DNA of 64,000 bases from Romanomermis culicivorax (Eukaryota > Nematoda > Enoplea > Mermithida > Mermithidae): the NCBI GenBank assembly GCA_963922205.1, contig CAWUHX010000112.1:496001-560000 (forward strand), written 5' to 3'. Shown here in pieces: positions 1 to 64,000 of this stretch (position 1 is its first letter; every line of letters begins with the position of its first letter). Position numbers and translations under genes: made by a program. The notes beneath the pieces were generated by a model. It made no database searches. It worked only from the letters and a program-made list of their open reading frames with translations, and was not told the DNA's origin.

Positions 1-856
1 CATAAATAATCCTAGACTTTGCGCTGAAGAACCGAAACGGTTGATTTTCTGCTATCATCCAAAAGTTTGTTAGAAATGCGCTTTTCTACTAGGTAAAAGT
101 TCCACTTGAACTGCAACAAATCGATAAATCACTCGTCACGATTCTTTTCCCGTATTTCTACGGTGACGATTTTTCTTGGCACTTTTTCATCTTCAAGGGG
201 TTTCTGTACCGTGTTACATTAATATGAAAAGTGGGCAACCAAAGAGATTGATTTGTGCAGCCACGTATGTTAGCCTCTTGAAAGCGTGTTCGGCGATTCC
301 TCGACATTTCCAAATCTTTCCGTACAACAGCTAGCTAATAACCTTGTCGAGTTTACGCTTAATTTGACTTCAATGCAATATAGGCGCGTAAGCCGAGCCA
401 ACCCTTTTTTCCGCTCTCTCATTTTCTTTCCTTCTCAGAAATAGCAGCGGCGGCTAGAGAGCGAACTTTTTCCTGCTTCTTCTTTCCTACGGCGGCGGGT
501 CATGCACCATAGATTTTTGCATCACTTTAACTTGTTGTTAGCCGGTACCCGGTTAATATGTAAAAGAGAACAGGTACTCGCTGCTGGTTGCTACTGCTGC
601 TAAACAGCTTTATTCCGACGAATCTATGCCGGAGAAAAGCTTCTTTTGGAGTATAATAGGTGAAGCTGTGCACAGGGGCGCGCCAATTCGAGTGTGACTG
701 AGAATAGAAAGAAAGAAAAGAAATATGTGATTGCACCTTGGATTGAGCCTCTTTACTTCACTAGAACCGTACCTATGCATAAATTAGAAGGCTAAAAACT
801 TGATCCGAAGGAATGCTCGAGGTATGGTTCTAATTAAAGAAGCATTAGCACGAAAG
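1..856. other. No recognised gene
   Basis: I see no coding signal. A pyrimidine-rich stretch lies near 405-490. The small frames here have no family resemblance and look like chance. Confidence 0.5.
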
Positions 857-1241
857 CATGCCTGTAGCTAGGGGGGTTGGAGGCATACCTGTACTTGGGG
901 GAGGGGTTGGAGGGGGGACCCCCCCAACTTGGCCAACCACGTACCCAACGTCACCCACCCCCCCCCAGTTTGGAAAAAATTAAAAAATTTGCAAAAAAGT
1001 GTATGTTTTTTGGGAAAAATTTCGACTTTTTTTAGCCCCCCCCCAACTGGTCGGAGGTCTTACAGGTATGGTTGGGGGGCAATGGCCCCCCGAAATTTTT
1101 CAAGTATCAATAAAGCAAAGGTGCCTTTCTTTTTCATCTTCAAGAAAAAGTCCAGTCAGAAATCCCAATTTTAGAGTAAATTGAGTGAAAAAAATGTGTG
1201 ACCCCCTCGGAAAAAAATTCCTGGCTACAGTCATGAGAGCT
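857..1241. repeat. Family F repeat, host of a family B insertion
   Basis: The segment begins with CCTGTAGCTAGGGGGG and ends with TTCCTGGCTACAG, a short imperfect inverted pair. It is split by the family B element at 884-1070. A related fragment with the same GCCTGTAGC start lies near 6768-6940. I see no coding capacity. The superfamily is unknown because no clear target duplication could be read. Confidence 0.35.
884..1070 (+). mobile_element. Family B MITE, copy 1 (hAT-like)
   Basis: The 187-bp element has terminal inverted repeats CATACCTGTA and CTTACAGGTATG. The flanks GTTGGAGG (876-883) and GTTGGGGG (1071-1078) match at 7 of 8 positions, an 8-bp target duplication typical of hAT transposons. 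The interior is poly-G and poly-C runs plus an AT-rich core with no coding potential, so the transposase must come from elsewhere. Confidence 0.75.
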
Positions 1242-1319
1242 GCTAATTAAATAAAAGCAACACTATTCGTTCAAATTTAAAATGCATGCGCCTCGATTTT
1301 TAAAATGGTCACTGACAAA

Positions 1320-1751
1320 CATACGTGTGATTGGGGGGAAGTGCTATGGGAACCCCCCCAGAAATCGTCGACCATATGGCTAGCCATTGGGCGACCGCCC
1401 CCCAGGATTTTCCAATCCAATGGCTAGCCATATGGTAGCCCTAGGGACCCCCATACTTTTGGACGGAAAAATACTGAAAAATGTTAATTTTTTGATGAAA
1501 AACGTCAATTTTTGAACAAAAAATGGTTAAAAACATCAATTTTCTTGGCGCTTCGAGCCATAAATACATTTTTTCATCATTTTTTAGACAAAAATTACTA
1601 TTTATTGAACCATTTTTCGGACTTTTTTCATCAAAAAATCGAATTTGTTTCCCTTCAGAGACCCCTCCCCCCAAAATTTTGAGAATTACTGACCCCCAGC
1701 CCCAAAAAAGTGGCCCAACCCCCCAGACCTCAGGGCTCCGTTACATGTATG
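1320..1751 (+). mobile_element. Family A MITE, copy 1 (hAT-like)
   Basis: The 432-bp element runs from CATACGTGTGATTG to TTACATGTATG. The flanks CTGACAAA (1312-1319) and CTTACAAA (1752-1759) match at 7 of 8. It contains the family A hallmark ATGGCTAGCCAT palindromes and a CTTCG hairpin remnant. It is non-coding. Confidence 0.75.
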
Positions 1752-1904
1752 CTTACAAACAGAAATATGCCGATCGGAATAATTTGCCAATTTCACGTGC
1801 GGTGCATGGATGTATTGAAACATCAGGAAGGTTTCACCAAACTTTAAACCGGAAAAATTGTCAAAATGATCAGAAGAGATAATTTACATCAAGTATGCTG
1901 CAAC

Positions 1905-2332
1905 CATACATGTAATAGGGGGGGAAGTGCTATGGGAACCCACCCCCAGAAATCGTCGAAATCGTCGATTGGAAAATCCTGAAGGCGGTCACCCAATGGC
2001 AAGCCATTGGGTGACCGCCTTCAGGATTTTCCAATCCAATAGCTAGCTATATGGTAGCCGTAGGGAACTACATACTCTGGTCGGAAAAATACTGAAAAAT
2101 GTCAATTTTTAAACAAAAAATGGTAAAAAATGTGGATTTTCTTGGCGCTTTGCGCCATGAATACATTTTTTCCGCCTTTATATAAAAAATTACTATTTTT
2201 CAACTATTTTTCGTGAAAAAATCGATTTTTTTCTCCTTGAGATACGTCCTCCAAAATTTTGTAAATTTGTGACCCCCGGCCCAAAAAAAGTCGCCCGACC
2301 CCCCCAGACCTCGGGGCCCCGTTACATGTACG
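1905..2332 (+). mobile_element. Family A MITE, copy 2
   Basis: The 428-bp element has termini CATACATGTAAT and GTTACATGTACG. It is flanked by a perfect 8-bp duplication GCTGCAAC (1897-1904 and 2333-2340). The interior matches copy 1 with scattered changes. This copy gives one of the cleanest family A boundaries. Confidence 0.85.
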
Positions 2333-2340
2333 GCTGCAAC

Positions 2341-4840
2341 TATGGGCCCGGAATTATGAAATCAGACAACGAACGCTTATCTGAACACATGATCGGATAA
2401 TACTAATAGTCTACCAAAATAAATAGTTCGCGCTTTGATTAATCACACGGTTAGGAAGTGATTTGAAGTCACCACTTTGATTTCACAACAAACACTAACT
2501 ATCTCACATGCTCACCACCATCCTGCTGTAATCAAAAATTGTGATTATAAAAAACACGAAACAAATTCATTTTTCAGCCCCGCGGAATACATATTTTTTG
2601 CTTCGAGTACTTTGTAGTAATCTGCTCTGCCATAGACAAAGTTTACGTAATCAAAGATCGAAAGCTCACTATTTTGATCGTGCCTAAGAGGCATGATTTT
2701 TTCCGTACCGGTAGATCCGACGGAATTCTTGTGAAAAAATTTCCGTACCATCCTACTCATAATAATCATTGACATAATAAAACCCGACCGTACCGAAAAC
2801 TCGGTAAAAGTTTTCCGTAAAAGCCGAAAAAAATCCGTCTAGTATGTACGGAAAAACACTGCTGCGAGGTACTATTTTTTCAGAACTGAGCTTGTAAATA
2901 TCAGAAAAGTCCTGAACCTGAAGAACAAGTTTAGGAAGACAATAGATCGTGAGTTCGTTTTTTCCAATAACTAAATTTGATGAGGGAATTTCAATAGCTA
3001 AGGATTCGATCATATACGGATCAGTGACCGTTCGAGATACGCATGAACCTAATTCGTGAATGTAAGTAATGCATATTTATCCAACATTACAAGAACTTGA
3101 ATAGATCATTTCAAAATCGATTTCCATCAGTATTGCGACCTATAACTCATAAAACTTAGTGACATCAGGCTGTCTTCAAGTGAAAAGCATCGTGAACAAT
3201 ACATACATTTTTCCCACAGAAAAGATGCCCGTCCGTTCAATAATCGATCAAGATTTTTCTAATACAATCGATAAAGCTTGGCGTTTTATATTTTTTTTCT
3301 TGGCGATGTCCTATCTTTTCTATTCAATCTACTCGTACTTGAGACTCTAACTCTTCAATATGTTCACATTTGTATCATTTGGTCCTATCAACTGAAAACG
3401 TTAATTGCTTTTTTGTTAAAACGTCAACTTGGTCTGACGCCTGTTGATAATCTTTATCGTTCAGCTAAAAAGAAAACGTTGTTTTTTCATTTGATATATG
3501 TTTTTATATTTTTCCGTTAGCCGTAGAATTTATGTTCATAACGCAGCCATACAATTAAGGATAATGGTTAAAAACAAAAGAGAGAAATAGTGAGTGAAAA
3601 AGTAGGTTAGAATAACGAGCCGTGCAAAGCAAAAGCATCAAATTACATATATAACCAGAGGATATAGCATCCGCAAGCTGCAGCAGGAAAGCATGCCTTG
3701 TTCCGACGTAACAGATGAAGATAAAAAATCGATAAAAAATATTTTTCGCTGGGAATTGAAAGAAAGCTAAATAATCGGTTGAATAATATACAATATATAT
3801 TCCTATTCATTCATGTACTGGACGAACGTAATTAAACTTATGATGTGGCAGGATTACCTTATGATAATATGAAATACGCTTGCAGCAGCAGTTTTTCATT
3901 TGCATAAATATCACGAAAGGTATACATATAACGTCACAATTGTGCGTTGCTAAGGTTGAAACAGTTTGAAAAAATGTGAATACAAATGTCGTTCAAAACT
4001 TTATTTGTACGTCGATAAACTAAAGCTTCCTAGAGTGTTTTGATAAGTCGGACCGTGATTAATTGACGAGCAATGCTCTGGGTTCTTTTTTTATATCAAC
4101 CATAACGAAAAACAGGATATTTCAGATGAGGATTCAGTATTGAACAAGAAAATGGAATACTAAATTGGCATTGGCAGTGCACCTCAGGGCCAGAACATTG
4201 ATGATATGCACTATCACCCGTCACAGAAATTCGTCAAGTATTGTAAAATGCTGAAGCAGAAAGAAAAGGTTCAGTGGCTGGCTATTGAGACCTTCGTTCT
4301 TATGGAAAATATATGATTCATTGATCAGAAAATTGCTTCCTAATAATTCTCTATGTTCTGAAGACGAAAAATTTAATCAGACAGCCCCTAATACAGTGAT
4401 GCAAAAGCTTAATCCCATCCCAAGCCTAGAAATTATTGTTTATGTCCGCAGCGAAAACATATCACGTTTGAGAGTGACGATATAATTTCTCCTTTACAAA
4501 AATAATCAAAATCTTTTAGCCAAGTAGAAAGTGGCATTTTTTCATGAACTATGAAGAGAGAATATTATCTTGGAATCAGCATAATTTATATTATCACTCA
4601 AAAACTGGCTGGATGTTTTCGAGAGTTTCCAGCTGTTGAAACTATTCTTCATTAAAAAAAGAAAAAACTCACTTCCCGAGTTCGTCTTTCAAATCGTAAT
4701 TGTCGCTAAATTTTGTGGTTGATGGAGCCGCCATGTCTAAATTAACGACCATATTCGCGCGAATTTAAACGTAAAAAATAAGTGGTTTATGTCAGATATC
4801 GGATGTTAAATTACGTCTGAAAAAACAAAGTATTAGCAAC
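2341..4840. other. Intergenic DNA, no recognised gene
   Basis: AT-rich sequence with several short frames of 60-86 codons on both strands. None shows a domain, conserved motif or compositional shift I can recognise. No inverted-repeat element could be bounded here. Confidence 0.45.
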
Positions 4841-5105
4841 TTGGGATGTTCCGGTGCCTAACCACCTGCGTCGGTGCCAACTATACATGGTTTTTTTACC
4901 TATTTATTATGAATTATGTGTCTTTTTCAATTCGTCATCAATGTAATCTACTAATAAAGGAGTTCTATATAGTATATAACGTTAATTTTTTTCTTCAATT
5001 TGGTTTAATTATAAATTCTGAAGAATGGCTACTTCTAATCATTCTGCTGTTATATGGAACTTTTTTACGATCTCGATGACCAATGGAATGAAGGCAATAT
5101 GCAAC

Positions 5106-5909
5106 CATACATGTAATTAAGGGGAAGTGCTCTGGGAATCCCCAAACAGAAATAGTTGACCATATGGCTAGCCATTGGGCAACCACTTCCCAGCATTTTT
5201 CAATCCTATGGCTAGCCATATGGTGGCCGTAGGAGCCCCCATACTTTCGGCCGGAAAAATACTGAAAAATGTTAATTTTTTGATGAAAAATGTCAATTTT
5301 TGAACAAAAAATGGTCGAAAATGTGAATTATCTCGGCGCTTCGCGAATACATTTTTTCGGTCTTTTTAGAAAAAGGTTAATATTTTTTGAACAATTTTTC
5401 GAACTTTTTTGCGAAAAAAATCGATTTTTTTCCTTGAGAGACCTCTCCCCCCAAAATTTTGGAAATTTCTGACTCCCGGCCCAAAAAGGTCGTCCAACCA
5501 AAACCATACATGTAATTGGGGGGGGGGGGTGTGCCATGGGAACCCCCCCAGAAATCGTTGACCATATGGTTAGCCATTGGGTGACCGCCCCAGGATTTTC
5601 CAATCCTATGGCTAGCCATAGGGTAGCCCTAGGGAACCCCATACTTTTGGTCGGAAAAATGTCAATTTTTGAACAAAAAATGGTCAAAAACGTCAATTTT
5701 CTCGGCGCTTCGCGCCATAAATACATTTTTTATCATTTTTAGACAAAAATTACTATTTTTTGAACTGTTTTTCGGACTTTTTTCGTGAAAAATCGAATTT
5801 TTTTCCCTTCAGAGACCCCTTCCCACAAAATTTTGGGAATTACTGACCCCCAGCCCAAAAACGTTGTCCAACCCCCCCTCCCAGACCTCGGAGCTCCGTC
5901 ATATGTAAG
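5106..5909 (+). mobile_element. Family A head-to-tail dimer
   Basis: Two family A units sit head to tail (5106-5504 and 5505-5909). One perfect 8-bp duplication TATGCAAC (5098-5105 and 5910-5917) flanks the pair, not each unit. The first unit lacks its right terminus. The right terminus of the second is degenerate (TCATATGTAAG). The single outer duplication suggests that the dimer moved as one unit, or that it arose by unequal recombination after insertion. Confidence 0.75.
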
Positions 5910-6172
5910 TATGCAACTATGGATGGTTTAAAAAATTAGTTATGGTGGTCTGGTCAAGACTAGCACCGCTTCAGGCACAGTGGGTTGAAGAAGTACTTGG
6001 CAACCCATCCACTGTTTCACATGAATATTTGGTCCAGCAGAAAGCAGCAGGAAAAGTTAAAAATGAGGCGAGGTCAAACGAACACAGAAGCTAGTTTTGT
6101 AAAAACTTGGAATGTTGGCCGCAATAGTTCTGAAACTATAAAGACGATAAAACTATAAAAGTCGAGGATTCA

Positions 6173-6385
6173 TTGGATTATTCGAAAATCAAGAAGAACG
6201 AATATTGTTCGCTTTCAAACATAGCTCTACAATTCTTATGTGTTCCACCTACAAGTGTATCAAGCGAACGTTTACTTAGCATGAGTGGTGCCATGCGCTT
6301 AGATGCTAGAACAAGGTTGTCGGAAAAATTTGAAATTCTAGTATATCTGTCCAAAAAATCGAGAATTTTGAAAGTCGATCAATAA
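6173..6385 (+). pseudogene. hAT transposase C-terminal dimerisation domain fragment
   Basis: This 70-codon frame contains the motif PPTSVSSERLLSMSG followed by a basic RLDARTRLSEKFEILVYL segment. This is the conserved end of hAT transposases, which mediates dimerisation. The DDE catalytic parts and zinc-finger region are missing. Upstream sequence at 5935-6170 has interrupted frames of similar character. It is a decayed transposase remnant. Confidence 0.75.
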
Positions 6386-6562
6386 TTTCAACGTATTTCT
6401 ATTTTCCATTATGACATTATTTGGTAATTTTTTTTGTATATGCATTGTGCTAATCAAAATGTATATAAAATTGAAAGTAATCACCAATGAAAAATTTGAT
6501 GGCACCTACCTGTGCCAGACACCATGGCACCTGCGCTGGTGCAGGTGCCTGGGGCATACCTA

Positions 6563-9500
6563 TTAACAAATTTCACTCGTCGGCGAAAGACGCCAAAATT
6601 TGTTTCGCATTCCCATATTTTTCCGCCAAAAACACCGATTTAGCGACAAAAAGCAGTGCTCACTCTTGCCAGCCTTGCCCTATGAAAACCCAAAAAAACT
6701 CCAAAATTTTTCGGTCACAAAATATGCATTGAGTACTAATAAAAAAACACGCACACTTACTCAGGCCTGTAGCAGGAATTTTTTTCGGGTAGGAAGGCCC
6801 GCATTTTTTCTCCCTCAATTTACTGTAAAATTGGCATTTCTGACATGACTTTCTCTTAAATAAAAAATCAAAGGTTTTTTAACTTTCCTTTTTTAAGACT
6901 AGAAACATTCCGGGGGACTCCCAGCTTACAGGCTGCGTACCATCAATTATGTTTTTTGAGCTTATTGGATGCTTCGGCAGTAAGAAATTTACCAAAATAA
7001 TCACGAAAAATATTAGTGAGTTTTAGGTCAGATAATAAAAACAATATACCAAAAGTTATAATAACTAAGCAACAAAAAAAATTGAAGCAAAAAATGCTAA
7101 ATTGCCTAGAAATCTCAATGCTGACATGAATACGAACTGTTCGATTTCGGCGCCAAGCGCCGGAAAAATTTTCGGAGTTTCACACTCTATAATATTGGAA
7201 AACGAATCTTTCCAAGACTTATAACGTGAAAAATTAAGTTTTCAGTACATAATAATGTTCAGATTAGAGCAATGAGATGATGTTTTCGATCAGCTAACCA
7301 GATAGAAAATCAGCTTGAAGTTAACGGTTTTTAATCAATTAGGACAAAAATGGTTGAAAAAAATTCAGACACGAGGCGCCGAAATTTTTCTACAGATTTT
7401 GGTATTTTAATGCTAGAAAATGAATCCTGTCAACATTTGTTCCCTCGATAAGCAGTGTAATTTTGCACAAAATTTGATTATTTTTCGTACTAGAACGAAA
7501 TGTGAAAATCATATTATAAGCGTGCAACTAAAGTTCAAAAATCAGGCTACAGCAACGTAAAATTTGGATTGTTCAGCCCACGTCGATTTATGGTTTATTT
7601 TTCCGGAAGACATCAGCTCTAAAAATACTAGACATCGGAAGAAAACAAATGTAGATTTAAAATCGGCATTCTTTTTCCGACCAGAAATTCTCAGTTTCGT
7701 GTGATAGAGTTCAGTAAGGCGTATCTAACTTATGCCAAATGAGAAAACCCGCTCGGAAAAGTTTTGTAACTTTGTAACCGGGATTCGAAATTTTTCGCAC
7801 CGGTAAATCATGATATCGAAATGAAAAAAAAACGCGAATGGCGTTCAAATATCGCAAAGCTATGTTGAAAACAAGATAATTATGTATGCATGCAAAATTC
7901 ACTATCGTACGTTGAAATTAGTTGCTTCTCTGCTGAGTTAATTAACCGGAACATTTTTTATTTCATTATTATTATAGCAACGCTGTTAACGAATTTTAAT
8001 TGCTCTGCTGATGAATTTACGTGAACCACCAATAATTTAAATCACTGTTCCAAACTGTTTTAATCATTTGCTATACGCAGAAAAATTATGAGGTTCGCGA
8101 ACTTCAAAAACTTTTGAAGATCATTAGGAAGATTTTGAAAAAATAATCGTTACAATCTCGATTTTCGAAAACTCTAGGACGTAATATCAACCATTATATA
8201 GATTAAACAAAGAGATAAGACATTCTAGGAACATCGCTTTTTTCCTCAAAAAAAAAAATTTTTCTGAATGAGAACCGAACCCAACATTTTTTCCTCATTT
8301 TTTAAAAATTTTCCACATTTTAGAAAACGTTTATAATGTGGCCACGAATGTTTTTTTCTGCATTTTGGGGGTATATCGGGTCGCGGTCCAACAAAGTGGT
8401 CGGGTAATTTCCGGTCTCATTTCGGGTCCGGGTGCCCGATAGGTACATCTCTAATATTTTATCTTGATATTCCAAAAAGATCCGGATTTTTTTCTGGACA
8501 TATTACGTAAAATCAATTCAAAAGATTCATGAAAGTAGTTTTCGTAACATTCTACTCTTCTTATTCGAAAAAAAAATTTTGACATTTGTGTGATTCAAAC
8601 ATTTTGAGTTCAAGTAGAAATTCTTGCTGTTTGAAGAATCGAAGTTCTTCTTTGCTTTCCTCTAGTTTTTTAATTTTAGTCTGCCCGACTTAAAATTCAT
8701 TGTATTCCCTGAAAAATTAAACCTTCTGTCTAGGAAATAAAAATTGAATAGGTTTATTTTCCAGCGTTCTAGAATATCGAAAGCCTAGAAAAATTTTCGG
8801 CGCTAGGCGCCGAACAAGTCACTCATACTTACCAATCTTTTCATTTTCTCTTCAAAACTCAGAGAATTTGGTTTTAAACGTCTAAGGCCCCTGCTATATC
8901 TCGCCGACCGGCGAAGGGCCGTCGTCGGTTGCAAATTTTCGCTTCTATACTTCATCCGGTGCCGTGAGTGAGATACCTACTGCAAACCTATGGCAAACAG
9001 ATAAAACACCAAGATGCATTTTTTGTATCACAATTCATATGTTATAACATATGCGCCGGCTCACGTGCTTTTAGCGGATAAAGGCAGCGTGCCGATTATA
9101 ACCTCAATTTCTCAGCGACGATGAAAGCTCATAAGATGAAAAATACAGAATTAGACACAGCAGAGAATGGCGAGCGAAACAGTACTAAATATTTACTGTT
9201 TTAGAGGAATTCAGCGACGCAGCAAGCAAAGACAAGCAAATATTCCGCGGTTTTTCAAACGCAACTTTAAGGGAGGAAATTATGGAGTACAGTAAACCAA
9301 TTTCAGGCGTCAGTCGATCAAAAATGCTAGGTTTTGCATGTAAATAAAGTAGGATACTTTCAAACCTCGATAACTTCGTCAAAAAGGAATATTGCAAGTC
9401 ACGGATAGTATTAAATGGATGTCAAGAAAATCTAGAAAAGTGCTATAGAGAGTTTTTTGCATTTCGGACATACATAACGATAAATTCTCAATGATAGCAA

Positions 9501-10889
9501 AAAATGTTCAATTTTGATCGTTTTGCTATGTTTACTGAATACGAAACGTTAGAATTGAAAAATGGCTTCTATAACGTTGTAGGACAATCAAAAAATACAT
9601 TTCTGAACTAAATATACAATGCAGTGTATTTTGGTCGAAAAGTTATCGAGGTTTTTGGACACCTAACTTACCAAACAATGTTTTGTTTACAAGAATTAAT
9701 ACGTATTTCTGGTCAATTTGATTACTTCACGATACTTTAAAATATTTATGGGGAAGTTATTATTGTTGGTATAATTTGCTTTTGTGTTTTCTTGATTATA
9801 GCTTCCCGAAAACTGCATAGTGGATCTCATAAAAATGTACTTTGTATCTAATATTCGGGAAACCATGTCAACAATATGCTATGCAAAAGTTATAAAGCAA
9901 GCATTTTTGATTATCAGGGTTGTCGACAGGCATTTCAAAACCATTCACGAGCCGTGTCGGCAATCAGTTCCGTCATGACAAGTCATCTGAGGTTATACGA
10001 ATAAGAGCTTTTTGAAAAATCAAAAGTAAACTCATTGACCTTCATCGTCAACAGATGATTAAGCTGCCCAACACCATAATTATTCCAAGAAAAACACAGC
10101 TGCTTTTTATACTGCATTGTACTGTAGTCTGGTTTAGGAGCAACAGTATGGTGGAAAATGGCGATAAAAAAATGATTATCGTGCATGATCCTACAAAAAC
10201 AAATATGACCTAATGAATTTCAGATTCAGATGATTCACTTTCCGAGCAAACATTGGAGAACACAGAAAAGTTGATCTACTCTCACTTTTTGAAATTTTTT
10301 TCCCATGCTATCCAGACTCTTTTTTATTTTTTTTATTTTCTGGAATGGCCAGTCCATCTAGCTTTGTCTACTGATAAACTTTAATTCTCTCAAGCACGTT
10401 TATGGTTATTTTTCATATTTCACTGGAGAAGCACACACATAATTAAAACGTACATCTTGTGAACATCCTGCACTGGATATTTTACTCTACAGTATAAAAT
10501 ATGATCAATAGGGTGGACTACTAATTTAACAACCCCAAGAACAATTTAATTCGAAATGTAAATAAGATTATGACAAATTTATCGATGGTATCTGTTCTCT
10601 TGTTTAGCTGATCCTGGTTATCTTATGGACATGGGTAGGTTAACATTTACCCTAGAAGCTCATTAAAGATTACCAATTAAAACATGAGATAATACGTTTA
10701 AGATGACGAAAACTATTAAAGATTAAATGGTGAGTGAAGGTAGACATGATAAAAGCCGCGCCTGAGCTACTTAATAAATAATGACGATTATTGAAGTTGA
10801 GATTTGGACCTCCTAAAATGCATCAAAATGCATCTTTTTAATATGAAAAGCGCAAATTTTTCTTCCACATTTTTGGAAAGACCTCGAAA
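6563..10889. other. Long non-coding stretch with repeat fragments
   Basis: No convincing gene. A family F-like fragment lies near 6768-6940. GGCGC hairpins of the type shared by many elements here occur at about 7151 (GGCGCCAAGCGCC) and 8801 (GGCGCTAGGCGCC). At 8380-8455 a GGGTCCGGGTGCCCG-type segment ends in GGTACATCTCTAA, which resembles the right end of a hAT element. I could not find its left end. Confidence 0.4.
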
Positions 10890-12588
10890 CAGCGTTTTTT
10901 TTTGTGCACGGACATGTGTGCCAATTGGCACAAGAGACCAAAAAAATTTGTGCCAATGGCACAAAAAACTTTTTTCATACTAGAAACATACTGAAAACTG
11001 GGAAAAAGTTTTAGGCCAAAAGTTTGATAAAAAGTAAATGCTTAACGCATCTTAATTTTTTGTAAAAATCGTGCTCAACCTATTTTCAGCTAACCATGTC
11101 AGTGAGATAAGAAAAACGAATATCTATATATTATTTAACAACAATGTTAAGACTAGAGAAAATAAAGTCAAAAATTGTATGAATTTTCGGTCGAACGAAA
11201 CATTGTACCATTACCAACGATATTGATTTTTGTATTTGAATCAATCAAACACAAAAAGTAAGAATTTCAGTTTTAAATCTGAATCTGATCTGACTGAATG
11301 GACAGAGAATATTCAGAATTTCTTTCCATTCATCAGTCATTTGACAGCCTATAAAGTTTGCTGCAACGATACTAATACACTGTTCGAAGAGAAATCGTTC
11401 GCGTTTGGGTCAAATATACGAATAGGAAATATTATATTGATTGGCTCGGCGCGAAGTGCCGAAAAAATTTTGCGTTTTCAACTCCTAAAACGTCAAAAAA
11501 TCGAGGAAATTTAATGTTTGGCCAGCCAAAAATTTTGTGCCAATTGGCACAAACGCTCAAAATTTTTTGTGCCATTCCAATTTTTTTTGTGCCAAAAACC
11601 ATGTTTTGGCACAAAAAAACCACTGTTTTAGACGTTTTAGGGGCTAAAAATTCAAAAAAATTTCGGCGCGTGCCCACTGTTTTTTTTCCACATTTGCACT
11701 ATAATGTGGAAAAAAATCTGGATTCTGGAAAAAATTTTCGAGGCAGTGTTATTTTTTTGTGCAAAAACATTGGCACAAAAAAATTTGGAATTGCACAAAA
11801 AATTTTGAGCGTTTGTGCCAATTGGCACAAAATTTTTGGCTGGTCAAACATCAAATTTCCTTGATTTTTAGACGTCTTAGGGGCTGAAAATGTAAAAAAT
11901 TTTCGGCGCTTCGCGCCGAGTCAACGAATATTTTCTATTTGTATATTTGACTCGAGCGCGAACGATTCCTCTTCGAACAGTGTATTAGTATCGTTTCAGC
12001 AAACTGTATAGGCTGTCAATGTCAACGACTGATGGATGAAAAGAAATTCTGAATATTCTCTGTTCATTCAGTCAAATTCGGATTTAAAACTGGAATTCTC
12101 ACTTTTTGTGTTTGATTGATTCATATTGAATAATAGAAAAATCGATATCGTTGGTAATCGTACAATGTTTCGATCGAAAATTTACACAATTTTCGACTTT
12201 ATTTTTTCTAATAGTCTTAACATTGTTGTTAAATATATCTTACCGAAAGATATTCATATTCGTAGCCAAAAATTGAATCAGTTTGAATTTCCTGAACATT
12301 TCTAGAGTTATTTAAATTTTCTCAGCATACATTCCTTTTTGAGTCATCGTGAACTATTTTCCCGCACAGTTTTTTCTTATCTAACTGACATGGTTGGCTG
12401 AAAAATAGGTAGGGCACGATTTTTACAAAAAAGTAATGTGTAAAACGTTAACTTTCGATCAAAATTTTTGGCCTAAAACTTTTCCACAGTTTTCAGGTTA
12501 GTAGAAAAAAATTTTTTGTGCCATTGGCACAAATTTTTTTGGCCTCTAGTGCCAATTGGCACAAATGTCCGTGCACAAAAAAACGCTG
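10890..12588. mobile_element. Inverted pair of family H elements (giant foldback)
   Basis: Two family H copies face each other: 10890-11625 and 11744-12588, separated by about 118 bp. Both outer ends carry the GTGCAC...CAGCG terminus. Both inner ends carry the CAGTG or CACTG terminus next to GTGCCAAAAACCATG-type sequence. The TTTGTGCCAATTGGCACAAA palindrome occurs in both arms. The arms are collinear in inverted order over hundreds of bases, so single strands could fold back. Neither copy has a normal direct target duplication. The 8 bp CCTCGAAA left of the first copy reappears as its reverse complement TTTCGAGG left of the second. Confidence 0.75.
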
Positions 12589-15438
12589 AGCGTTTGTGCC
12601 AATTGGCACAAAAATTTTGGCTGGTCAAACATTAAATAGACGTTTTAGGGGCTGAAAATGCAACAAAATTTCGGCGCTTCGCGCCGCGCCTAGTCAATGG
12701 ATATATTTCCTATTCATATATTTGACCCGAACGCGAACGATTTCTCTACGAACAGTGTATTGGTATTGTTGCAGCAAACTTTATAGGCTGTCAAGACTGA
12801 TGAGTGAAAAGAAATTCAGAATATTCTCTGCGATTGGCAGTGGTTATTCAGCGCCTGGCGCTGAATATCCTTCCGTCTTGATTTTTTTTATTCAGCGCCC
12901 GGCGCTGAATAACCAAGCATGTTAATTTTTTTATGCAGCGCCGGGCGCTGAATAACATTTTATCATTATGTTGGTTATTCAGCACCCGGTTCTATTATGA
13001 TACAATATAATTCTCGCGTTGCACCCAATGTTTCATCAAAATATGAGTTCCGTCATCCATAATGGGTTGATTAGAAGTACGTACGCATCAGATTCGGGTA
13101 AATCCCTCTGAACTGCGATCAAACTACGACTGGTCACTTGCAGTCGGTCCGGCTAAGAATGAAATTTGAAAGCTTACAATTGTTTACCATTACAATTGGA
13201 TTCTTTCAATTGATTTGTGGTTAAGGAATGTGATTTTAATCTAATCCTCATTAGTTTCGTTGCAATATATACAACGCCAGTCTATTTCTAAAAGCTAGAC
13301 TTTAATATAACGTTTCTACTACTGTGACTATAACTCGCAAAGTCTTCGCCCCTATTAGGTCTTTGGACTTCTGCTGGAGTCTCGAAAATGATTGAACACG
13401 AATTGCAATCTGCTTAGAAATAAAGAACTGCCTAGTCAAAAACAGTTTCTCATCAAGCATACGATTTTTATCATTCGGTGGGTGTACAGCGAAGCTTGAA
13501 AATCGTGAAACGAGTCATGGAAAAATTTAACAGAGCACACATTACAAATGGTGGCGATCTTTCTGTTCATCAAGTTCTGCCAGCAGCAACCTAGAAGTTC
13601 AACAGTGCTATTTTGCACTGTATTAGAAGGTCAAGAGTTCAGGATTACTTGCTTGTTCACTTGCACAAAACACTCCTAGAATAGTTCTTTTTCAACAGGT
13701 TCAGGATTAACTATTCCATATATATTACCAACGAAGCAGATTACTTATATAGTTTTTCGCTTTTTGTGTTTTATATGTCTCGAATGCGAATATTTTGTTC
13801 ACATGACGGAAACATTAGATTCTTGACGATCACATGAAGTAACCACTAGAAAAAATGGTCAAAGTATCATATACATGGAAAATAGCTCAACTGGCAACTA
13901 CCAGAAGGACTAGTTCTTGGCACCAGACAAGGGGCTAGACCAAACGCATCTCAGCCTTTCTATTCATTCAGTGGCGTAAAAATTGACCTGTACCAAACTC
14001 TGCACCACAGAACTGACACACACTGCACCACAGAAAATAATAATGAACTGAACTAATTGAATAGCGTTTTCTCTTGCAACTTCTATTTATAGGTACCACT
14101 GAACCTTTAGAAGAGTTCAGGGCACCTCTATAAAGGTTTTGCTTGCACCAAAATGTAGCGGTTCAGTGATACTTCATTGTGCAGATTTCCAATGGTCACA
14201 TAGATAATTGTTTTCATGTACCCAAGCCAATCAGCTATATAGAAATTTCACAATTCATGCACTAACAACCAGAGTAGGTGTAGAGAAATGTTCGAAAAAC
14301 AACTCACTATTTCACACTTCGTTGGCCAATTTCAGATGCTCGCGTTAGAAAATGCACCAATATTGTTTTTTGTGCGTCGATAATTAACATTTTCAGCTTT
14401 TTTAAACATTTTTGCCAAATAAGCATAATTTCGAAAAAACAGTGTATTTTCCAATCCCAAGAATTACAACATATATTCCTGCACTAGGCGCCATAAAACT
14501 GTGATTTCGACTAATTGTATTTGTGCTTTGTTGGGGATGTGCTTACGGCAGTAGCAATCCCACATCTATGCAAAATTGGTGAATCGACAAAGTTACGATT
14601 CCACCAAAAAAGGAGAAATGTTGGTCATTCTTTCATATTCTCGTAATTTTGGTGTGTCGTGGGTGAGTCGCGTCCGTTTATATTGTATTGTTTTGTTTCG
14701 CCTAGTAAAGGCAAGCGTCGACAGCCCGACACCCAAATTTACATATTGATAGTAATATTATTATTATTTATTATTTATTATATTATTACTTGCGCATTGA
14801 GCGGAAGGGGGAGCCGCATTACACGGGAGCCAAGCCAAGGTAAAGCCCCAGCTCCTTTGGATATTACTATAGTGAGGTTTGTGTATTTGTGTAAACCTTT
14901 AGGAGGCATCTGGGGAGACCCTGAGTGCCCTTCGATTGCAAAAGTTAGAGTTTCCAGTTACTTATTAGTGACTGAAGGTTGTGTTTATTTCTGCTTGAGA
15001 ACTATTGCACTGTGTTTAGTTGACTGCTAATAGGAAGCTCCTTTGAGTGACCTACAGTAGTCGATTGAGTACAAGCAAATAGGACTTGAGTCATATTGCT
15101 GACATCCTCGGACTTCAGCAGAGATATAAACATAACAGCTTGACACCACTTGGCATGTGAGAGGTACGACTCAACCACCGTACTTGTGAATTGTGAAAGT
15201 AGCCCCAGATCAAAAATTGAATCAGGGCCAGTTTGATTGGAAAACTGGCTAACAGTACAGAAAAAAGAATTATGTTCAACATGATAATTTCATTTTTATT
15301 TTGTTCAAAAGTGTCCAGACTGTCCCATAGGGAGGGGTATGAGGGGGCTATTACCCCTACCTGAAGTCCTAAGAATTGATCACTGGGTGGCTAGTTTTGT
15401 CAAAACTGATTGTTAAAACATTTAGCTATACATTGCCG

Positions 15439-15538
15439 NNNNNNNNNNNNNNNNNNNNNNNNNNNNNNNNNNNNNNNNNNNNNNNNNNNNNNNNNNNNNN
15501 NNNNNNNNNNNNNNNNNNNNNNNNNNNNNNNNNNNNNN
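15439..15538. other. Assembly gap, 100 N
   Basis: Exactly 100 ambiguous bases, the conventional placeholder for a gap of unknown length. Frames crossing it are meaningless. Confidence 0.99.
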
Positions 15539-15563
15539 AAGCAGTGGTATCAACGCAGAGTAC
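15539..15563 (+). other. SMART cDNA/PCR primer sequence left in the assembly
   Basis: The first bases after the gap are AAGCAGTGGTATCAACGCAG followed by AGTAC. This is the widely used SMART/IS-PCR amplification primer. It is not genomic and marks an untrimmed read end that seeded or extended the contig. Sequence close to the gap edge deserves caution. Confidence 0.93.
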
Positions 15564-15959
15564 TGCTGAATAAAAAAATCATAATGCTTGGTTATGCAGC
15601 GCCGGGCGCTGAATAAAAAAAATAATGAAATACTGTTATAGAGCGCCGGGCGCCCCTGCCCTGCGAATTCAGTCAGATTCGGATTTAAAACTGGAATTCT
15701 TACTTTTTGTGTTTGATTGATTCAAATAGAACGACCGATATCGTTGATAATCGTACAATGTTTGGATCGAAAATTTACAGAATTTTCGACTTTATTTAGT
15801 CTAGTCTTTACATTGTTGTTAAATAAGTCGAAAATTGAATCAATTTGAACTTCCTGAACAATTCTAGAGCTATTTAAATTTTTTCAGCATTCCATTTTTT
15901 TGGTTTTCGTGAACAATTTTGTTGCACAGTTTTTTCTTGTTTCACTGCACAATTTTCAC

Positions 15960-16176
15960 CATACCTGTAAGACCTCCGACCAGTTGGGGGGGGGGGGGGG
16001 GGTAGGAAAAAAGTCGAAATTTCTCCCAAAAAAAGGCCAAAAAATACACGTTTTTGAAAATTTTTTAATTTTTTCCAAACTGGGGGGGGGGGGTTGGGGG
16101 GGGGGAATGATTTTGGGTACAGGGTTGGCCGAGTTAGGGGGGGGGGTGTCCCCAACCCCCCCCATGTACAGGTATG
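15960..16176 (-). mobile_element. Family B MITE, copy 2
   Basis: The 217-bp element is reversed relative to copy 1, from CATACCTGTAAGACC to CATGTACAGGTATG. It has a perfect 8-bp duplication ATTTTCAC (15952-15959 and 16177-16184). It is inserted in the third family H copy. It is non-coding with long poly-G runs. Confidence 0.85.
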
Positions 16177-16346
16177 ATTTTCACAAAAATTGATGCGTTA
16201 AACGTTGAATTTTTATCAAACTTTTGGCCTAAACTTTTTCCGCAGTTTTCAATGAGGTAAAGTGGGGGTGACTTTGATCAGAGTATGGCATTTGATAACT
16301 ATTTGAGATAAGCACGTCATTTTCGCTGCGTAGGCAACCTCACAGC

Positions 16347-17915
16347 CATACCCGTACTTGGGGGGGTTGGGGGGGGGGGGGGACCCCCCCAACTTGGCCA
16401 ACCCAGTACCCAAAATCATTTACCCCCCCAACCCCCCCAGTTTGTAGAAAATTAAAAAAATTTGCCAAAAAGTGTATGTTTTTTGGGAAAAATTTCGACT
16501 TTTTTCTACCCCCCCCCCCCAACTGGTCGGAGGCAGGGTTGGCAAGGCTTTGGTTTTTTTGGTTTTTGGTTTTTTTGGTTTTTTAAAAAAACCAAAAAAT
16601 TGGAAAATCTCTGGTTTTTTGGTTTTTTTTCCAAAATCATTGGGAAACTGTTTTTTCACATTAGTCGATCTTCTAGGCATGTATTGGTGTCTATCTAAAC
16701 CAGCAAAACAATTATTTTAGTCGAATTGACTTCACTACAAAGTAGAAAAAAGTCGTATTTTAATGATACATTTCGTACTCAATATAAATCAATCGATATC
16801 CTTTGTATCCATCTTGCAACCACACATTTAGTACATGAGTCAACTTTGCTATAATTTGTTCACAAAAAAGTAGACGCTAAATCTTTCGTAGTGTATATAC
16901 TCTGACCATATGGGGGTGACATCCATTGATCCATATCATCATCAAAATGTTATAAAACATGATTGAGTTTAATATGTACTGGATTTATTGTTACGGTAAG
17001 CTTTTTGATTTTCTTAGCTCGAAATTTCAAAATATAAATGAGACTATAATAGAATTTTATACAGATCAGTTAAGCGTACTGTAGGTTAACAAAGAGGAAC
17101 TTTTTAGTGGTTCATTTTTATGGGACTTGACGTCGCTACTAAGTAAAAAAAATCGTACAAAAATATGTATCTATCATGCAAGAGAGCATAGTATATATAT
17201 TAAAACTCATTTGCTGTTGTTATAGCTCGCAGACAGGTTTGAAAAGCAAAAATTTTGAAACATCTGAAATTTCTATGTGTGACCTTCAACTGCAGTTTGT
17301 AATATTAATAACATATGTAATAATCTATCAATTTAAAATCCTCTTATCGAAAACGATATACTTAAAAATTAAGTTATTTTCAACTTCTCTGTGCATATGT
17401 ATACATGTGTTGCATTGATAGAATTCTGTAGTTGATTTCTTTTGAGTTTTGATTACGTACATTGTGCATTGTATATTTCTCTTTATTTGTAATTTTTCTT
17501 CTTTTCCTAGAATTTGCCCCTTACATATCGCATGCTCTGTTCCATTTTTACTTTTCTTGTGTTCTTCACTCATGGTTCCTTTTTTATGTGCCCACTATTA
17601 CTGTATTTCTATTGCTACATAGGGATTTCCTATAGCATAAAGTAATGACACTTCTGATAAGATTAACGCTTCTTGCTGCCATTTTACGGCATCCCTAACT
17701 AGTCTTAGATGATACAGGGAGCTTCCAGCAGTTTTTTACATAGTTATTTTGATGTACCAAACATTCTAAAGAATTAAACCAGAAAAAAATCACTAAAAAA
17801 CCATAGAAAAACCAAAAAAACCATAAAAAACCACTAAAAAAACCAAAAAAACCAAAAAGTCGAAATTTCAAAAGTTTGGTTTTTGCCAACCCTGGTCGGA
17901 GGTCTTACAGGTATG
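16347..17915 (+). mobile_element. Family B MITE, copy 3, split by a hAT element
   Basis: Left part 16347-16533 and right part 17895-17915 together form one family B unit of about 200 bp. The outer duplication CTCACAGC is perfect (16339-16346 and 17916-17923). The interruption is the 16534-17894 element. Confidence 0.85.
16534..17894. mobile_element. hAT-type element S, 1,361 bp
   Basis: The perfect 12-bp terminal inverted repeats are CAGGGTTGGCAA and TTGCCAACCCTG. A perfect 8-bp duplication GTCGGAGG lies at 16526-16533 and 17895-17902. Subterminal tracts of GGTTTTTT repeats on the left mirror AACCAAAAAAACC repeats on the right. CAGGG-type ends with 8-bp duplications are typical of hAT elements. 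No transposase frame survives. The interior is AT-rich. Confidence 0.88.
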
Positions 17916-18448
17916 CTCACAGCAGGGGTTATCTACTCAGCAAAAATGACCTGCTGATCTCAAATAGTTATCAAATGTCATACTCTGATCAAATTCACCC
18001 CACTTAACCTTATGTTTCTAGTAAAAAAAATTTTTTGTGCCAATTGGCACAAATGTCCGTGCACAAAAAAAAACGCCGTCTTTTCCCGTCCCGTTTTCAT
18101 GTGGAGATATAGCGTTCTTCTACAGTATAGAATTTTCCGCTACGTAAAAACTGTGTATCAAAATAAACCTACTTATTCGGTTTCTACGACAATCAACACC
18201 GTATTTCAAGTGGGCTACACAGGAATGATCCGTATACGAATATCTATAGCCTGTTTTTCTTGGAATGCTTCTAAATAATGAAAGTGGAAAGCAAGTAGTA
18301 TTTCAGATTATCACGATTTTCTGATAAAAAATATATCATATAGGACTGGAAATTTGTCAGCATACTGACCCCACCTTTAAACATTTTCAGAGTGAAAAGT
18401 TTTACGGTAAGAGTTCTATGTAAACGATTTTGACGACAGTGCCGATTT

Positions 18449-18790
18449 GTGTCATTTTTCTATTTGGAAGCATTTTATAAAAAACACACTATTGTGACGA
18501 TGTGCAAAAGGTGCCATCGCGCATTTTCCTCTGAACCCGTAGACTTGATGTTTCTCAGCCAAGTCAGGGACCCAGGCCTGGATTTCTGCGCCGGGCACTG
18601 CTGCAGTCGCAACAGGCGATGCAGGGCTGTGCAGTCGGTGGTAGAGCAGCTACCACCCAGTGTGCGAGAACCGTTACACTATATAAGTGAATCTGAAAAA
18701 TTAGCCGCACGATTTAAAAAAAAAATCGAAGCATTTTCAAGAAATAAAGAAATGAAAAACAATTGCGTGGAGTCTCCGTATTCTTCCTGA
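18449..18790 (+). CDS. Candidate exon of unknown function
   Basis: This open frame of up to 113 codons is visibly richer in G+C from about 18555 to 18680 than its surroundings. A plausible splice acceptor (TTTCTCAG) ends near 18560. The part after it reads as a cysteine-containing, basic segment (CAGHCCSRNRRC) followed by a helical stretch rich in Lys and Glu, then a stop. The Cys-Cys pattern is vaguely glypican-like, but I cannot support a family. Treat it as a possible terminal exon of a host gene or a relic. Confidence 0.25.
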   Translation: MSFFYLEAFYKKHTIVTMCKRCHRAFSSEPVDLMFLSQVRDPGLDFCAGHCCSRNRRCRAVQSVVEQLPPSVREPLHYISESEKLAARFKKKIEAFSRNKEMKNNCVESPYSS

Positions 18791-19686
18791 GTAAATTTTT
18801 CAAGCTTCAAGTTCTGGATGAAGCTGTAAAGCAGGTCGTTACTCTAATCTGCAGGGTATCCTAAACTCGCCTTATGTACACTTTCGAATCCTGGATTTCT
18901 GAATAATTCGATTTCTTGACTTGATGAAATGCGGATCTCGATTAAAAGTGGATGTTTTGGAAAGTTTTAAATACGGATAATCAAAGAAAAAAATGGTCAA
19001 CAAGTTGGTACATCAAAATATACGGACAAAAATTATCATTAGACCATGTTGCCGAACTTCTTTTGAAATCAGCCTTATCTTGATTTCTGATCAAACCATA
19101 CATGCACACAAAAGGTAGAGGAGTGAAATGGGCACCCCCCCCCCGGACCGTGAAAAATCGTCAAATACACCCTAATCCTTTTTGATGATTTTTATGCATA
19201 TTTTGTGTGAAAAACAAGCTTGCGAAACTTTGTCTTTTTACTCGCCCCCACTCCCCAGGAGTTCAAGGACCCTCTCCCCTGCAAAATTTTTGCCGTGCAC
19301 TGTTCGCTTTTCTAGGCACTCGTCATTTTCGAAATTTGCTATTTTGTGAGTTCGCTTTTTTAAAAATAGATATTTTAGAGATCCACTGGTTTGGGGATTC
19401 ACTATAGTTAGAATCTCTGTTTAATGAACAAAGCCGATCTGTCGTTACAGTTACCGACTTGCGAATCATCAAACGGACAAAAAAACAATTCAGGACATGA
19501 GAAAATGAAGAAAATTTTTTAGATTAATAGAAGGCGATACCACATGTTGCAATAATTGGCAAAACTTTAATTTTTTCTCAAGAAGGTATTGAAACCAGGT
19601 GCTCATGAAGAAAGCAACGAGGCAACATTCTATACAAAAAATTCCGGAGACAACAGTTATCGAAAGGAAGTATAAACCAAACTTTT
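18791..19686. other. Intergenic, with a family Q repeat fragment
   Basis: A repeat starting CATACATGCACAC near 19099 and running to about 19300 is related, in reverse orientation, to the segment at about 20345-20565 inside the LSm4 intron. No gene is seen. The LSm4 3' end is at 19687. Confidence 0.4.
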
Positions 19687-19905
19687 TCATTTTTTCTTCT
19701 GAAAACCACCACGTCCTGCACCGCCACCCCTATTATTTGGTCGCTGACCTCCAATGGCGCCTCCTCTGGTTGGCCGTTTACCACCACGGCCGCTTTGATC
19801 TCGGTTACCAGATCGTTTCAATTCTTTGCCGCCGTCGTCTTTTACGGCGTCCAGAATTTCATCCGGAATTCGCATGTACTTAATATTCGATCCCCGAACG
19901 TAGAC
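19687..19905 (-). CDS. lsm4: LSm4, second exon (C-terminal part)
   Basis: This exon encodes the Sm2 motif region VYVRGSNIKYMRIPDEI followed by a Lys/Arg/Gly-rich tail with RGG-type repeats, ending in a TGA stop at 19687-19689. LSm4 is a subunit of the LSm1-7 (cytoplasmic mRNA decay) and LSm2-8 (nuclear U6 snRNA) rings, and the Gly/Arg tail is typical of it. The exon follows a good acceptor on the minus strand (TTTTTTCACTAACAG) and joins exon 1 in phase 0 after a Glu codon. About 72 residues come from this exon. With exon 1 the protein is about 131 residues, close to the usual length. Confidence 0.9.
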   Translation of the reverse strand, partial: VYVRGSNIKYMRIPDEILDAVKDDGGKELKRSGNRDQSGRGGKRPTRGGAIGGQRPNNRGGGAGRGGFQKKK

Positions 19906-21329
19906 CTGTTAGTGAAAAAAATGTGGTATTGATTTGAGAGCGATAGTGGTGCACTAAAGTAACTTGATCTTTCAGTTAGAAATGACAGGTAAACTTTGTA
20001 CAAATTAATTAAACAACGACTTTGATTTGGAAAACAACCCGATGCAATATACAATGTCGAACAAGCCAATTTTCACCCGCCTGAGCATAAGTAACAGCTC
20101 CTGGTGGAGTCAGCGGTCTTTTTTTTTGGGGGGGAGGGGTTAGTGCAGCTTATCCGAGGCGGAAGCTCACATGTCGTAAAAAACAAATTTTGACGTCAAA
20201 AGTTTCCAAACATGTACGGAAAGTGCGTGTTTAGATTCCAAAAATCTATTTACAGCGAAAACAAAAAATTGACCTTTTCTACACTTTTTGATCAAAATCG
20301 GGCATTTTTAGCCCACAGATTGATATCTTTCCTAGATTTTGGTCTAGACATGCACGGCAAGAATTTTATAGGGGGGGTGGGTTCTCGGACTTTTATCTAG
20401 GGAGAGGGAGGTGGGCGAGCAAAAAACAAAAAAAGCTCTGAAAGCTTGTTTTTCATACAAAATATACACAAAAATCATCAAAAAGCTGTCTTGGAAAAAG
20501 TTCAGGGTGATGTTTGTTTGACGATTTTTTTGGGTCAGGGGGGTGGCCAGCATACATGCACAGCATAGAAATTCTGTGGGGGGTCAGCTAGGACAGGGCG
20601 TGGAATACAAATTTTTTTTGTTCCTGATAACGAAAAAAGATCTTCGACAGGTCTTGTAATATCCAAGCAGCATATTCTTTATTTTATATTAGTCAGATAT
20701 GGGAAATTATTTGCCTATACTGCACTTTTTAAAGTTTCAATGTTACTTTTTTGGACTTCAAGTACGCTTTATTTAGAAAAATTGTTCAACTACAGCATCA
20801 TTTCTATTTTTATGATGACTTTCTCTTCTCACTTGCTCATTTTCCTTTGTCATCTTCTGGATCATTGCTGGGGTGGTCAAATCTGCTGGGGGTCAATCAA
20901 AGTCTGCTGGGGGTCAACCCCCCCCCAACCCCCCCCCACGTGCATGTATGGTGGCCAGTGTCTCAGGTAAGGGGGTTAACACCCTCTACCCCTATGTGCA
21001 TGTATGTTTTGGTCTGATAATGATGGGGTTTCGGACAGCTGATCCGATTTTCCTGAATTCAAGTTTCCAGTCGGCCCATGCCAGATTGGTCAAGGATACC
21101 ATGGTATGTGATGGCCCTTCGCTGGGTGGGATCTTATAGCATTCACTCCTATTACATATATGACTTGAACTAGTATATGAAAATCCATGTTACACAATTA
21201 CTATTTGTGTATTGACAAACAATGCTACGAGGAAAGAAAAATAGATTGAGACAGATTTCTCTAAATTAAATAATCTGATGATTTTAGAACCTTTCGAAAT
21301 GAAGTCCGTCGCCATAAAACTTTTCTCAC
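19906..21329 (-). other. LSm4 intron (1.4 kb) with repeat insertions
   Basis: The intron lies between donor GTGAGAAAAG (just below 21330) and acceptor TAACAG (ending at 19906) on the minus strand. It contains family Q-like material around 20108-20590 and 20860-21010, with GTGCATGTATG-type motifs and G/C runs. I see no additional LSm4 exon, since exons 1 and 2 join without missing Sm residues. Confidence 0.75.
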
Positions 21330-21506
21330 TTCTGGTATCCTCCAAAATTTGTCGCCGTCGCGCGAGGTACAGATTACGTCACGCAGATGAATATTCATCC
21401 AATTATCGCAAGCAACTAAATGTCCATTGTACGTTTCGCAATTTTTCAATTCGACCAACATTGGATGATTTTGGGCGGTGCGCAGTAAAGATAATGGTAA
21501 CACCAT
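21330..21506 (-). CDS. lsm4: LSm4, first exon (Sm1 motif)
   Basis: The frame starts at ATG 21506-21504 and reads [20 protein letters not shown], then the Sm1 core with [19 protein letters not shown] and [12 protein letters not shown]. This is the RNA-binding Sm fold of LSm4. I chose this ATG because it reproduces the family's usual N-terminus. The exon ends in a Glu codon before a GTGAG donor. The usual NG before ETYNG reads NC here (a Gly-to-Cys change), which may be real or an error. No disabling change is visible, so this looks like the one intact host gene in the window. Confidence 0.92.
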
Positions 21507-21925
21507 TTTGAACAAAACGCAAACAGCTAGAAAGAAAAATATACGAATATGCTAGAACGTGGTCATCGAAAGGTAAAGACTTATGTTTCGCATTAGAATC
21601 CTCGTTTTTTCTGAATCCAGCTTTTTGGAGAAAGAATTTCGAAAAGTGTAAAAAATCTTGGCCTCTTTCCTCGCTACGAAAAAAATTAAGATTCAATAGT
21701 GATCGGCCGGAGGTCCAATTTCACCTCTAACTCCGGCCAAAGGAAATTGGAGGTCTAAGAAAATATAGTGTTTTGTTTTGTTCTATGTTTTAAAAACCAC
21801 AAAGATACGTTATTTATGATGCAATGCGCCGAAGAAATTGATCTTTTTGACCATTTTTTGTTTGAAATCCTAACATAAATTTGACATCTTTCAGGTTTTT
21901 TGGCCAAAAAGATCGGGGACACATG

Positions 21926-22530
21926 CAGTGTTTTTTTCTGCACCGGGCTTTCTGCACAGTGCAGAAAAACCAAAAATAGTTTCTGCACTGCGGTTTTCTC
22001 CTGTTACCACTGTTTTTTCCCTGGCCTCTTCCCCAAATGGTGGAAGGGGTCAAAATCTGTTTCCCCATTTTCCCGAAGTCGTTTTTCACTCAAAAATACT
22101 CATAGATGCTTTATTCATGTATTTTTGAGCTTTCAAACCTTCTGCTGTTTTTTAGAGCCGTTAATTCATTAAAACTGATGAGACATTTGAAATTTTTGAT
22201 CGAAGTCTAATCTACAAGCATTGTGCAACAAATTTTCCATCAAACTATCCAAGAGCATAATGATTCTTTATTACATGGAAAATCGACGGTCAAGTCCTCT
22301 ATAATGACAAGTGAGAGGCCAAAAAAGATATTAATCTTTCCGGCGCGGAGCACCGGAAAGATTTTTGGGTATTGACATTCTGCGACGCTGGGAATTAATT
22401 TTCCGAACATATTTCGAGAATTAGATTCGACTCATGTGTTCAAAAATCGTAGTTCCTAGAATTTTATATTTAAAAAATTTTAAAACCAGTAATTTATTCG
22501 CAAACTCTCGTGAACCTGGCCGAAAAGATA
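21926..22530. repeat. Family G and E repeat fragments
   Basis: At 21926 a CAGTGTTTTTTTCTGCACC terminus begins a segment with repeated TGCAC/GTGCA motifs, like the element at 38464. At 22008 a CACTGTTTTTTCCC terminus starts a reversed copy of the right half of the element at 49849-50805, running to about 22530 and including a CCGGCGCGGAGCACCGG hairpin near 22340. The far ends are not defined and there is no coding content. Confidence 0.5.
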
Positions 22531-22801
22531 TGAGTAAGAAGAGTAGAAATTTCTGAAAACTACTTCCATGAAGCTTTTGGATTGATTTTATGTTGGGAAA
22601 GTTTGAAAAAAGAAAGTTAAGAAAATGAAATCCTAGGGTTCACTATATTTACCAGGATACAGAATCAAGTTTTATTGAAAAAAATTAATGGAATCTGTTT
22701 ATAATCCTTGTAAAAATGCTTCAGCCGGTACTAGAGACTTTCGACTCCCCCAGCAGAGGCTAACGGTGGGGTCCAGGTATCAGCCTTTCCCAATAAAGAA
22801 C

Positions 22802-23245
22802 CCACGTTTTCCATCTTATAAAATCTCATTAAGATCTCACATTTTCTTATAAGATGTGCTAAAATCTTGTAAATTCTGATTAATAATCTTATGGCTTATA
22901 AGATTTTATAAGTTTTTCCTGCATCTTATAAGTTCATTCTCCAGATTGTTTCAGATCATACAAGATCTTGCAAGAACAATTTCCAACTTATAGATCAGAA
23001 TGTATCTTGTAAGACATTTCAAGACATAACACAATCTTACAAGAAATCTTATGAGATAACGTATCATCTTGGAAGATATCTTGTAAGATATACACAATCA
23101 GCTCTACTTGAAAGATGTGGGAGGATCTTACAAGATTCATCTGAGATTATCCATGATTCATTGAGGTTTTGCAAGATATCTTGCAGAATCATGAATAGTT
23201 TTGAAAGATATCTTATAAGATGCTCTAAGACATCTTATGACATTC
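22802..23245. repeat. Field of ATCTTATAAGAT-type palindromes
   Basis: About 440 bp are densely filled with variants of ATCTTATAAGAT and ATCTTGCAAGAT (CTTATAAG, CTTGTAAG, CTTACAAG) at irregular spacing. There is no fixed period, so it is not a tandem satellite or CRISPR array. It is non-coding. I do not recognise the family. Confidence 0.7.
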
Positions 23246-23534
23246 ATCAAGTTTTTTAGGATTATCCCATATGAATTTGCATGTACAGGCAGTGTTATTG
23301 AGGCTTTGGACTTCAAAATTGCATTTTAGCACAACATTTGTGTTTTATCGCTCAAGCCTTCTCAAGTTCAGTCTGATTCAGGAGCAATTTTTCCTAAAAC
23401 CTCAAAAAAATATTATTGATCAAAATATTGATGTATTTATAGTTCTTGAGTAAACAAAAATCATATCCATCATCATTTATAGCCCATTTTTCTTTAGACG
23501 CTTCCGAATAATAAAACTGTAAAGTAGGTGAATG

Positions 23535-24097
23535 TGTTGTATTTGCAAATGAGTCGGGCGCTGAGGAGTCACCGGCAGGATTGGGATTCCAGGATTCGTC
23601 CTTAATGTACGTGTTTCCCACACCCACGTTTACCCGATTAACTTAATTACTTGTACTTAAACCCGACACTATTAACCCACCAATTAAGGGAAAGGCGTCT
23701 TCCTTAATTGTCTCCCTAATTGCGTAAAACAGAGAGGAGAGAATTTTCTACCTTTATATTACGCAATAAAGACAAAAGAAAACTTACGTACAAAACGAGA
23801 GTGGGCGAGAAAAATAACAATCAACTCCCACACACTGGACGAGAAAAAGGAAGGTTGCGTGGTGGGAGGCGACGAGTGGCGAGTATAATGGTGGCCGGCG
23901 GGGCGCACGTTTAGTACACAAACATATAACAATAATAAAAGAAGAACAACAATAGAGAGAGACCAGCGCAGGCGTACCGACGTGCGCAACAGTAAGATGG
24001 CTGCTGATGGTCGGCGTTGCTCGCTCCACTTGCTACCTGCGGGCCTCATAAGTGCTTTGGCAAAATAACGAAAATCAGCAGAAAACACACTACAACA
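23535..24097 (-). repeat. 3' LTR of the minus-strand Ty3/gypsy element
   Basis: On the minus strand the segment begins TGTTGTAG at 24097 and ends TACAACA at 23535, a perfect TGTTGTA/TACAACA terminal inverted repeat of the kind LTRs carry. A polypurine tract precedes it directly. An AATATAAAGG TATA-like box lies near 23755. The 563-bp length is ordinary for an LTR. The matching 5' LTR would lie above 32.7 kb, but the element is truncated there. Confidence 0.8.
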
Positions 24098-24110
24098 CCC
24101 CTCCCCCCTT
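24098..24110 (-). promoter_or_regulatory. Polypurine tract priming plus-strand DNA synthesis
   Basis: On the minus strand this reads AAGGGGGGAGGGG immediately before the LTR start TGTTGTAG. In LTR retroelements such a tract survives RNase H and primes second-strand synthesis. Its position fixes the LTR boundary. Confidence 0.75.
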
Positions 24111-24684
24111 GCAGTAGATCGCCCTAAGCGATCATCAAGAAACAACCAAAACGTGCAAGGGGAAGGGAACCGCCACTACAGGCCATCACCGGGGTTGCTG
24201 AAGGGGTCTTCGGTATCACACAGTGGGGCCGACGGAGTCATTGGGGTTGTTTGAGCCGATTTTGGGTGGCCCATAGGGTGAGACCTCCCAACCTGGGTTG
24301 CAACTACCGAGGCCCTAAGTTCAGCAATGCCGCAGCTCGTGTTGTCACTCCGTCCGCACCGATATACTGGAGCGCACCAGCATAGGATGCCATGCGGATG
24401 GGAGAGTGAGGTTGGCTACTACGATGGTGGGGACAACAAAACGTGTACACAGCGGCGGAGGCCGAAAGGACAAAGAATGGCGCAAGTGGGGGCCTGTGGC
24501 GGTAGAACATTGCGAGTCGTCTTACTGTGTGGTCTTAGCATGGGCTGCACGTGCGCTGGGAAAAACTAGTACAAATAAAGCACACACAAAAGAGATTAGA
24601 AAAAGAAAACAACCAGTATTAGATGAGGTTAAATGAAAAACAAAAAACAAAGAAAAACGAACATTACTGTACAAAAGCTTTGTG

Positions 24685-27600
24685 TCAATGGCGGCGATGT
24701 TGGCGAGTATCAGAGGCAGATCGAGGTTGTTGTTGATAATCACGGCCGTTGTGATTGTTTTGGCGGTAGCGGTTGTTATGATAACTGTGGGGGTCACGAG
24801 GATCATCATGCCCATCAAAGCGAACGGAGTGAGAGTTGTGATTGCGACTGTAATCAGTGTTGTCGTGGCGGCGAGAGGACGAGGTGTACATTTGCGATCG
24901 GAGCAGTGAAAGAGGATTCACACTGCGGGGGGCAATTGTGTAGCGATCAACAACGGGCGGTCGGAAGGCAAACCTGTTGGCGGCAGCGGTCGCGGTGGCA
25001 ACAAGTTCCACCGGGGGGAGAAATCATGCGGGTGCAACAGGGGTGCAGGGCGATGCGTTTTGCTATGGTATTGCAGGTAAATGCGTTGAATATCGGCAAT
25101 TTTGGGCAGTTGCAGGAACGGCGCATATTGCGGTTATGCCATCCAGCTGTTGATCAGGCCAACAGCAGTGTTGTAGGCCTGCAATAAGCATGACGGGTTA
25201 TCCAAACCCCGAGCTTCGTAGAGGAAAAGGGCCAAATGGGCCGTGTGAACGGCATCAACGATGCTGAGCTCCTCAGCCCACAGGCCAGGGACCCAGCACA
25301 GTATCAGTGCGGCCACATCATGCAAAATGGGCGGTTGTTGTTCTCGGTACGAGGGGTGATAGTGTTCGGGAAAATATTGGTACAAAGCGAGTGAGGCGTT
25401 TGTTGCGCAAATGTGAATGGCGATAGTGATGCAAATACCAAGGCGGCTGAAGAAGTTGATCAAAATCATTTTGTGCAACGTACGCAGCGTAAAAAACTCA
25501 ACGGATGGGTGGATACGCAGCGGATGGCGAGGCGTCAGCAGTATAACACAATGCGGCAAATCTGTGGTTCGGAAATGTGTATAGTTTGGCAATCAGGTTG
25601 CTTCGCTGGGCAATGGCGGTTGGACAGTTGGTGCAGAACTGGGTGGCCGAGCGATTCCAAGCACCGGCTCAGTTGCTATAACCAATGGGGGTTGGGCTTG
25701 CCTGGTACTCTGAGCCAACGTCGGGGCCGTAGGCTGCAGTGACATGGTGTGAGTTACCATAGTTGTCGTGGCGGACATCGGAGCCGTGGGCGGCTGCGAA
25801 GTGGCCGTAGGCGGAATCAAAGCTGCAGATGACGTGGCAGGTTCCACGTCCATAGGAGGCCGCGGCAGTAGCAGAGCCTTGAAAATGTCTTTCGGCGGGT
25901 TTATCAAAGCCTCCATACGTCTTTGAATTTTGGCGTCTCTGTGCAAGGAGCTGATATAGTCCGTCAGCTTTGGTGGTGATGGGCAAAAACTGCGCCGGTA
26001 CGCTTCTTCGTAAAATCCGGTCGAGTGCACCTGGCACGTTTGCTCACTCTGAGTGCGGTGCTGTGGTGCATCATCGCAGCGTTCATGTTGACGGCTATCG
26101 CGGCTGGTGGCTTGAGCTTGCAGAGTTTCCTTACAGTGCGATCATCATGAGAGTGTGACTCGTGGCGTGAGCGGTGTCTATCGGGTTTGTTGGCGGGCGG
26201 CAGTCGTTTTGTCGTCGCTGCAGTTTTCGTGGACGTAGGTTTCAGTAATGGCGTCGAAGTTGTCTGTGAAGATTTACCAGCTTCTTCACGGGTCTTTTGT
26301 TTTTTGCATTGCTCGCAGCCGCAAGTTGTTTGTTCGCTAGGCGTTTTGCCGCCCTCAGCAGGCGAGGTACTGGGTGGCGGCCTTCCCCTGGTGCGCGGTT
26401 CATCTGTCGTGCATGTTTTGTGGGATTTGCGATATTCGGGCTCTCCGTGAAGGTGTTGCTTGCGCTTTACAGAGTATTCATAACGTCCGGGCTTTCGAAT
26501 AGGCTGGCCATGGCGATCTAGAGCCCACACGGACGTGCTGGGGGCCTGTGGGGTTTGAACATCCACAGGCGCTGTCCACGGCACTAGAGTCGCCGGCTGG
26601 GGCGGTTGCGGCACCAGTGGCAGCAGTAAAGCAGTCGGCGGCGGTAATGTGACCGGTGGTTGTACGGCTGTCTGAGCAATTACCGGAGCTGTTTGAGCAA
26701 TTTAGGGAACCGGTGCAGTTGTCAGTTGAGGCAACAAGATACATTGGATCTCTTCCTTAAGTGCATCAGGGTAGTCCATCCAGTGGTGTTCGGGGAACAA
26801 TATACCGGGCGACGGCAGCCGAAAGTGATATGCAGTGAGTGCTGCGGCCAGTGTTTGCCATTGGTGATCTGAAATTATATGATAAAAAAATGAACAGGTG
26901 CACTATACCTGGCAGCGGCAATGGTGGCTATGATGGGAGGTCTGGGGAGAACTGCCAGAGTGGCCAAATAGATTGGCGGGTCTACGGGGGGTACTGTTGC
27001 AGGCATTGTAGTGGCGGGTTCTATAGGAACAACGTCCATTGACCTGGACTGATCGACTGTGCTTTCCTGGGGAATGTCCGTCAACATTTGATTGGTGGTC
27101 GTGGTCATTTGGGTATCCATTGTAGCAGGTTGAATGGGGGTAGATTCGTCCATCGGTGCCAGGGCAATGTTTGAAATTTTGTCGAGGGTCAGTTTCAAAA
27201 AGACGGTGATTTGCGTAGTGGTCGCAGTAATATCAAATGGCGCGGCGAGCATAGGAAGGGCCGAAGCGTCCGTTGATGGCGGCAGCTTTGCTATGTTTAG
27301 ATCGAAAATTGGCATGTCCAAGAGCTCTTCGTCGGCTGGTTCCACTTCAACACCAATAGGGCGGTCGAGCAGTTCTTCGGCAGTGAGCGTGTGCACCGAA
27401 GCCGTAGTCGGCATGGGGTACGCATACACCCGCACGGGGAACAAAAATTGATTTTGAAAGTTGATTATGGCGATGAAGGTTGAATAAAGGAGGAAACAAC
27501 TATGCGCATTGGCTGTGTTATCGGATTCGTCGATTTCAATTTCTTTTTTGTTTCCGTTGTTGTTGTTTGTTGTTTTTTTTGTTGTTTCCACGGTTGTTTC

Positions 27601-29657
27601 CATATGGAATTCCTTGTTGAAGATGATCGGGCGTAACGCGAACTGGTTGCAGACGTACGTTTCGGGGTCGCTTGCGAAAGACAGCTCGCGCTCGGGGATG
27701 CAATTCATCCAATCGGTGAGCCGGGATCGGGGGTTGCCGTCTGTACAGTACCACATACAGTCGTAGAAGACGGCGCGCGTTTCAGAGTTCATATTTTGGG
27801 CGTGGCAAAGCAACAAGAGGTTAACGTAGGCATATTTGTCGGCTGAACATGGCCAAGCCAGAAGCGCGGCCAACGGCATGAATGAAGTTAGCCATCGGAA
27901 CCAATCGCCATCCACCTGTAAAAAGTTAATAATGGTGGAGGGGTGGTAACGGTAATGAGTAACGTGATAGGTTTGCTAGCACAATGGTTGATCGGCGGCA
28001 ACGCGTTTGATCCACACATCGTCAACTTAGTGCGGAATTGGTGGCAGCGTGGGGTCATCATATTGAAGGTGATCTCGAATAGCCAGTGTGTACATCCGTG
28101 AAACTGGGAAGTTGAGAAGTCCGATGATCCGGTTGGTAAGGTTACTCTTCATGGCGGAGGTGATGGCTGCTTGAAGGCGTTTCGGGTCATGGAATACGGA
28201 TCCTGGTTGGAGGGCCGGATCCTCATCGTTGGAGACATCCGGTGATTTGTTCCACTCATCTTTTTGTTTCTTTTTCTTTTTCTTGGGCACTTTCGGGGGG
28301 GGGTGAGCAGCTTTAGATGAGTCGTACGCGTCAAAACTTTGAGGCTGCGGAAACTGTTAGGCACCGTTCCTAAACAAAAAGACCGACCGTGGTCAGACGA
28401 TGTGCAATCCTACATGAAAAATTTATAAGCGGAAAGAACTTCATCTCGCATAATCGCGGGGAGAGCAACTTGCGAGATAGTGGGATACACTCGATCAGCG
28501 GAGTCGGGGGGTAAAACATCCGACAACGCCATGTTGTGAAAAACCGCAATGATGGTCTCGGCAAGGTGGTCGATTTCAGCGGCATCCTACGAGTCCTGGG
28601 GAAACAACGCGGGGGCGTTGTAAACCGCAGAGATGAAGCCGTAACGACCACAGGTCAAGAACAATAATAGCGGATAGTAGGCGTGGAGGGCCACGTAGGC
28701 AAGGACATCTGATTGCAAGAATGATGTCGCCAGATTGTTGAAAAATGGCAGGGCAGCCGGGAATCGTAGCGTGAGTCTAGAAACATCCAGCACCCACATG
28801 GCGGAAATGGTGGCTTTCAACGTACGTTTTTCAGGAAAAAACCTGATTCTTCGAGCAAGCTCGTATAGCGGCGGGGAGATGTCGATGTTGCCGATTACGC
28901 GGTATGCGTCAAAATGGATCGCTTTTACTACGGGGTCTTTATTTTTCTTTTGACAGTCAGTTCGGAATTAAGTACCCTAAAGAGCGTATATTCCCGCCCA
29001 GTTGTGGGCTCCATCGAAAGAAACTACAATGGTGTGTTCGCCGTCGACTAGAGAAAACAGTGTGGTCCAGTCTTCCGGGGTGGCGGTGAAAGTTTCGAAG
29101 ACAAACATCGTGCCATTAGGAAACGCGAGTTGCACGTACCGTGATAGCTGGACGCCGTAGAGTCGGCTGGCATAGGCACAGTAAACTGAAAATTCTTCAT
29201 GTCCAGGGCCATGATGGATTCTGTGTCAAAGCTGATGAGGGTATAGCTATGGAAGTTTGGTGTGGGTTGGGCGGCCAAGGCCTGCCCCAAACTTCCGGGT
29301 GAGAGAAATATCAGCGGCTGCAAAATGTTTGGAGGTCGGGCATACATAGAGATGTGCCACGATTTGAAATTGGCGGCGCCGATCAAATGTTCGATGCTGT
29401 TTTCTTAAACAAGAGCGAGTGCAATATTTGGCATATGACACATTGGGCACCAAATCAAGAGAGCGAAATGGGGGCAAAAAGGTGAATTTAGAGTGAAACC
29501 AAAAGAAAAATGTGGCGTTGCTTGCCATTCGAAAAGAGGAAACACGCTCTAGAGAAAACGGTGGCTTAGGCAGCGATGTCACTTTGACGGGCGCAGTTTG
29601 GCAACTGGATCGGGCCATGATAGCAGGGTAACGAGAGTTGCCATATGCGGAAGTCAA
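24685..29657 (-). pseudogene. Decayed ORF3 with exonuclease-like domain, minus-strand retroelement
   Basis: Several frames in order on the minus strand match the intact ORF3 at 60944-64000. (1) LISFDTE at 29219-29236 corresponds to the ExoI F-D-x-E. (2) SRYVQLAFPNGTMFVFET (about 29090-29145) corresponds to [18 protein letters not shown]. (3) YVALHAYYPLLLF (about 28690) corresponds to the ExoIII motif [13 protein letters not shown], with the catalytic Asp replaced by His at 28683-28685. (4) NDEDP (about 28225) corresponds to DSDP. (5) [16 protein letters not shown] (27915-27870) corresponds to [17 protein letters not shown]. Then come long Pro/Ala/Thr-rich frames (27.5-25.6 kb), a helical block (25592-25134) and an Arg/His/Asn-rich end near 24.7-25.0 kb. 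Stops and frameshifts break it throughout. It lies between integrase and the 3' LTR of the same element. Confidence 0.8.
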
Positions 29658-30586
29658 AGCAGTGGCTGGTTGTGTTGTAGTATGTTACCACAACTTGATG
29701 ATGAGGGGATCGCATCGGCTAATCATGGGTTCTGGCCTGGGGCAACAGAGTGGGGGTTCCCATGGGGTCCCAAGCAAAAGAGCATGCAAAAAATAGAAGC
29801 AAGGGAAGCGTAAAAAATAAAAGTACTGTTGCAGGCGAAGCTTAAATCATTTTGATAGGGCTGCTGCTCTGCCCAGAGTACATTGCGTTCCATTGCGTTC
29901 CTTGACGTTGATTGATTGGCGGTACGGTGGGGGCTTGTCGGCTGAGGAGGCGGACGCGGTCGACAGAGTTGTCATGTTGAAAAAATAACTTTTGGAGAGC
30001 GGCTGGAAAATGCGACTATTGCAGTTAGAAGTGAAAAGTAGAAATAAGATAGTAAAAGAATAAGCCGCTGAAAGGTGAAGAAAGTGTAAAGTAAGAAAAT
30101 GCAAAACTACGGTTACAAAACAGCAACACAAACACCACTATGTTAATGGGGACTAAAATCAACCTTTCCGGATCAGTCTTATGAGAGTGATAGCGGCCAG
30201 GGTCGGGCGGAAGTAAACTGAATGGCCTCATGCTGAGCAGAACCTATCATTAAAGAAGAAACCCCCTCCTACGGTAAAAGTATCGGATCCGGGGAGATTG
30301 TAGGGCGATGTTGTAAAGTCAATAAAGTGTTTGCTGGTGGTTGTCCGTGGGAGGGAAAACTACTGTTTGTTGTATGATTAAACTGCCTTGTTGTCTCGTC
30401 AATATGGTCACCATGATCTAAATTAAAGAGATGCAAAAATTATGTACAACTCGGCGTGATGAGCGCCGTATCACAAAAGAAAAATTTCAAAGCAAACTAT
30501 TATCGGCGGGAAGTGTGAGGCAGACATGGTCCTCCTGCTTCAAGTTCGAACGCTTCCTTGGCTGGGCGTGGTATGAATGGTTTCAA
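29658..30586 (-). other. Spacer between pol and ORF3 relic
   Basis: The spacer is about 0.9 kb, comparable to the 1.2-kb spacer in the plus-strand element. It holds short frames such as one starting at 29975 (MTTLSTASASSADKPPPYRQ) and one at 30231. Either could be remains of a small 5' exon of ORF3, but I cannot show this. Confidence 0.4.
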
Positions 30587-32722
30587 TCACATCATGGAAA
30601 CGGTTTGCAGGCGGCCTGGTGCATCGAGTGAATTGATGGTGACTACATTATCCGCTGCGTGAGATGCGTCTGTGATGAGAAAGGGTCCAATGAAGTTGGG
30701 TTGGATTTTGTTCCCCTTGCGTCTATTGGTCAAAAGAACAAGGTTGTTGATGGCGAAATCTCGTTTTCGAGCTTTTCGGTCAAAATATTCTTTGCTGACT
30801 GCGGCTGCTGCATCAAGATTGGCTTTTATCTTCTTGTGCATCTTGAGTTGTGCTTGCGTGAGAATATGCTGGTAAGCGTCGTAATTTAGCGGCAGTGAGA
30901 GTCGGCGAGCGCAGTCGTAGTTGAAGGTGATGCTCGGCTTGTAGCCTCCTAATAAGCTGAAAGGCGAATGGGGCGTAGCTGTATGCGGCGTGGTGTTATA
31001 GGGGAACAGGGCATATGGCACGTATCCCTCCCAGTTGTCCAGATTGTCCGCAGTGTACTTTTTCAGTTGGGGGATCAATGTTTGATTAAAACACTCGACT
31101 ATTCCGTTGCACTGGGGGTGGTATGCCGTCGTTTTGACTTTTCGTATTTTGAGTAGGTCGCAAATATCTTGCATGAGCTTTGACGTGAAACATCCACCTT
31201 GGGCCAAGAGAAGGACAAGCGGGCTAGCATGCCTTAGGACGATGTTGTTCACGAAGCATTCCACGATTGTTGAGGCCTTTTGGTCAGGTATTGGATGAGC
31301 GGAAACCCATTTTGTAAAATAATCCTGAAAAACAATAACCTATGGGCCTTTCTCACCTACCAGCGAAATATTGACAATGTAGGTCACCACGATCTCAAAA
31401 GGATGTTTTAGTTGTATTGGCAACAGCGGCGGGGGCGGTGACGTTCGCGGAATGGTCAGTTGACAAATCTTGCAGGTTTTGATCTCATCTCAAACGTTTT
31501 CTTCCATGCGGGGCCATCAAAAATGGGCTTTGATCGCTGCTAGCATGCCGTCAGATCCTTGGTGGTTCAAAATTTTTGCGCCATGGAATTGGTGTAGCAT
31601 TTGGTCGACCATAGATGCCGGGACGACTAGCTTGCGGATGTCTTTGATCTGGCGATACAGGAGACCATCTTCGGTGAAGAAAACTAGCGGATGTTTGGCG
31701 GCGTTTTCTGTTTGGAGGGTGGTGATGATTTTGGCGATGGCGGGATCCCCGGCTTGTGCTTGCTTCACTTCCTTGTGGGAAGCGATTGTTATGGCTTCGG
31801 ATGGAGGCGGCGCATAGTTGGTGGTTAGCGGCATAGAATCGAAGAGTGTGGGTTGACTGATGGTCTTTTTGGTCATTGCACGAGTGATGGCGTTAACGTC
31901 CGCGTCGACTTCGGTGGGCGGTGTAGCCTCTGCTGGGAGTATATCGGGTACTGTTAAGTCGGCTGCCATGATTGCACCAGCAGGGTGAAAATCTTTATGG
32001 AAAATCTTGGCGGTTAAATTGTCTATAGTCGGGATTGGCGTTTTGTGGCGGTCATCTTTCCTGGACAAAAAATCTGCACAGGCGTTGTCTTTACCTTTGA
32101 CGTATTCAACCTTATAATCGTTATCTTGGAGGCTTATTCCGAAATGTTGAAGGCGCGAATTTCGGTGTTTCTCATCTTTGAGCCATTCAAGGGGCTTGTG
32201 GTTGGTGCAGACGATAACTTTTTGGCCATAAACATAGTCGCAGTACATCTTGAAGCCATAGACAATGGTGAGGCATTCGCGCTCGGTTGTGCTGTAGCGA
32301 GTTTCGGCATTGGTGAGTACGCGGCTGTTGTAGGCGATTACCCATTGGTTGCTTTCCTTTTCCTGGTACGAGATTGCTCCGATGGCGGTCGTACTGGTGT
32401 CAGTTTGAATTACGAATTGGGCTTTACCATCACAGACTGGGAAGCGGAGAAAAGGCGAGGACGTGAGGGCTGTTTTGATACCTTCAAACGCAGCATTGTG
32501 TTCGTCCATGGCAATATATTGGGCATCTTTTCAGAGGAGTCCGTACAAAGGACTGGACAGGGTAGTCAAGTTGGGGATGAATCGTTTGCACCATTGGACT
32601 AAGCCTAGAAAACTTTGCATACCTTTTTTGGTCTTCCGAAATTCATATTGGGTGATAGCTTTAACTTTCTCCGGATCAGCAGTGATGCCGCGGGCCCTCA
32701 CACCCTCGACGCTGTTTGTCAC
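30587..32722 (-). pseudogene. Ty3/gypsy pol remnant (RT end, RNase H, integrase)
   Basis: Minus-strand fragments in order: the end of RT (32722-32531, with SFLGLVQWCKRFIPNL); RNase H (32509 downward: [16 protein letters not shown], but TNHKPL where Asp is expected); part of the integrase H2C2 finger (to 31517); and the integrase core and C-terminus (31264-30587). The integrase GGCFTS motif is preceded by LLLAQ instead of the SDR that carries the catalytic Asp. [11 protein letters not shown] keeps the Glu. GPFLITD is the GPY/F module. The fragments are clearly related to the plus-strand pol at 56418-59714. The RT N-terminus, protease and gag are missing. A family A element sits just past the truncation. 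Confidence 0.9.
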
Positions 32723-32842
32723 CCTCGATGCTGTTTGTGAAACCCTGTCTGCATTAACTATTCAAATAACTAAAGTATGCTGGCTGGAAATTTAGAACGA
32801 AGCAAACTTTCATTTTCCAAAGTTAATCTTTTGCCTCTTTAT

Positions 32843-33248
32843 TATACATGTAATTGGGGGAAGTGCTATGGGAACCCCTACCCCCCAGAAATCGTCGATG
32901 TTATGGCTAGCCGTTGGGCGACCCCACCCCAGGGTTTTCCAATTCAATGGCTAGCCATATGGTAGCCGTGAGAGCCCCATTACTATTTGTCGGAAAAATA
33001 CAAGAAAATGTCAATTTTTCTAATGAAAAATGTCCATTTTTGAACAAAAAATGGTCAAAAGGTTTCTCAGTGCTTCGGGCCATGAATACACTTTTTTTGG
33101 TCCTTCTAGAAAAATAATTACTATTTTTGAACTATTTTTCGGACTTTTTTCATGAAAAAATCGAATTTTTTTTCCTGAGACCCCTCCGCCCAAAATTTTG
33201 GGGATCACTGTACCCTCTCCCAGTCCTCAGGGCCCCATTACATGTATG
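32843..33248 (+). mobile_element. Family A MITE, copy at 32.8 kb
   Basis: The 406-bp element runs from TATACATGTAATTGG to TTACATGTATG. Flanks CTCTTTAT (32835-32842) and TTCTTTAT (33249-33256) match at 7 of 8. It lies about 120 bp beyond the truncated pol of the minus-strand retroelement. Confidence 0.8.
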
Positions 33249-33507
33249 TTCTTTATCAAGTTGTTCAGAACTACTGTATTTTTAGGAATGGAAGGAGTGA
33301 CTGGAACAAGTGAGAAACACTCAAATATGAATTACAGCACTGAACATATGATCGCGCCTAGACTATCATGCAAAAAAGCTAATTGTGATTTTTGTGTCGA
33401 CGCTGGTATATAGAATAACATACTTTGATCGATTTTTATTCAAATTTTATTGCTTGTACATTTTATACAATAGCGTCTCACGAATAAACAATATTCACTT
33501 AAAAACT

Positions 33508-33963
33508 ACCATATTTATTCGAATAAATGCCTCCCTTGAATAAACGCCATCCTCGAATAAACGCCGCACCTTATGTGTGAAAAAAACGCCGCCCTTGAAT
33601 AAACGCCGCGGCATTTATTCGAGGACTTATCATCTTTAGTTTGAAGTGCAAAAATAAGTACAGTTTGCAGTAGGCATTTTGCATAAAAACAGGTACCTAC
33701 TACTAATAAACTTTGAAGTTGATTCGGATGATGAAATTATAACAGTTGAAATTCCCTGAATATATACTTAAAGCACCTATTATCAGTGCTTTTATAAAAA
33801 TTTGTTAATTATGAATAGTAATTGGTAAAAAAGTGAAAATTTTATTAAAATATATGTGGTGTTTAACTCAGAATTTAAATAAATGCCGCCCTCGAATAAA
33901 TGCTGCACCAAAAGTACAATTGAAAAAATATAAAAAAAATTATTCGAATGAATGCGGTATTTC
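33508..33963. mobile_element. TIR element with AATAAACGCCGC repeats
   Basis: Left ACCATATTTATTCGAATAAA and right ATTCGAATGAATGCGGTATT are inverted. Subterminal CTCGAATAAACGCCGC units repeat several times on both sides. The interior is about 300 bp, AT-rich and non-coding. The superfamily is not determined and no target duplication was resolved. Confidence 0.6.
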
Positions 33964-34132
33964 GGCGAAAAAATCGGTTTCTAGCTTTTGAACACAATCT
34001 CGATAAAAAAATTAACCCTAAACTTTTCACACAGAGTTGCGTGAGTAAAAAAAATTCCTACACGAGTCCAAAAAGTTCACAGAAAACGAGTTTTGAAAAA
34101 GATTGCTTGGAAACTCTGGCTAGGATACAACT

Positions 34133-34372
34133 AACTTTGTCCCGTCTACACTTGAAAAATACATATCACAGTACAGTGTGAATGGTTCTTTAGATTAACG
34201 AGTTAATCTTTCATCTAAAAGAAGGAACAACATAGAATGCTCACGTTTTTGTTCTCGCTGCTCCAGCAAAAGCATTTGCTACGCGCTTTTGCGCGCGCAT
34301 TTGTTCCTAATTTCATTTGGGCACACGCCTGCGCGTGCTCTTGCTCGCGTGGAGTATAAACGGGCCTTAGGA
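34133..34372. repeat. Short relic with CCCGTTTATACT-type ends
   Basis: Left TGTCCCGTCTACACTTG and right GTATAAACGGGCCTTA are imperfect inverted repeats (about 10 of 12 in the core). GCGCGTG-type subterminal motifs follow. This suggests a small DNA-transposon relic. The boundaries are uncertain. Confidence 0.35.
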
Positions 34373-34514
34373 AACTAAACACATGGCACCAATCTGAGGG
34401 GAAAACGCCAGCGTGACATCAATTTAACATTACGAAAGGAAAAAATCACATAAAATGCTGATTAAGCCCAAGAATAAGCTATTTTCACCATGAATTAACA
34501 GTTAAATATTGCCG

Positions 34515-34690
34515 AAAAGCTGTGACCTTCGCACGAAGGGCAGCTCTAGCTCGAGCTTTCGTGTTACACAGTAAATGAAGGTCGAACCTTCGACGAAGGC
34601 CGTACCTTCGTTTCAAGTTTTCTTGTGCAACTGGAAGGTTGCAGCGAAGGTCAAACCTACCCGCGAAGGTCGAACCTTCGTCGCAGGTAA
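34515..34690. repeat. Cluster of GAAGGTCGAACCTTCG palindromes
   Basis: The palindrome GAAGGTCGAACCTTCG and variants (CGAAGG, CCTTCG) occur many times within about 180 bp. It is non-coding. It may be subterminal sequence of an unidentified element. Confidence 0.6.
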
Positions 34691-34769
34691 CAGTTGTGCA
34701 ACCGGGCCCTGGTGGCTGCGATTTTGATTGCGGTAGGTACTGTTTTGATGGCTGGAGAGACCAGATCAT

Positions 34770-36160
34770 TATGTTATTCGAGCTACGCCATAGAAACCTG
34801 CTAATAATATAACTAAATTTCTAAAAATGGAGTTCATTTAGCCATTTACTAGTTTTGGCCAGAGGAAGTCGAGTCCATTTAGCCATTTTTCGCATTCGCC
34901 TAGATGAACTCGAGTCCATCTATCCACTGCCTGAATTATGCTTTAAAATTGATAGTGAGCATTATTTCGGCGCGAAGCTAACGTTGTTTTCGTGTACATT
35001 CGCCAAGTATATTATGTTATACTAATGTGCTGAACCACTACAATTATTCCCTATTATCAGTTCTTACTCACACCATTTCAATCAAATTTATAAAAGTTGA
35101 ATCAATAATTTTTAAAATTTTCTGAATGACAGATTTCCAGAAAGCATGATTTTTGAACACAAAGCTTGAACCTAATTCTTGAAATGAATGTTCTAAAAAT
35201 TGATTTTCTAGCGTTTCATTATCATAATACCCAAAGAAAATTTGGACGAGCCTAATGTCTTTTAGGTTCTCAATCGTGATCATTACCCTAATGGTCGATT
35301 TCTATTAAATTTAAGGTCATTACGCTCTTGGATTGCTTGCTGGAAAATAATTCCACTATGTATGCTGGTAACTTTAAATTCGGGAATTTTAATTTTTTAT
35401 TTAATTTTCTATAATTAATTACTCTTAAAGATATCAGAATGTTTGAATACCTGTCGATGAAGTAATCGAGGGGAAAGGTTCCCCTAAAATTTTCATGTAG
35501 GCAGTTGTCGATGACCTCCACCGCCAACCTTCAGTTGTTGACAGCTAAGCACCCTCGAGCCCAGGTTTTTTTGGTTTGAAAATCACGAGCCAAGTGAATC
35601 CTAGGCCTAAACTTTTTGGAGCAAAATTTAAATTTTAGGAGCCGAAAATCTGTAATTCAAGACTATCGAAGTACAGGCTTGTAACGCATTGTTAAATGTA
35701 ATTGAATTATATAGATATTGAATCAGTTGATACGTGTTTAAAACAACGATTCTTCAAAACCAACCAGTGTTTTTAGCAAGCCTCTTCATAACTGTATAGA
35801 CATCAACCAAAAAGTCTTTGTAGAAAGAAAATTTAAAAAACCACGAAAACCCGCGATTTTTGTGTATTTTTGCAGAAACCTTCTTCCAGATAACACTTGA
35901 GTTCCTTCCAGAGGTCCCCAAGGTCGAAAATTCAGGTAGGGGTAAAATCGTAAATTTTAAGGATAGTACTTGAAATATGCCGTGACCATTTTTTATGCTC
36001 CCAACTTTTTTGCGGAGGAGGGGGTGGTGTAGTACTCTCACCACAAAACAATTCTCACTTACAACTTACAAAAATGAATAATGCCCCTACTTTACGCTTT
36101 TTACGGTCAAACACCATTTACTATTTAAGCCCCCTTTTTCCAGCTCCCAATCATGCAACT
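34770..36160. other. Non-coding, with a family E-like segment
   Basis: The stretch at about 35050-35430 is collinear with the interior of the element at 49849-50805 (for example TTGATTTTCTAGCG and TTTTAGGTTCTCA), in the same orientation and without termini. Otherwise I see no gene. A minus-strand frame at 35754-36044 has no motif I can rely on. Confidence 0.45.
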
Positions 36161-36163
36161 TGA

Positions 36164-36500
36164 ATGCACAAATTATACGCAGACAATAGTCACACTTTGA
36201 AGATTGTCGTGTCAACTGATTCCTGCACATTTCAAGAATCAGGTACAACGTACTTTTGGAAACATTATTTGAACCAGCATCCTCAGCAGTATGAGCTTAT
36301 TCCATTACTGATAAGGGTTGGAACAGTGCTTCCAATCGAAAGTGCTGATGCTGAATGTGGCTTTAGTATTATTAATCCCATTAGATTATGAACCACGAGT
36401 TTGAAACCAGGTCCACTCCTGATCCACGTCAACGGACCTTGCATGTCTCAATTCATAGCAGGAAAGTATGCCACAGCTTGGGTAACCATATGCGCACAGA
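36164..36500 (+). pseudogene. hAT-like transposase C-terminus fragment
   Basis: The frame contains LIPLLIRVGTVLPIESADAE followed by CGFSIINPIR. This is the conserved dimerisation end of hAT-like transposases and ZBED/ZNF862-type derivatives, whose usual form is ADxERGFS. After a stop, the same frame continues with HVNGPCMSQF-like residues typical of the tail. The rest of the transposase is absent. Confidence 0.6.
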
Positions 36501-37677
36501 AGACCCAACGCAGAAGCGGGGAAAACGAAAGGAGAGCATGAAGAGGAACAATTTTAAGAACATAATGTTTTTCTTCCCAAGGGGCGATTTTTTGATAAAT
36601 CACATATACACAAGTCATTATTTGATCTCCCAATTATATATAAATGATTTCCTACAAGTGGTATATATTAATGTGCTGATATCCTTTCCCAAAAATCGCT
36701 ATATGGCACAGAAGTTGCATACTTTCCCATTATCATTTGCTCAGTAAAAGCTCGAAAATATATTATTTGAGAAAAAAACAGTTGATAGACCAATCTGAAG
36801 AATTATGAAATAAAATTCGGTGCGAAGCGCCAGAAAACTTTTCGGTGTCTTCTGTTTTTAGAGCAAGCACAACACCTACTTTAAATCTAAACTTGAATGG
36901 AAATAACGATAATTCACCAGACATAAATATATAAATCGAAATTTTTAGGCGCCAAAATTCCCAGACCTAAAATTTTAGGAGTTATTTCCAATAACATGAG
37001 TAAAAAAAGTCTACTCCAGCCGACCGAAAATCGACAAAAAAAGACACTTGAAGTAAAGGTCACAACGATTGTTCAATATGCACTCCGTACGTTTCTACAC
37101 ATACATGAACAATATCGAACACTATCTACTTTCCTTTTTGAATACAATCAATTACCCGAATTTACCCGCGGGTACCCGGGTAGCGTTTCTCTGATTTTAC
37201 ACAGGTACCCGGGTAGACACGGGTAATTCGGGAACCCGGTGTGAAGTTCTAGTTGGGGGTCGGGGGTCCAAACGTTTGGGTATAGAAATCAGCCAAGTTG
37301 GGAGCTTCACCCCCCCAAAAAAAACAGGTATAGCTGATGGTTTTTTAATCATTTTCCAAATAAAAAGTTTATGTTCACGAAAGCCAAAAACTTTGAAAGA
37401 TCGCAAAACTATTTTGAAAAAACAATCGAGAAAAATCTAGGTTTTTATCAAATACGTTGAAAAGGAATACGAAGTCAAACATTTATCTATAACGTGCTGA
37501 TGTTTGAAAACTATAAGCACAAGCTAGGCCGTCATTTTCTAACTGCGCTACAGAAATCCAAAGAATCATGAGTGATCTGATTTTCGGTATTTTCAATTTT
37601 ACAACCCATAAAAATGTATCCTGGGACAGAAAACCCTATAACCTAATCAGAACGGACATACTTGGTTGCTGTGCAGT
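36501..37677. other. Non-coding, family P and M fragments
   Basis: The segment 37155-37252 carries CCCGGGTA-type repeats and ends CCCGGTGTGAAGTTCTA. It is the right end of an element related to 39691-40489. Sequence at 37575-37677 repeats that at about 48776-48940 (both include AACCCTATAACCTAATCA) and abuts a family H terminus in both places. Confidence 0.45.
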
Positions 37678-38076
37678 GTTTTTTGTGCACGAACATTTCT
37701 ACCAATTGACACGAGAAGCTGAAAAAATTTGCGCCAATGGCAAAAAAAATTAAACTGAAAACTGCGAAAAAATTCAAGGCCAAAAATTTGATTAAAATAT
37801 AATTAAAGCTTCGTTTACTACAGTAATACACGTAAAAATCGTGCGCACTTTATTTTTCAGCTAATTGCGTCAGTGAGATAAGAAAAACTGTGCGAGAAAA
37901 CGGTGTATGATCCAAATAGAAATGACATGCTGCAAAAATTCTAATATCACAATGGAATCGTTCAGGAAGTTTATATTTTTCTTCACTTTCGGCCACGAAT
38001 AATCTTTCTTACAAGGTCAAGAGTAAATTTAGAGTGTCCAGAATTGCTTTACTCCATAAGAAAATTAAGTCAAAAG

Positions 38077-38740
38077 CATATACATGTAATTGGGGAGAAG
38101 TGCTATAGGAACCCCCCCCCCATAAACCGTCGGCCATATGGCTAGCCATTGGGCGTCACCAACCCCAATATTTTCCAATCCTATGGTTAGCCTATGGTAG
38201 TCATAGGGACCCCCATACTTTTGGTCGGAAAAATACTGAAAAATGCACATTTTTTGACGAAAAATGTTAATTTTTGAACAAAAAATAGTCAAAAACGTCA
38301 ATTTTTTCGGCGCTTCGCGCCATGGATACATTTTTTACGGTTTTTAGACAAGAATTACTATTTTTTCAAACCGTTTCCAGGACCCTTTTTGGTAGAAAAA
38401 TCAAATTTTTTTTCTTCAAGAGAGCCCTCCCCAAAAATTTCAGGAAATTAGTGACCCCTGGGCCAGTGTTTTTTTTGCACTGTGCAAAACTTTTTCCGCT
38501 CGTGCAAAACTTTTTTTCCGGTTTTTTGCACCGTGCAAAAAAATGTTTGTCAAATGTAGAAAAAATTTGGCGTTTTCATATAGAAAAGATGCATTTTGGT
38601 GAATTTAATTTTTGGCGCGCAAAACTTTTTTGGTGATTTTTTGGCACCGTGCAAAACAGCTCGTGCAAAAGAAAAACACTGCCCCTGGCCCCAAAAAAGT
38701 CGTCCGACCCCCCAGACCTCGGGAGCCCGTTACATGTGTG
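38077..38740 (+). mobile_element. Family A MITE with nested family G element
   Basis: It runs from CATATACATGTAATTGG to TTACATGTGTG, with a perfect 8-bp duplication GTCAAAAG (38069-38076 and 38741-38748). It includes the hairpin GGCGCTTCGCGCC at about 38310. Without the 38464-38681 insertion it would be about 440 bp, the normal family A size. Confidence 0.85.
38464..38681. mobile_element. Family G MITE, 218 bp
   Basis: The termini CAGTGTTTTTTTTGC and GAAAAACACTG are inverted. The inserted-into sequence CCCCTGGC appears on both sides (with one extra G on the left), an 8-bp target duplication. The interior repeats GTGCAAAAC and GCACTGTGC motifs. It sits within a family A copy. Confidence 0.75.
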
Positions 38741-39099
38741 GTCAAAAGTTGTGTAAATTTTTGGTAGAAACATTGCATGAATTTTGTAATTTCATTAGTA
38801 TCAATTTTTAAAATAAACAGAGGAAGTTCAGTTTATCTTTTCATATATTGACAAGCTAAAATCTGCTGACGTTCGTGCAAAATAAAAGTATAGCTAATAT
38901 GTTTTATTTTCAATGGCGGCGCGATGCGCAGATAAAATTTCACAGTTTCAACATATAAAATGCTTAAAAATCAAGGAAATTTAATCTTTGACCCGTCAAA
39001 AAGTTCAGGCTAATTGGCACAAACGCTCAAAACTTTTTGTGCCATTCCATATTTTTTTGTGCCAAAAACCATTGTGTGGAAAAAACCTGGTTTGAATAA

Positions 39100-40950
39100 G
39101 CTCAACAACACTTAAATAAATCATCTATAATATATGTAGCGTCTTCAACAAAATAGCATCTTCAACGCTTGAAGCCGAAAAGGTTACCATCTTTTTCTGG
39201 CACTCACTTCACTTGTCATCATAGAGGACTTGACCGTCGACTGATCATCTATCATCAATCAGTCAACTCAGTTACTTTACAATTTGACCTAAACAAAATT
39301 GACCTTTGGTCCAAAGAAAATAGATTGAGTATAGCATTCAATAAATGTAATGTTCTGCATCTTGGTAAAAACAATCCACGTATAAATAACTATCTTGATG
39401 ACAGTAATATACCAAGTACAACACAAGTTACAGATCTAGGTGTTATAATTACTGGTACATCATCTACTGCTCACTGTACCCATATTTTCCGGAAAGGCTC
39501 TTTCACTGCAAATTTGATACTTCGTAGTTTCTCCAGTAGAAATAAAAATGTACTTACGAAGGCTTTAATCACTTCTGTTAGACCTATATTAGAATATGCC
39601 ACAGTAGTTTGGAATCCTAATCTCAAGCAAGATATCAAAACAGTTGAGAAAGTTCAGCGGAGATTCACCGAGAGAATACTAGATTATGATTAGTGCTTCA
39701 CACTTTCAAAATTTTAGGACCCGGGTATTTCGGGTACCCGGGTAAACCCGGGTACTATATGCAAGTATTAAAAAAGTCAGTGAATGAACACATCCATGAA
39801 AATTTTCAGAAAACTCATAAATCTTGGGGCACGACCCTTGCAAAGTGCTAAGAAACAAGAATGAAGAAAAACCAATAACACATTTTCTTCAAACAAAAGT
39901 TTTTTTTCAAAAAAAAATTTCTTTTCGTTTGGAAAAAATGAATATTTCAAAATTTTTTACACTTTTAACCAAATTGTGGTGACCTGGTCATGCATCACAA
40001 GAAGCCAGATATCCCACTAGGTCTGGGTTTAACCGTCGATATATCCCACTAGGCCTGGGTTTAACCATCTCTACACCGGTTCATCATCATCGGTTTTTAT
40101 GCCTCTTCAATCTTATACATAATGCCTCTCTCCAACTTTTATTGTTTTCTTATACTGCATCGAGTACCAATATTTGACACAGGCATAATTTCTCGAAGAC
40201 TTTTTTATATTTCTGTTTCGTGCTTCATTGTTAAAACACATAGAGTTTTAGTTGCTAAAAATACGCCACAGTGACTTTTTGAGAGCCATAAGCGGCGTTG
40301 TTAACACGTTACTGAATTAATTAAGGAAAATACGTTCATTCACTGTAACTGCACATAAATACAAGTAAATAAATATTCCGTTTATACAATATCTTGTTGA
40401 GAGCCGGGTACCTGGGTAGCACCCCCGGTTTCATTCAGAAAATTTACGCGGGTATCCGGGTCTACCCGGGTACCCGATGTGAAGCCCTAATTATGATACT
40501 ATACATTATCTCATGATGAACGTTTGAACCACCCGAGTTTAGAGCGATTAGACCTACGACGGCTTCATTATCATCTTACTATGGTTTATAATATTGTCCG
40601 TTTGAATGTTTTGCCAGTTGGTAATTTTTTCTCCATTGTTCATAATTCTAACCGTTCCAATAACTCGTTAAAACTAATGTATTGTAAATATCACCATGAT
40701 TTGTTGATATATAAATTCTGTAGTCGGGTGATCCGGGCTTGGAATTCCCTTGATGAAAGTACTGTAAATGCTATTCGTGCAAAAAAATTTTCTGATAGAC
40801 ATAAAAGGGTAAATCTGATACCTTTCTTAGAGGTGTAACTTAATTCGCTAATTTCTTTAGCTGTTATGCCTTTCACGTATATTTATTCCTTATATTTACT
40901 GCGTATTATTTTCGACCTAATAAATTATTATTATTATTATCATTAGTGCA
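39100..40950 (+). pseudogene. 5'-truncated LINE reverse-transcriptase C-terminus, split by a hAT-like element
   Basis: The first part (about 39169-39690) reads as the end of a non-LTR retrotransposon ORF2: WSKENRLSIAFNKCNVLHLG, a DLGVIIT segment, and RPILEYATVVWNPNL then KVQRRFTERI. The second part (40498-40838) continues with HDERLNHPSLERLDLRRL and VIRAWNSLDES, the usual C-terminal tail of CR1/jockey-like LINEs. It ends in a short ATT-repeat tail (40918-40940). Upstream RT catalytic motifs are missing. One frameshift lies just after the insertion point. Confidence 0.85.
39691..40489. mobile_element. Family P hAT-like element inside the LINE
   Basis: The 799-bp element has termini TAGTGCTTCACAC and TGTGAAGCCCTA. 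It has a perfect 8-bp duplication ATTATGAT (39683-39690 and 40490-40497). Subterminal CCCGGGTA palindromes are dense at both ends. A short tandem duplication of an ATCCCACTAGG...TTTAACC unit lies near 40010-40070. No transposase. Its insertion split the LINE frame. Confidence 0.85.
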
Positions 40951-41153
40951 AAGCATACATGTAATTGAGGGGAATACTATGGGAACCCCCAGAAATCGTC
41001 GGCCATACGGCTAGCCATAGGGCGACCCTCTCCCCAGGATTTTACAATCCTATGGCCAGCCATATGGTAGTCGTAGGGAACCATACCTGTACTTGGGGGG
41101 GGGGGCAAACTTGGCCAACCATGTACCCAACATCACCCAACCCCCCCCCTAAG

Positions 41154-43481
41154 TAGTGATGGACCGATGCATCGGCCGATTGTTACGTTTTTCTGCCATC
41201 GGCCATCGGCCGATGTTTTGGCAAATAATCGGCCGATGGCCGATTGTTTGGCAACTTTTGGTACAATGAATGCAGGTGCATATGCTTAAAAAACAGATTG
41301 TTCACATACATATTTTACAGTTACTTTAGTAAATACAATATTTTTTTGTGAAAATGGTTGTTTTAATGTCTGGCATATTTGCCTTGTGTTGCCATTGATG
41401 AACTAGATAACAAGAATTTGACAAGCTATGAATGGGATATTTTAGCTGCGACGGTAAGAATATACTTTAATACATGTACAATGTATCCACACCTTAGATA
41501 GTTATGTTTTGGCAGTTTGTCAATTTGTTAAAATCTTTTGCAGAAACTGTAAAAATCTATGAATCTAAAAACGCATGTATTTCGGAGAAAATAGCTGAAG
41601 AAAAGTAAGCTAGATTTTGTGCCTAAATTTTTTTGAAGAACATGAATCAAAGAAACGTATGATTAAGAATTTTACACAACTCAATCCACAATTTCAACTT
41701 TCCTGGATTGGGTTTATTAAAGGAGGAATTGTCGAGGAAAATGAAACAATATTTTTATAGAAATGATAATCGAGCCCATTTTAGACCCATTGAAGACAAT
41801 AGACTTCATGCTTTGGCATCTTTACTAGATCCTGGATTTAAAAAGGATGGATTGAAATATGAAATATAACACATATTGATCATACAAATCAAAATTAAAT
41901 AATTTAGGCTTTCTGTGATCCTCAAGCAGAAGACAAAGCTGAACTATAGTCTGTTTTTTATGAAATACTTCCGAATAGAAAAGTGACACAAACCGGTATC
42001 GTTGTCAAAATCGTTTACATAAAGCCCTTATTGTAAATTTTTCACTCGAAAAATTGTTAAGGGTTAGGTCAGTATGCTCACCAATTTCCATTTCTATATA
42101 ATATATTGTTTATCAGAAAATCGTGAAAATCTAAAATACTACTTACTTTTCACTTTCATTATTTAGAAGCATTTCAAGAAAAAACGACTACAGCTTTGGC
42201 TAGAATGGTTTGTCGATCAAAAACAACAAAATCAACGCTTTTCTGAAAATATGGTTCAAAAATTTGAATGAATCTTCAAACTCATTTTCCAAACTTTCTC
42301 AGTAAGCCACAATTAATACTAAAATTTAAGCATTTACACAAAACTGACCAATTTCAGGCACTATTTGGGCATTGCAAGCATACATGTAACGGAGCTCCGA
42401 GGTCTGGGGGAGGGGGGGTTGGAGCACTTTTTTGGGGCCGGGGGTCAGTAATACCCAAAATTTTGGGGGGAGGGGTCCCTGAAGGAAAAAAAATCTAATT
42501 TTTGCATAAAAAATGTCCGAAAAACGGTTTAAAAAGTAGTAATTTTTGTCTAAAAAATGATAAAATATGTACTTATGGCGCGAAGCGCCGAGAAAATTGA
42601 CGTTTTTGACCATTTTTTGTTCAAAATTTGACATTTTTCATGAAAAAAATGACATTATTCAGTATTTTTCCGACTAAAACTATGGGGGTCCCTAGGGCTA
42701 CCATATGGCTAGCCATAGGATTGGAAAATCCTGGGGGGGGGGGGTCGCCCAATGGCTAGCCATATGGTCGACGATTTCTGGGGGGGGGGGGGGGTTCCCA
42801 TAGCACTTCCCCCCCCCAATTACATGTATGATTGCAAGTTCATCTGAAGATGCGTTGTAGCCCGAAAAATATGCAATGTCAATATTTTAGCAAGCAAAAG
42901 CCATTGTTTTGGAATAAATTACTAGAATAATGGAAGTAAAATGCTGCAACAAAACCAGAATTAGCTAATGTGAGCCAAATAGTGTGCAATTGAAATAAGT
43001 TTCACTATGAAAAAATTTCTTCAGCTTGCCTTGAAATTTTTATCAGCTCCAATTGGGTCAGTAGCTAGTGAATGATCATTTTAAAAAGTAAAAGATGTTA
43101 GAAGTGGAAAAAGATCCCGTTTATTGCTGAGATTGGATTCAATAGTGCAAACTGGAAAAACAAGCTGAAGTTTAAGAAGCTTCCAGTGAACTCAGCAATC
43201 AGAGTGAAGGTAGTACAATAGATGCCGTTGTTGATGACAAATTGAATGAATGAAATGTTGTTAATTATTGAATGTTGAAAATATCAGTAGAACTTTGTGA
43301 ATAATTCATAATAATTTTAAATTTATTACAGTGTAGCAACTTCAGGTTGCATTTTGTACATGTTACAGCCGATGCATCGGTAATCGGCCATCGGCTGATG
43401 CATCGGCCGATGCCATCGGTGACCCTGGCTGATGCATCGGCATCGGCCGATGGCAAATTTTTGGCCATCGGTCCATCACTA
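41154..43481 (+). mobile_element. hAT transposon, 2.3 kb, with decayed transposase
   Basis: The 16-bp terminal repeats TAGTGATGGACCGATG and CATCGGTCCATCACTA are perfect inverts. Flanks CCCCTAAG and CCCCCAAG form a 7-of-8 target duplication. Both subterminal regions are packed with ATCGGCCGAT motifs, probably transposase-binding sites. Around 41780-41870 the plus strand reads LHALASLLDPGFKKD, the hAT motif LxxLLDPRFK. Further decayed exons appear near 41390-41460 and 41910-41950. A family A element (42379-42830) interrupts it. Confidence 0.85.
42379..42830 (-). mobile_element. Family A MITE, reversed, innermost layer
   Basis: The 452-bp element runs from CATACATGTAACGGAGC to AATTACATGTATG, reversed relative to the other copies. 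It has a perfect duplication ATTGCAAG (42371-42378 and 42831-42838). It includes GGCGCGAAGCGCC, the reverse of the common hairpin. It inserted into the hAT at 41154-43481. Confidence 0.88.
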
Positions 43482-43855
43482 CCCCCAAGTTCGGAAGAAA
43501 TTAAAAAAATTTGCAAAAAAGTGTATGTTTTTTGGCCTTTTTTGGGAAAAATTTCGACTTTTTTCTACCGACCCCCCAAATGGTTGGAGGTCTTACAGAT
43601 ATGTAGGGACACCCATACTTTTGGTCGAAAAAATACTGAAAAATGTCAATTTTTGAACAAAAAAATAGTAAAAAACGTCAATTATTTGGAGCTTCACGCC
43701 ACAAAGAAATTTTTTTCGGCCTTTTCAGAGAAAAATTAGTATTTTTCAAACTACTTTTCGGACCTTTTTCGTGAAAAAATCGGGTTTTTTCCTTCGGAGG
43801 CCCCTCCCCCAAAATTTTGGGGATTACTGACCCCCGGCCCGAAAAGAAAAAAAAA

Positions 43856-45146
43856 AGTTCTAAAAACATCAGAAAGTCTGAAAAAGCTCAAAAAGACTTA
43901 AGTAAAGCGTCTATGAGCATTTTTAAGCGAAAAAACCACTTCTGGAAAATGGGAAAAAATTCGACCCCTTTCTCCATTTGGGGAAAAGGCCCCAGGCACA
44001 AAAAACAGTGAATGTCACCATGCTGATTTATTCCTTATCATAGTAAATAAAATCATATACTTCTGCAGCGTCAAAAAAATTTGTGGCATTGAATTTTATG
44101 AAGGCTAGTTTTCCGACCAACGACCATCCATTATGCAACTTGGTGCGAACAAAGCCAAACGTTCAAAAATTACGCTCTAATGACGCAGTGGACACCAAAA
44201 TGGAAAACACATGATTATAACATGAAAAAATAAATTTCACTTGTTTGCCATTATCAGTCTTACAAAACGTACTCTCAAGGTAATTTTTTGGAACGAAAGC
44301 CACGTTTTGCCTTCTTCAACCAATATTGCATAGCAGATTTTTGGCCGCTCTCCAGCATTTGGTAACAAAACGTATTTTTTCTCCATCTTCACTTGCCGAG
44401 ATTAAAGGGCTGAAAAATGCAGGCTGAAAAAAATTTGATGTTTCTTTCTTCAATATTCATACTGCTTACAGCCATTCTACCAGCATACTTGGGCCAAGTA
44501 TGCTGGTTGAACCAAATGGCACTCCGTTTCCAGCCCATTTTTGGACCCAAAAAGCAGCCAGCTGCCACCGTCTCCAGTGGGTCAGCTGTATCCATCAAAA
44601 TTTTAGGGCTGCTTAAGACAGCTCACGAACTGCTGATAGCTGTGAGCAGTACGTATAACAAAAACTAGCAGTTACAAATAATGCTGTGTATTGCTCACTA
44701 GCACTGCACATAAGTGCTCATGAGCAGTTTAGATAACCTACCGAAACAAATCAACTACAGCCAAAAAACAATTCAAACATAACTTGAATTTATTGAATAT
44801 GAATCTTTAGCTTTTCGATTAGGATAACTCAACTCAACAGAACAGTCATAGGAACTGAATCGAATAGCGTTAAAAAGTCTCCTGAATTGAAAATTTACTA
44901 TAGCATTTGATTTGTTTGTTGTGTTGTGTGATCTCATCTCAAATCTCTTGTCATGTCAGTGTCAGAAAAAACTGCATTATAGTTACTAAAGTCGGCTCAA
45001 ATCCCAATTTGATTGTTTAATAAGGAAGAAACTTCTATTCTTGAGAACAAAATGGAAAAAAATGAATTTTTCTTTAAAAAACCCAAAAATGTCCGATTTT
45101 CCAACCCAAAAAAACTCATCAACCCAAAAACCAAATGCCGGCCAAC
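43856..45146. other. Non-coding, family E end and other repeats
   Basis: The right end of a family E-like element (AAAAAACAGTG near 44011) follows the broken family A copy. The rest is AT-rich with no gene. Short frames at 44389-44668 lie over a palindrome cluster and are not convincing. Sequence just before 45139 resembles the right subterminal part of the hAT element S (CCAAAAA repeats, GCCGGCCAAC). Confidence 0.4.
44480..44506. repeat. 27-bp near-perfect palindrome
   Basis: The arms CCAGCATACTTGG and CCAAGTATGCTGG are exact 13-bp inverts around one G. It could form a strong hairpin or be a dimeric protein-binding site. No element boundary is visible. Confidence 0.8.
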
Positions 45147-45415
45147 CAGTGTTTTTTTGCGCCAAAACATGGTTATTGGCACACAATAATTGGGAATGGC
45201 ACAAAAAATTTTGAGCGTTTGTGCCAATTGGCACAAATTTTTGGAATAATTTAAGGCTAAATTTCCTCGATTTTTTAGTCATTTTAGGGGCTTAAAAAGC
45301 AAAATTTTGTCGGCGCTTCGCGCCGAGTCAATGTTAGCTAACTTTCTTAGCATATTTGGGAATAATTCAAGTTTACAGTATTTTCGCATTTTTCATGGTA
45401 AACCCGTTTAGGGGG

Positions 45416-46368
45416 TTTTCCATGATGCTGGACACGATTCTGAACTCGAAACAAGTGGCGCTCATGAGCTCCAGTGGTCAAACATTCAAAAAACACAAAT
45501 TATGCAAATGAGCAAAAGTAGGCAATTTTCACTATTAAAATTGCATTAACCGGAAATATAACGGCTAAATTTTATAAGTGGGTTTCCGGCCTTAAGCCTA
45601 ATTATTGTATACGAGTTGTTTGTTAATTTGGAGCATGGATTTCTATGACCAGTGAGTAGAAATTTATTTTTCCTTTAAAATTTTCCTTAGGCTTAGGCTT
45701 AGGGTACAGCTCTCCCAAATGAAGTTGTTAGTTAAAATAGTATCAAGGGTCTTAAGTCCATAGGCTGGTGGACCATGTTCGATTCTTGAAGTAGGTAGGA
45801 TTTTTCCGTAGTGACAAGGAGTATGTGACATGTATGCAGGATTTTATGCAGATGAGTTCCTGAATGCCACGAGCCCCTGGATTTTTGAACTGATCTGAAT
45901 AGCTGGCATCTTGAGGAGTACGAAAATGCCACTTTGGACCATAATTGGGAAGAGAACCGACTTGTAAAAAAATTTCAATTTAACCTCTATATGCCCAAGC
46001 CTAAGCCTGAACTTAAGCCTAAGCCATAGACAAAGCCTGAACCTAAGCCTAAGCCTGAACCTAACCCTAAGCCTGCACCTAAGCCTAAGCCTAGACCTAA
46101 GCCTAAGCGTGAACCTAAGCCTAAGCCTAAACCTAGGCCTGAACTTAAGCCCAAGCCTAAGCCTGAACCTAAGCCTGAGCGTGAACCTAAGACTAAGCCT
46201 GAACCTAAGCCTAAGCCTGAACCTAAGTCTACGCGTGAACCAAAGTCTAAGCCTGAACCTAAACCTAAGCCTGATCTTAAGCCCAGTGTTTTTCCGACTT
46301 TTTTTACCACTGGAGTTCATGAGCGCCACTTATTTCGGGCTCAGAATCGTGTCCAGCATCATGGAAAA
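45416..46368. repeat. Inverted-repeat unit carrying telomere-like arrays
   Basis: The left arm 45416-45482 and right arm 46303-46368 are inverted copies of about 66 bp (both include CCATGATGCTGGACACGATT and GTGGCGCTCATGA). Inside the left arm a short TTAGGCTTAGGCTTAGGG run lies at 45687-45704. Inside the right arm is a 290-bp CCTAAG-type array in the opposite orientation. Lower similarity may extend the arms outward. It is non-coding. Confidence 0.75.
45992..46284. repeat. Degenerate (GCCTAA)n array, TTAGGC-type
   Basis: About 290 bp of six-base units, mostly CCTAAG with regular CCTGAA variants, giving a higher-order CCTAAGCCTAAGCCTGAA pattern. On the minus strand this is TTAGGC, the telomere repeat of many nematodes. 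Frames crossing it encode Arg/Leu or Gly/Leu repeats and are artefacts. Confidence 0.85.
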
Positions 46369-46994
46369 CAACCAAATCAGGTTGTGTGTGAAAAATGAGA
46401 AAAAAACGACAAAAAACTCCACAATATCGCTTCAAAAAAGCATTAAAAATATCCATTTTACCCTCATTTAATCCCCCATAAATCGGTGACCGATGTTTGC
46501 TGCCATCTAAACTAAAGTTAACCTGATGTTTCAGGCCTCCCTCAACATAGCCAGACTATAGCCGTGTATTTCTATTATCGCAACAGACTCTGTGATTGTC
46601 AATGAATAGTGAGTGAATAGAAATTGTAACTTCTCACATTCATTCCGTAGGATTTGGTACCGAAATTTTTATTCTTGGTTTTTGATTCGAACAGAAAAAT
46701 TGATATTGTTGGCACAATTTTTCAACTAAAAGTTTACGCGACGCGAGTTCATCCTTAATTTAATCTTTATATCGTTGTAGGAAGAAATTCGTAGCCAAAA
46801 ATTGAAGAAAATATCAACTTCCTAACAAATTCTATAAAAATATCTGATTTCTCGCAGCATTCGATTTCATTCCGAATCATTATAAAAAATCTTGTCTCAC
46901 TGACGTGGTTAGACAAATAGAGTAGGCACGATTTTTATGCAAATTAGAGCGGAAAAAGTATCTTTATAGTTATGTTTTTATCGAACTTTTGGCA

Positions 46995-47568
46995 CAGGCC
47001 AGTATTTAGAGAAGGAACGGGGGGAGGGGGATTCCTCCCCCGCTAAATTTTTTTAGAAAAAAATTTTCAGCAATGTATTTATACATCACAATTCGCAGAT
47101 TAAATTATTATATTTACACACTTTTAGTCAAATATAGAATTTAGGCCATACCTGTAATTGGGGGGAGGGAGGTTAGTGGGGGGAACCCACACCGCCAACT
47201 TGGTCAACCTTATACCCAACCACCCCCTCCAAAGTCGGAAAAATGGGGAAAAAAGGAAAAATGTGATTTTTTTGCCTTTTTTGGGAAAATTTTCGAAACT
47301 TTTTCGACTTTTTGAGGGTTTTTCGATCCCCTCCCCAACATTTTTTAAATGTTGGGACCCTCACCCCAAAATTTTGGGTTTACCCTCCCCCCCCACCCAA
47401 CTAGTCGGACGGAATCTTACAGGTATGATTTAGACACTAATCCAAGCACACAAAACTAACTGAAAATATAGTCGTCTTTAAATGATTTTGATTTTCTTTT
47501 TATTCAGTAAATTCTAAAAAAATTTTGGAAAATTCCCCCCTTTTTGGAAAATCCTGGATACGGGTATG
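46995..47568. mobile_element. Element N, hAT-like, inside family H
   Basis: The ends CAGGCCAGTATTTAG and CTGGATACGGGTATG are weak inverted repeats. The perfect 8-bp duplication TTTTGGCA (46987-46994 and 47569-47576) defines the limits. G-rich and C-rich subterminal runs mirror each other. It contains the family B variant at 47147-47427. Confidence 0.75.
47147..47427 (+). mobile_element. Family B variant, 281 bp
   Basis: It runs from CATACCTGTAATTGG to ATCTTACAGGTATG. Flanks ATTTAGGC (47139-47146) and ATTTAGAC (47428-47435) match at 7 of 8. The interior differs from the other B copies (an added middle section), so it is a subfamily. Confidence 0.8.
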
Positions 47569-47865
47569 TTTTGGCATATAAATTTTTATAGATTTTCAGT
47601 ATGTTTTAAGGGTGAAACAAATCTTTGTGCCACTGGTACAAATTTTTTGGCCCTTTGTGCCAATGGGCACAAATGTCCGTGCACAAAAAAAACTGCGGCC
47701 AACCCTGTCTGTAAGAGCCACTGCCTACTGGTCGGAGCTCTTTACAGGTGTGAAAATTTATAATACATAAAATGTTGATAATTAAAAGCTAATACCGCGC
47801 GCTACAATAATATAGATTTTTTTGCCTGACGAGCTTCTATACAATAATATAGAAAGATTAAGGTA

Positions 47866-48775
47866 AAGTGGGGTAACTTTGGCCACGGAGTAACTCTGGT
47901 CAATTTCACTTCAAACATCGCCGAATTTTTCCACAGTAAGATATGCAGATACAACTTGACATACTAATGTCTAAGTGATCAGTGCATGTTACTGTCAAAG
48001 GAAATTGAAATCCAAATAAAATTGAGAAATTTGTGGGTCAACAAAGTTGAAATTTTTTTTTATGAAAATTTTCAAATTGAAAAAAATTTGGGTTTCACTC
48101 ATCCACTGGTCTCAAAACTTTCACTAACGATTAAGTGTCTTTAGAGAGTTTCCCTTTTCAGTTTTGTATAAAAAAATAAATACCCATTATCGAGAAAAAA
48201 AATCGGTCCAAAAGCGGGAAACTTTGGCCAGTTGGCGGGAAACTTTGGTCAGGGTGGGTAACTTTGGTCATATTATATTTTGGCGGATAACTTTGGTCAA
48301 ATTAAAATTTTTTGTGCCACACATTTTTCTACTTATAATAATTTGATCTTACTTCTTTTTCAGACGAATTATTTTATCTTGTATATAATTTTCATCGATT
48401 ACGTACGTCACAATATGGTCAGGCATTACAAAAGGAAGCCAGATGTCCGCAGATACCTGACTAATTACTCAACAGAAGATCTCGAAAAGGCCATCGAGGC
48501 CGTTCGAAACGGGTCAAAAATTCGAACAGCAGCTCGTGTTTACAATACTCCACATGGGACATTACAAAACAAAGTAAACGCAAGGCATTCGGGATTGATT
48601 GGTCGTAAAACGTACCTCACAGCAGCTGAAGAATCGCTACTCGTCAAACTGGTCAAATCTGTCGCCGTCGTGGGCGTATCATTCACAAAAGATTGCCTCA
48701 TTACAATAATCGACAGTTATCTACATGAAAACAAGCCGGAACTCATAAATGTATTGAAATCGCGCTGGAAAATTT
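47866..48775 (+). mobile_element. pogo-type DNA transposon, 3'-truncated
   Basis: It starts AAGGTAAAGTGGGGTAACTT, the same terminus as element L. Subterminal AACTTTGGTCA units repeat at 47880-47910 and 48215-48300, probably transposase-binding sites. It carries the N-terminus of a pogo transposase (48415 onward). The right end is missing. At about 48775 it switches to sequence also found at 37575. Confidence 0.75.
48415..48775 (+). pseudogene. pogo/Tigger transposase N-terminus (psq-type HTH)
   Basis: From ATG 48415 the frame reads YSTEDLEKAIEAVRNGSKIR, then AARVYNTPHGTLQNKVNARH. This is the Pipsqueak-like helix-turn-helix that binds pogo termini. It continues with a KTYLTAAEESLLVKLV segment typical of the second DNA-binding domain. 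About 120 codons survive. The DDE catalytic domain is lost at the junction with other repeat DNA near 48775. The open frame continues into unrelated sequence to 48903. Confidence 0.85.
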
Positions 48776-48942
48776 TCACTATTTTCCATTTTATAGTGTA
48801 TAAAAATGCATTTCCGGACAGGAAACCCTATAACCTAATCAAAAGGGTAGTCAGGCATCAAGTTGCACCATGCAACTTAACAGAAAAAATTTGGTTGCAC
48901 TGACCGAAGAAATTTGGTCGCTGTTGTGCAAAAAACCCGGTG

Positions 48943-49600
48943 TCAGTGTTTTTTTGTGCACGGACATTTGTGCCAATTGGCACAAAGGGCCAAAAAAATT
49001 TGTGCCAATGGCACAAAAAATTTTTTGAAGCCTAAAAACATACTAAAAACCTTTAAAAAGTTTTATGCCTAATGTTTGATAAAAACATAACTTAAGATAC
49101 TTCCGCCGCACTAATTTGCATAAGAATCGTGCCAACTCTATTTTATCTAAGCACGTCAGTGCAATAAGAAAAACTGATGGAGAAAGCGGTTTATACCATG
49201 CCTGTAAGACCTCCGACCAGTTGGGGGGGGGGGGGGTAAATCCGAAATTTTTTTTTTGGGGGGGGGGGTAGAAAAAAGTCGAAATTTTTCCCAAAAAAGG
49301 CCAAAAAACATACACTTTTTTGAAAATTTTTTTAATTTTTTCCAAACTGGGGGGGGGGGGGTTGGAGGGGAAATGATTTTGGGTACTGGGTTGGCCAAGT
49401 TGAGGGGCCCCCGCCCCCCCAAGTACAGGTATGGTTTACACGATTCGAAAAGAAATCGGATGCTGCGAGAATTATTTGTCAAACTTAAATGCATACTCTG
49501 TTATAGACCACCCAGATATGACATTCAACTTATGGGTTAATTTATACTGCTTTTTGAATTTTGTGTTGCAGATAATTCCAAATGTATAATTCTTGGAGAT
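48943..49600. mobile_element. Family H fragment with a family B insertion
   Basis: It begins CAGTGTTTTTTTGTGCACGG followed by the TTTGTGCCAATTGGCACAAA palindrome and stays collinear with 10890 onward for some 250 bp before the family B insertion at 49197. Where it ends after 49433 is unclear. Confidence 0.55.
49197..49433 (-). mobile_element. Family B MITE, copy at 49.2 kb
   Basis: The 237-bp element runs from CATGCCTGTAAGACC to AAGTACAGGTATG. Flanks GTTTATAC (49189-49196) and GTTTACAC (49434-49441) match at 7 of 8. Long G and C runs may include sequencing-length errors. Confidence 0.8.
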
Positions 49601-49629
49601 TTTCATCTACCATCTTTGGGTATTACTGC

Positions 49630-50823
49630 CATACCTGTAAGACCTCCGACCAGTTGGGGGGGGGGTAAATCCGAAATTTTGGGGGGGGGGGGTAGGAAAA
49701 AGTCGAAATTTTTCCCAAAAAAAGGCCAAAAAAACATACACTTTTTGGCAAATTTTTTCAATTTTTTCCCAACTGGGGGGGGGGGGGGCGGGTTGGGGGG
49801 GGGGGAAATGATTTTGGGTACTGGGTTGGCAACCCCCCCCCCCCCAAGCACTGTTTTTTTCCCCAAATCGTGCTTTTTCGGGAAAAAAAATTCGGAAAGG
49901 GGAAAAAAATTTTGGGCTCTTTCCCCATTTGGGGAAGAAAATTTTGGGGATCGGATACAGAAAAGATGCATTTTGGTGCATTTTAGAAGGTCATAATCTC
50001 AAAATTTCCCGGCGCTTCGCGCCGATTATAACTTTAATAATCATTATTATGCATTACTAACCCCTAGCGCGGCTTTTAGCATGTCTACTTTCATTTATCA
50101 TATAATCTATAATAGTTTTCATCATCTTGAACGTATTATCTCATGTTTTCATTGGTAATCTTCAATATTTTATCATGATATTTAATGAAGATTCGCATTT
50201 TTTCCTTTTGAGAAAGATCAATACGTCAAGTCTCTAGGAAATATCTTTCGGAAATTTATACTCTGCTTACTCATATATTTTCGACCAAGTATGAGAGTTT
50301 ACAAATAAATTAGGCTGGTTTTAAAATTTTTCGAGTAAAATTCTAGAAATTACGGCTTTTGAACACAAAATTCAAATCTACTTCTTGAAATAAACGTTCG
50401 GAAAATTGATTTTCTAGCGTCGCAGAATATCAATACTCAAAAAATTTTTCCGGCGCTTTGCGCCGGAAAGATTAACATCCCTTTTAGGTTCTCACTTGTC
50501 AACATGGAGGACTTAACCATCGATTTCTCATGTAATTCAAAGTCATTATGCTTTTGGATAGTTTGCTTGAAAGTTTGTTCCAATGCTTGTAGATTAAACT
50601 TTGAACTCGAAAATTTCAATTTTTTCCTCAATTTTGATGAATTAACGGGTCTAAAAACACCAGAAGGCTTGAAAAAGCCCAAAAACACGTAAATAAAGCG
50701 TCTGTGAGCATTTTTAAGCGAAAAAAAACGACTTCGGGAAAATGGGGAAAAAAATTTTGATCCCTTTCCCCATTTGGGGAAAAGGCCCGGGGGGAAAAAA
50801 AAGTGCCCCCAAGTACAGGTATG
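49630..50823 (-). mobile_element. Family B copy split by element E
   Basis: The left part 49630-49848 and right part 50806-50823 make one B unit. Flanks ATTACTGC (49622-49629) and ATTAGTGC (50824-50831) match at 7 of 8. The split is element E at 49849-50805. Confidence 0.82.
49849..50805. mobile_element. Family E hAT-like element, 957 bp
   Basis: The termini CACTGTTTTTTTCCCC and GGGGAAAAAAAAGTG are inverted. A perfect 8-bp duplication CCCCCAAG lies at 49841-49848 and 50806-50813. It contains two GGCGC hairpins (about 50010 and 50450) and mirrored CCCCATTTGGGGAA segments near both ends. Non-coding. Related fragments lie at 22008-22530, 35050-35430 and 43856-44011. Confidence 0.88.
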
Positions 50824-50989
50824 ATTAGTGCAGCTGGCGCACACTAGCGTTATGATGATAAGTGTATACACAGTATATTTATCAGATCATCAATTACTGT
50901 AGCAAAAAGTACAACTTGCTCATCAAACTTGAAAATAGCTACAAACGCTAAAAACGCGTCAAACGACAGGGACACCACCTTGGGAGGCT

Positions 50990-51320
50990 TGGGCACGACC
51001 ACACGACCCGCGGGAGGTGAAGGGGTGAGGCGACGCACATATTCCTGCAAATTGCGCTGTTTCTTGGAATCTTTTCAACAATTTGATTAAAATATAGACT
51101 ACTAAAATGAGCGTCAGGTGCGACACATTGTGAGGGGCCAGGCCACATGCCCCGCGGGATGTCGAGGGGTAAGGCGCCGCACATATTCCTGCAAATTGCG
51201 CTGTTTCTTGGAATCTTTTCAACAATTTGACTAAAATATAGACTACTAAAATGAGCGTCAGGTGCGACACATTGTGAGGGGCCAGGCCACATGCCCCGCG
51301 GGAGGTCGAGGGGTAAGGCG
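50990..51320. repeat. 144-bp tandem repeat, about 2.2 copies
   Basis: A unit containing CGCACATATTCCTGCAAATT and GTGCGACACATTGTGAGGGG recurs with a 144-bp period (starts at 51034 and 51178). Partial units lie at both ends, each with an ACCCGCGGGAGG or CCCGCGGGA core. It may be part of the LTR or promoter of the downstream retroelement, but that is unproven. Confidence 0.8.
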
Positions 51321-52160
51321 ATTTTTATTTCAATTGAAAATTTTGATTTTAATTGAAAATTGCATTTCTCTGTTTTTGTCTTTTATTGATTTTGTTTTTT
51401 GTCAAGTTTTTTCACTTTTTGATTTATTTTTTTGCTTTTGTCTTTTTTGTCGATTTAAATATGGTTTTTGTTGTCAAGTTTTTTGTTTTTTTATTGAAAA
51501 AGTTCGAGATGTCACACAATTATGTAATTTTTGGGAAAACACACGGCAAGCTGGCCATTGAACATTTTTCCACAATTTTTGAACGTAAAATTGGACGTTG
51601 ATCCGAAAATTGAAATTTATTCGACCACTAGAAGAAAAGAATTGAAATTTAAAAAAATAAAAAAAATAAAAAAATAATAAAAAGACTTTCAATAAAAAAT
51701 TTTTTCAATTCAAGAAAATGAAAACAGAAAATAAATACAAACGAAAAGCAAGTGCAGCAAAAAAACCATAAGATTCATAACAATGCACAATTTTTCGAAA
51801 AAAAAATTTCAGAAAACTAAAGACGTAGAAATAAACTACAAAAAAGCAATAAAAATTAAAAAATTACGAAAAAAACATTTTTTGACGTAAAATAAACCAC
51901 AAAAACAAATAAAATCCAAAAAATCAAAAATTCCATCATGAACTCTAATTTTGCAATCAAAAAAAACAAAAAATCAACGACAAAGATAACAAAAAAATAA
52001 AACAGAAAAAAAAATTTAATCATAAACTATAATTTTCAAGCCAAAACACTAAAAAACTCGACAAAAGAACAATAAAAAACACAAAAAAGAATAAATAAGA
52101 AAAAATTTAAAAAAGCGAAAAGCAGGTAACACAACAAAAATGTCAGCATAAACTAAAATT
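51321..52160. other. Strand-asymmetric T-rich then A-rich DNA
   Basis: About 51321-51500 is strongly T-rich. About 51600-52160 is strongly A-rich with repeated AAAAAAC and AATAAA words. No gene. It could be part of a retroelement LTR or low-complexity intergenic DNA. Confidence 0.4.
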
Positions 52161-52882
52161 TTTTATTGAAATGTTGGGCACCCTGTTGATGCCAATTCGT
52201 GTGGGGAAATCGACATGCAAATCGACGAAAGGGACGACCAGCGGCCCAGACATTTGCATAGAAATGGAGCGCCAAAGAAAGACCGAAAGTGATAGTGAAA
52301 ATCATTGTTCACTATATTCTCGTTTTTTATTATATTTTGGCCATATTGCTGGTGTCCCCAAAATACAATTTTCCCAGCAACTCGTTTTGTTCACAAATTA
52401 TTTACTGTGGTATACCCACATTCTTTTGCATATTTCGTCGGACTTATTGTTTAATATATTTGTTTATTCATTTAGATTATTCGCATCGACGAAGGCGGAG
52501 GGCCAGAGGCCCAGACGCCGGCTTACATCAGGTAAGCTTTGGGAAACCCCTTACGGGTTATACCCAAGTAAGTTTATCCCTGAGGGGATTCCTTGTCTCT
52601 GCTAGGAGACTGCGGAGGTCCTTGGTAAGGCCCCCGTATTTAGGACAAAGTTTATCTTTGTTGTTGTAGGTCTGGGGATAACCGGACTGTTGCACTATCA
52701 CCGAGGCTTAGCCAAGGGATCAGTTCTAACAGGTCAGTTCAGACCCAACCTTTTCTTATGCCTCTTAAGGAAAGACCTGCACAACAAGTGGTGGCTTTTA
52801 ACACCTTACCACGGAACTTCGTAGTCAGACTAGGAGAAAAGAAAATCCTCCAGGTTTCTACAGGAAGTTAGCAGGTTTCAAA
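52161..52882 (+). promoter_or_regulatory. Probable 5' leader of the plus-strand Ty3/gypsy element, with a candidate intron
   Basis: This is G+C-richer DNA directly upstream of gag. A consensus donor (CAG then GTAAGC at 52532) and a pyrimidine-rich acceptor (TTGTTGTTGTAG ending at 52669) outline a possible 138-bp leader intron. Another acceptor-like TTTAG lies at 52471-52475. I could not identify the 5' LTR end or a primer-binding site with confidence. Confidence 0.4.
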
Positions 52883-55543
52883 ATGCCTAATGAAAGGACA
52901 CCAAGAGGTAATACTTTACACAGATCACCACCCAGAGTGGCGAGTGCTGGGAATCTTGTCAATTTGGGAGACGGAGATCAGCAACGGCATGCTGCTCCGG
53001 ACCCAGTGATCCCAGATCAAACTCCCGCGAGGGTTCAACCATTGCAACAAAATGCAATGCATTTCACGCCACAAGATGCAGGCGTACCAATTGACCGACC
53101 ACCAGCAATTGCCATCGATCCGCAGGAGGCAGGCCCGGCGAATCCGAACCCAGACGCCGATGGACCGCCGCAGCGAAATTTTAAAAGGTCACCGCCACCA
53201 AAGGTCGAATTAGCAGGACCGAAAAGGGACGTCCTTACACCCGAAATTCGACCAAATTTGGAAGAAAGGGACCCCGAAATCGATCAACGGTTAGAGAGGA
53301 TTCCCCAGGAACAAGAGCGATTCCAACCGCAGGAAAGAGCTCCCGAGATGTCCAATCAAGAGTTGGCGACGCAGCTACGCGAATTGAAAGGGACCGTCAA
53401 AGCCTTGTTCGACATAATCGCGAATGCCGCCACAGAGGACAATAAAAGGGAAGCCGGCAGGCGCCGACAGGAGCCGGATAGACAGGTTAGACCATGTAAT
53501 AGGGGTGCAGAAAGAGACAACCGTCTCGCTGCTGAAATGAATGCAGGCGCAGGGCCTAGTAATAGGCCCGAATATGATGAAGGGCAAAGGCTTAACTTTG
53601 AGCCCAAAAGTTGGAGAGGTCCAGCTAGAGATCTTCGATTCGAAGGAGCTGAGCAATCAGCAGACTTCAGGAATCAAAATCAGATAGCTTCGCAGCATCC
53701 AACTTTAACTAGAGTGGTCTATGATGGTAGAGGAAATATAGTTGATCCAAATACCCTTAGACCAGATCAATTGGCATGTTTCCCATATAGGGATTACAGG
53801 TTTGACAAAGACAATATGCCATCATATCAAGGAGGTGTACCACCTCAACGAGATCCAAATAGGGTTATGCTGCAATCCCTGAACTCTGATCTTGATCCAG
53901 TATTAACAGCAGCTTATGATCAGAGGGAAGTGCCATCAAATAATTTGGCACAAGAGATTGTAGTCAGGAATATCGTTAAAGGTGTGTTACCCAAACTTTT
54001 AGATGAGGGTATGGTAAATCAGCAGGTGCTTAGCTTCTTAACAGCACTTGAAGGGGAATTCTGTAGGGATACACCCAAATCAGCCAAGTATGAAGCACTG
54101 CTGAGGCTTTCTAAAGGTAGACCGAAGGCTGTTGCAGGAGACAACATGACCTATAGGGAGGCCAGGAGAGCCATCACAAATGTCTTTGCACCTGAATGTA
54201 ACCTGGAAATGTTAACCAGGGAATTATTTGAGATCCAACAAAGACCCAATGAACAGGCCGTAGAGTTTCTAAAAAGGGTCAGCATACTAGTGGAACTTGT
54301 AAAAGGTGATTTGGACTATCAGTCTAAACAGAGACTGATCATTGACACCTTCATATATAAGAGTGACCCCACGTTCCAGTCTGAACTTAAAAATTCAAAG
54401 CATACCTTTAGAACTTGGTATGATCTAGCAGTTGAAGTTCATGACATTGAACGAAGATATAGAAATGCCTTTCAGAGATATGGACCTAAGGGTACACAAC
54501 AGGATCCTATTGTAATTAATGAGGTAGGTATGCCTAGTGGCCATGATCCTGAAATTGCCGTAGTTGCTAGGAACCAGTCAGAAGGATATCAACAACGCCA
54601 GAGACAAAAGTTTCGGCAACCATATCAAACTGTAGGTAATCAGGTACAGGCCCAAACCCAAAGGTCAAGGAGTGATTCTCCTGAGATAGAAGAGATTCCA
54701 GTTCGGGAAGCCCCTAGGGCTCAGACCGAAAAAGATAAGAAAGAATCTCTTCTATTGAAAATTTCTAAAGAGATGGTACAACTGGTCGAAAGGTTCGACC
54801 AGCTCCAGCAAAAGGTTGATAACAGGCAAGCGGAAAATCGGTCTGATGTTGCCATACCTAGTACCAGTCAGGGAGGTCAAGTTTCCCGAGATCCGACAAA
54901 GCCATGGTGTGAGTTCCATAAGAACATAACACATAATACTGCAGACTGCAGGACATTGAGAGTATTGTCCGAGCGCAGGAGCAGAGGCAGAGCCGGCTTC
55001 CCTACCTTCAACAGGGGAGGCTTCAACACTTTTGCTAGAGGTAACTATAGAGGAAGAGGATGTTACCCTAATGCCAATTTCAACAGTAGAGGCAGAGGTG
55101 CTTATAATATAGGCTATTCAGGTTATCAGGATAGCCATGAAAATTATCAACAGAATTCCGATTACAATGAATTTCTGGAGTTCAAAAGACAAAAGGAGCT
55201 GCAAAAGCAGTTCCAACAGATGCAGCAATACCAACAGCAGGCTGCATTACAGCATCCTCAGCCACCGCAGGCTATTACGGGTCCGACTCAGACTCTTCAA
55301 CAGGGTCAATACTCAAATCAGCCACCCCAGAAAGATTATTCGAGTGTAATGGTTGCAAGGCAATCACAAATGAGTCCTTTGGATGAAGTAAATCAGAGAG
55401 TAAACTGCCCAAATGTTGTATTAGGTAGCATTGTTCAAATGAATGCAATTGCACCACAAATGGTAGTACCATCCGTAAAAGTAGTAAAGAGGGGCACACC
55501 AGCTAGTCCTCAGGAACAACATTTGCTGGATACGTACCCCTGA
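52883..55543 (+). CDS. gag: Ty3/gypsy Gag
   Basis: Gag is the structural polyprotein that assembles the virus-like particle and binds the element RNA. The 886-codon frame is Pro/Gln-rich and disordered for about 300 residues. The middle part (about 330-560) resembles retrotransposon Gag capsid regions. A Cx2Hx4Hx4C zinc-knuckle variant (C676, H679, H684, C689) follows, then an RGG-rich nucleic-acid-binding stretch and a Gln-rich C-terminus. The frame closes with a single TGA at 55541-55543 and the protease continues in the same frame. The chosen ATG has the context AAAATGCC after the leader. Length and intactness suggest a young copy. Confidence 0.9.
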
Positions 55544-56119
55544 ACAGCCCCATTCCACATTGAGGTTGTTATAGGAGGTCGTAAGACATTGGCTTTAATT
55601 GACACAGGAGCTCAGTGTACTGTTATGTCGGCTAAGTTCCTGAAAGAAACTTTGGGCCCGGATTACACTGAATATCCGAGGATATTAAATGTTACTGTAG
55701 CCAATGGTAAGACAGTCCAAGCCCATGGGTATATCCAATTTAGGATGGATAGATTGTGTCGACAGTTCCCCGTTAAAGCAACTGTAATTCCTGAAGCAGG
55801 TGAAAATGTTATTGTGGCTACAGACTTTTTGGCTCATCCTCAGGTAGGAGCCATAATAGATTTCAGGAATAGGACGATGATGCTCAACAACCGTCAACAG
55901 CGGATATACGTGACGCCGGACCAGCCCCAATCGAATTGTGGAGAGGTCATGACCACGAGCGCCGCGGAATCCACGATGAGTGCCGCCGACCAATACCAGC
56001 CAAAGATTTGTCTGCTAAAGGTTTCAGTGCCAGTGGTGAGTGTGAATCCCATCTACTTACCTAGTGGTACTGATATACTTGTGAGAGCAAAACTTTGGGA
56101 TAGGCGAAAATCGCCTTAA
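55544..56119 (+). CDS. pro: Ty3/gypsy aspartic protease, in frame after the gag TGA
   Basis: After the gag TGA the same frame continues with PFHIEVVIGG and LIDTGAQCTVM (Asp at 55601-55603), the catalytic D-T/S-G of retroelement proteases, which cleave Gag and Pol. There is no convincing ATG, so it would be made by readthrough of the TGA or is separated by a mutation. The frame stops at 56117-56119. Pol resumes one frame later, so at least one shift lies between them. Confidence 0.85.
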   Translation, partial: TAPFHIEVVIGGRKTLALIDTGAQCTVMSAKFLKETLGPDYTEYPRILNVTVANGKTVQAHGYIQFRMDRLCRQFPVKATVIPEAGENVIVATDFLAHPQVGAIIDFRNRTMMLNNRQQRIYVTPDQPQSNCGEVMTTSAAESTMSAADQYQPKICLLKVSVPVVSVNPIYLPSGTDILVRAKLWDRRKSP

Positions 56120-56120
56120 T

Positions 56121-56414
56121 GGAATCATAATAGAGTCTGAAGAGAATGAAGAAAGGTTCCACATTGATAGTACCATAGTAGATGGTACAAAAGATGATTT
56201 TGTTGTTATGGTATCCAACAACACAGGATCAGGATGCCATTTGAAAAGAAATCAAATAATTGGCCATACTAATTCAGTGTTGTGTGATACTGATAACCAA
56301 GATCAACTCAAGAGGAAGATAGTTGAGGATCTGGAGAAGCTGCAAACTTGTGCAGTTCAAGCTAGACCTGAAGCTCCTCAATCGGATGAGAAAGCATTCA
56401 AGGAAGCTTTGTAA
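56121..56414 (+). pseudogene. Protease-RT connector, open frame ended by TAA
   Basis: In the frame of pol the sequence is open upstream of the pol ATG (NGIIIESEENEERFHIDSTI and onward) until a TAA at 56412-56414, only three bases before the pol ATG. It links protease to RT in the ancestral polyprotein. The +1 frame change near 56100-56120 and this TAA are most simply disabling mutations, although programmed recoding cannot be excluded. Confidence 0.7.
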
Positions 56415-56417
56415 AAC

Positions 56418-59400
56418 ATGCTGGCTAAATCCAACATACCATCAAAGCAATTGGAACAAGCTCTACAATGTCTCGCAAAATATAGAGACGTGTTCAGCTT
56501 GCCCAATGATCCTCCGACTACCACACCCTACCTGACCTGTAAAATCAATACAGGCGATGCAGCCCCTGTGGCAAAAAGGTGCCACAGGACTGCTATAAAT
56601 TTACGGCCACATGTTCGTGAGCATGTCCAAGATATGCTCAAAAAGGGCATAATAGAGCCATCAAAGTCGCCTTGGGCAGCTCCGTTATTCCTTGTAGGTA
56701 AAAAGGATGGTACCAAGCGACCAGTAGTGGACTTTAGGGGTATAAACGATGTTACCAAGGATGATAAGTATCCCATTCCTAGAATGGATGACTATCTAGA
56801 CTGTTTTGGTAAAGCCAAATTTTATACCACCTTAGATCTCAAATCAGGGTATTGGCAAGTGCCAATGGATGAAGAAAGCAAAGAAAAAACTGCTTTCATA
56901 TGCCAAGAAGGGCTGTATCAATTTAAAGTCATGCCCTTTGGCCTAAAGAATGCGCCAGCCGAATTCCAGCATATGATGGAAAGAGTTTTGCATCCATATG
57001 TTTGGAAAATCTGTCTAGTTTACATAGACGATATTATCGTGTTCTCAAATACGTTTGAGGAACACCTAGTTAATCTAGAGCTAGTCCTACAAGCTCTAAG
57101 AAAGGCTCATTTGACCTTGAAGCCGGAGAAGTGTGAATTCCTGCCTGAGAGAGTTCTTTTTTTAGGACATATCTTAAATTCGGATGGAGTTTCCCCAGAT
57201 CCGAAAAAGGTCAAAGCTATTAATGATTTCCTATTCCCAGAGTCTAAACATAAACTGCAAAGGTTTTTAGGTATGTTGCAGTGGTGTAAAAAGTTCATAC
57301 CGGGTTTGGCTAAACACGCTGAACCATTGTATAAATTAACTGGAAAGAACTGTGTTTGGGAAATCACGGAGGTTCACCATCAGGCTTTTAGGAGCCTGAA
57401 AGAAGCATTATTGTCTGTGCCATTCCTTAGGTATCCAGTTTTGGATGGGTCTGCGGACTTTGTCCTTCAGACAGATGCCAGCAGAACGGCACTAGGAGCA
57501 GTCCTTTACCAGGAGACCAAAGCAGACCGCTGGGTAATTGCTTATAATAGCAGAATTTTAAAAGGGGATGAGAAAAAGTGGTCAGCCGCGGAAAGGGAGT
57601 GCTTGGCAATAGTGTATGGCTTAAAGTTATACAAGCACTACTTAGTAGGTCATAGAGTGATCATAAGAACTGATCACAAACCTTTGTTGTCAATGAAGGT
57701 CAATGCCATGACCAATGGTAAGTTGAAGAGATGGTACTCATTCATCTCTCAGTTCAACCATAAGCTAGAGTATGTGCCTGGAAAACAAAATGCCATGGCA
57801 GACTTTTTGTCCAGGATGGATGAACCAGACGATCAAGCGGAAAAGATACCGCCAAAATGGGAACACATGTTCTCAAAGGATAAACGAGAGTCTGAAAATC
57901 TGAAAGATCTCGAAGCACAGCTAATTGAGAAAAAGCATCTCAATTTGGTAAAGAGATTCAGAATTCTGACAGATCGGAATCCTGAAGACGGTACTCCGTT
58001 ATATCCGGAGCCAAAAGGTAAGAAGAATCAGAGGACTGATATGAGGCCGAGATTCACCCAGATTTATCCAGAAGATTCTGAGGGTGATCCAGAATCAACC
58101 CCGCCTGCAGACTTGGTAAATGCCGTAACTACAAGGAGCATGGCGAGAGAAGCGGAGAAGAGTGATCAGGCTCAGATCCAGCCTGATGGCAATCAGGGTA
58201 ACGAAAAGGTAAGTAAGGGAAACCAGGAAAAAAGTAAGGAAAAAAGAGTTACCTGGTTATACCCAGGAAAAGAACAGGAGTTTACTCTGGCAGATCCCAA
58301 AGAAAATGAATTGCCAAAAGGGTCAATTAGAGACGATCTTATGGCCCTCTTGCAGAGAAAAGATGAGGTATTACGACCATACTTTGATAGATTGGGTCCA
58401 AATGGGACAACCAAGTATCACAGTGGATTTTATATCCAAAATGAAGTGCTATACCGCAAAGCCGGACAGGGATCGAATGATCAGGTGGTCGTCCCATCCT
58501 GCCTTAAGGACAATACTTTGCACCAGTACCACGGTGCCATAATGATGACTCATCAGGGGTTCAAAAGGACCCTTGCTATGATTAAAAAACGGTTCTGGTG
58601 GCCTGGAATTGAAAAGGATGTCAGGCACTGGATCAAGTTTTGTCCAGTTTGTCAAATGGCTAATCAGGGAAACACGGAAATTCCTCCACTGATACCAATT
58701 ATTCCACAAGGTCCCTTTGACATAGTATCAGTGGATATTGTGGGTATTTCTCCACTCAGTGAGAAGAGACCCTATGTCATAGTCTTTCAATACTATTTTA
58801 CAAAGTGGGTTGAAGCTGAACTGATCCCGGATCAGTCAGCTAGCACCATTGTAGATACTTTTCTACAAGCTATTGTATTTAGGCACGGGACTCCACGGAG
58901 ACTACTCAGCGATAGAGGAGGTTGTTTTACCTCAGATCTGATGAAAGAGATCTGCAAGTTACTAGAGTGTCAAAAAATTTATACAACAGCGTACCATCCA
59001 CAAGGAAATGGTATGGTAGAAAGGTTCAACCAGACACTGATCAAACAGCTCAGAAAGGTGGCCATTGAGGAAAAAGATAACTGGCCAAGATACTTGAGAG
59101 CCGTGGTGTTTGCTTACAATGCCACACCACATGCAGCCACGGGGCAATCCCCATTTTCATTGCTTAGAGGTCACGAGGCAACCTTCGGGTTAAACTTATC
59201 GAAAGCATATGATATTGTAATGCCTGACAGTAATGCAGAGGCATACAAATTTGTGTTGACCAATCATTTAGTCAACCTTTACGAGGATATTGCCAAAAAT
59301 ATCCAGAGTGCTGCCGAAAAATCGAAGAAATACTTCGATAAAAAGTCCAAGCAAAATGGGTTCAAGAAAAATGATTGGGTTCTGCTCAAAGTAGACAAGC

Positions 59401-59714
59401 AGAAAAAATTAGGACTACCATGGTCGGGTCCCTTCATAGTTACGGACATTTCGCGAGAAGCGGAGAACGTTGTCACCATTGTACATTGGGACGACCCGCT
59501 AAATCTCCAAACAGTTTCAATCAGCAGGTTGAAACATTTTCGTTACGAGACCACTAGGGTCTTGCCGCGAATAGCGCGAGCCAATCAGGACGCGCCACAT
59601 GAGGAAAATACGTCACTTTCCAATATGGCACAAACAGTTACGACTGGAGCGCCAAACCAAATGAAATCATTTGGAAATTCGCTCAAGGCGAATCTATGCG
59701 CGATCTCGCGCTGA
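56418..59714 (+). CDS. pol: Ty3/gypsy Pol: reverse transcriptase, RNase H, integrase
   Basis: The 1,098-codon frame has all catalytic motifs. RT: LDLKSGYW (D140), MPFGLKNAPAEFQ, YIDD (202-205). RNase H: QTDAS (D353), AERE (E394), TDHKPL (D419). Integrase: H2C2 finger (H702, H712, C742, C745), then the D773, D832, E868 triad with D,D-35-E spacing. A GPF module (SGPFIVTD) precedes the C-terminus. The RT, RNase H, integrase order is diagnostic of Ty3/gypsy. It copies the element RNA to DNA and inserts it. The protein is well preserved and clearly related to the decayed pol at 30587-32722. The clade was not determined. Confidence 0.93.
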   Translation: MLAKSNIPSKQLEQALQCLAKYRDVFSLPNDPPTTTPYLTCKINTGDAAPVAKRCHRTAINLRPHVREHVQDMLKKGIIEPSKSPWAAPLFLVGKKDGTKRPVVDFRGINDVTKDDKYPIPRMDDYLDCFGKAKFYTTLDLKSGYWQVPMDEESKEKTAFICQEGLYQFKVMPFGLKNAPAEFQHMMERVLHPYVWKICLVYIDDIIVFSNTFEEHLVNLELVLQALRKAHLTLKPEKCEFLPERVLFLGHILNSDGVSPDPKKVKAINDFLFPESKHKLQRFLGMLQWCKKFIPGLAKHAEPLYKLTGKNCVWEITEVHHQAFRSLKEALLSVPFLRYPVLDGSADFVLQTDASRTALGAVLYQETKADRWVIAYNSRILKGDEKKWSAAERECLAIVYGLKLYKHYLVGHRVIIRTDHKPLLSMKVNAMTNGKLKRWYSFISQFNHKLEYVPGKQNAMADFLSRMDEPDDQAEKIPPKWEHMFSKDKRESENLKDLEAQLIEKKHLNLVKRFRILTDRNPEDGTPLYPEPKGKKNQRTDMRPRFTQIYPEDSEGDPESTPPADLVNAVTTRSMAREAEKSDQAQIQPDGNQGNEKVSKGNQEKSKEKRVTWLYPGKEQEFTLADPKENELPKGSIRDDLMALLQRKDEVLRPYFDRLGPNGTTKYHSGFYIQNEVLYRKAGQGSNDQVVVPSCLKDNTLHQYHGAIMMTHQGFKRTLAMIKKRFWWPGIEKDVRHWIKFCPVCQMANQGNTEIPPLIPIIPQGPFDIVSVDIVGISPLSEKRPYVIVFQYYFTKWVEAELIPDQSASTIVDTFLQAIVFRHGTPRRLLSDRGGCFTSDLMKEICKLLECQKIYTTAYHPQGNGMVERFNQTLIKQLRKVAIEEKDNWPRYLRAVVFAYNATPHAATGQSPFSLLRGHEATFGLNLSKAYDIVMPDSNAEAYKFVLTNHLVNLYEDIAKNIQSAAEKSKKYFDKKSKQNGFKKNDWVLLKVDKQKKLGLPWSGPFIVTDISREAENVVTIVHWDDPLNLQTVSISRLKHFRYETTRVLPRIARANQDAPHEENTSLSNMAQTVTTGAPNQMKSFGNSLKANLCAISR

Positions 59715-60140
59715 ATTTTTTTTTAATTATGTACATATCTCGCGCGCGTAGGTACTAACTTTAATTAAAAATGTATTATTTTGTAATATTCATCGCGTTT
59801 ATGTAGTGTTTGTATTTATTTTGTAAATTTTTCATATTTATATCAGACTTTGGGAAAAATTCTTCGGAATTTTAGACCAAAGTGACAACCCAAAATATTT
59901 CCGATATTTTTTCCAAAAAATTAATTTTCAAATTTTTCATTTTTTCTAAAATCAAACTATAGCTACCCCTGCTTATCTGAATTCTAAACTTCCATCGGAA
60001 GGAAGAAGTAAAATATTCCCCGAACCGCGATAAAAAGGAAATTAGCAGAACTGCTAAATTAAATTTTTTCAGCGTGGAAAAATTTTTTAAAATTTTAACA
60101 AATTTATTCAAAAGAGAAAAACATTTCGAAACGAAAAGAA
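59715..60140 (+). other. Spacer between pol and ORF3
   Basis: AT-rich, no frame of note. A short GCGCGCG patch follows the pol stop. It corresponds in position to the spacer in the minus-strand element. Confidence 0.5.
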
Positions 60141-60261
60141 ATGGGAAAAGGCGCGCGGAACCGCCAACAAGCTCCAACGCGGGAGTGGTCGCACACAGAG
60201 CGCCACGTCAAATATGGCAGGGCCCAGCACCGCCAAGATAATCGTTTTTTCTTCATCGACG
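60141..60261 (+). CDS. Candidate first exon of ORF3
   Basis: A frame starts with ATG at 60141 and encodes a small basic segment (MGKGARNRQQAPTREWSHTE). It runs to a consensus donor GTAAGT at 60262. Splicing to the acceptor TTTAG at 60939-60943 would leave codon phase 1 and restore the exonuclease frame exactly. That frame has no upstream ATG of its own before the catalytic motifs. This is an inference from splice signals and phase. An alternative is an in-frame read-through of a 45-bp intron to a stop near 60365. Confidence 0.5.
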
Positions 60262-60943
60262 GTAAGTTTCGAACTTATTTTTATCAAATATTCTTGGAAA
60301 CCGCAGGTAATGCCCAGAAGTCACTGGAAGACCAGCTCGGCGCCCCAAAGGGCAGACGAGGTTAGAACTTAGAGGGAACGAAAAATGGGACTACTGAGAA
60401 GCGGAAGCTCGAAGCCAAGCAGGGAATTTCCAAATTTGGAAATATACCTGATACCACCGAGAGCTATATGATTCAAGGGAAACCTAGAACCTTGGGTTCA
60501 GCCCGTTCAAGTTTTATCATTCAAAAAATTTATTAAAAATTATTTATTTTCAAATCAAATCAAATTATATCACTTTTTCGATATCTAAATTATTAAAAAT
60601 TATCAATCTCGAGCGCTATAAAAATTGTAAATACAGCGCCATAAATGGAGTGTAGTTGGTCGCTCAAGCAGCTGGTCAGAGATTGGTGTCCGATCAAGTG
60701 GTGGACAATCCGATCAGGTCTACCCTCATCAACATATAGAGGTAGCAAGGGTAAGATTTGGTAAGGTGTTAGTTGCCTACCAGCTCAATGTTTGTATATC
60801 AGTGGCTCACCTAACAACCCGCACTAAATTTATTTTCTGCGAAACTTAACCCGCTTTGTGTTGTGGTGCTGGTGTAGTATAGACCCGAAAATGCGCTGAA
60901 AAAAGGGGAATAAACACTGAAATTAATAGTATCTTATGTTTAG
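60262..60943 (+). other. Candidate ORF3 intron, 682 bp
   Basis: Donor GTAAGTTTC and acceptor ATGTTTAG. A TATA-like CTATAAAAA lies near 60616 and could instead be an internal promoter for ORF3. The acceptor side has an in-frame stop about 60 bp upstream (near 60880), which is consistent with splicing. Confidence 0.45.
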
Positions 60944-63900
60944 ATTATAACGTCAAAAGGGCCGTGCGAATCCATGAACTGGATCAGTGGTTTAAAGCCA
61001 CATTTGGGTACTGGCCGGCTAATCCCAAGGAACCAAAATTGGTAGACATCCGGAAAGTCAGCCAGACACTCCACTTTATCCGAGAAGTATCAATCTTCAG
61101 AGGACAACCAGTTTGTGGATTCGATGTCGAAAAAGTCAACCAGGATAAAGTCGCCACCTTGTTTAAAACGAGAGAGGTCGACAATCCTATGGGAAAGCAG
61201 TTTGCCCGATACGTGAGCTTCGCTTTAACAAATGGTCAAACGTACGTTATTGATACGACGTCAATGATGATCAAAGAATGGACCAGCCTCCACGACTTTT
61301 TGAATTCCGACATGCTCTTCGCCGGATATTCGGTATTGGAGGACTTGGTAAGTATCTATAACGTATGTGGTGCAGGGCGAGACAATAAGGACAGAGACAA
61401 AACTGTGCCCTTACGGGAATTTCTTAGAAAGACCAAGGGTCGATACTTTGATTTAGACCGTTTTGCCCTAACCATGGTAGGGGTAAACCTGGAGAAAAAA
61501 TGTTTTCAGACAGGTATCTGTCCCGAAACCTTTCGGTTAAAGGGACTGTTCATGGAATTCTATCTGATAGATGTGGGCCCCTATCAGTATGACTTTTCAT
61601 TAAAGGCGAACCGTGATCGGTTTGCCAAAAGAGGTATATTGCCGGAAGAGCTTAGGTACGCCACTCTAGACGCATATTACTCCTTATTGGTCATGTTTGC
61701 CGCGATTCACTATGGCATGGCCGATCAGCTGCTCATGCAAATGCAGATTTTCGACCGTGACAAGGTTGATCCCAAACAGATCAATACCGTTGCCCTACAT
61801 TTTTATCAACAATACTTAATGATTCCGGGCAACGTGAATAGAGAAATGGGGCTAGGCACCCCAGTCATGGAAACCGATCAGGTACAGCCAAATATGGTCT
61901 ATCACATGATGAAATGTGAAATGTATAACCCTTGGGCCGTACAGATGCAGGGAAATAACAGCGGTTATTATACCGCACCCACGGAGTGTAACCCTGTGCG
62001 TCCTCAGGGAGTTCAACTACCAAGTGGTTTTTATCCACTGCTCCCAAGAGATAACAAACCGATGAAGGACGATGGGTACACTACAGATAGTGATCCCAAC
62101 GAAATCCAGGACGTCCAGATACCAGACTGGGTTAACATTTCGAAGGATATCTTGGAAAATCTCAAGTCAGGTGAAACCTATTGGGATTTAGACAGTAAGA
62201 TTTCTTTGACTTTATATGAGAACGCCAAGCTATACTGGCAACAGGCCGGGAAGCCCGATCAAATTCCTGAAGAGGTGTTTTCCGCAAACAACCACTACCC
62301 AGTGGGTATCGAAGGTCATAGACAGGCCTACAAGACCAATTTTTATACGCCAAACTTGGCAAAAATTTCAGGTATGTTAGATGAGCGAAACTTTGCGGAG
62401 TTAGAGGTCATCTGTAAATTTATGCTATTGGCCTATCATTTGGCATGGCCTCACTTGAGAGCGGAGTGCGATTACGAAACTAGCGCTTTGCTGAACTATA
62501 ACTTTTTAAACAGTTATACCAGAGAAGGACAGGAGATGATAAAGCGAATGTCCTGGAAGTCAGGCCACCGCCTGGCTTATTATTTAGAACTAGCAGCAAT
62601 GCTACCGCCGTCGGAACCCCGCTTTCCATCTAAAAAAGGGGTATACGCGTGGCAAAACCGGTTCGGATTTGTCCCCTTACGATTTCGAGAAGCCGAGGAA
62701 ATATTGCAAATTGGTGACGACAAATCGTTATTGAAGGACGGAGCCTACAAGGTAAACCCTTACTTTTATGTAACTTTTTACTACGTAGGCTTCGAGACTT
62801 TGACGCCGGGACTGCGGTATCCGATGACGGAAAACGCATCGCCGACCGATTACCCAATTACGTACGCACTGAGAAATCCGCTCGAGCTCAGACCGGAGTT
62901 TGTTACCAAAAGCTTCCGGGAGAGAACAATTGCTTCAGAGATGCCCGGGTATACATTAACTTATACCCCAGCCGGTGAGTTAATATCTAAGGTACCGGTA
63001 AATCGTCCCTCTACTTCCCAAACGGCGCAAGCCGGAGGGACGGGACAGGTTAAAACGCAGCCGCAAGCACCAGCGCCAGTGGTCAAAGCTACACAACCAG
63101 CTTTGGACACTGCTGCTACGCAAGCAGCTGCAGTAGTAGTCGTGGTGCCGCCGCCAATGCAACCAGCGGTGGCACAGCCGACTCAGGTAGCTCAGATACA
63201 GCAACCAGCCGAGCCTGAGCCAGAAGTTGTCACCATTATGCAATCGGTACCTCCGGCACCAGCTGTGTTACCAGCTAAAGTAAAACAGCTCTTGCCGAAG
63301 ATACGAAATTCAGACTCTGAGTCCAGTTCAGAGGAGGATGTTGAAGAAGAAGAGGAAGGTGAAATTCTGGAATCTGAGGGCCAGACATCGGAAAATAAGG
63401 ATGCGATGGAGGCCAAGACTCAGAAACAGGCTATTGAGGAGGAGAAAATCCAGACTCAAATTGATGAAGCAGTGACTAAGATGTCCGGAATTGATGTCAG
63501 ACTGGAAAAGATGCAGGAAGCATCCCAGGAGATACCTGTGAAGGCCAAAGATCCTAAGGATCACGACAGACAAGCGAAGCACGAGGCCCTACAGGCCAAA
63601 ATTCAAGAACAAAAAAGGCTGACGCAGCAGGAATTCCTGCGTCAGAGGGCAATTCAGAGGAAGCTGAAGGAGCAGGCATTAGCCGATGACAGCTCAGATT
63701 CAGCTATTGCAGCAACAGAGCTGATGAAGAGGAGAAGAATTGCCGAGGAAGGTATTCCTGGAATTTATTCCCCAGATAAGGTTCAGCAGATGTTAGCTGA
63801 AGGTATGTCGGAAAAATTTATCCGGCACTTGGCCAAAGAAAAGGTAAGGCGCAGGAAAAGGATAGGTAAGGCCAGACGACGCAGACTTGCAGCTCAAGAT

Positions 63901-64000
63901 CAGCAGCAACAAGGAGCGGCCGCCACCGGTTCCGAGAACGACGCCTACGATACAGCTGAGGAGACCACGACCCCACAATATTCGACGAGTCAAAAGTCGA
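60944..64000 (+). CDS. Retroelement ORF3: DEDDy 3'-5' exonuclease-like protein with long disordered tail (continues past the window)
   Basis: The frame is open for about 1,018 codons to the right edge with no stop. With the proposed first exon, residues 60-300 carry the signature of DEDDy 3'-5' exonucleases (the RNase D/WRN-exonuclease fold, two-metal nucleases): ExoI CGFDVE (D101, E103), Exo[12 protein letters not shown] (D174), Exo[14 protein letters not shown] (Y279, D283). All four acidic residues and the Tyr are present. A helical region follows (for example [16 protein letters not shown] near 62425), which is also found in the fossil ORF3 on the minus strand. After about 62990 it is Pro/Ala/Gln-rich, then acidic ([11 protein letters not shown]), then Gln/Lys-rich coiled-coil-like, then Arg-rich ([13 protein letters not shown]). 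It lies directly downstream of pol on the same strand. Substrate and role are unknown. Confidence 0.8.

Follow-up and report, generated by a model that had tools for sequence, protein, structure and literature searches.

LTR retrotransposons typically express their third open reading frames (ORF3s) from spliced messages, according to the available text of Rodriguez, Kenefick and Arkhipova (2017, PMC5408684), which also describes DEDDy ORF3s in the bdelloid LTR elements Juno and Vesta. Athena retroelements also carry such ORF3s (PMC5408684; PMC6431247, available parts). For rotifer ORF3s no departure from neutrality is described, and these values were measured on env- and GDSL-type clones, the DEDDy ORFs not being among them (PMC5408684, same text). 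In Cer1, the available account reports that the CERV protein is made from a spliced mRNA and is required for export of the genomic RNA (PMC10309623). An earlier note on the DNA analysed here had held that no described LTR lineage carries a DEDDy ORF of this kind, a statement that Juno and Vesta contradict (PMC5408684, available text). The DEDDy ORF3 of an LTR retrotransposon is therefore already known from bdelloid rotifers, and what is new here is the host, the diverged Ty3 lineages and the strong selection on the exonuclease part.

Results

The third ORF lies within a Ty3/gypsy element

The last 12 kb of the window (the whole analysed stretch of 64,000 nucleotides) are occupied by a Ty3/gypsy element with gag, pro, RT, RNase H and IN, and the order gag, protease, RT, RNase H, integrase is as in Ty3/gypsy (Table 1). 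The pol frame matched RVT_1 (E = 3e-37), RT_RNaseH (4e-30), Integrase_H2C2 (1.9e-18) and rve (9.4e-13), while the Retrotrans_gag match was weak and under the curated cut-off. In the window copy, gag and pro are separated by an in-frame stop, and between pro and the RT frame there is both a change of frame and a stop. The sequence beyond 64000, which the earlier note had proposed to recover, contained the 3' LTR at window-equivalent positions 66219-66833, and this was 98.5% identical to the 5' LTR in an alignment of 616 nt to L009:6218-6833 that includes one shared flanking A. In a second copy (C132), the LTR pair was 99.2% identical, with the TSD TGGT. Since the 3' LTR was found downstream of ORF3, the LTR pair encloses this ORF and places it inside the element, between integrase and the 3' LTR, as had been supposed. 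Moreover, blastn of 44000-64000 against the 3' LTR region returned only 52171-52786, and no LTR was found between pol and ORF3. Neither Rfam at gathering scores nor a tRNA scan returned anything for the window. A second element within the window is decayed, and no LTRs were found for it. As a separate observation, five tandem units of TTAGGC had 25,431 (overlapping) matches in the genome against 7 for the reversed pattern; we take this repeat to be of the nematode type.

Table 1. Features of the element within the window
Feature	Position	Strand	Basis
5' LTR, 615 bp, TGTTG...CAACA, TSD GAAA	52172..52786	+	LTR alignment, termini, flanks
Putative PBS TGG..., 2 nt past LTR	52789..52806	+	sequence at LTR end
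gag frame (stop to stop), RG-rich tail	52802..55543	+	Retrotrans_gag E=0.055 (weak)
Aspartic protease frame (stop to stop)	55544..56119	+	PF13975 E=3.8e-8
pol frame: RT, RNase H, integrase	56415..59714	+	Pfam matches
Candidate splice acceptor of ORF3 leader, TTTTTTCAG	60064..60072	+	T-run and CAG in 8/8 copies
ORF3 predicted exon 1, ATG start	60141..60261	+	8/8 copies; similar exon in family B
ORF3 predicted exon 2 of 54 nt, which may be an optional cassette	60307..60360	+	phases match
ORF3 predicted exon 3, running on to L009:5475	60944..64000	+	frame, splice-site conservation
DEDDy exonuclease-like domain (ExoI, ExoII, ExoIII)	60944..61809	+	motifs, profile comparisons, copies
Conserved middle region of ORF3, without known family	61810..62960	+	dN/dS 0.078; L110 similarity

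ORF3 is predicted to be a spliced gene

The long frame that had been noticed directly 3' of pol on the same strand is real: it is uninterrupted from 60883 through the window edge and continues past 64000 to L009:5475, giving 1,530 codons from stop to stop. The start given for it, 60141, corresponds to the ATG of predicted exon 1, and a spliced model from this ATG yields a protein of 1,568 aa. The ATG of exon 1, its length of 121 nt and its GT donor were kept in 8/8 copies, as were the length of exon 2 and the predicted ORF3 splice sites with their phase; exon 1 and the last acceptor also recur in one copy of a related family (family B) that is only about 43% identical. ORF3 thus looks like a separate gene, predicted from sequence to be spliced and to have its own mRNA. 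For the ORF3 intron, an RNA structure under constraint was also considered and rejected: the fold z-score was -0.90, and the intron could not be aligned with that of family B.

The three exonuclease motifs were confirmed as ExoI G-F-D119-V-E121, ExoII G-Y-S-V-L-E-D192 and ExoIII Y297-A-T-L-D301, in the numbering of the spliced model. Downstream of them lies a conserved middle region; a further locus (L110) was 38% identical across residues 20-584 of the ORF3 frame, and a Pfam search of 61960-63000 gave no match. An Arg-rich cluster occupies residues 1027-1040, and eight RG dipeptides occur among the last 250 residues. No transmembrane anchor was found in ORF3 by Kyte-Doolittle hydropathy, where the highest 19-residue mean was 1.61. 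A single-sequence AlphaFold model had a pLDDT of 33.7.

Profile comparisons link ORF3 to DEDDy nucleases through its relatives

The DEDDy identity proposed for ORF3 held in part: it is supported by homology through relatives, and a direct match of the window protein is absent, as searches of window ORF3 against Pfam, NCBIfam and PDB sequences returned no DEDDy protein. Family B ORF3 is about 38-45% identical to that of the window, and in the four family B proteins scanned PF01612 was the sole Pfam match below E=0.05, with E-values of 6e-4 to 4e-3 that are under the curated cut-off; the matches of a third kind of element, type C (L124, L125), are above it. We then compared profiles built from the window and family B (A1), RNase D (A2) and type C (A3). 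With hhalign, A1 and type C aligned with a score of 56.5 and an E-value of 6.2e-7, where the best of 60 column-shuffles scored 23.2 and reversing the alignment gave 16.2. Against the PDB, the type C profile matched the WRN exonuclease (2fbt, 8.6e-7) and a mut-7 homolog (7jw2, 6.4e-6), and A1 gave nothing relevant. The match of type C to RNase D was weak (score 34.2, E = 9e-4), and that of A1 to RNase D (21.5) was within the decoy range and not significant; this last comparison is itself a weak one, because the RNase D alignment held seven sequences, that of E. coli and those of 6 out of 80 RNase D loci, and these loci are all closely related to the E. coli enzyme. Collectively, these alignments showed that ORF3 is tied to the DEDDy nucleases by transitivity through its relatives.

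The exonuclease part is under purifying selection

Among 44 scored genomic copies, 21 had no stop over roughly 1,039 compared residues. The exo-domain dN/dS was 0.036 in the eight top-ranked copies and 0.053 when the window copy was taken with 10 others ranked 27-41, next to 0.060-0.067 for RT, 0.054 for IN and 1.17 for the ORF3 intron read in an arbitrary frame. The residues D, E, D, Y and D were all intact in 16/18 distinct copies, the other two having lost a catalytic residue. The exo part is under strong purifying selection, about as strong as that on RT, and the conservation of the ORF3 frame exceeds chance.

Other element families carry the same arrangement

In family B, a pol 66% identical to that of the window lies directly upstream of ORF3 (one copy with upstream sequence read); its LTRs were not found in the pieces fetched. 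A Ty3-type integrase was present just upstream of 8/12 sampled PF01612 matches in this genome, and the remaining four had no integrase match within 1.2 kb upstream, so the expectation that such matches always adjoin pol was borne out for two thirds of the sample and failed for the rest, which may be host genes. Type C, at the two loci examined, is LTR-flanked and DEDDy-bearing, with integrase-like sequence and no recognisable RT, and some DEDDy-bearing element types seem to have lost their own RT. These families showed that the order integrase, then DEDDy ORF, is common to several distinct elements. Outside this genome, an IMG/VR scan with ORF3 found 80 stretches that fit a pattern, none of them a relative, and a plasmid tblastn with the exo part gave no match.

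Discussion

We regard it as probable that this is a multi-copy Ty3/gypsy element and that the product of its spliced third gene has several domains, the N-terminal one being a 3'-5' exonuclease of the DEDDy type. The exonuclease domain would be followed by the middle region, the Arg-rich cluster, which may be nuclear-localisation-like or RNA-binding, a helical-looking C-terminal domain and the RG-rich tail, and the protein would be expressed from its own predicted spliced mRNA. It is likely, judging from the sequence, that ORF3 is an active metal-dependent exonuclease, as catalysis is indicated by the catalytic residues kept in most copies and across families. This enzyme probably acts in trans, outside the Gag-Pol polyprotein, and mainly on RNA, the choice of RNA over DNA being read from context. 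It might trim 3' ends, either those of the small or surveillance RNAs by which the host would otherwise silence the element, or those of the element's own transcripts. An RNA-directed accessory exonuclease is our preferred role.

A role at the cDNA is rather unlikely: the exonuclease could mature cDNA 3' ends together with integrase, or proofread for RT. In the window element, C132 and type C alike, 2 nt separate the putative PBS from the LTR, so the cDNA ends need trimming; the enzyme would there remove the 2 nt that extend past the LTR, surplus nucleotides from RT, or primer remnants. Type C keeps integrase-like sequence and exonuclease with no RT match, and thus a cDNA-end role fits it as well, whereas proofreading is hard to reconcile with elements that have no RT. 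In retroviruses, however, the 2 nt are removed by integrase alone. The WRN-type homology also favours this role, and WRN, a top structural relative, is among those possibly acting on single-stranded DNA in the available text of PMC5408684; against it, ORF3 appears to be separate and unfused to Gag-Pol, so its packaging into particles is not given. It is also unlikely that ORF3 is a spliced regulator of the CERV kind, which would export unspliced genomic RNA after binding it in the nucleus, using the exonuclease fold for RNA binding only. Such a function would suit a third protein that is predicted to be spliced and has both an Arg-rich cluster and an RG tail; Cer1 CERV is a precedent for it (PMC10309623, available part), and Maelstrom and EXD1 are described as inactive DEDD relatives that retain RNA binding (PMC5408684, available part). 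Nevertheless, the catalytic residues are preserved in 16/18 copies and between families only about 43% identical, and the H, M and G domains of CERV, as described in the available part of PMC10309623, include no exonuclease.

An env-like or capsid-like ORF with fortuitous DEDDy motifs is very improbable. The position after pol and the predicted spliced message, as for env, agree with it, but the hydropathy maximum is low and the DEDDy profile link is far above shuffles; an env-like ORF3 was rejected, as there is no strongly hydrophobic segment. That a host exonuclease gene merely adjoins the element, or that a functionless sequence was captured by chance, is scarcely credible. The four sampled PF01612 matches with no nearby integrase would allow a host gene, but the placement between IN and the 3' LTR, the 44 scored copies, the strong purifying selection and the same order in family B speak against both, and for family A, that of the window, the LTR pair together with the copies refutes a host gene beside the element.

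A bolder reading, which we hold only tentatively and think rather doubtful, is that a DEDDy ORF3 has long been a standard part of a large Ty3/gypsy assemblage in this genome, with a constraint close to that on RT and retained even where no RT is recognisable; it would then serve as a MUT-7-type counter-silencing exonuclease or decoy against the host small-RNA pathway. If so, the elements with no recognisable RT would need the exonuclease more than an RT of their own. The elements described here add a nematode-like host, several diverged Ty3 lineages, RT-like selection on the catalytic domain and LTR elements with no recognisable RT, and with these what looked like an odd captured ORF becomes a maintained enzyme. 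Its role becomes testable, whether it lies in processing RNA 3' ends, in anti-silencing or in maturing cDNA ends.

Comparison with known systems

The MUT-7-type and WRN exonuclease domains (7jw2, 2fbt), which belong to host proteins, are matched by the type C profile and not directly by window ORF3. Athena/Terminon elements likewise have a DEDDy exonuclease as an accessory retroelement ORF, but they are described as Penelope-like, endonuclease-deficient, up to 40 kb long and located at rotifer telomeres (PMC6431247, PMC5408684, available parts). Cer1 of C. elegans, too, is a Ty3/gypsy element, and its third protein is spliced, as is predicted for ORF3. CERV measures 517 aa, and the domains given for it in the available text are H, M and G, with no exonuclease among them; its exons 1-3 share the frame of gag, while the predicted start of ORF3 is 3' of pol (PMC10309623). 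Juno and Vesta resemble the window element in that their third ORF, after pol, also encodes an RNase D-like DEDDy exonuclease. By the description in the available text, these differ in their host, a bdelloid rotifer as against a nematode-like genome with many element copies, and in a DEED motif where window ORF3 has DEDD with Tyr; the large extra C-terminal part and the RT-less element type also set the present elements apart. In addition, the neutrality described for rotifer env- and GDSL-type ORF3 clones stands against an exo dN/dS of 0.04-0.05 here (PMC5408684).

Results

Structure of the element and of ORF3

The window corresponds to C112:496001-560000, and the genome searched for copies comprised 359 Mb in 595 contigs. 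The earlier note assigned the third open reading frame 3' of pol (ORF3) to a Ty3/gypsy element, and an LTR pair recovered by reading beyond position 64000 encloses this frame. As the 3' LTR is located past the window end, ORF3 sits within the element; the stretch from pol to ORF3 showed no LTR. The pol frame contains RT, RNase H, H2C2 and integrase core domains, and a putative primer binding site begins 2 nt past the 5' LTR. The two LTRs are 98.5% identical and the element is flanked by the 4-bp target duplication GAAA; a second copy, on contig C132, has an LTR pair 99.2% identical and the duplication TGGT.

Features of the window element and of related elements
Feature	Position	Strand	Description
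Ty3/gypsy element	window's last 12 kb	same as ORF3	gag, aspartic protease, pol frame
5' LTR	52172-52786		615 bp, ends TGTTG..CAACA
3' LTR	66219-66833 (L009:6219-6833, L009 being the stretch continuing past the window end)		2.2 kb beyond window end
ORF3 exon 1 (predicted)	60141-60261	+	starts with ATG 60141
ORF3 exon 2 (predicted)	60307-60360	+	54 nt
ORF3 exon 3 (predicted)	from 60944	+	
Second, decayed Ty3/gypsy element	~23.7-33 kb (23700-33000)	-	RT 32689-32051, IN 31756-30557
ORF3-like exonuclease remnant of decayed element	29156-28560	-	22.6% identity, E 3e-7
Type C element	C69:273025-280551 (L128/L129)		620-bp LTRs

Other features were noted in and around the window. A 213-codon frame at 48262-48903 resembles, we presume, a helix-turn-helix DNA transposase fragment, and frames 3' of the element's 3' LTR (L009:7901-9508) presumably resemble LINE endonuclease/RT fragments. 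A tandem array with an 18-bp period (45954-46313) has TTAGGC-like sequence close by; the genome holds 25,431 overlapping exact matches to five TTAGGC repeats, some of those listed lying deep within contigs (e.g., C1:784080). This abundance of TTAGGC, together with the short 45-nt intron predicted in ORF3, points to a nematode-like host.

The ORF3 frame runs from 60883 past the window for a total of 1,530 codons, and its first in-frame Met is residue 103, 3' of the ExoI motif; therefore, an ExoI-containing protein must start upstream. The predicted upstream exons would supply this start. Both predicted junctions are phase 1, the predicted intron between exons 1 and 2 is 45 nt, and exon 2 could be skipped. 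The ATG, donors, acceptors and exon lengths were conserved in all eight copies compared, and the spliced reading was stop-free over 1,567-1,568 codons in five of them, with premature stops in the other three at residues 1416 (L005), 627 (L007) and 146 (L008). One copy of a second Ty3 family (family B), with ORF3 ~43% identical, showed a similar exon 1 (..RQNNRYFLVDG^gtaag versus ..RQDNRFFFIDG^gtaag) and a readable exon-3 acceptor of matching phase. The protein has an Arg-rich cluster at residues 1027-1040 and an RG-rich tail, and a hydropathy scan found no strongly hydrophobic segment.

Homology to DEDDy nucleases

The window ORF3 protein alone matched nothing relevant in Pfam, NCBIfam or PDB, and a single-sequence AlphaFold model of 460 of its residues had a pLDDT of 33.7. 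A PF01612 profile search of the genome gave 119 matches at E<=10. The weak matches that were fetched, in frames of 1,232-1,398 codons, were ORF3s of family B, which are ~38-45% identical to the window ORF3 and have the three motifs in common; in four scanned family B proteins, PF01612 was the sole Pfam match with E<0.05 (6e-4 to 4e-3, below the curated cut-off). A further group, type C, clears this cut-off (E 7.5e-11 for L124 and 1.8e-11 for L125); 12 of the 119 matches lie in open frames of 608-610 codons, among which those on contigs C69 and C101 were read. When a profile of L125, L124, L111 and L119 was compared with PDB, its matches included WRN exonuclease at E 8.6e-7 and, at 6.4e-6, a mut-7 homolog, and 11 of the 12 rows at E<=1 were DEDDy-type nucleases, as assigned by name, family or, for 3cym, match to RNase D; the exception was a D,D-dipeptidase. 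The window and family B sequences aligned with type C by hhalign with a score of 56.5 (E 6.2e-7) and the ExoI, ExoII and ExoIII regions in register, against scores of at most 23.2 for 60 column-shuffled decoys and 16.2 for the reversed alignment. Against a narrow RNase D alignment, the window and family B sequences gave a non-significant score of 21.5 and type C a weak one of 34.2 (E 9e-4); the window and family B profile had no relevant match in PDB. Thus, ORF3 is very probably homologous to DEDDy nucleases, as the earlier note had proposed, a judgement resting on family B and type C as intermediates.

Selection on ORF3

The dN/dS values were calculated by the Nei-Gojobori method. Among the eight top-ranked copies, they were 0.20 for exon 1 (40 codons), 0.036 for the exonuclease domain, 0.078 for the middle part, 0.114 for the low-complexity tail, 0.156 for the C-terminal helical part and 0.361 for the RG tail, and the intron in an arbitrary reading frame gave 1.17. 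Because ranking by ORF3 protein score biases dN downward, 10 copies were hand-picked from ranks 27-41 of 44; together with the window copy, these gave 0.053 for the exonuclease domain versus 0.060 for RT, the L143 RT piece being aligned over 506 bases only. Values for pol (nine copies) were 0.097 overall, 0.067 for RT-RNase H and 0.054 for IN, and those for the exonuclease domain elsewhere were 0.146 in family B (eight copies) and 0.12 in type C (four sequences). All five catalytic residues were present in 16 of 18 distinct copies; in ExoI, L142 has N in place of D and L148 has K in place of E, and L132 had a stop within the domain. Of the 44 scored copies, part of 5,450 first-look candidates, 21 were stop-free over the compared stretch. 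Given these values and the retained catalytic residues, constraint on the exonuclease domain is comparable to that on RT.

The predicted intron 60362-60943 diverged by ~0.02 among the eight copies versus ~0.10 at synonymous sites of the adjoining exon, and neither structure nor a family B match accounts for this. In the low-ranked copies, dS was also higher in the exonuclease domain (0.23) than in RT (0.15), a hint that subfamilies have exchanged ORF3 in mosaic fashion.

Distribution among element families

A single family B copy was read together with its flanks. Its pol, 66% identical to that of the window element, lies directly upstream of its ORF3, and the C-terminal parts of this ORF3 are similar (25.9% identity) and followed by an RG-rich tail; no LTRs of this copy turned up in the flanking pieces retrieved. 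The decayed element in the window is 49% identical to the element at about 60 kb in the RT-RNase H part and 44% in the integrase part, and its ORF3 remnant has apparently lost the ExoII and ExoIII Asp. The expectation that DEDDy hits adjoin Ty3 integrase was borne out in part: when 0.5-1.7 kb upstream was read for each of 12 PF01612 hits across approximately ranks 3-87 of the 119, a same-strand Ty3-type integrase was found for eight (L151, L152, L153, L155, L156, L157, L160 and L161), and no integrase match for four (L150, L154, L158 and L159), which could belong to the host, stem from truncated copies or have another spacing. A genome search with the integrase zinc domain gave 5,797 first-look candidates, of which 150 were scored.

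The type C element on C69 has LTRs 99.84% identical, suggesting that it was recently mobile. It is flanked by a 4-bp duplication, GGTG, and has a site resembling a PBS. Its long ORF 5' of the exonuclease contains a zinc knuckle, an RNase H lacking the first part of the profile and an integrase zinc domain match slightly below the curated cut-off. RVT_1 was not matched in this ORF, and the alignment of the window pol to it begins only at residue 357 (22.6%, E 3e-20). A diverged second member, on contig C21 (L161/L162), likewise combines a zinc knuckle, partial RNase H, an integrase-like part and a DEDDy ORF. It has the same ORF segment at the expected place of RT, with 72% identity across residues 169-510 of type C, and the window pol did not match this segment at E<=1. 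At these two loci, type C thus appears to be without recognisable RT and may be non-autonomous.

Discussion

As a third gene separate from Gag-Pol, with conserved splice sites and a conserved DEDDy active site, ORF3 would encode an active exonuclease working in trans, with RNA as the most likely substrate. In our judgement, its favoured role would be to trim RNA 3' ends, either of host small RNAs or of the element's own transcripts. Proofreading for RT is disfavoured and ranks below such trimming, since fusion to pol would suit it better and it would be senseless in elements without RT. The main rival is maturation of cDNA ends by the exonuclease, with which the retention in type C of the exonuclease together with integrase-like sequence is consistent. 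A non-catalytic fold acting as a CERV-like export protein is less likely than RNA trimming because the catalytic residues are conserved.

The nematode Ty3 element Cer1 encodes its third protein, CERV, in a spliced message; the domains described for CERV include no exonuclease (PMC10309623). The earlier note knew of no LTR lineage with such an ORF; this does not hold, as Athena retroelements and the bdelloid LTR elements Juno and Vesta were reported to carry DEDDy ORF3s, which were gained on two or more occasions (Rodriguez et al. 2017, PMC5408684). According to that paper, DEDD is altered to DEED in these ORFs, ORF3 variation showed no departure from neutrality in the env- and GDSL-type clones measured, and the authors already weighed processing of RNA 3' ends and a function like that of mut-7. 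A DnaQ-like exonuclease is also listed among known accessory domains (Morozov et al. 2019, PMC6338049). DEDDy ORF3s are thus already described in rotifers, and we found no report of one from nematodes among the open-access papers searched.
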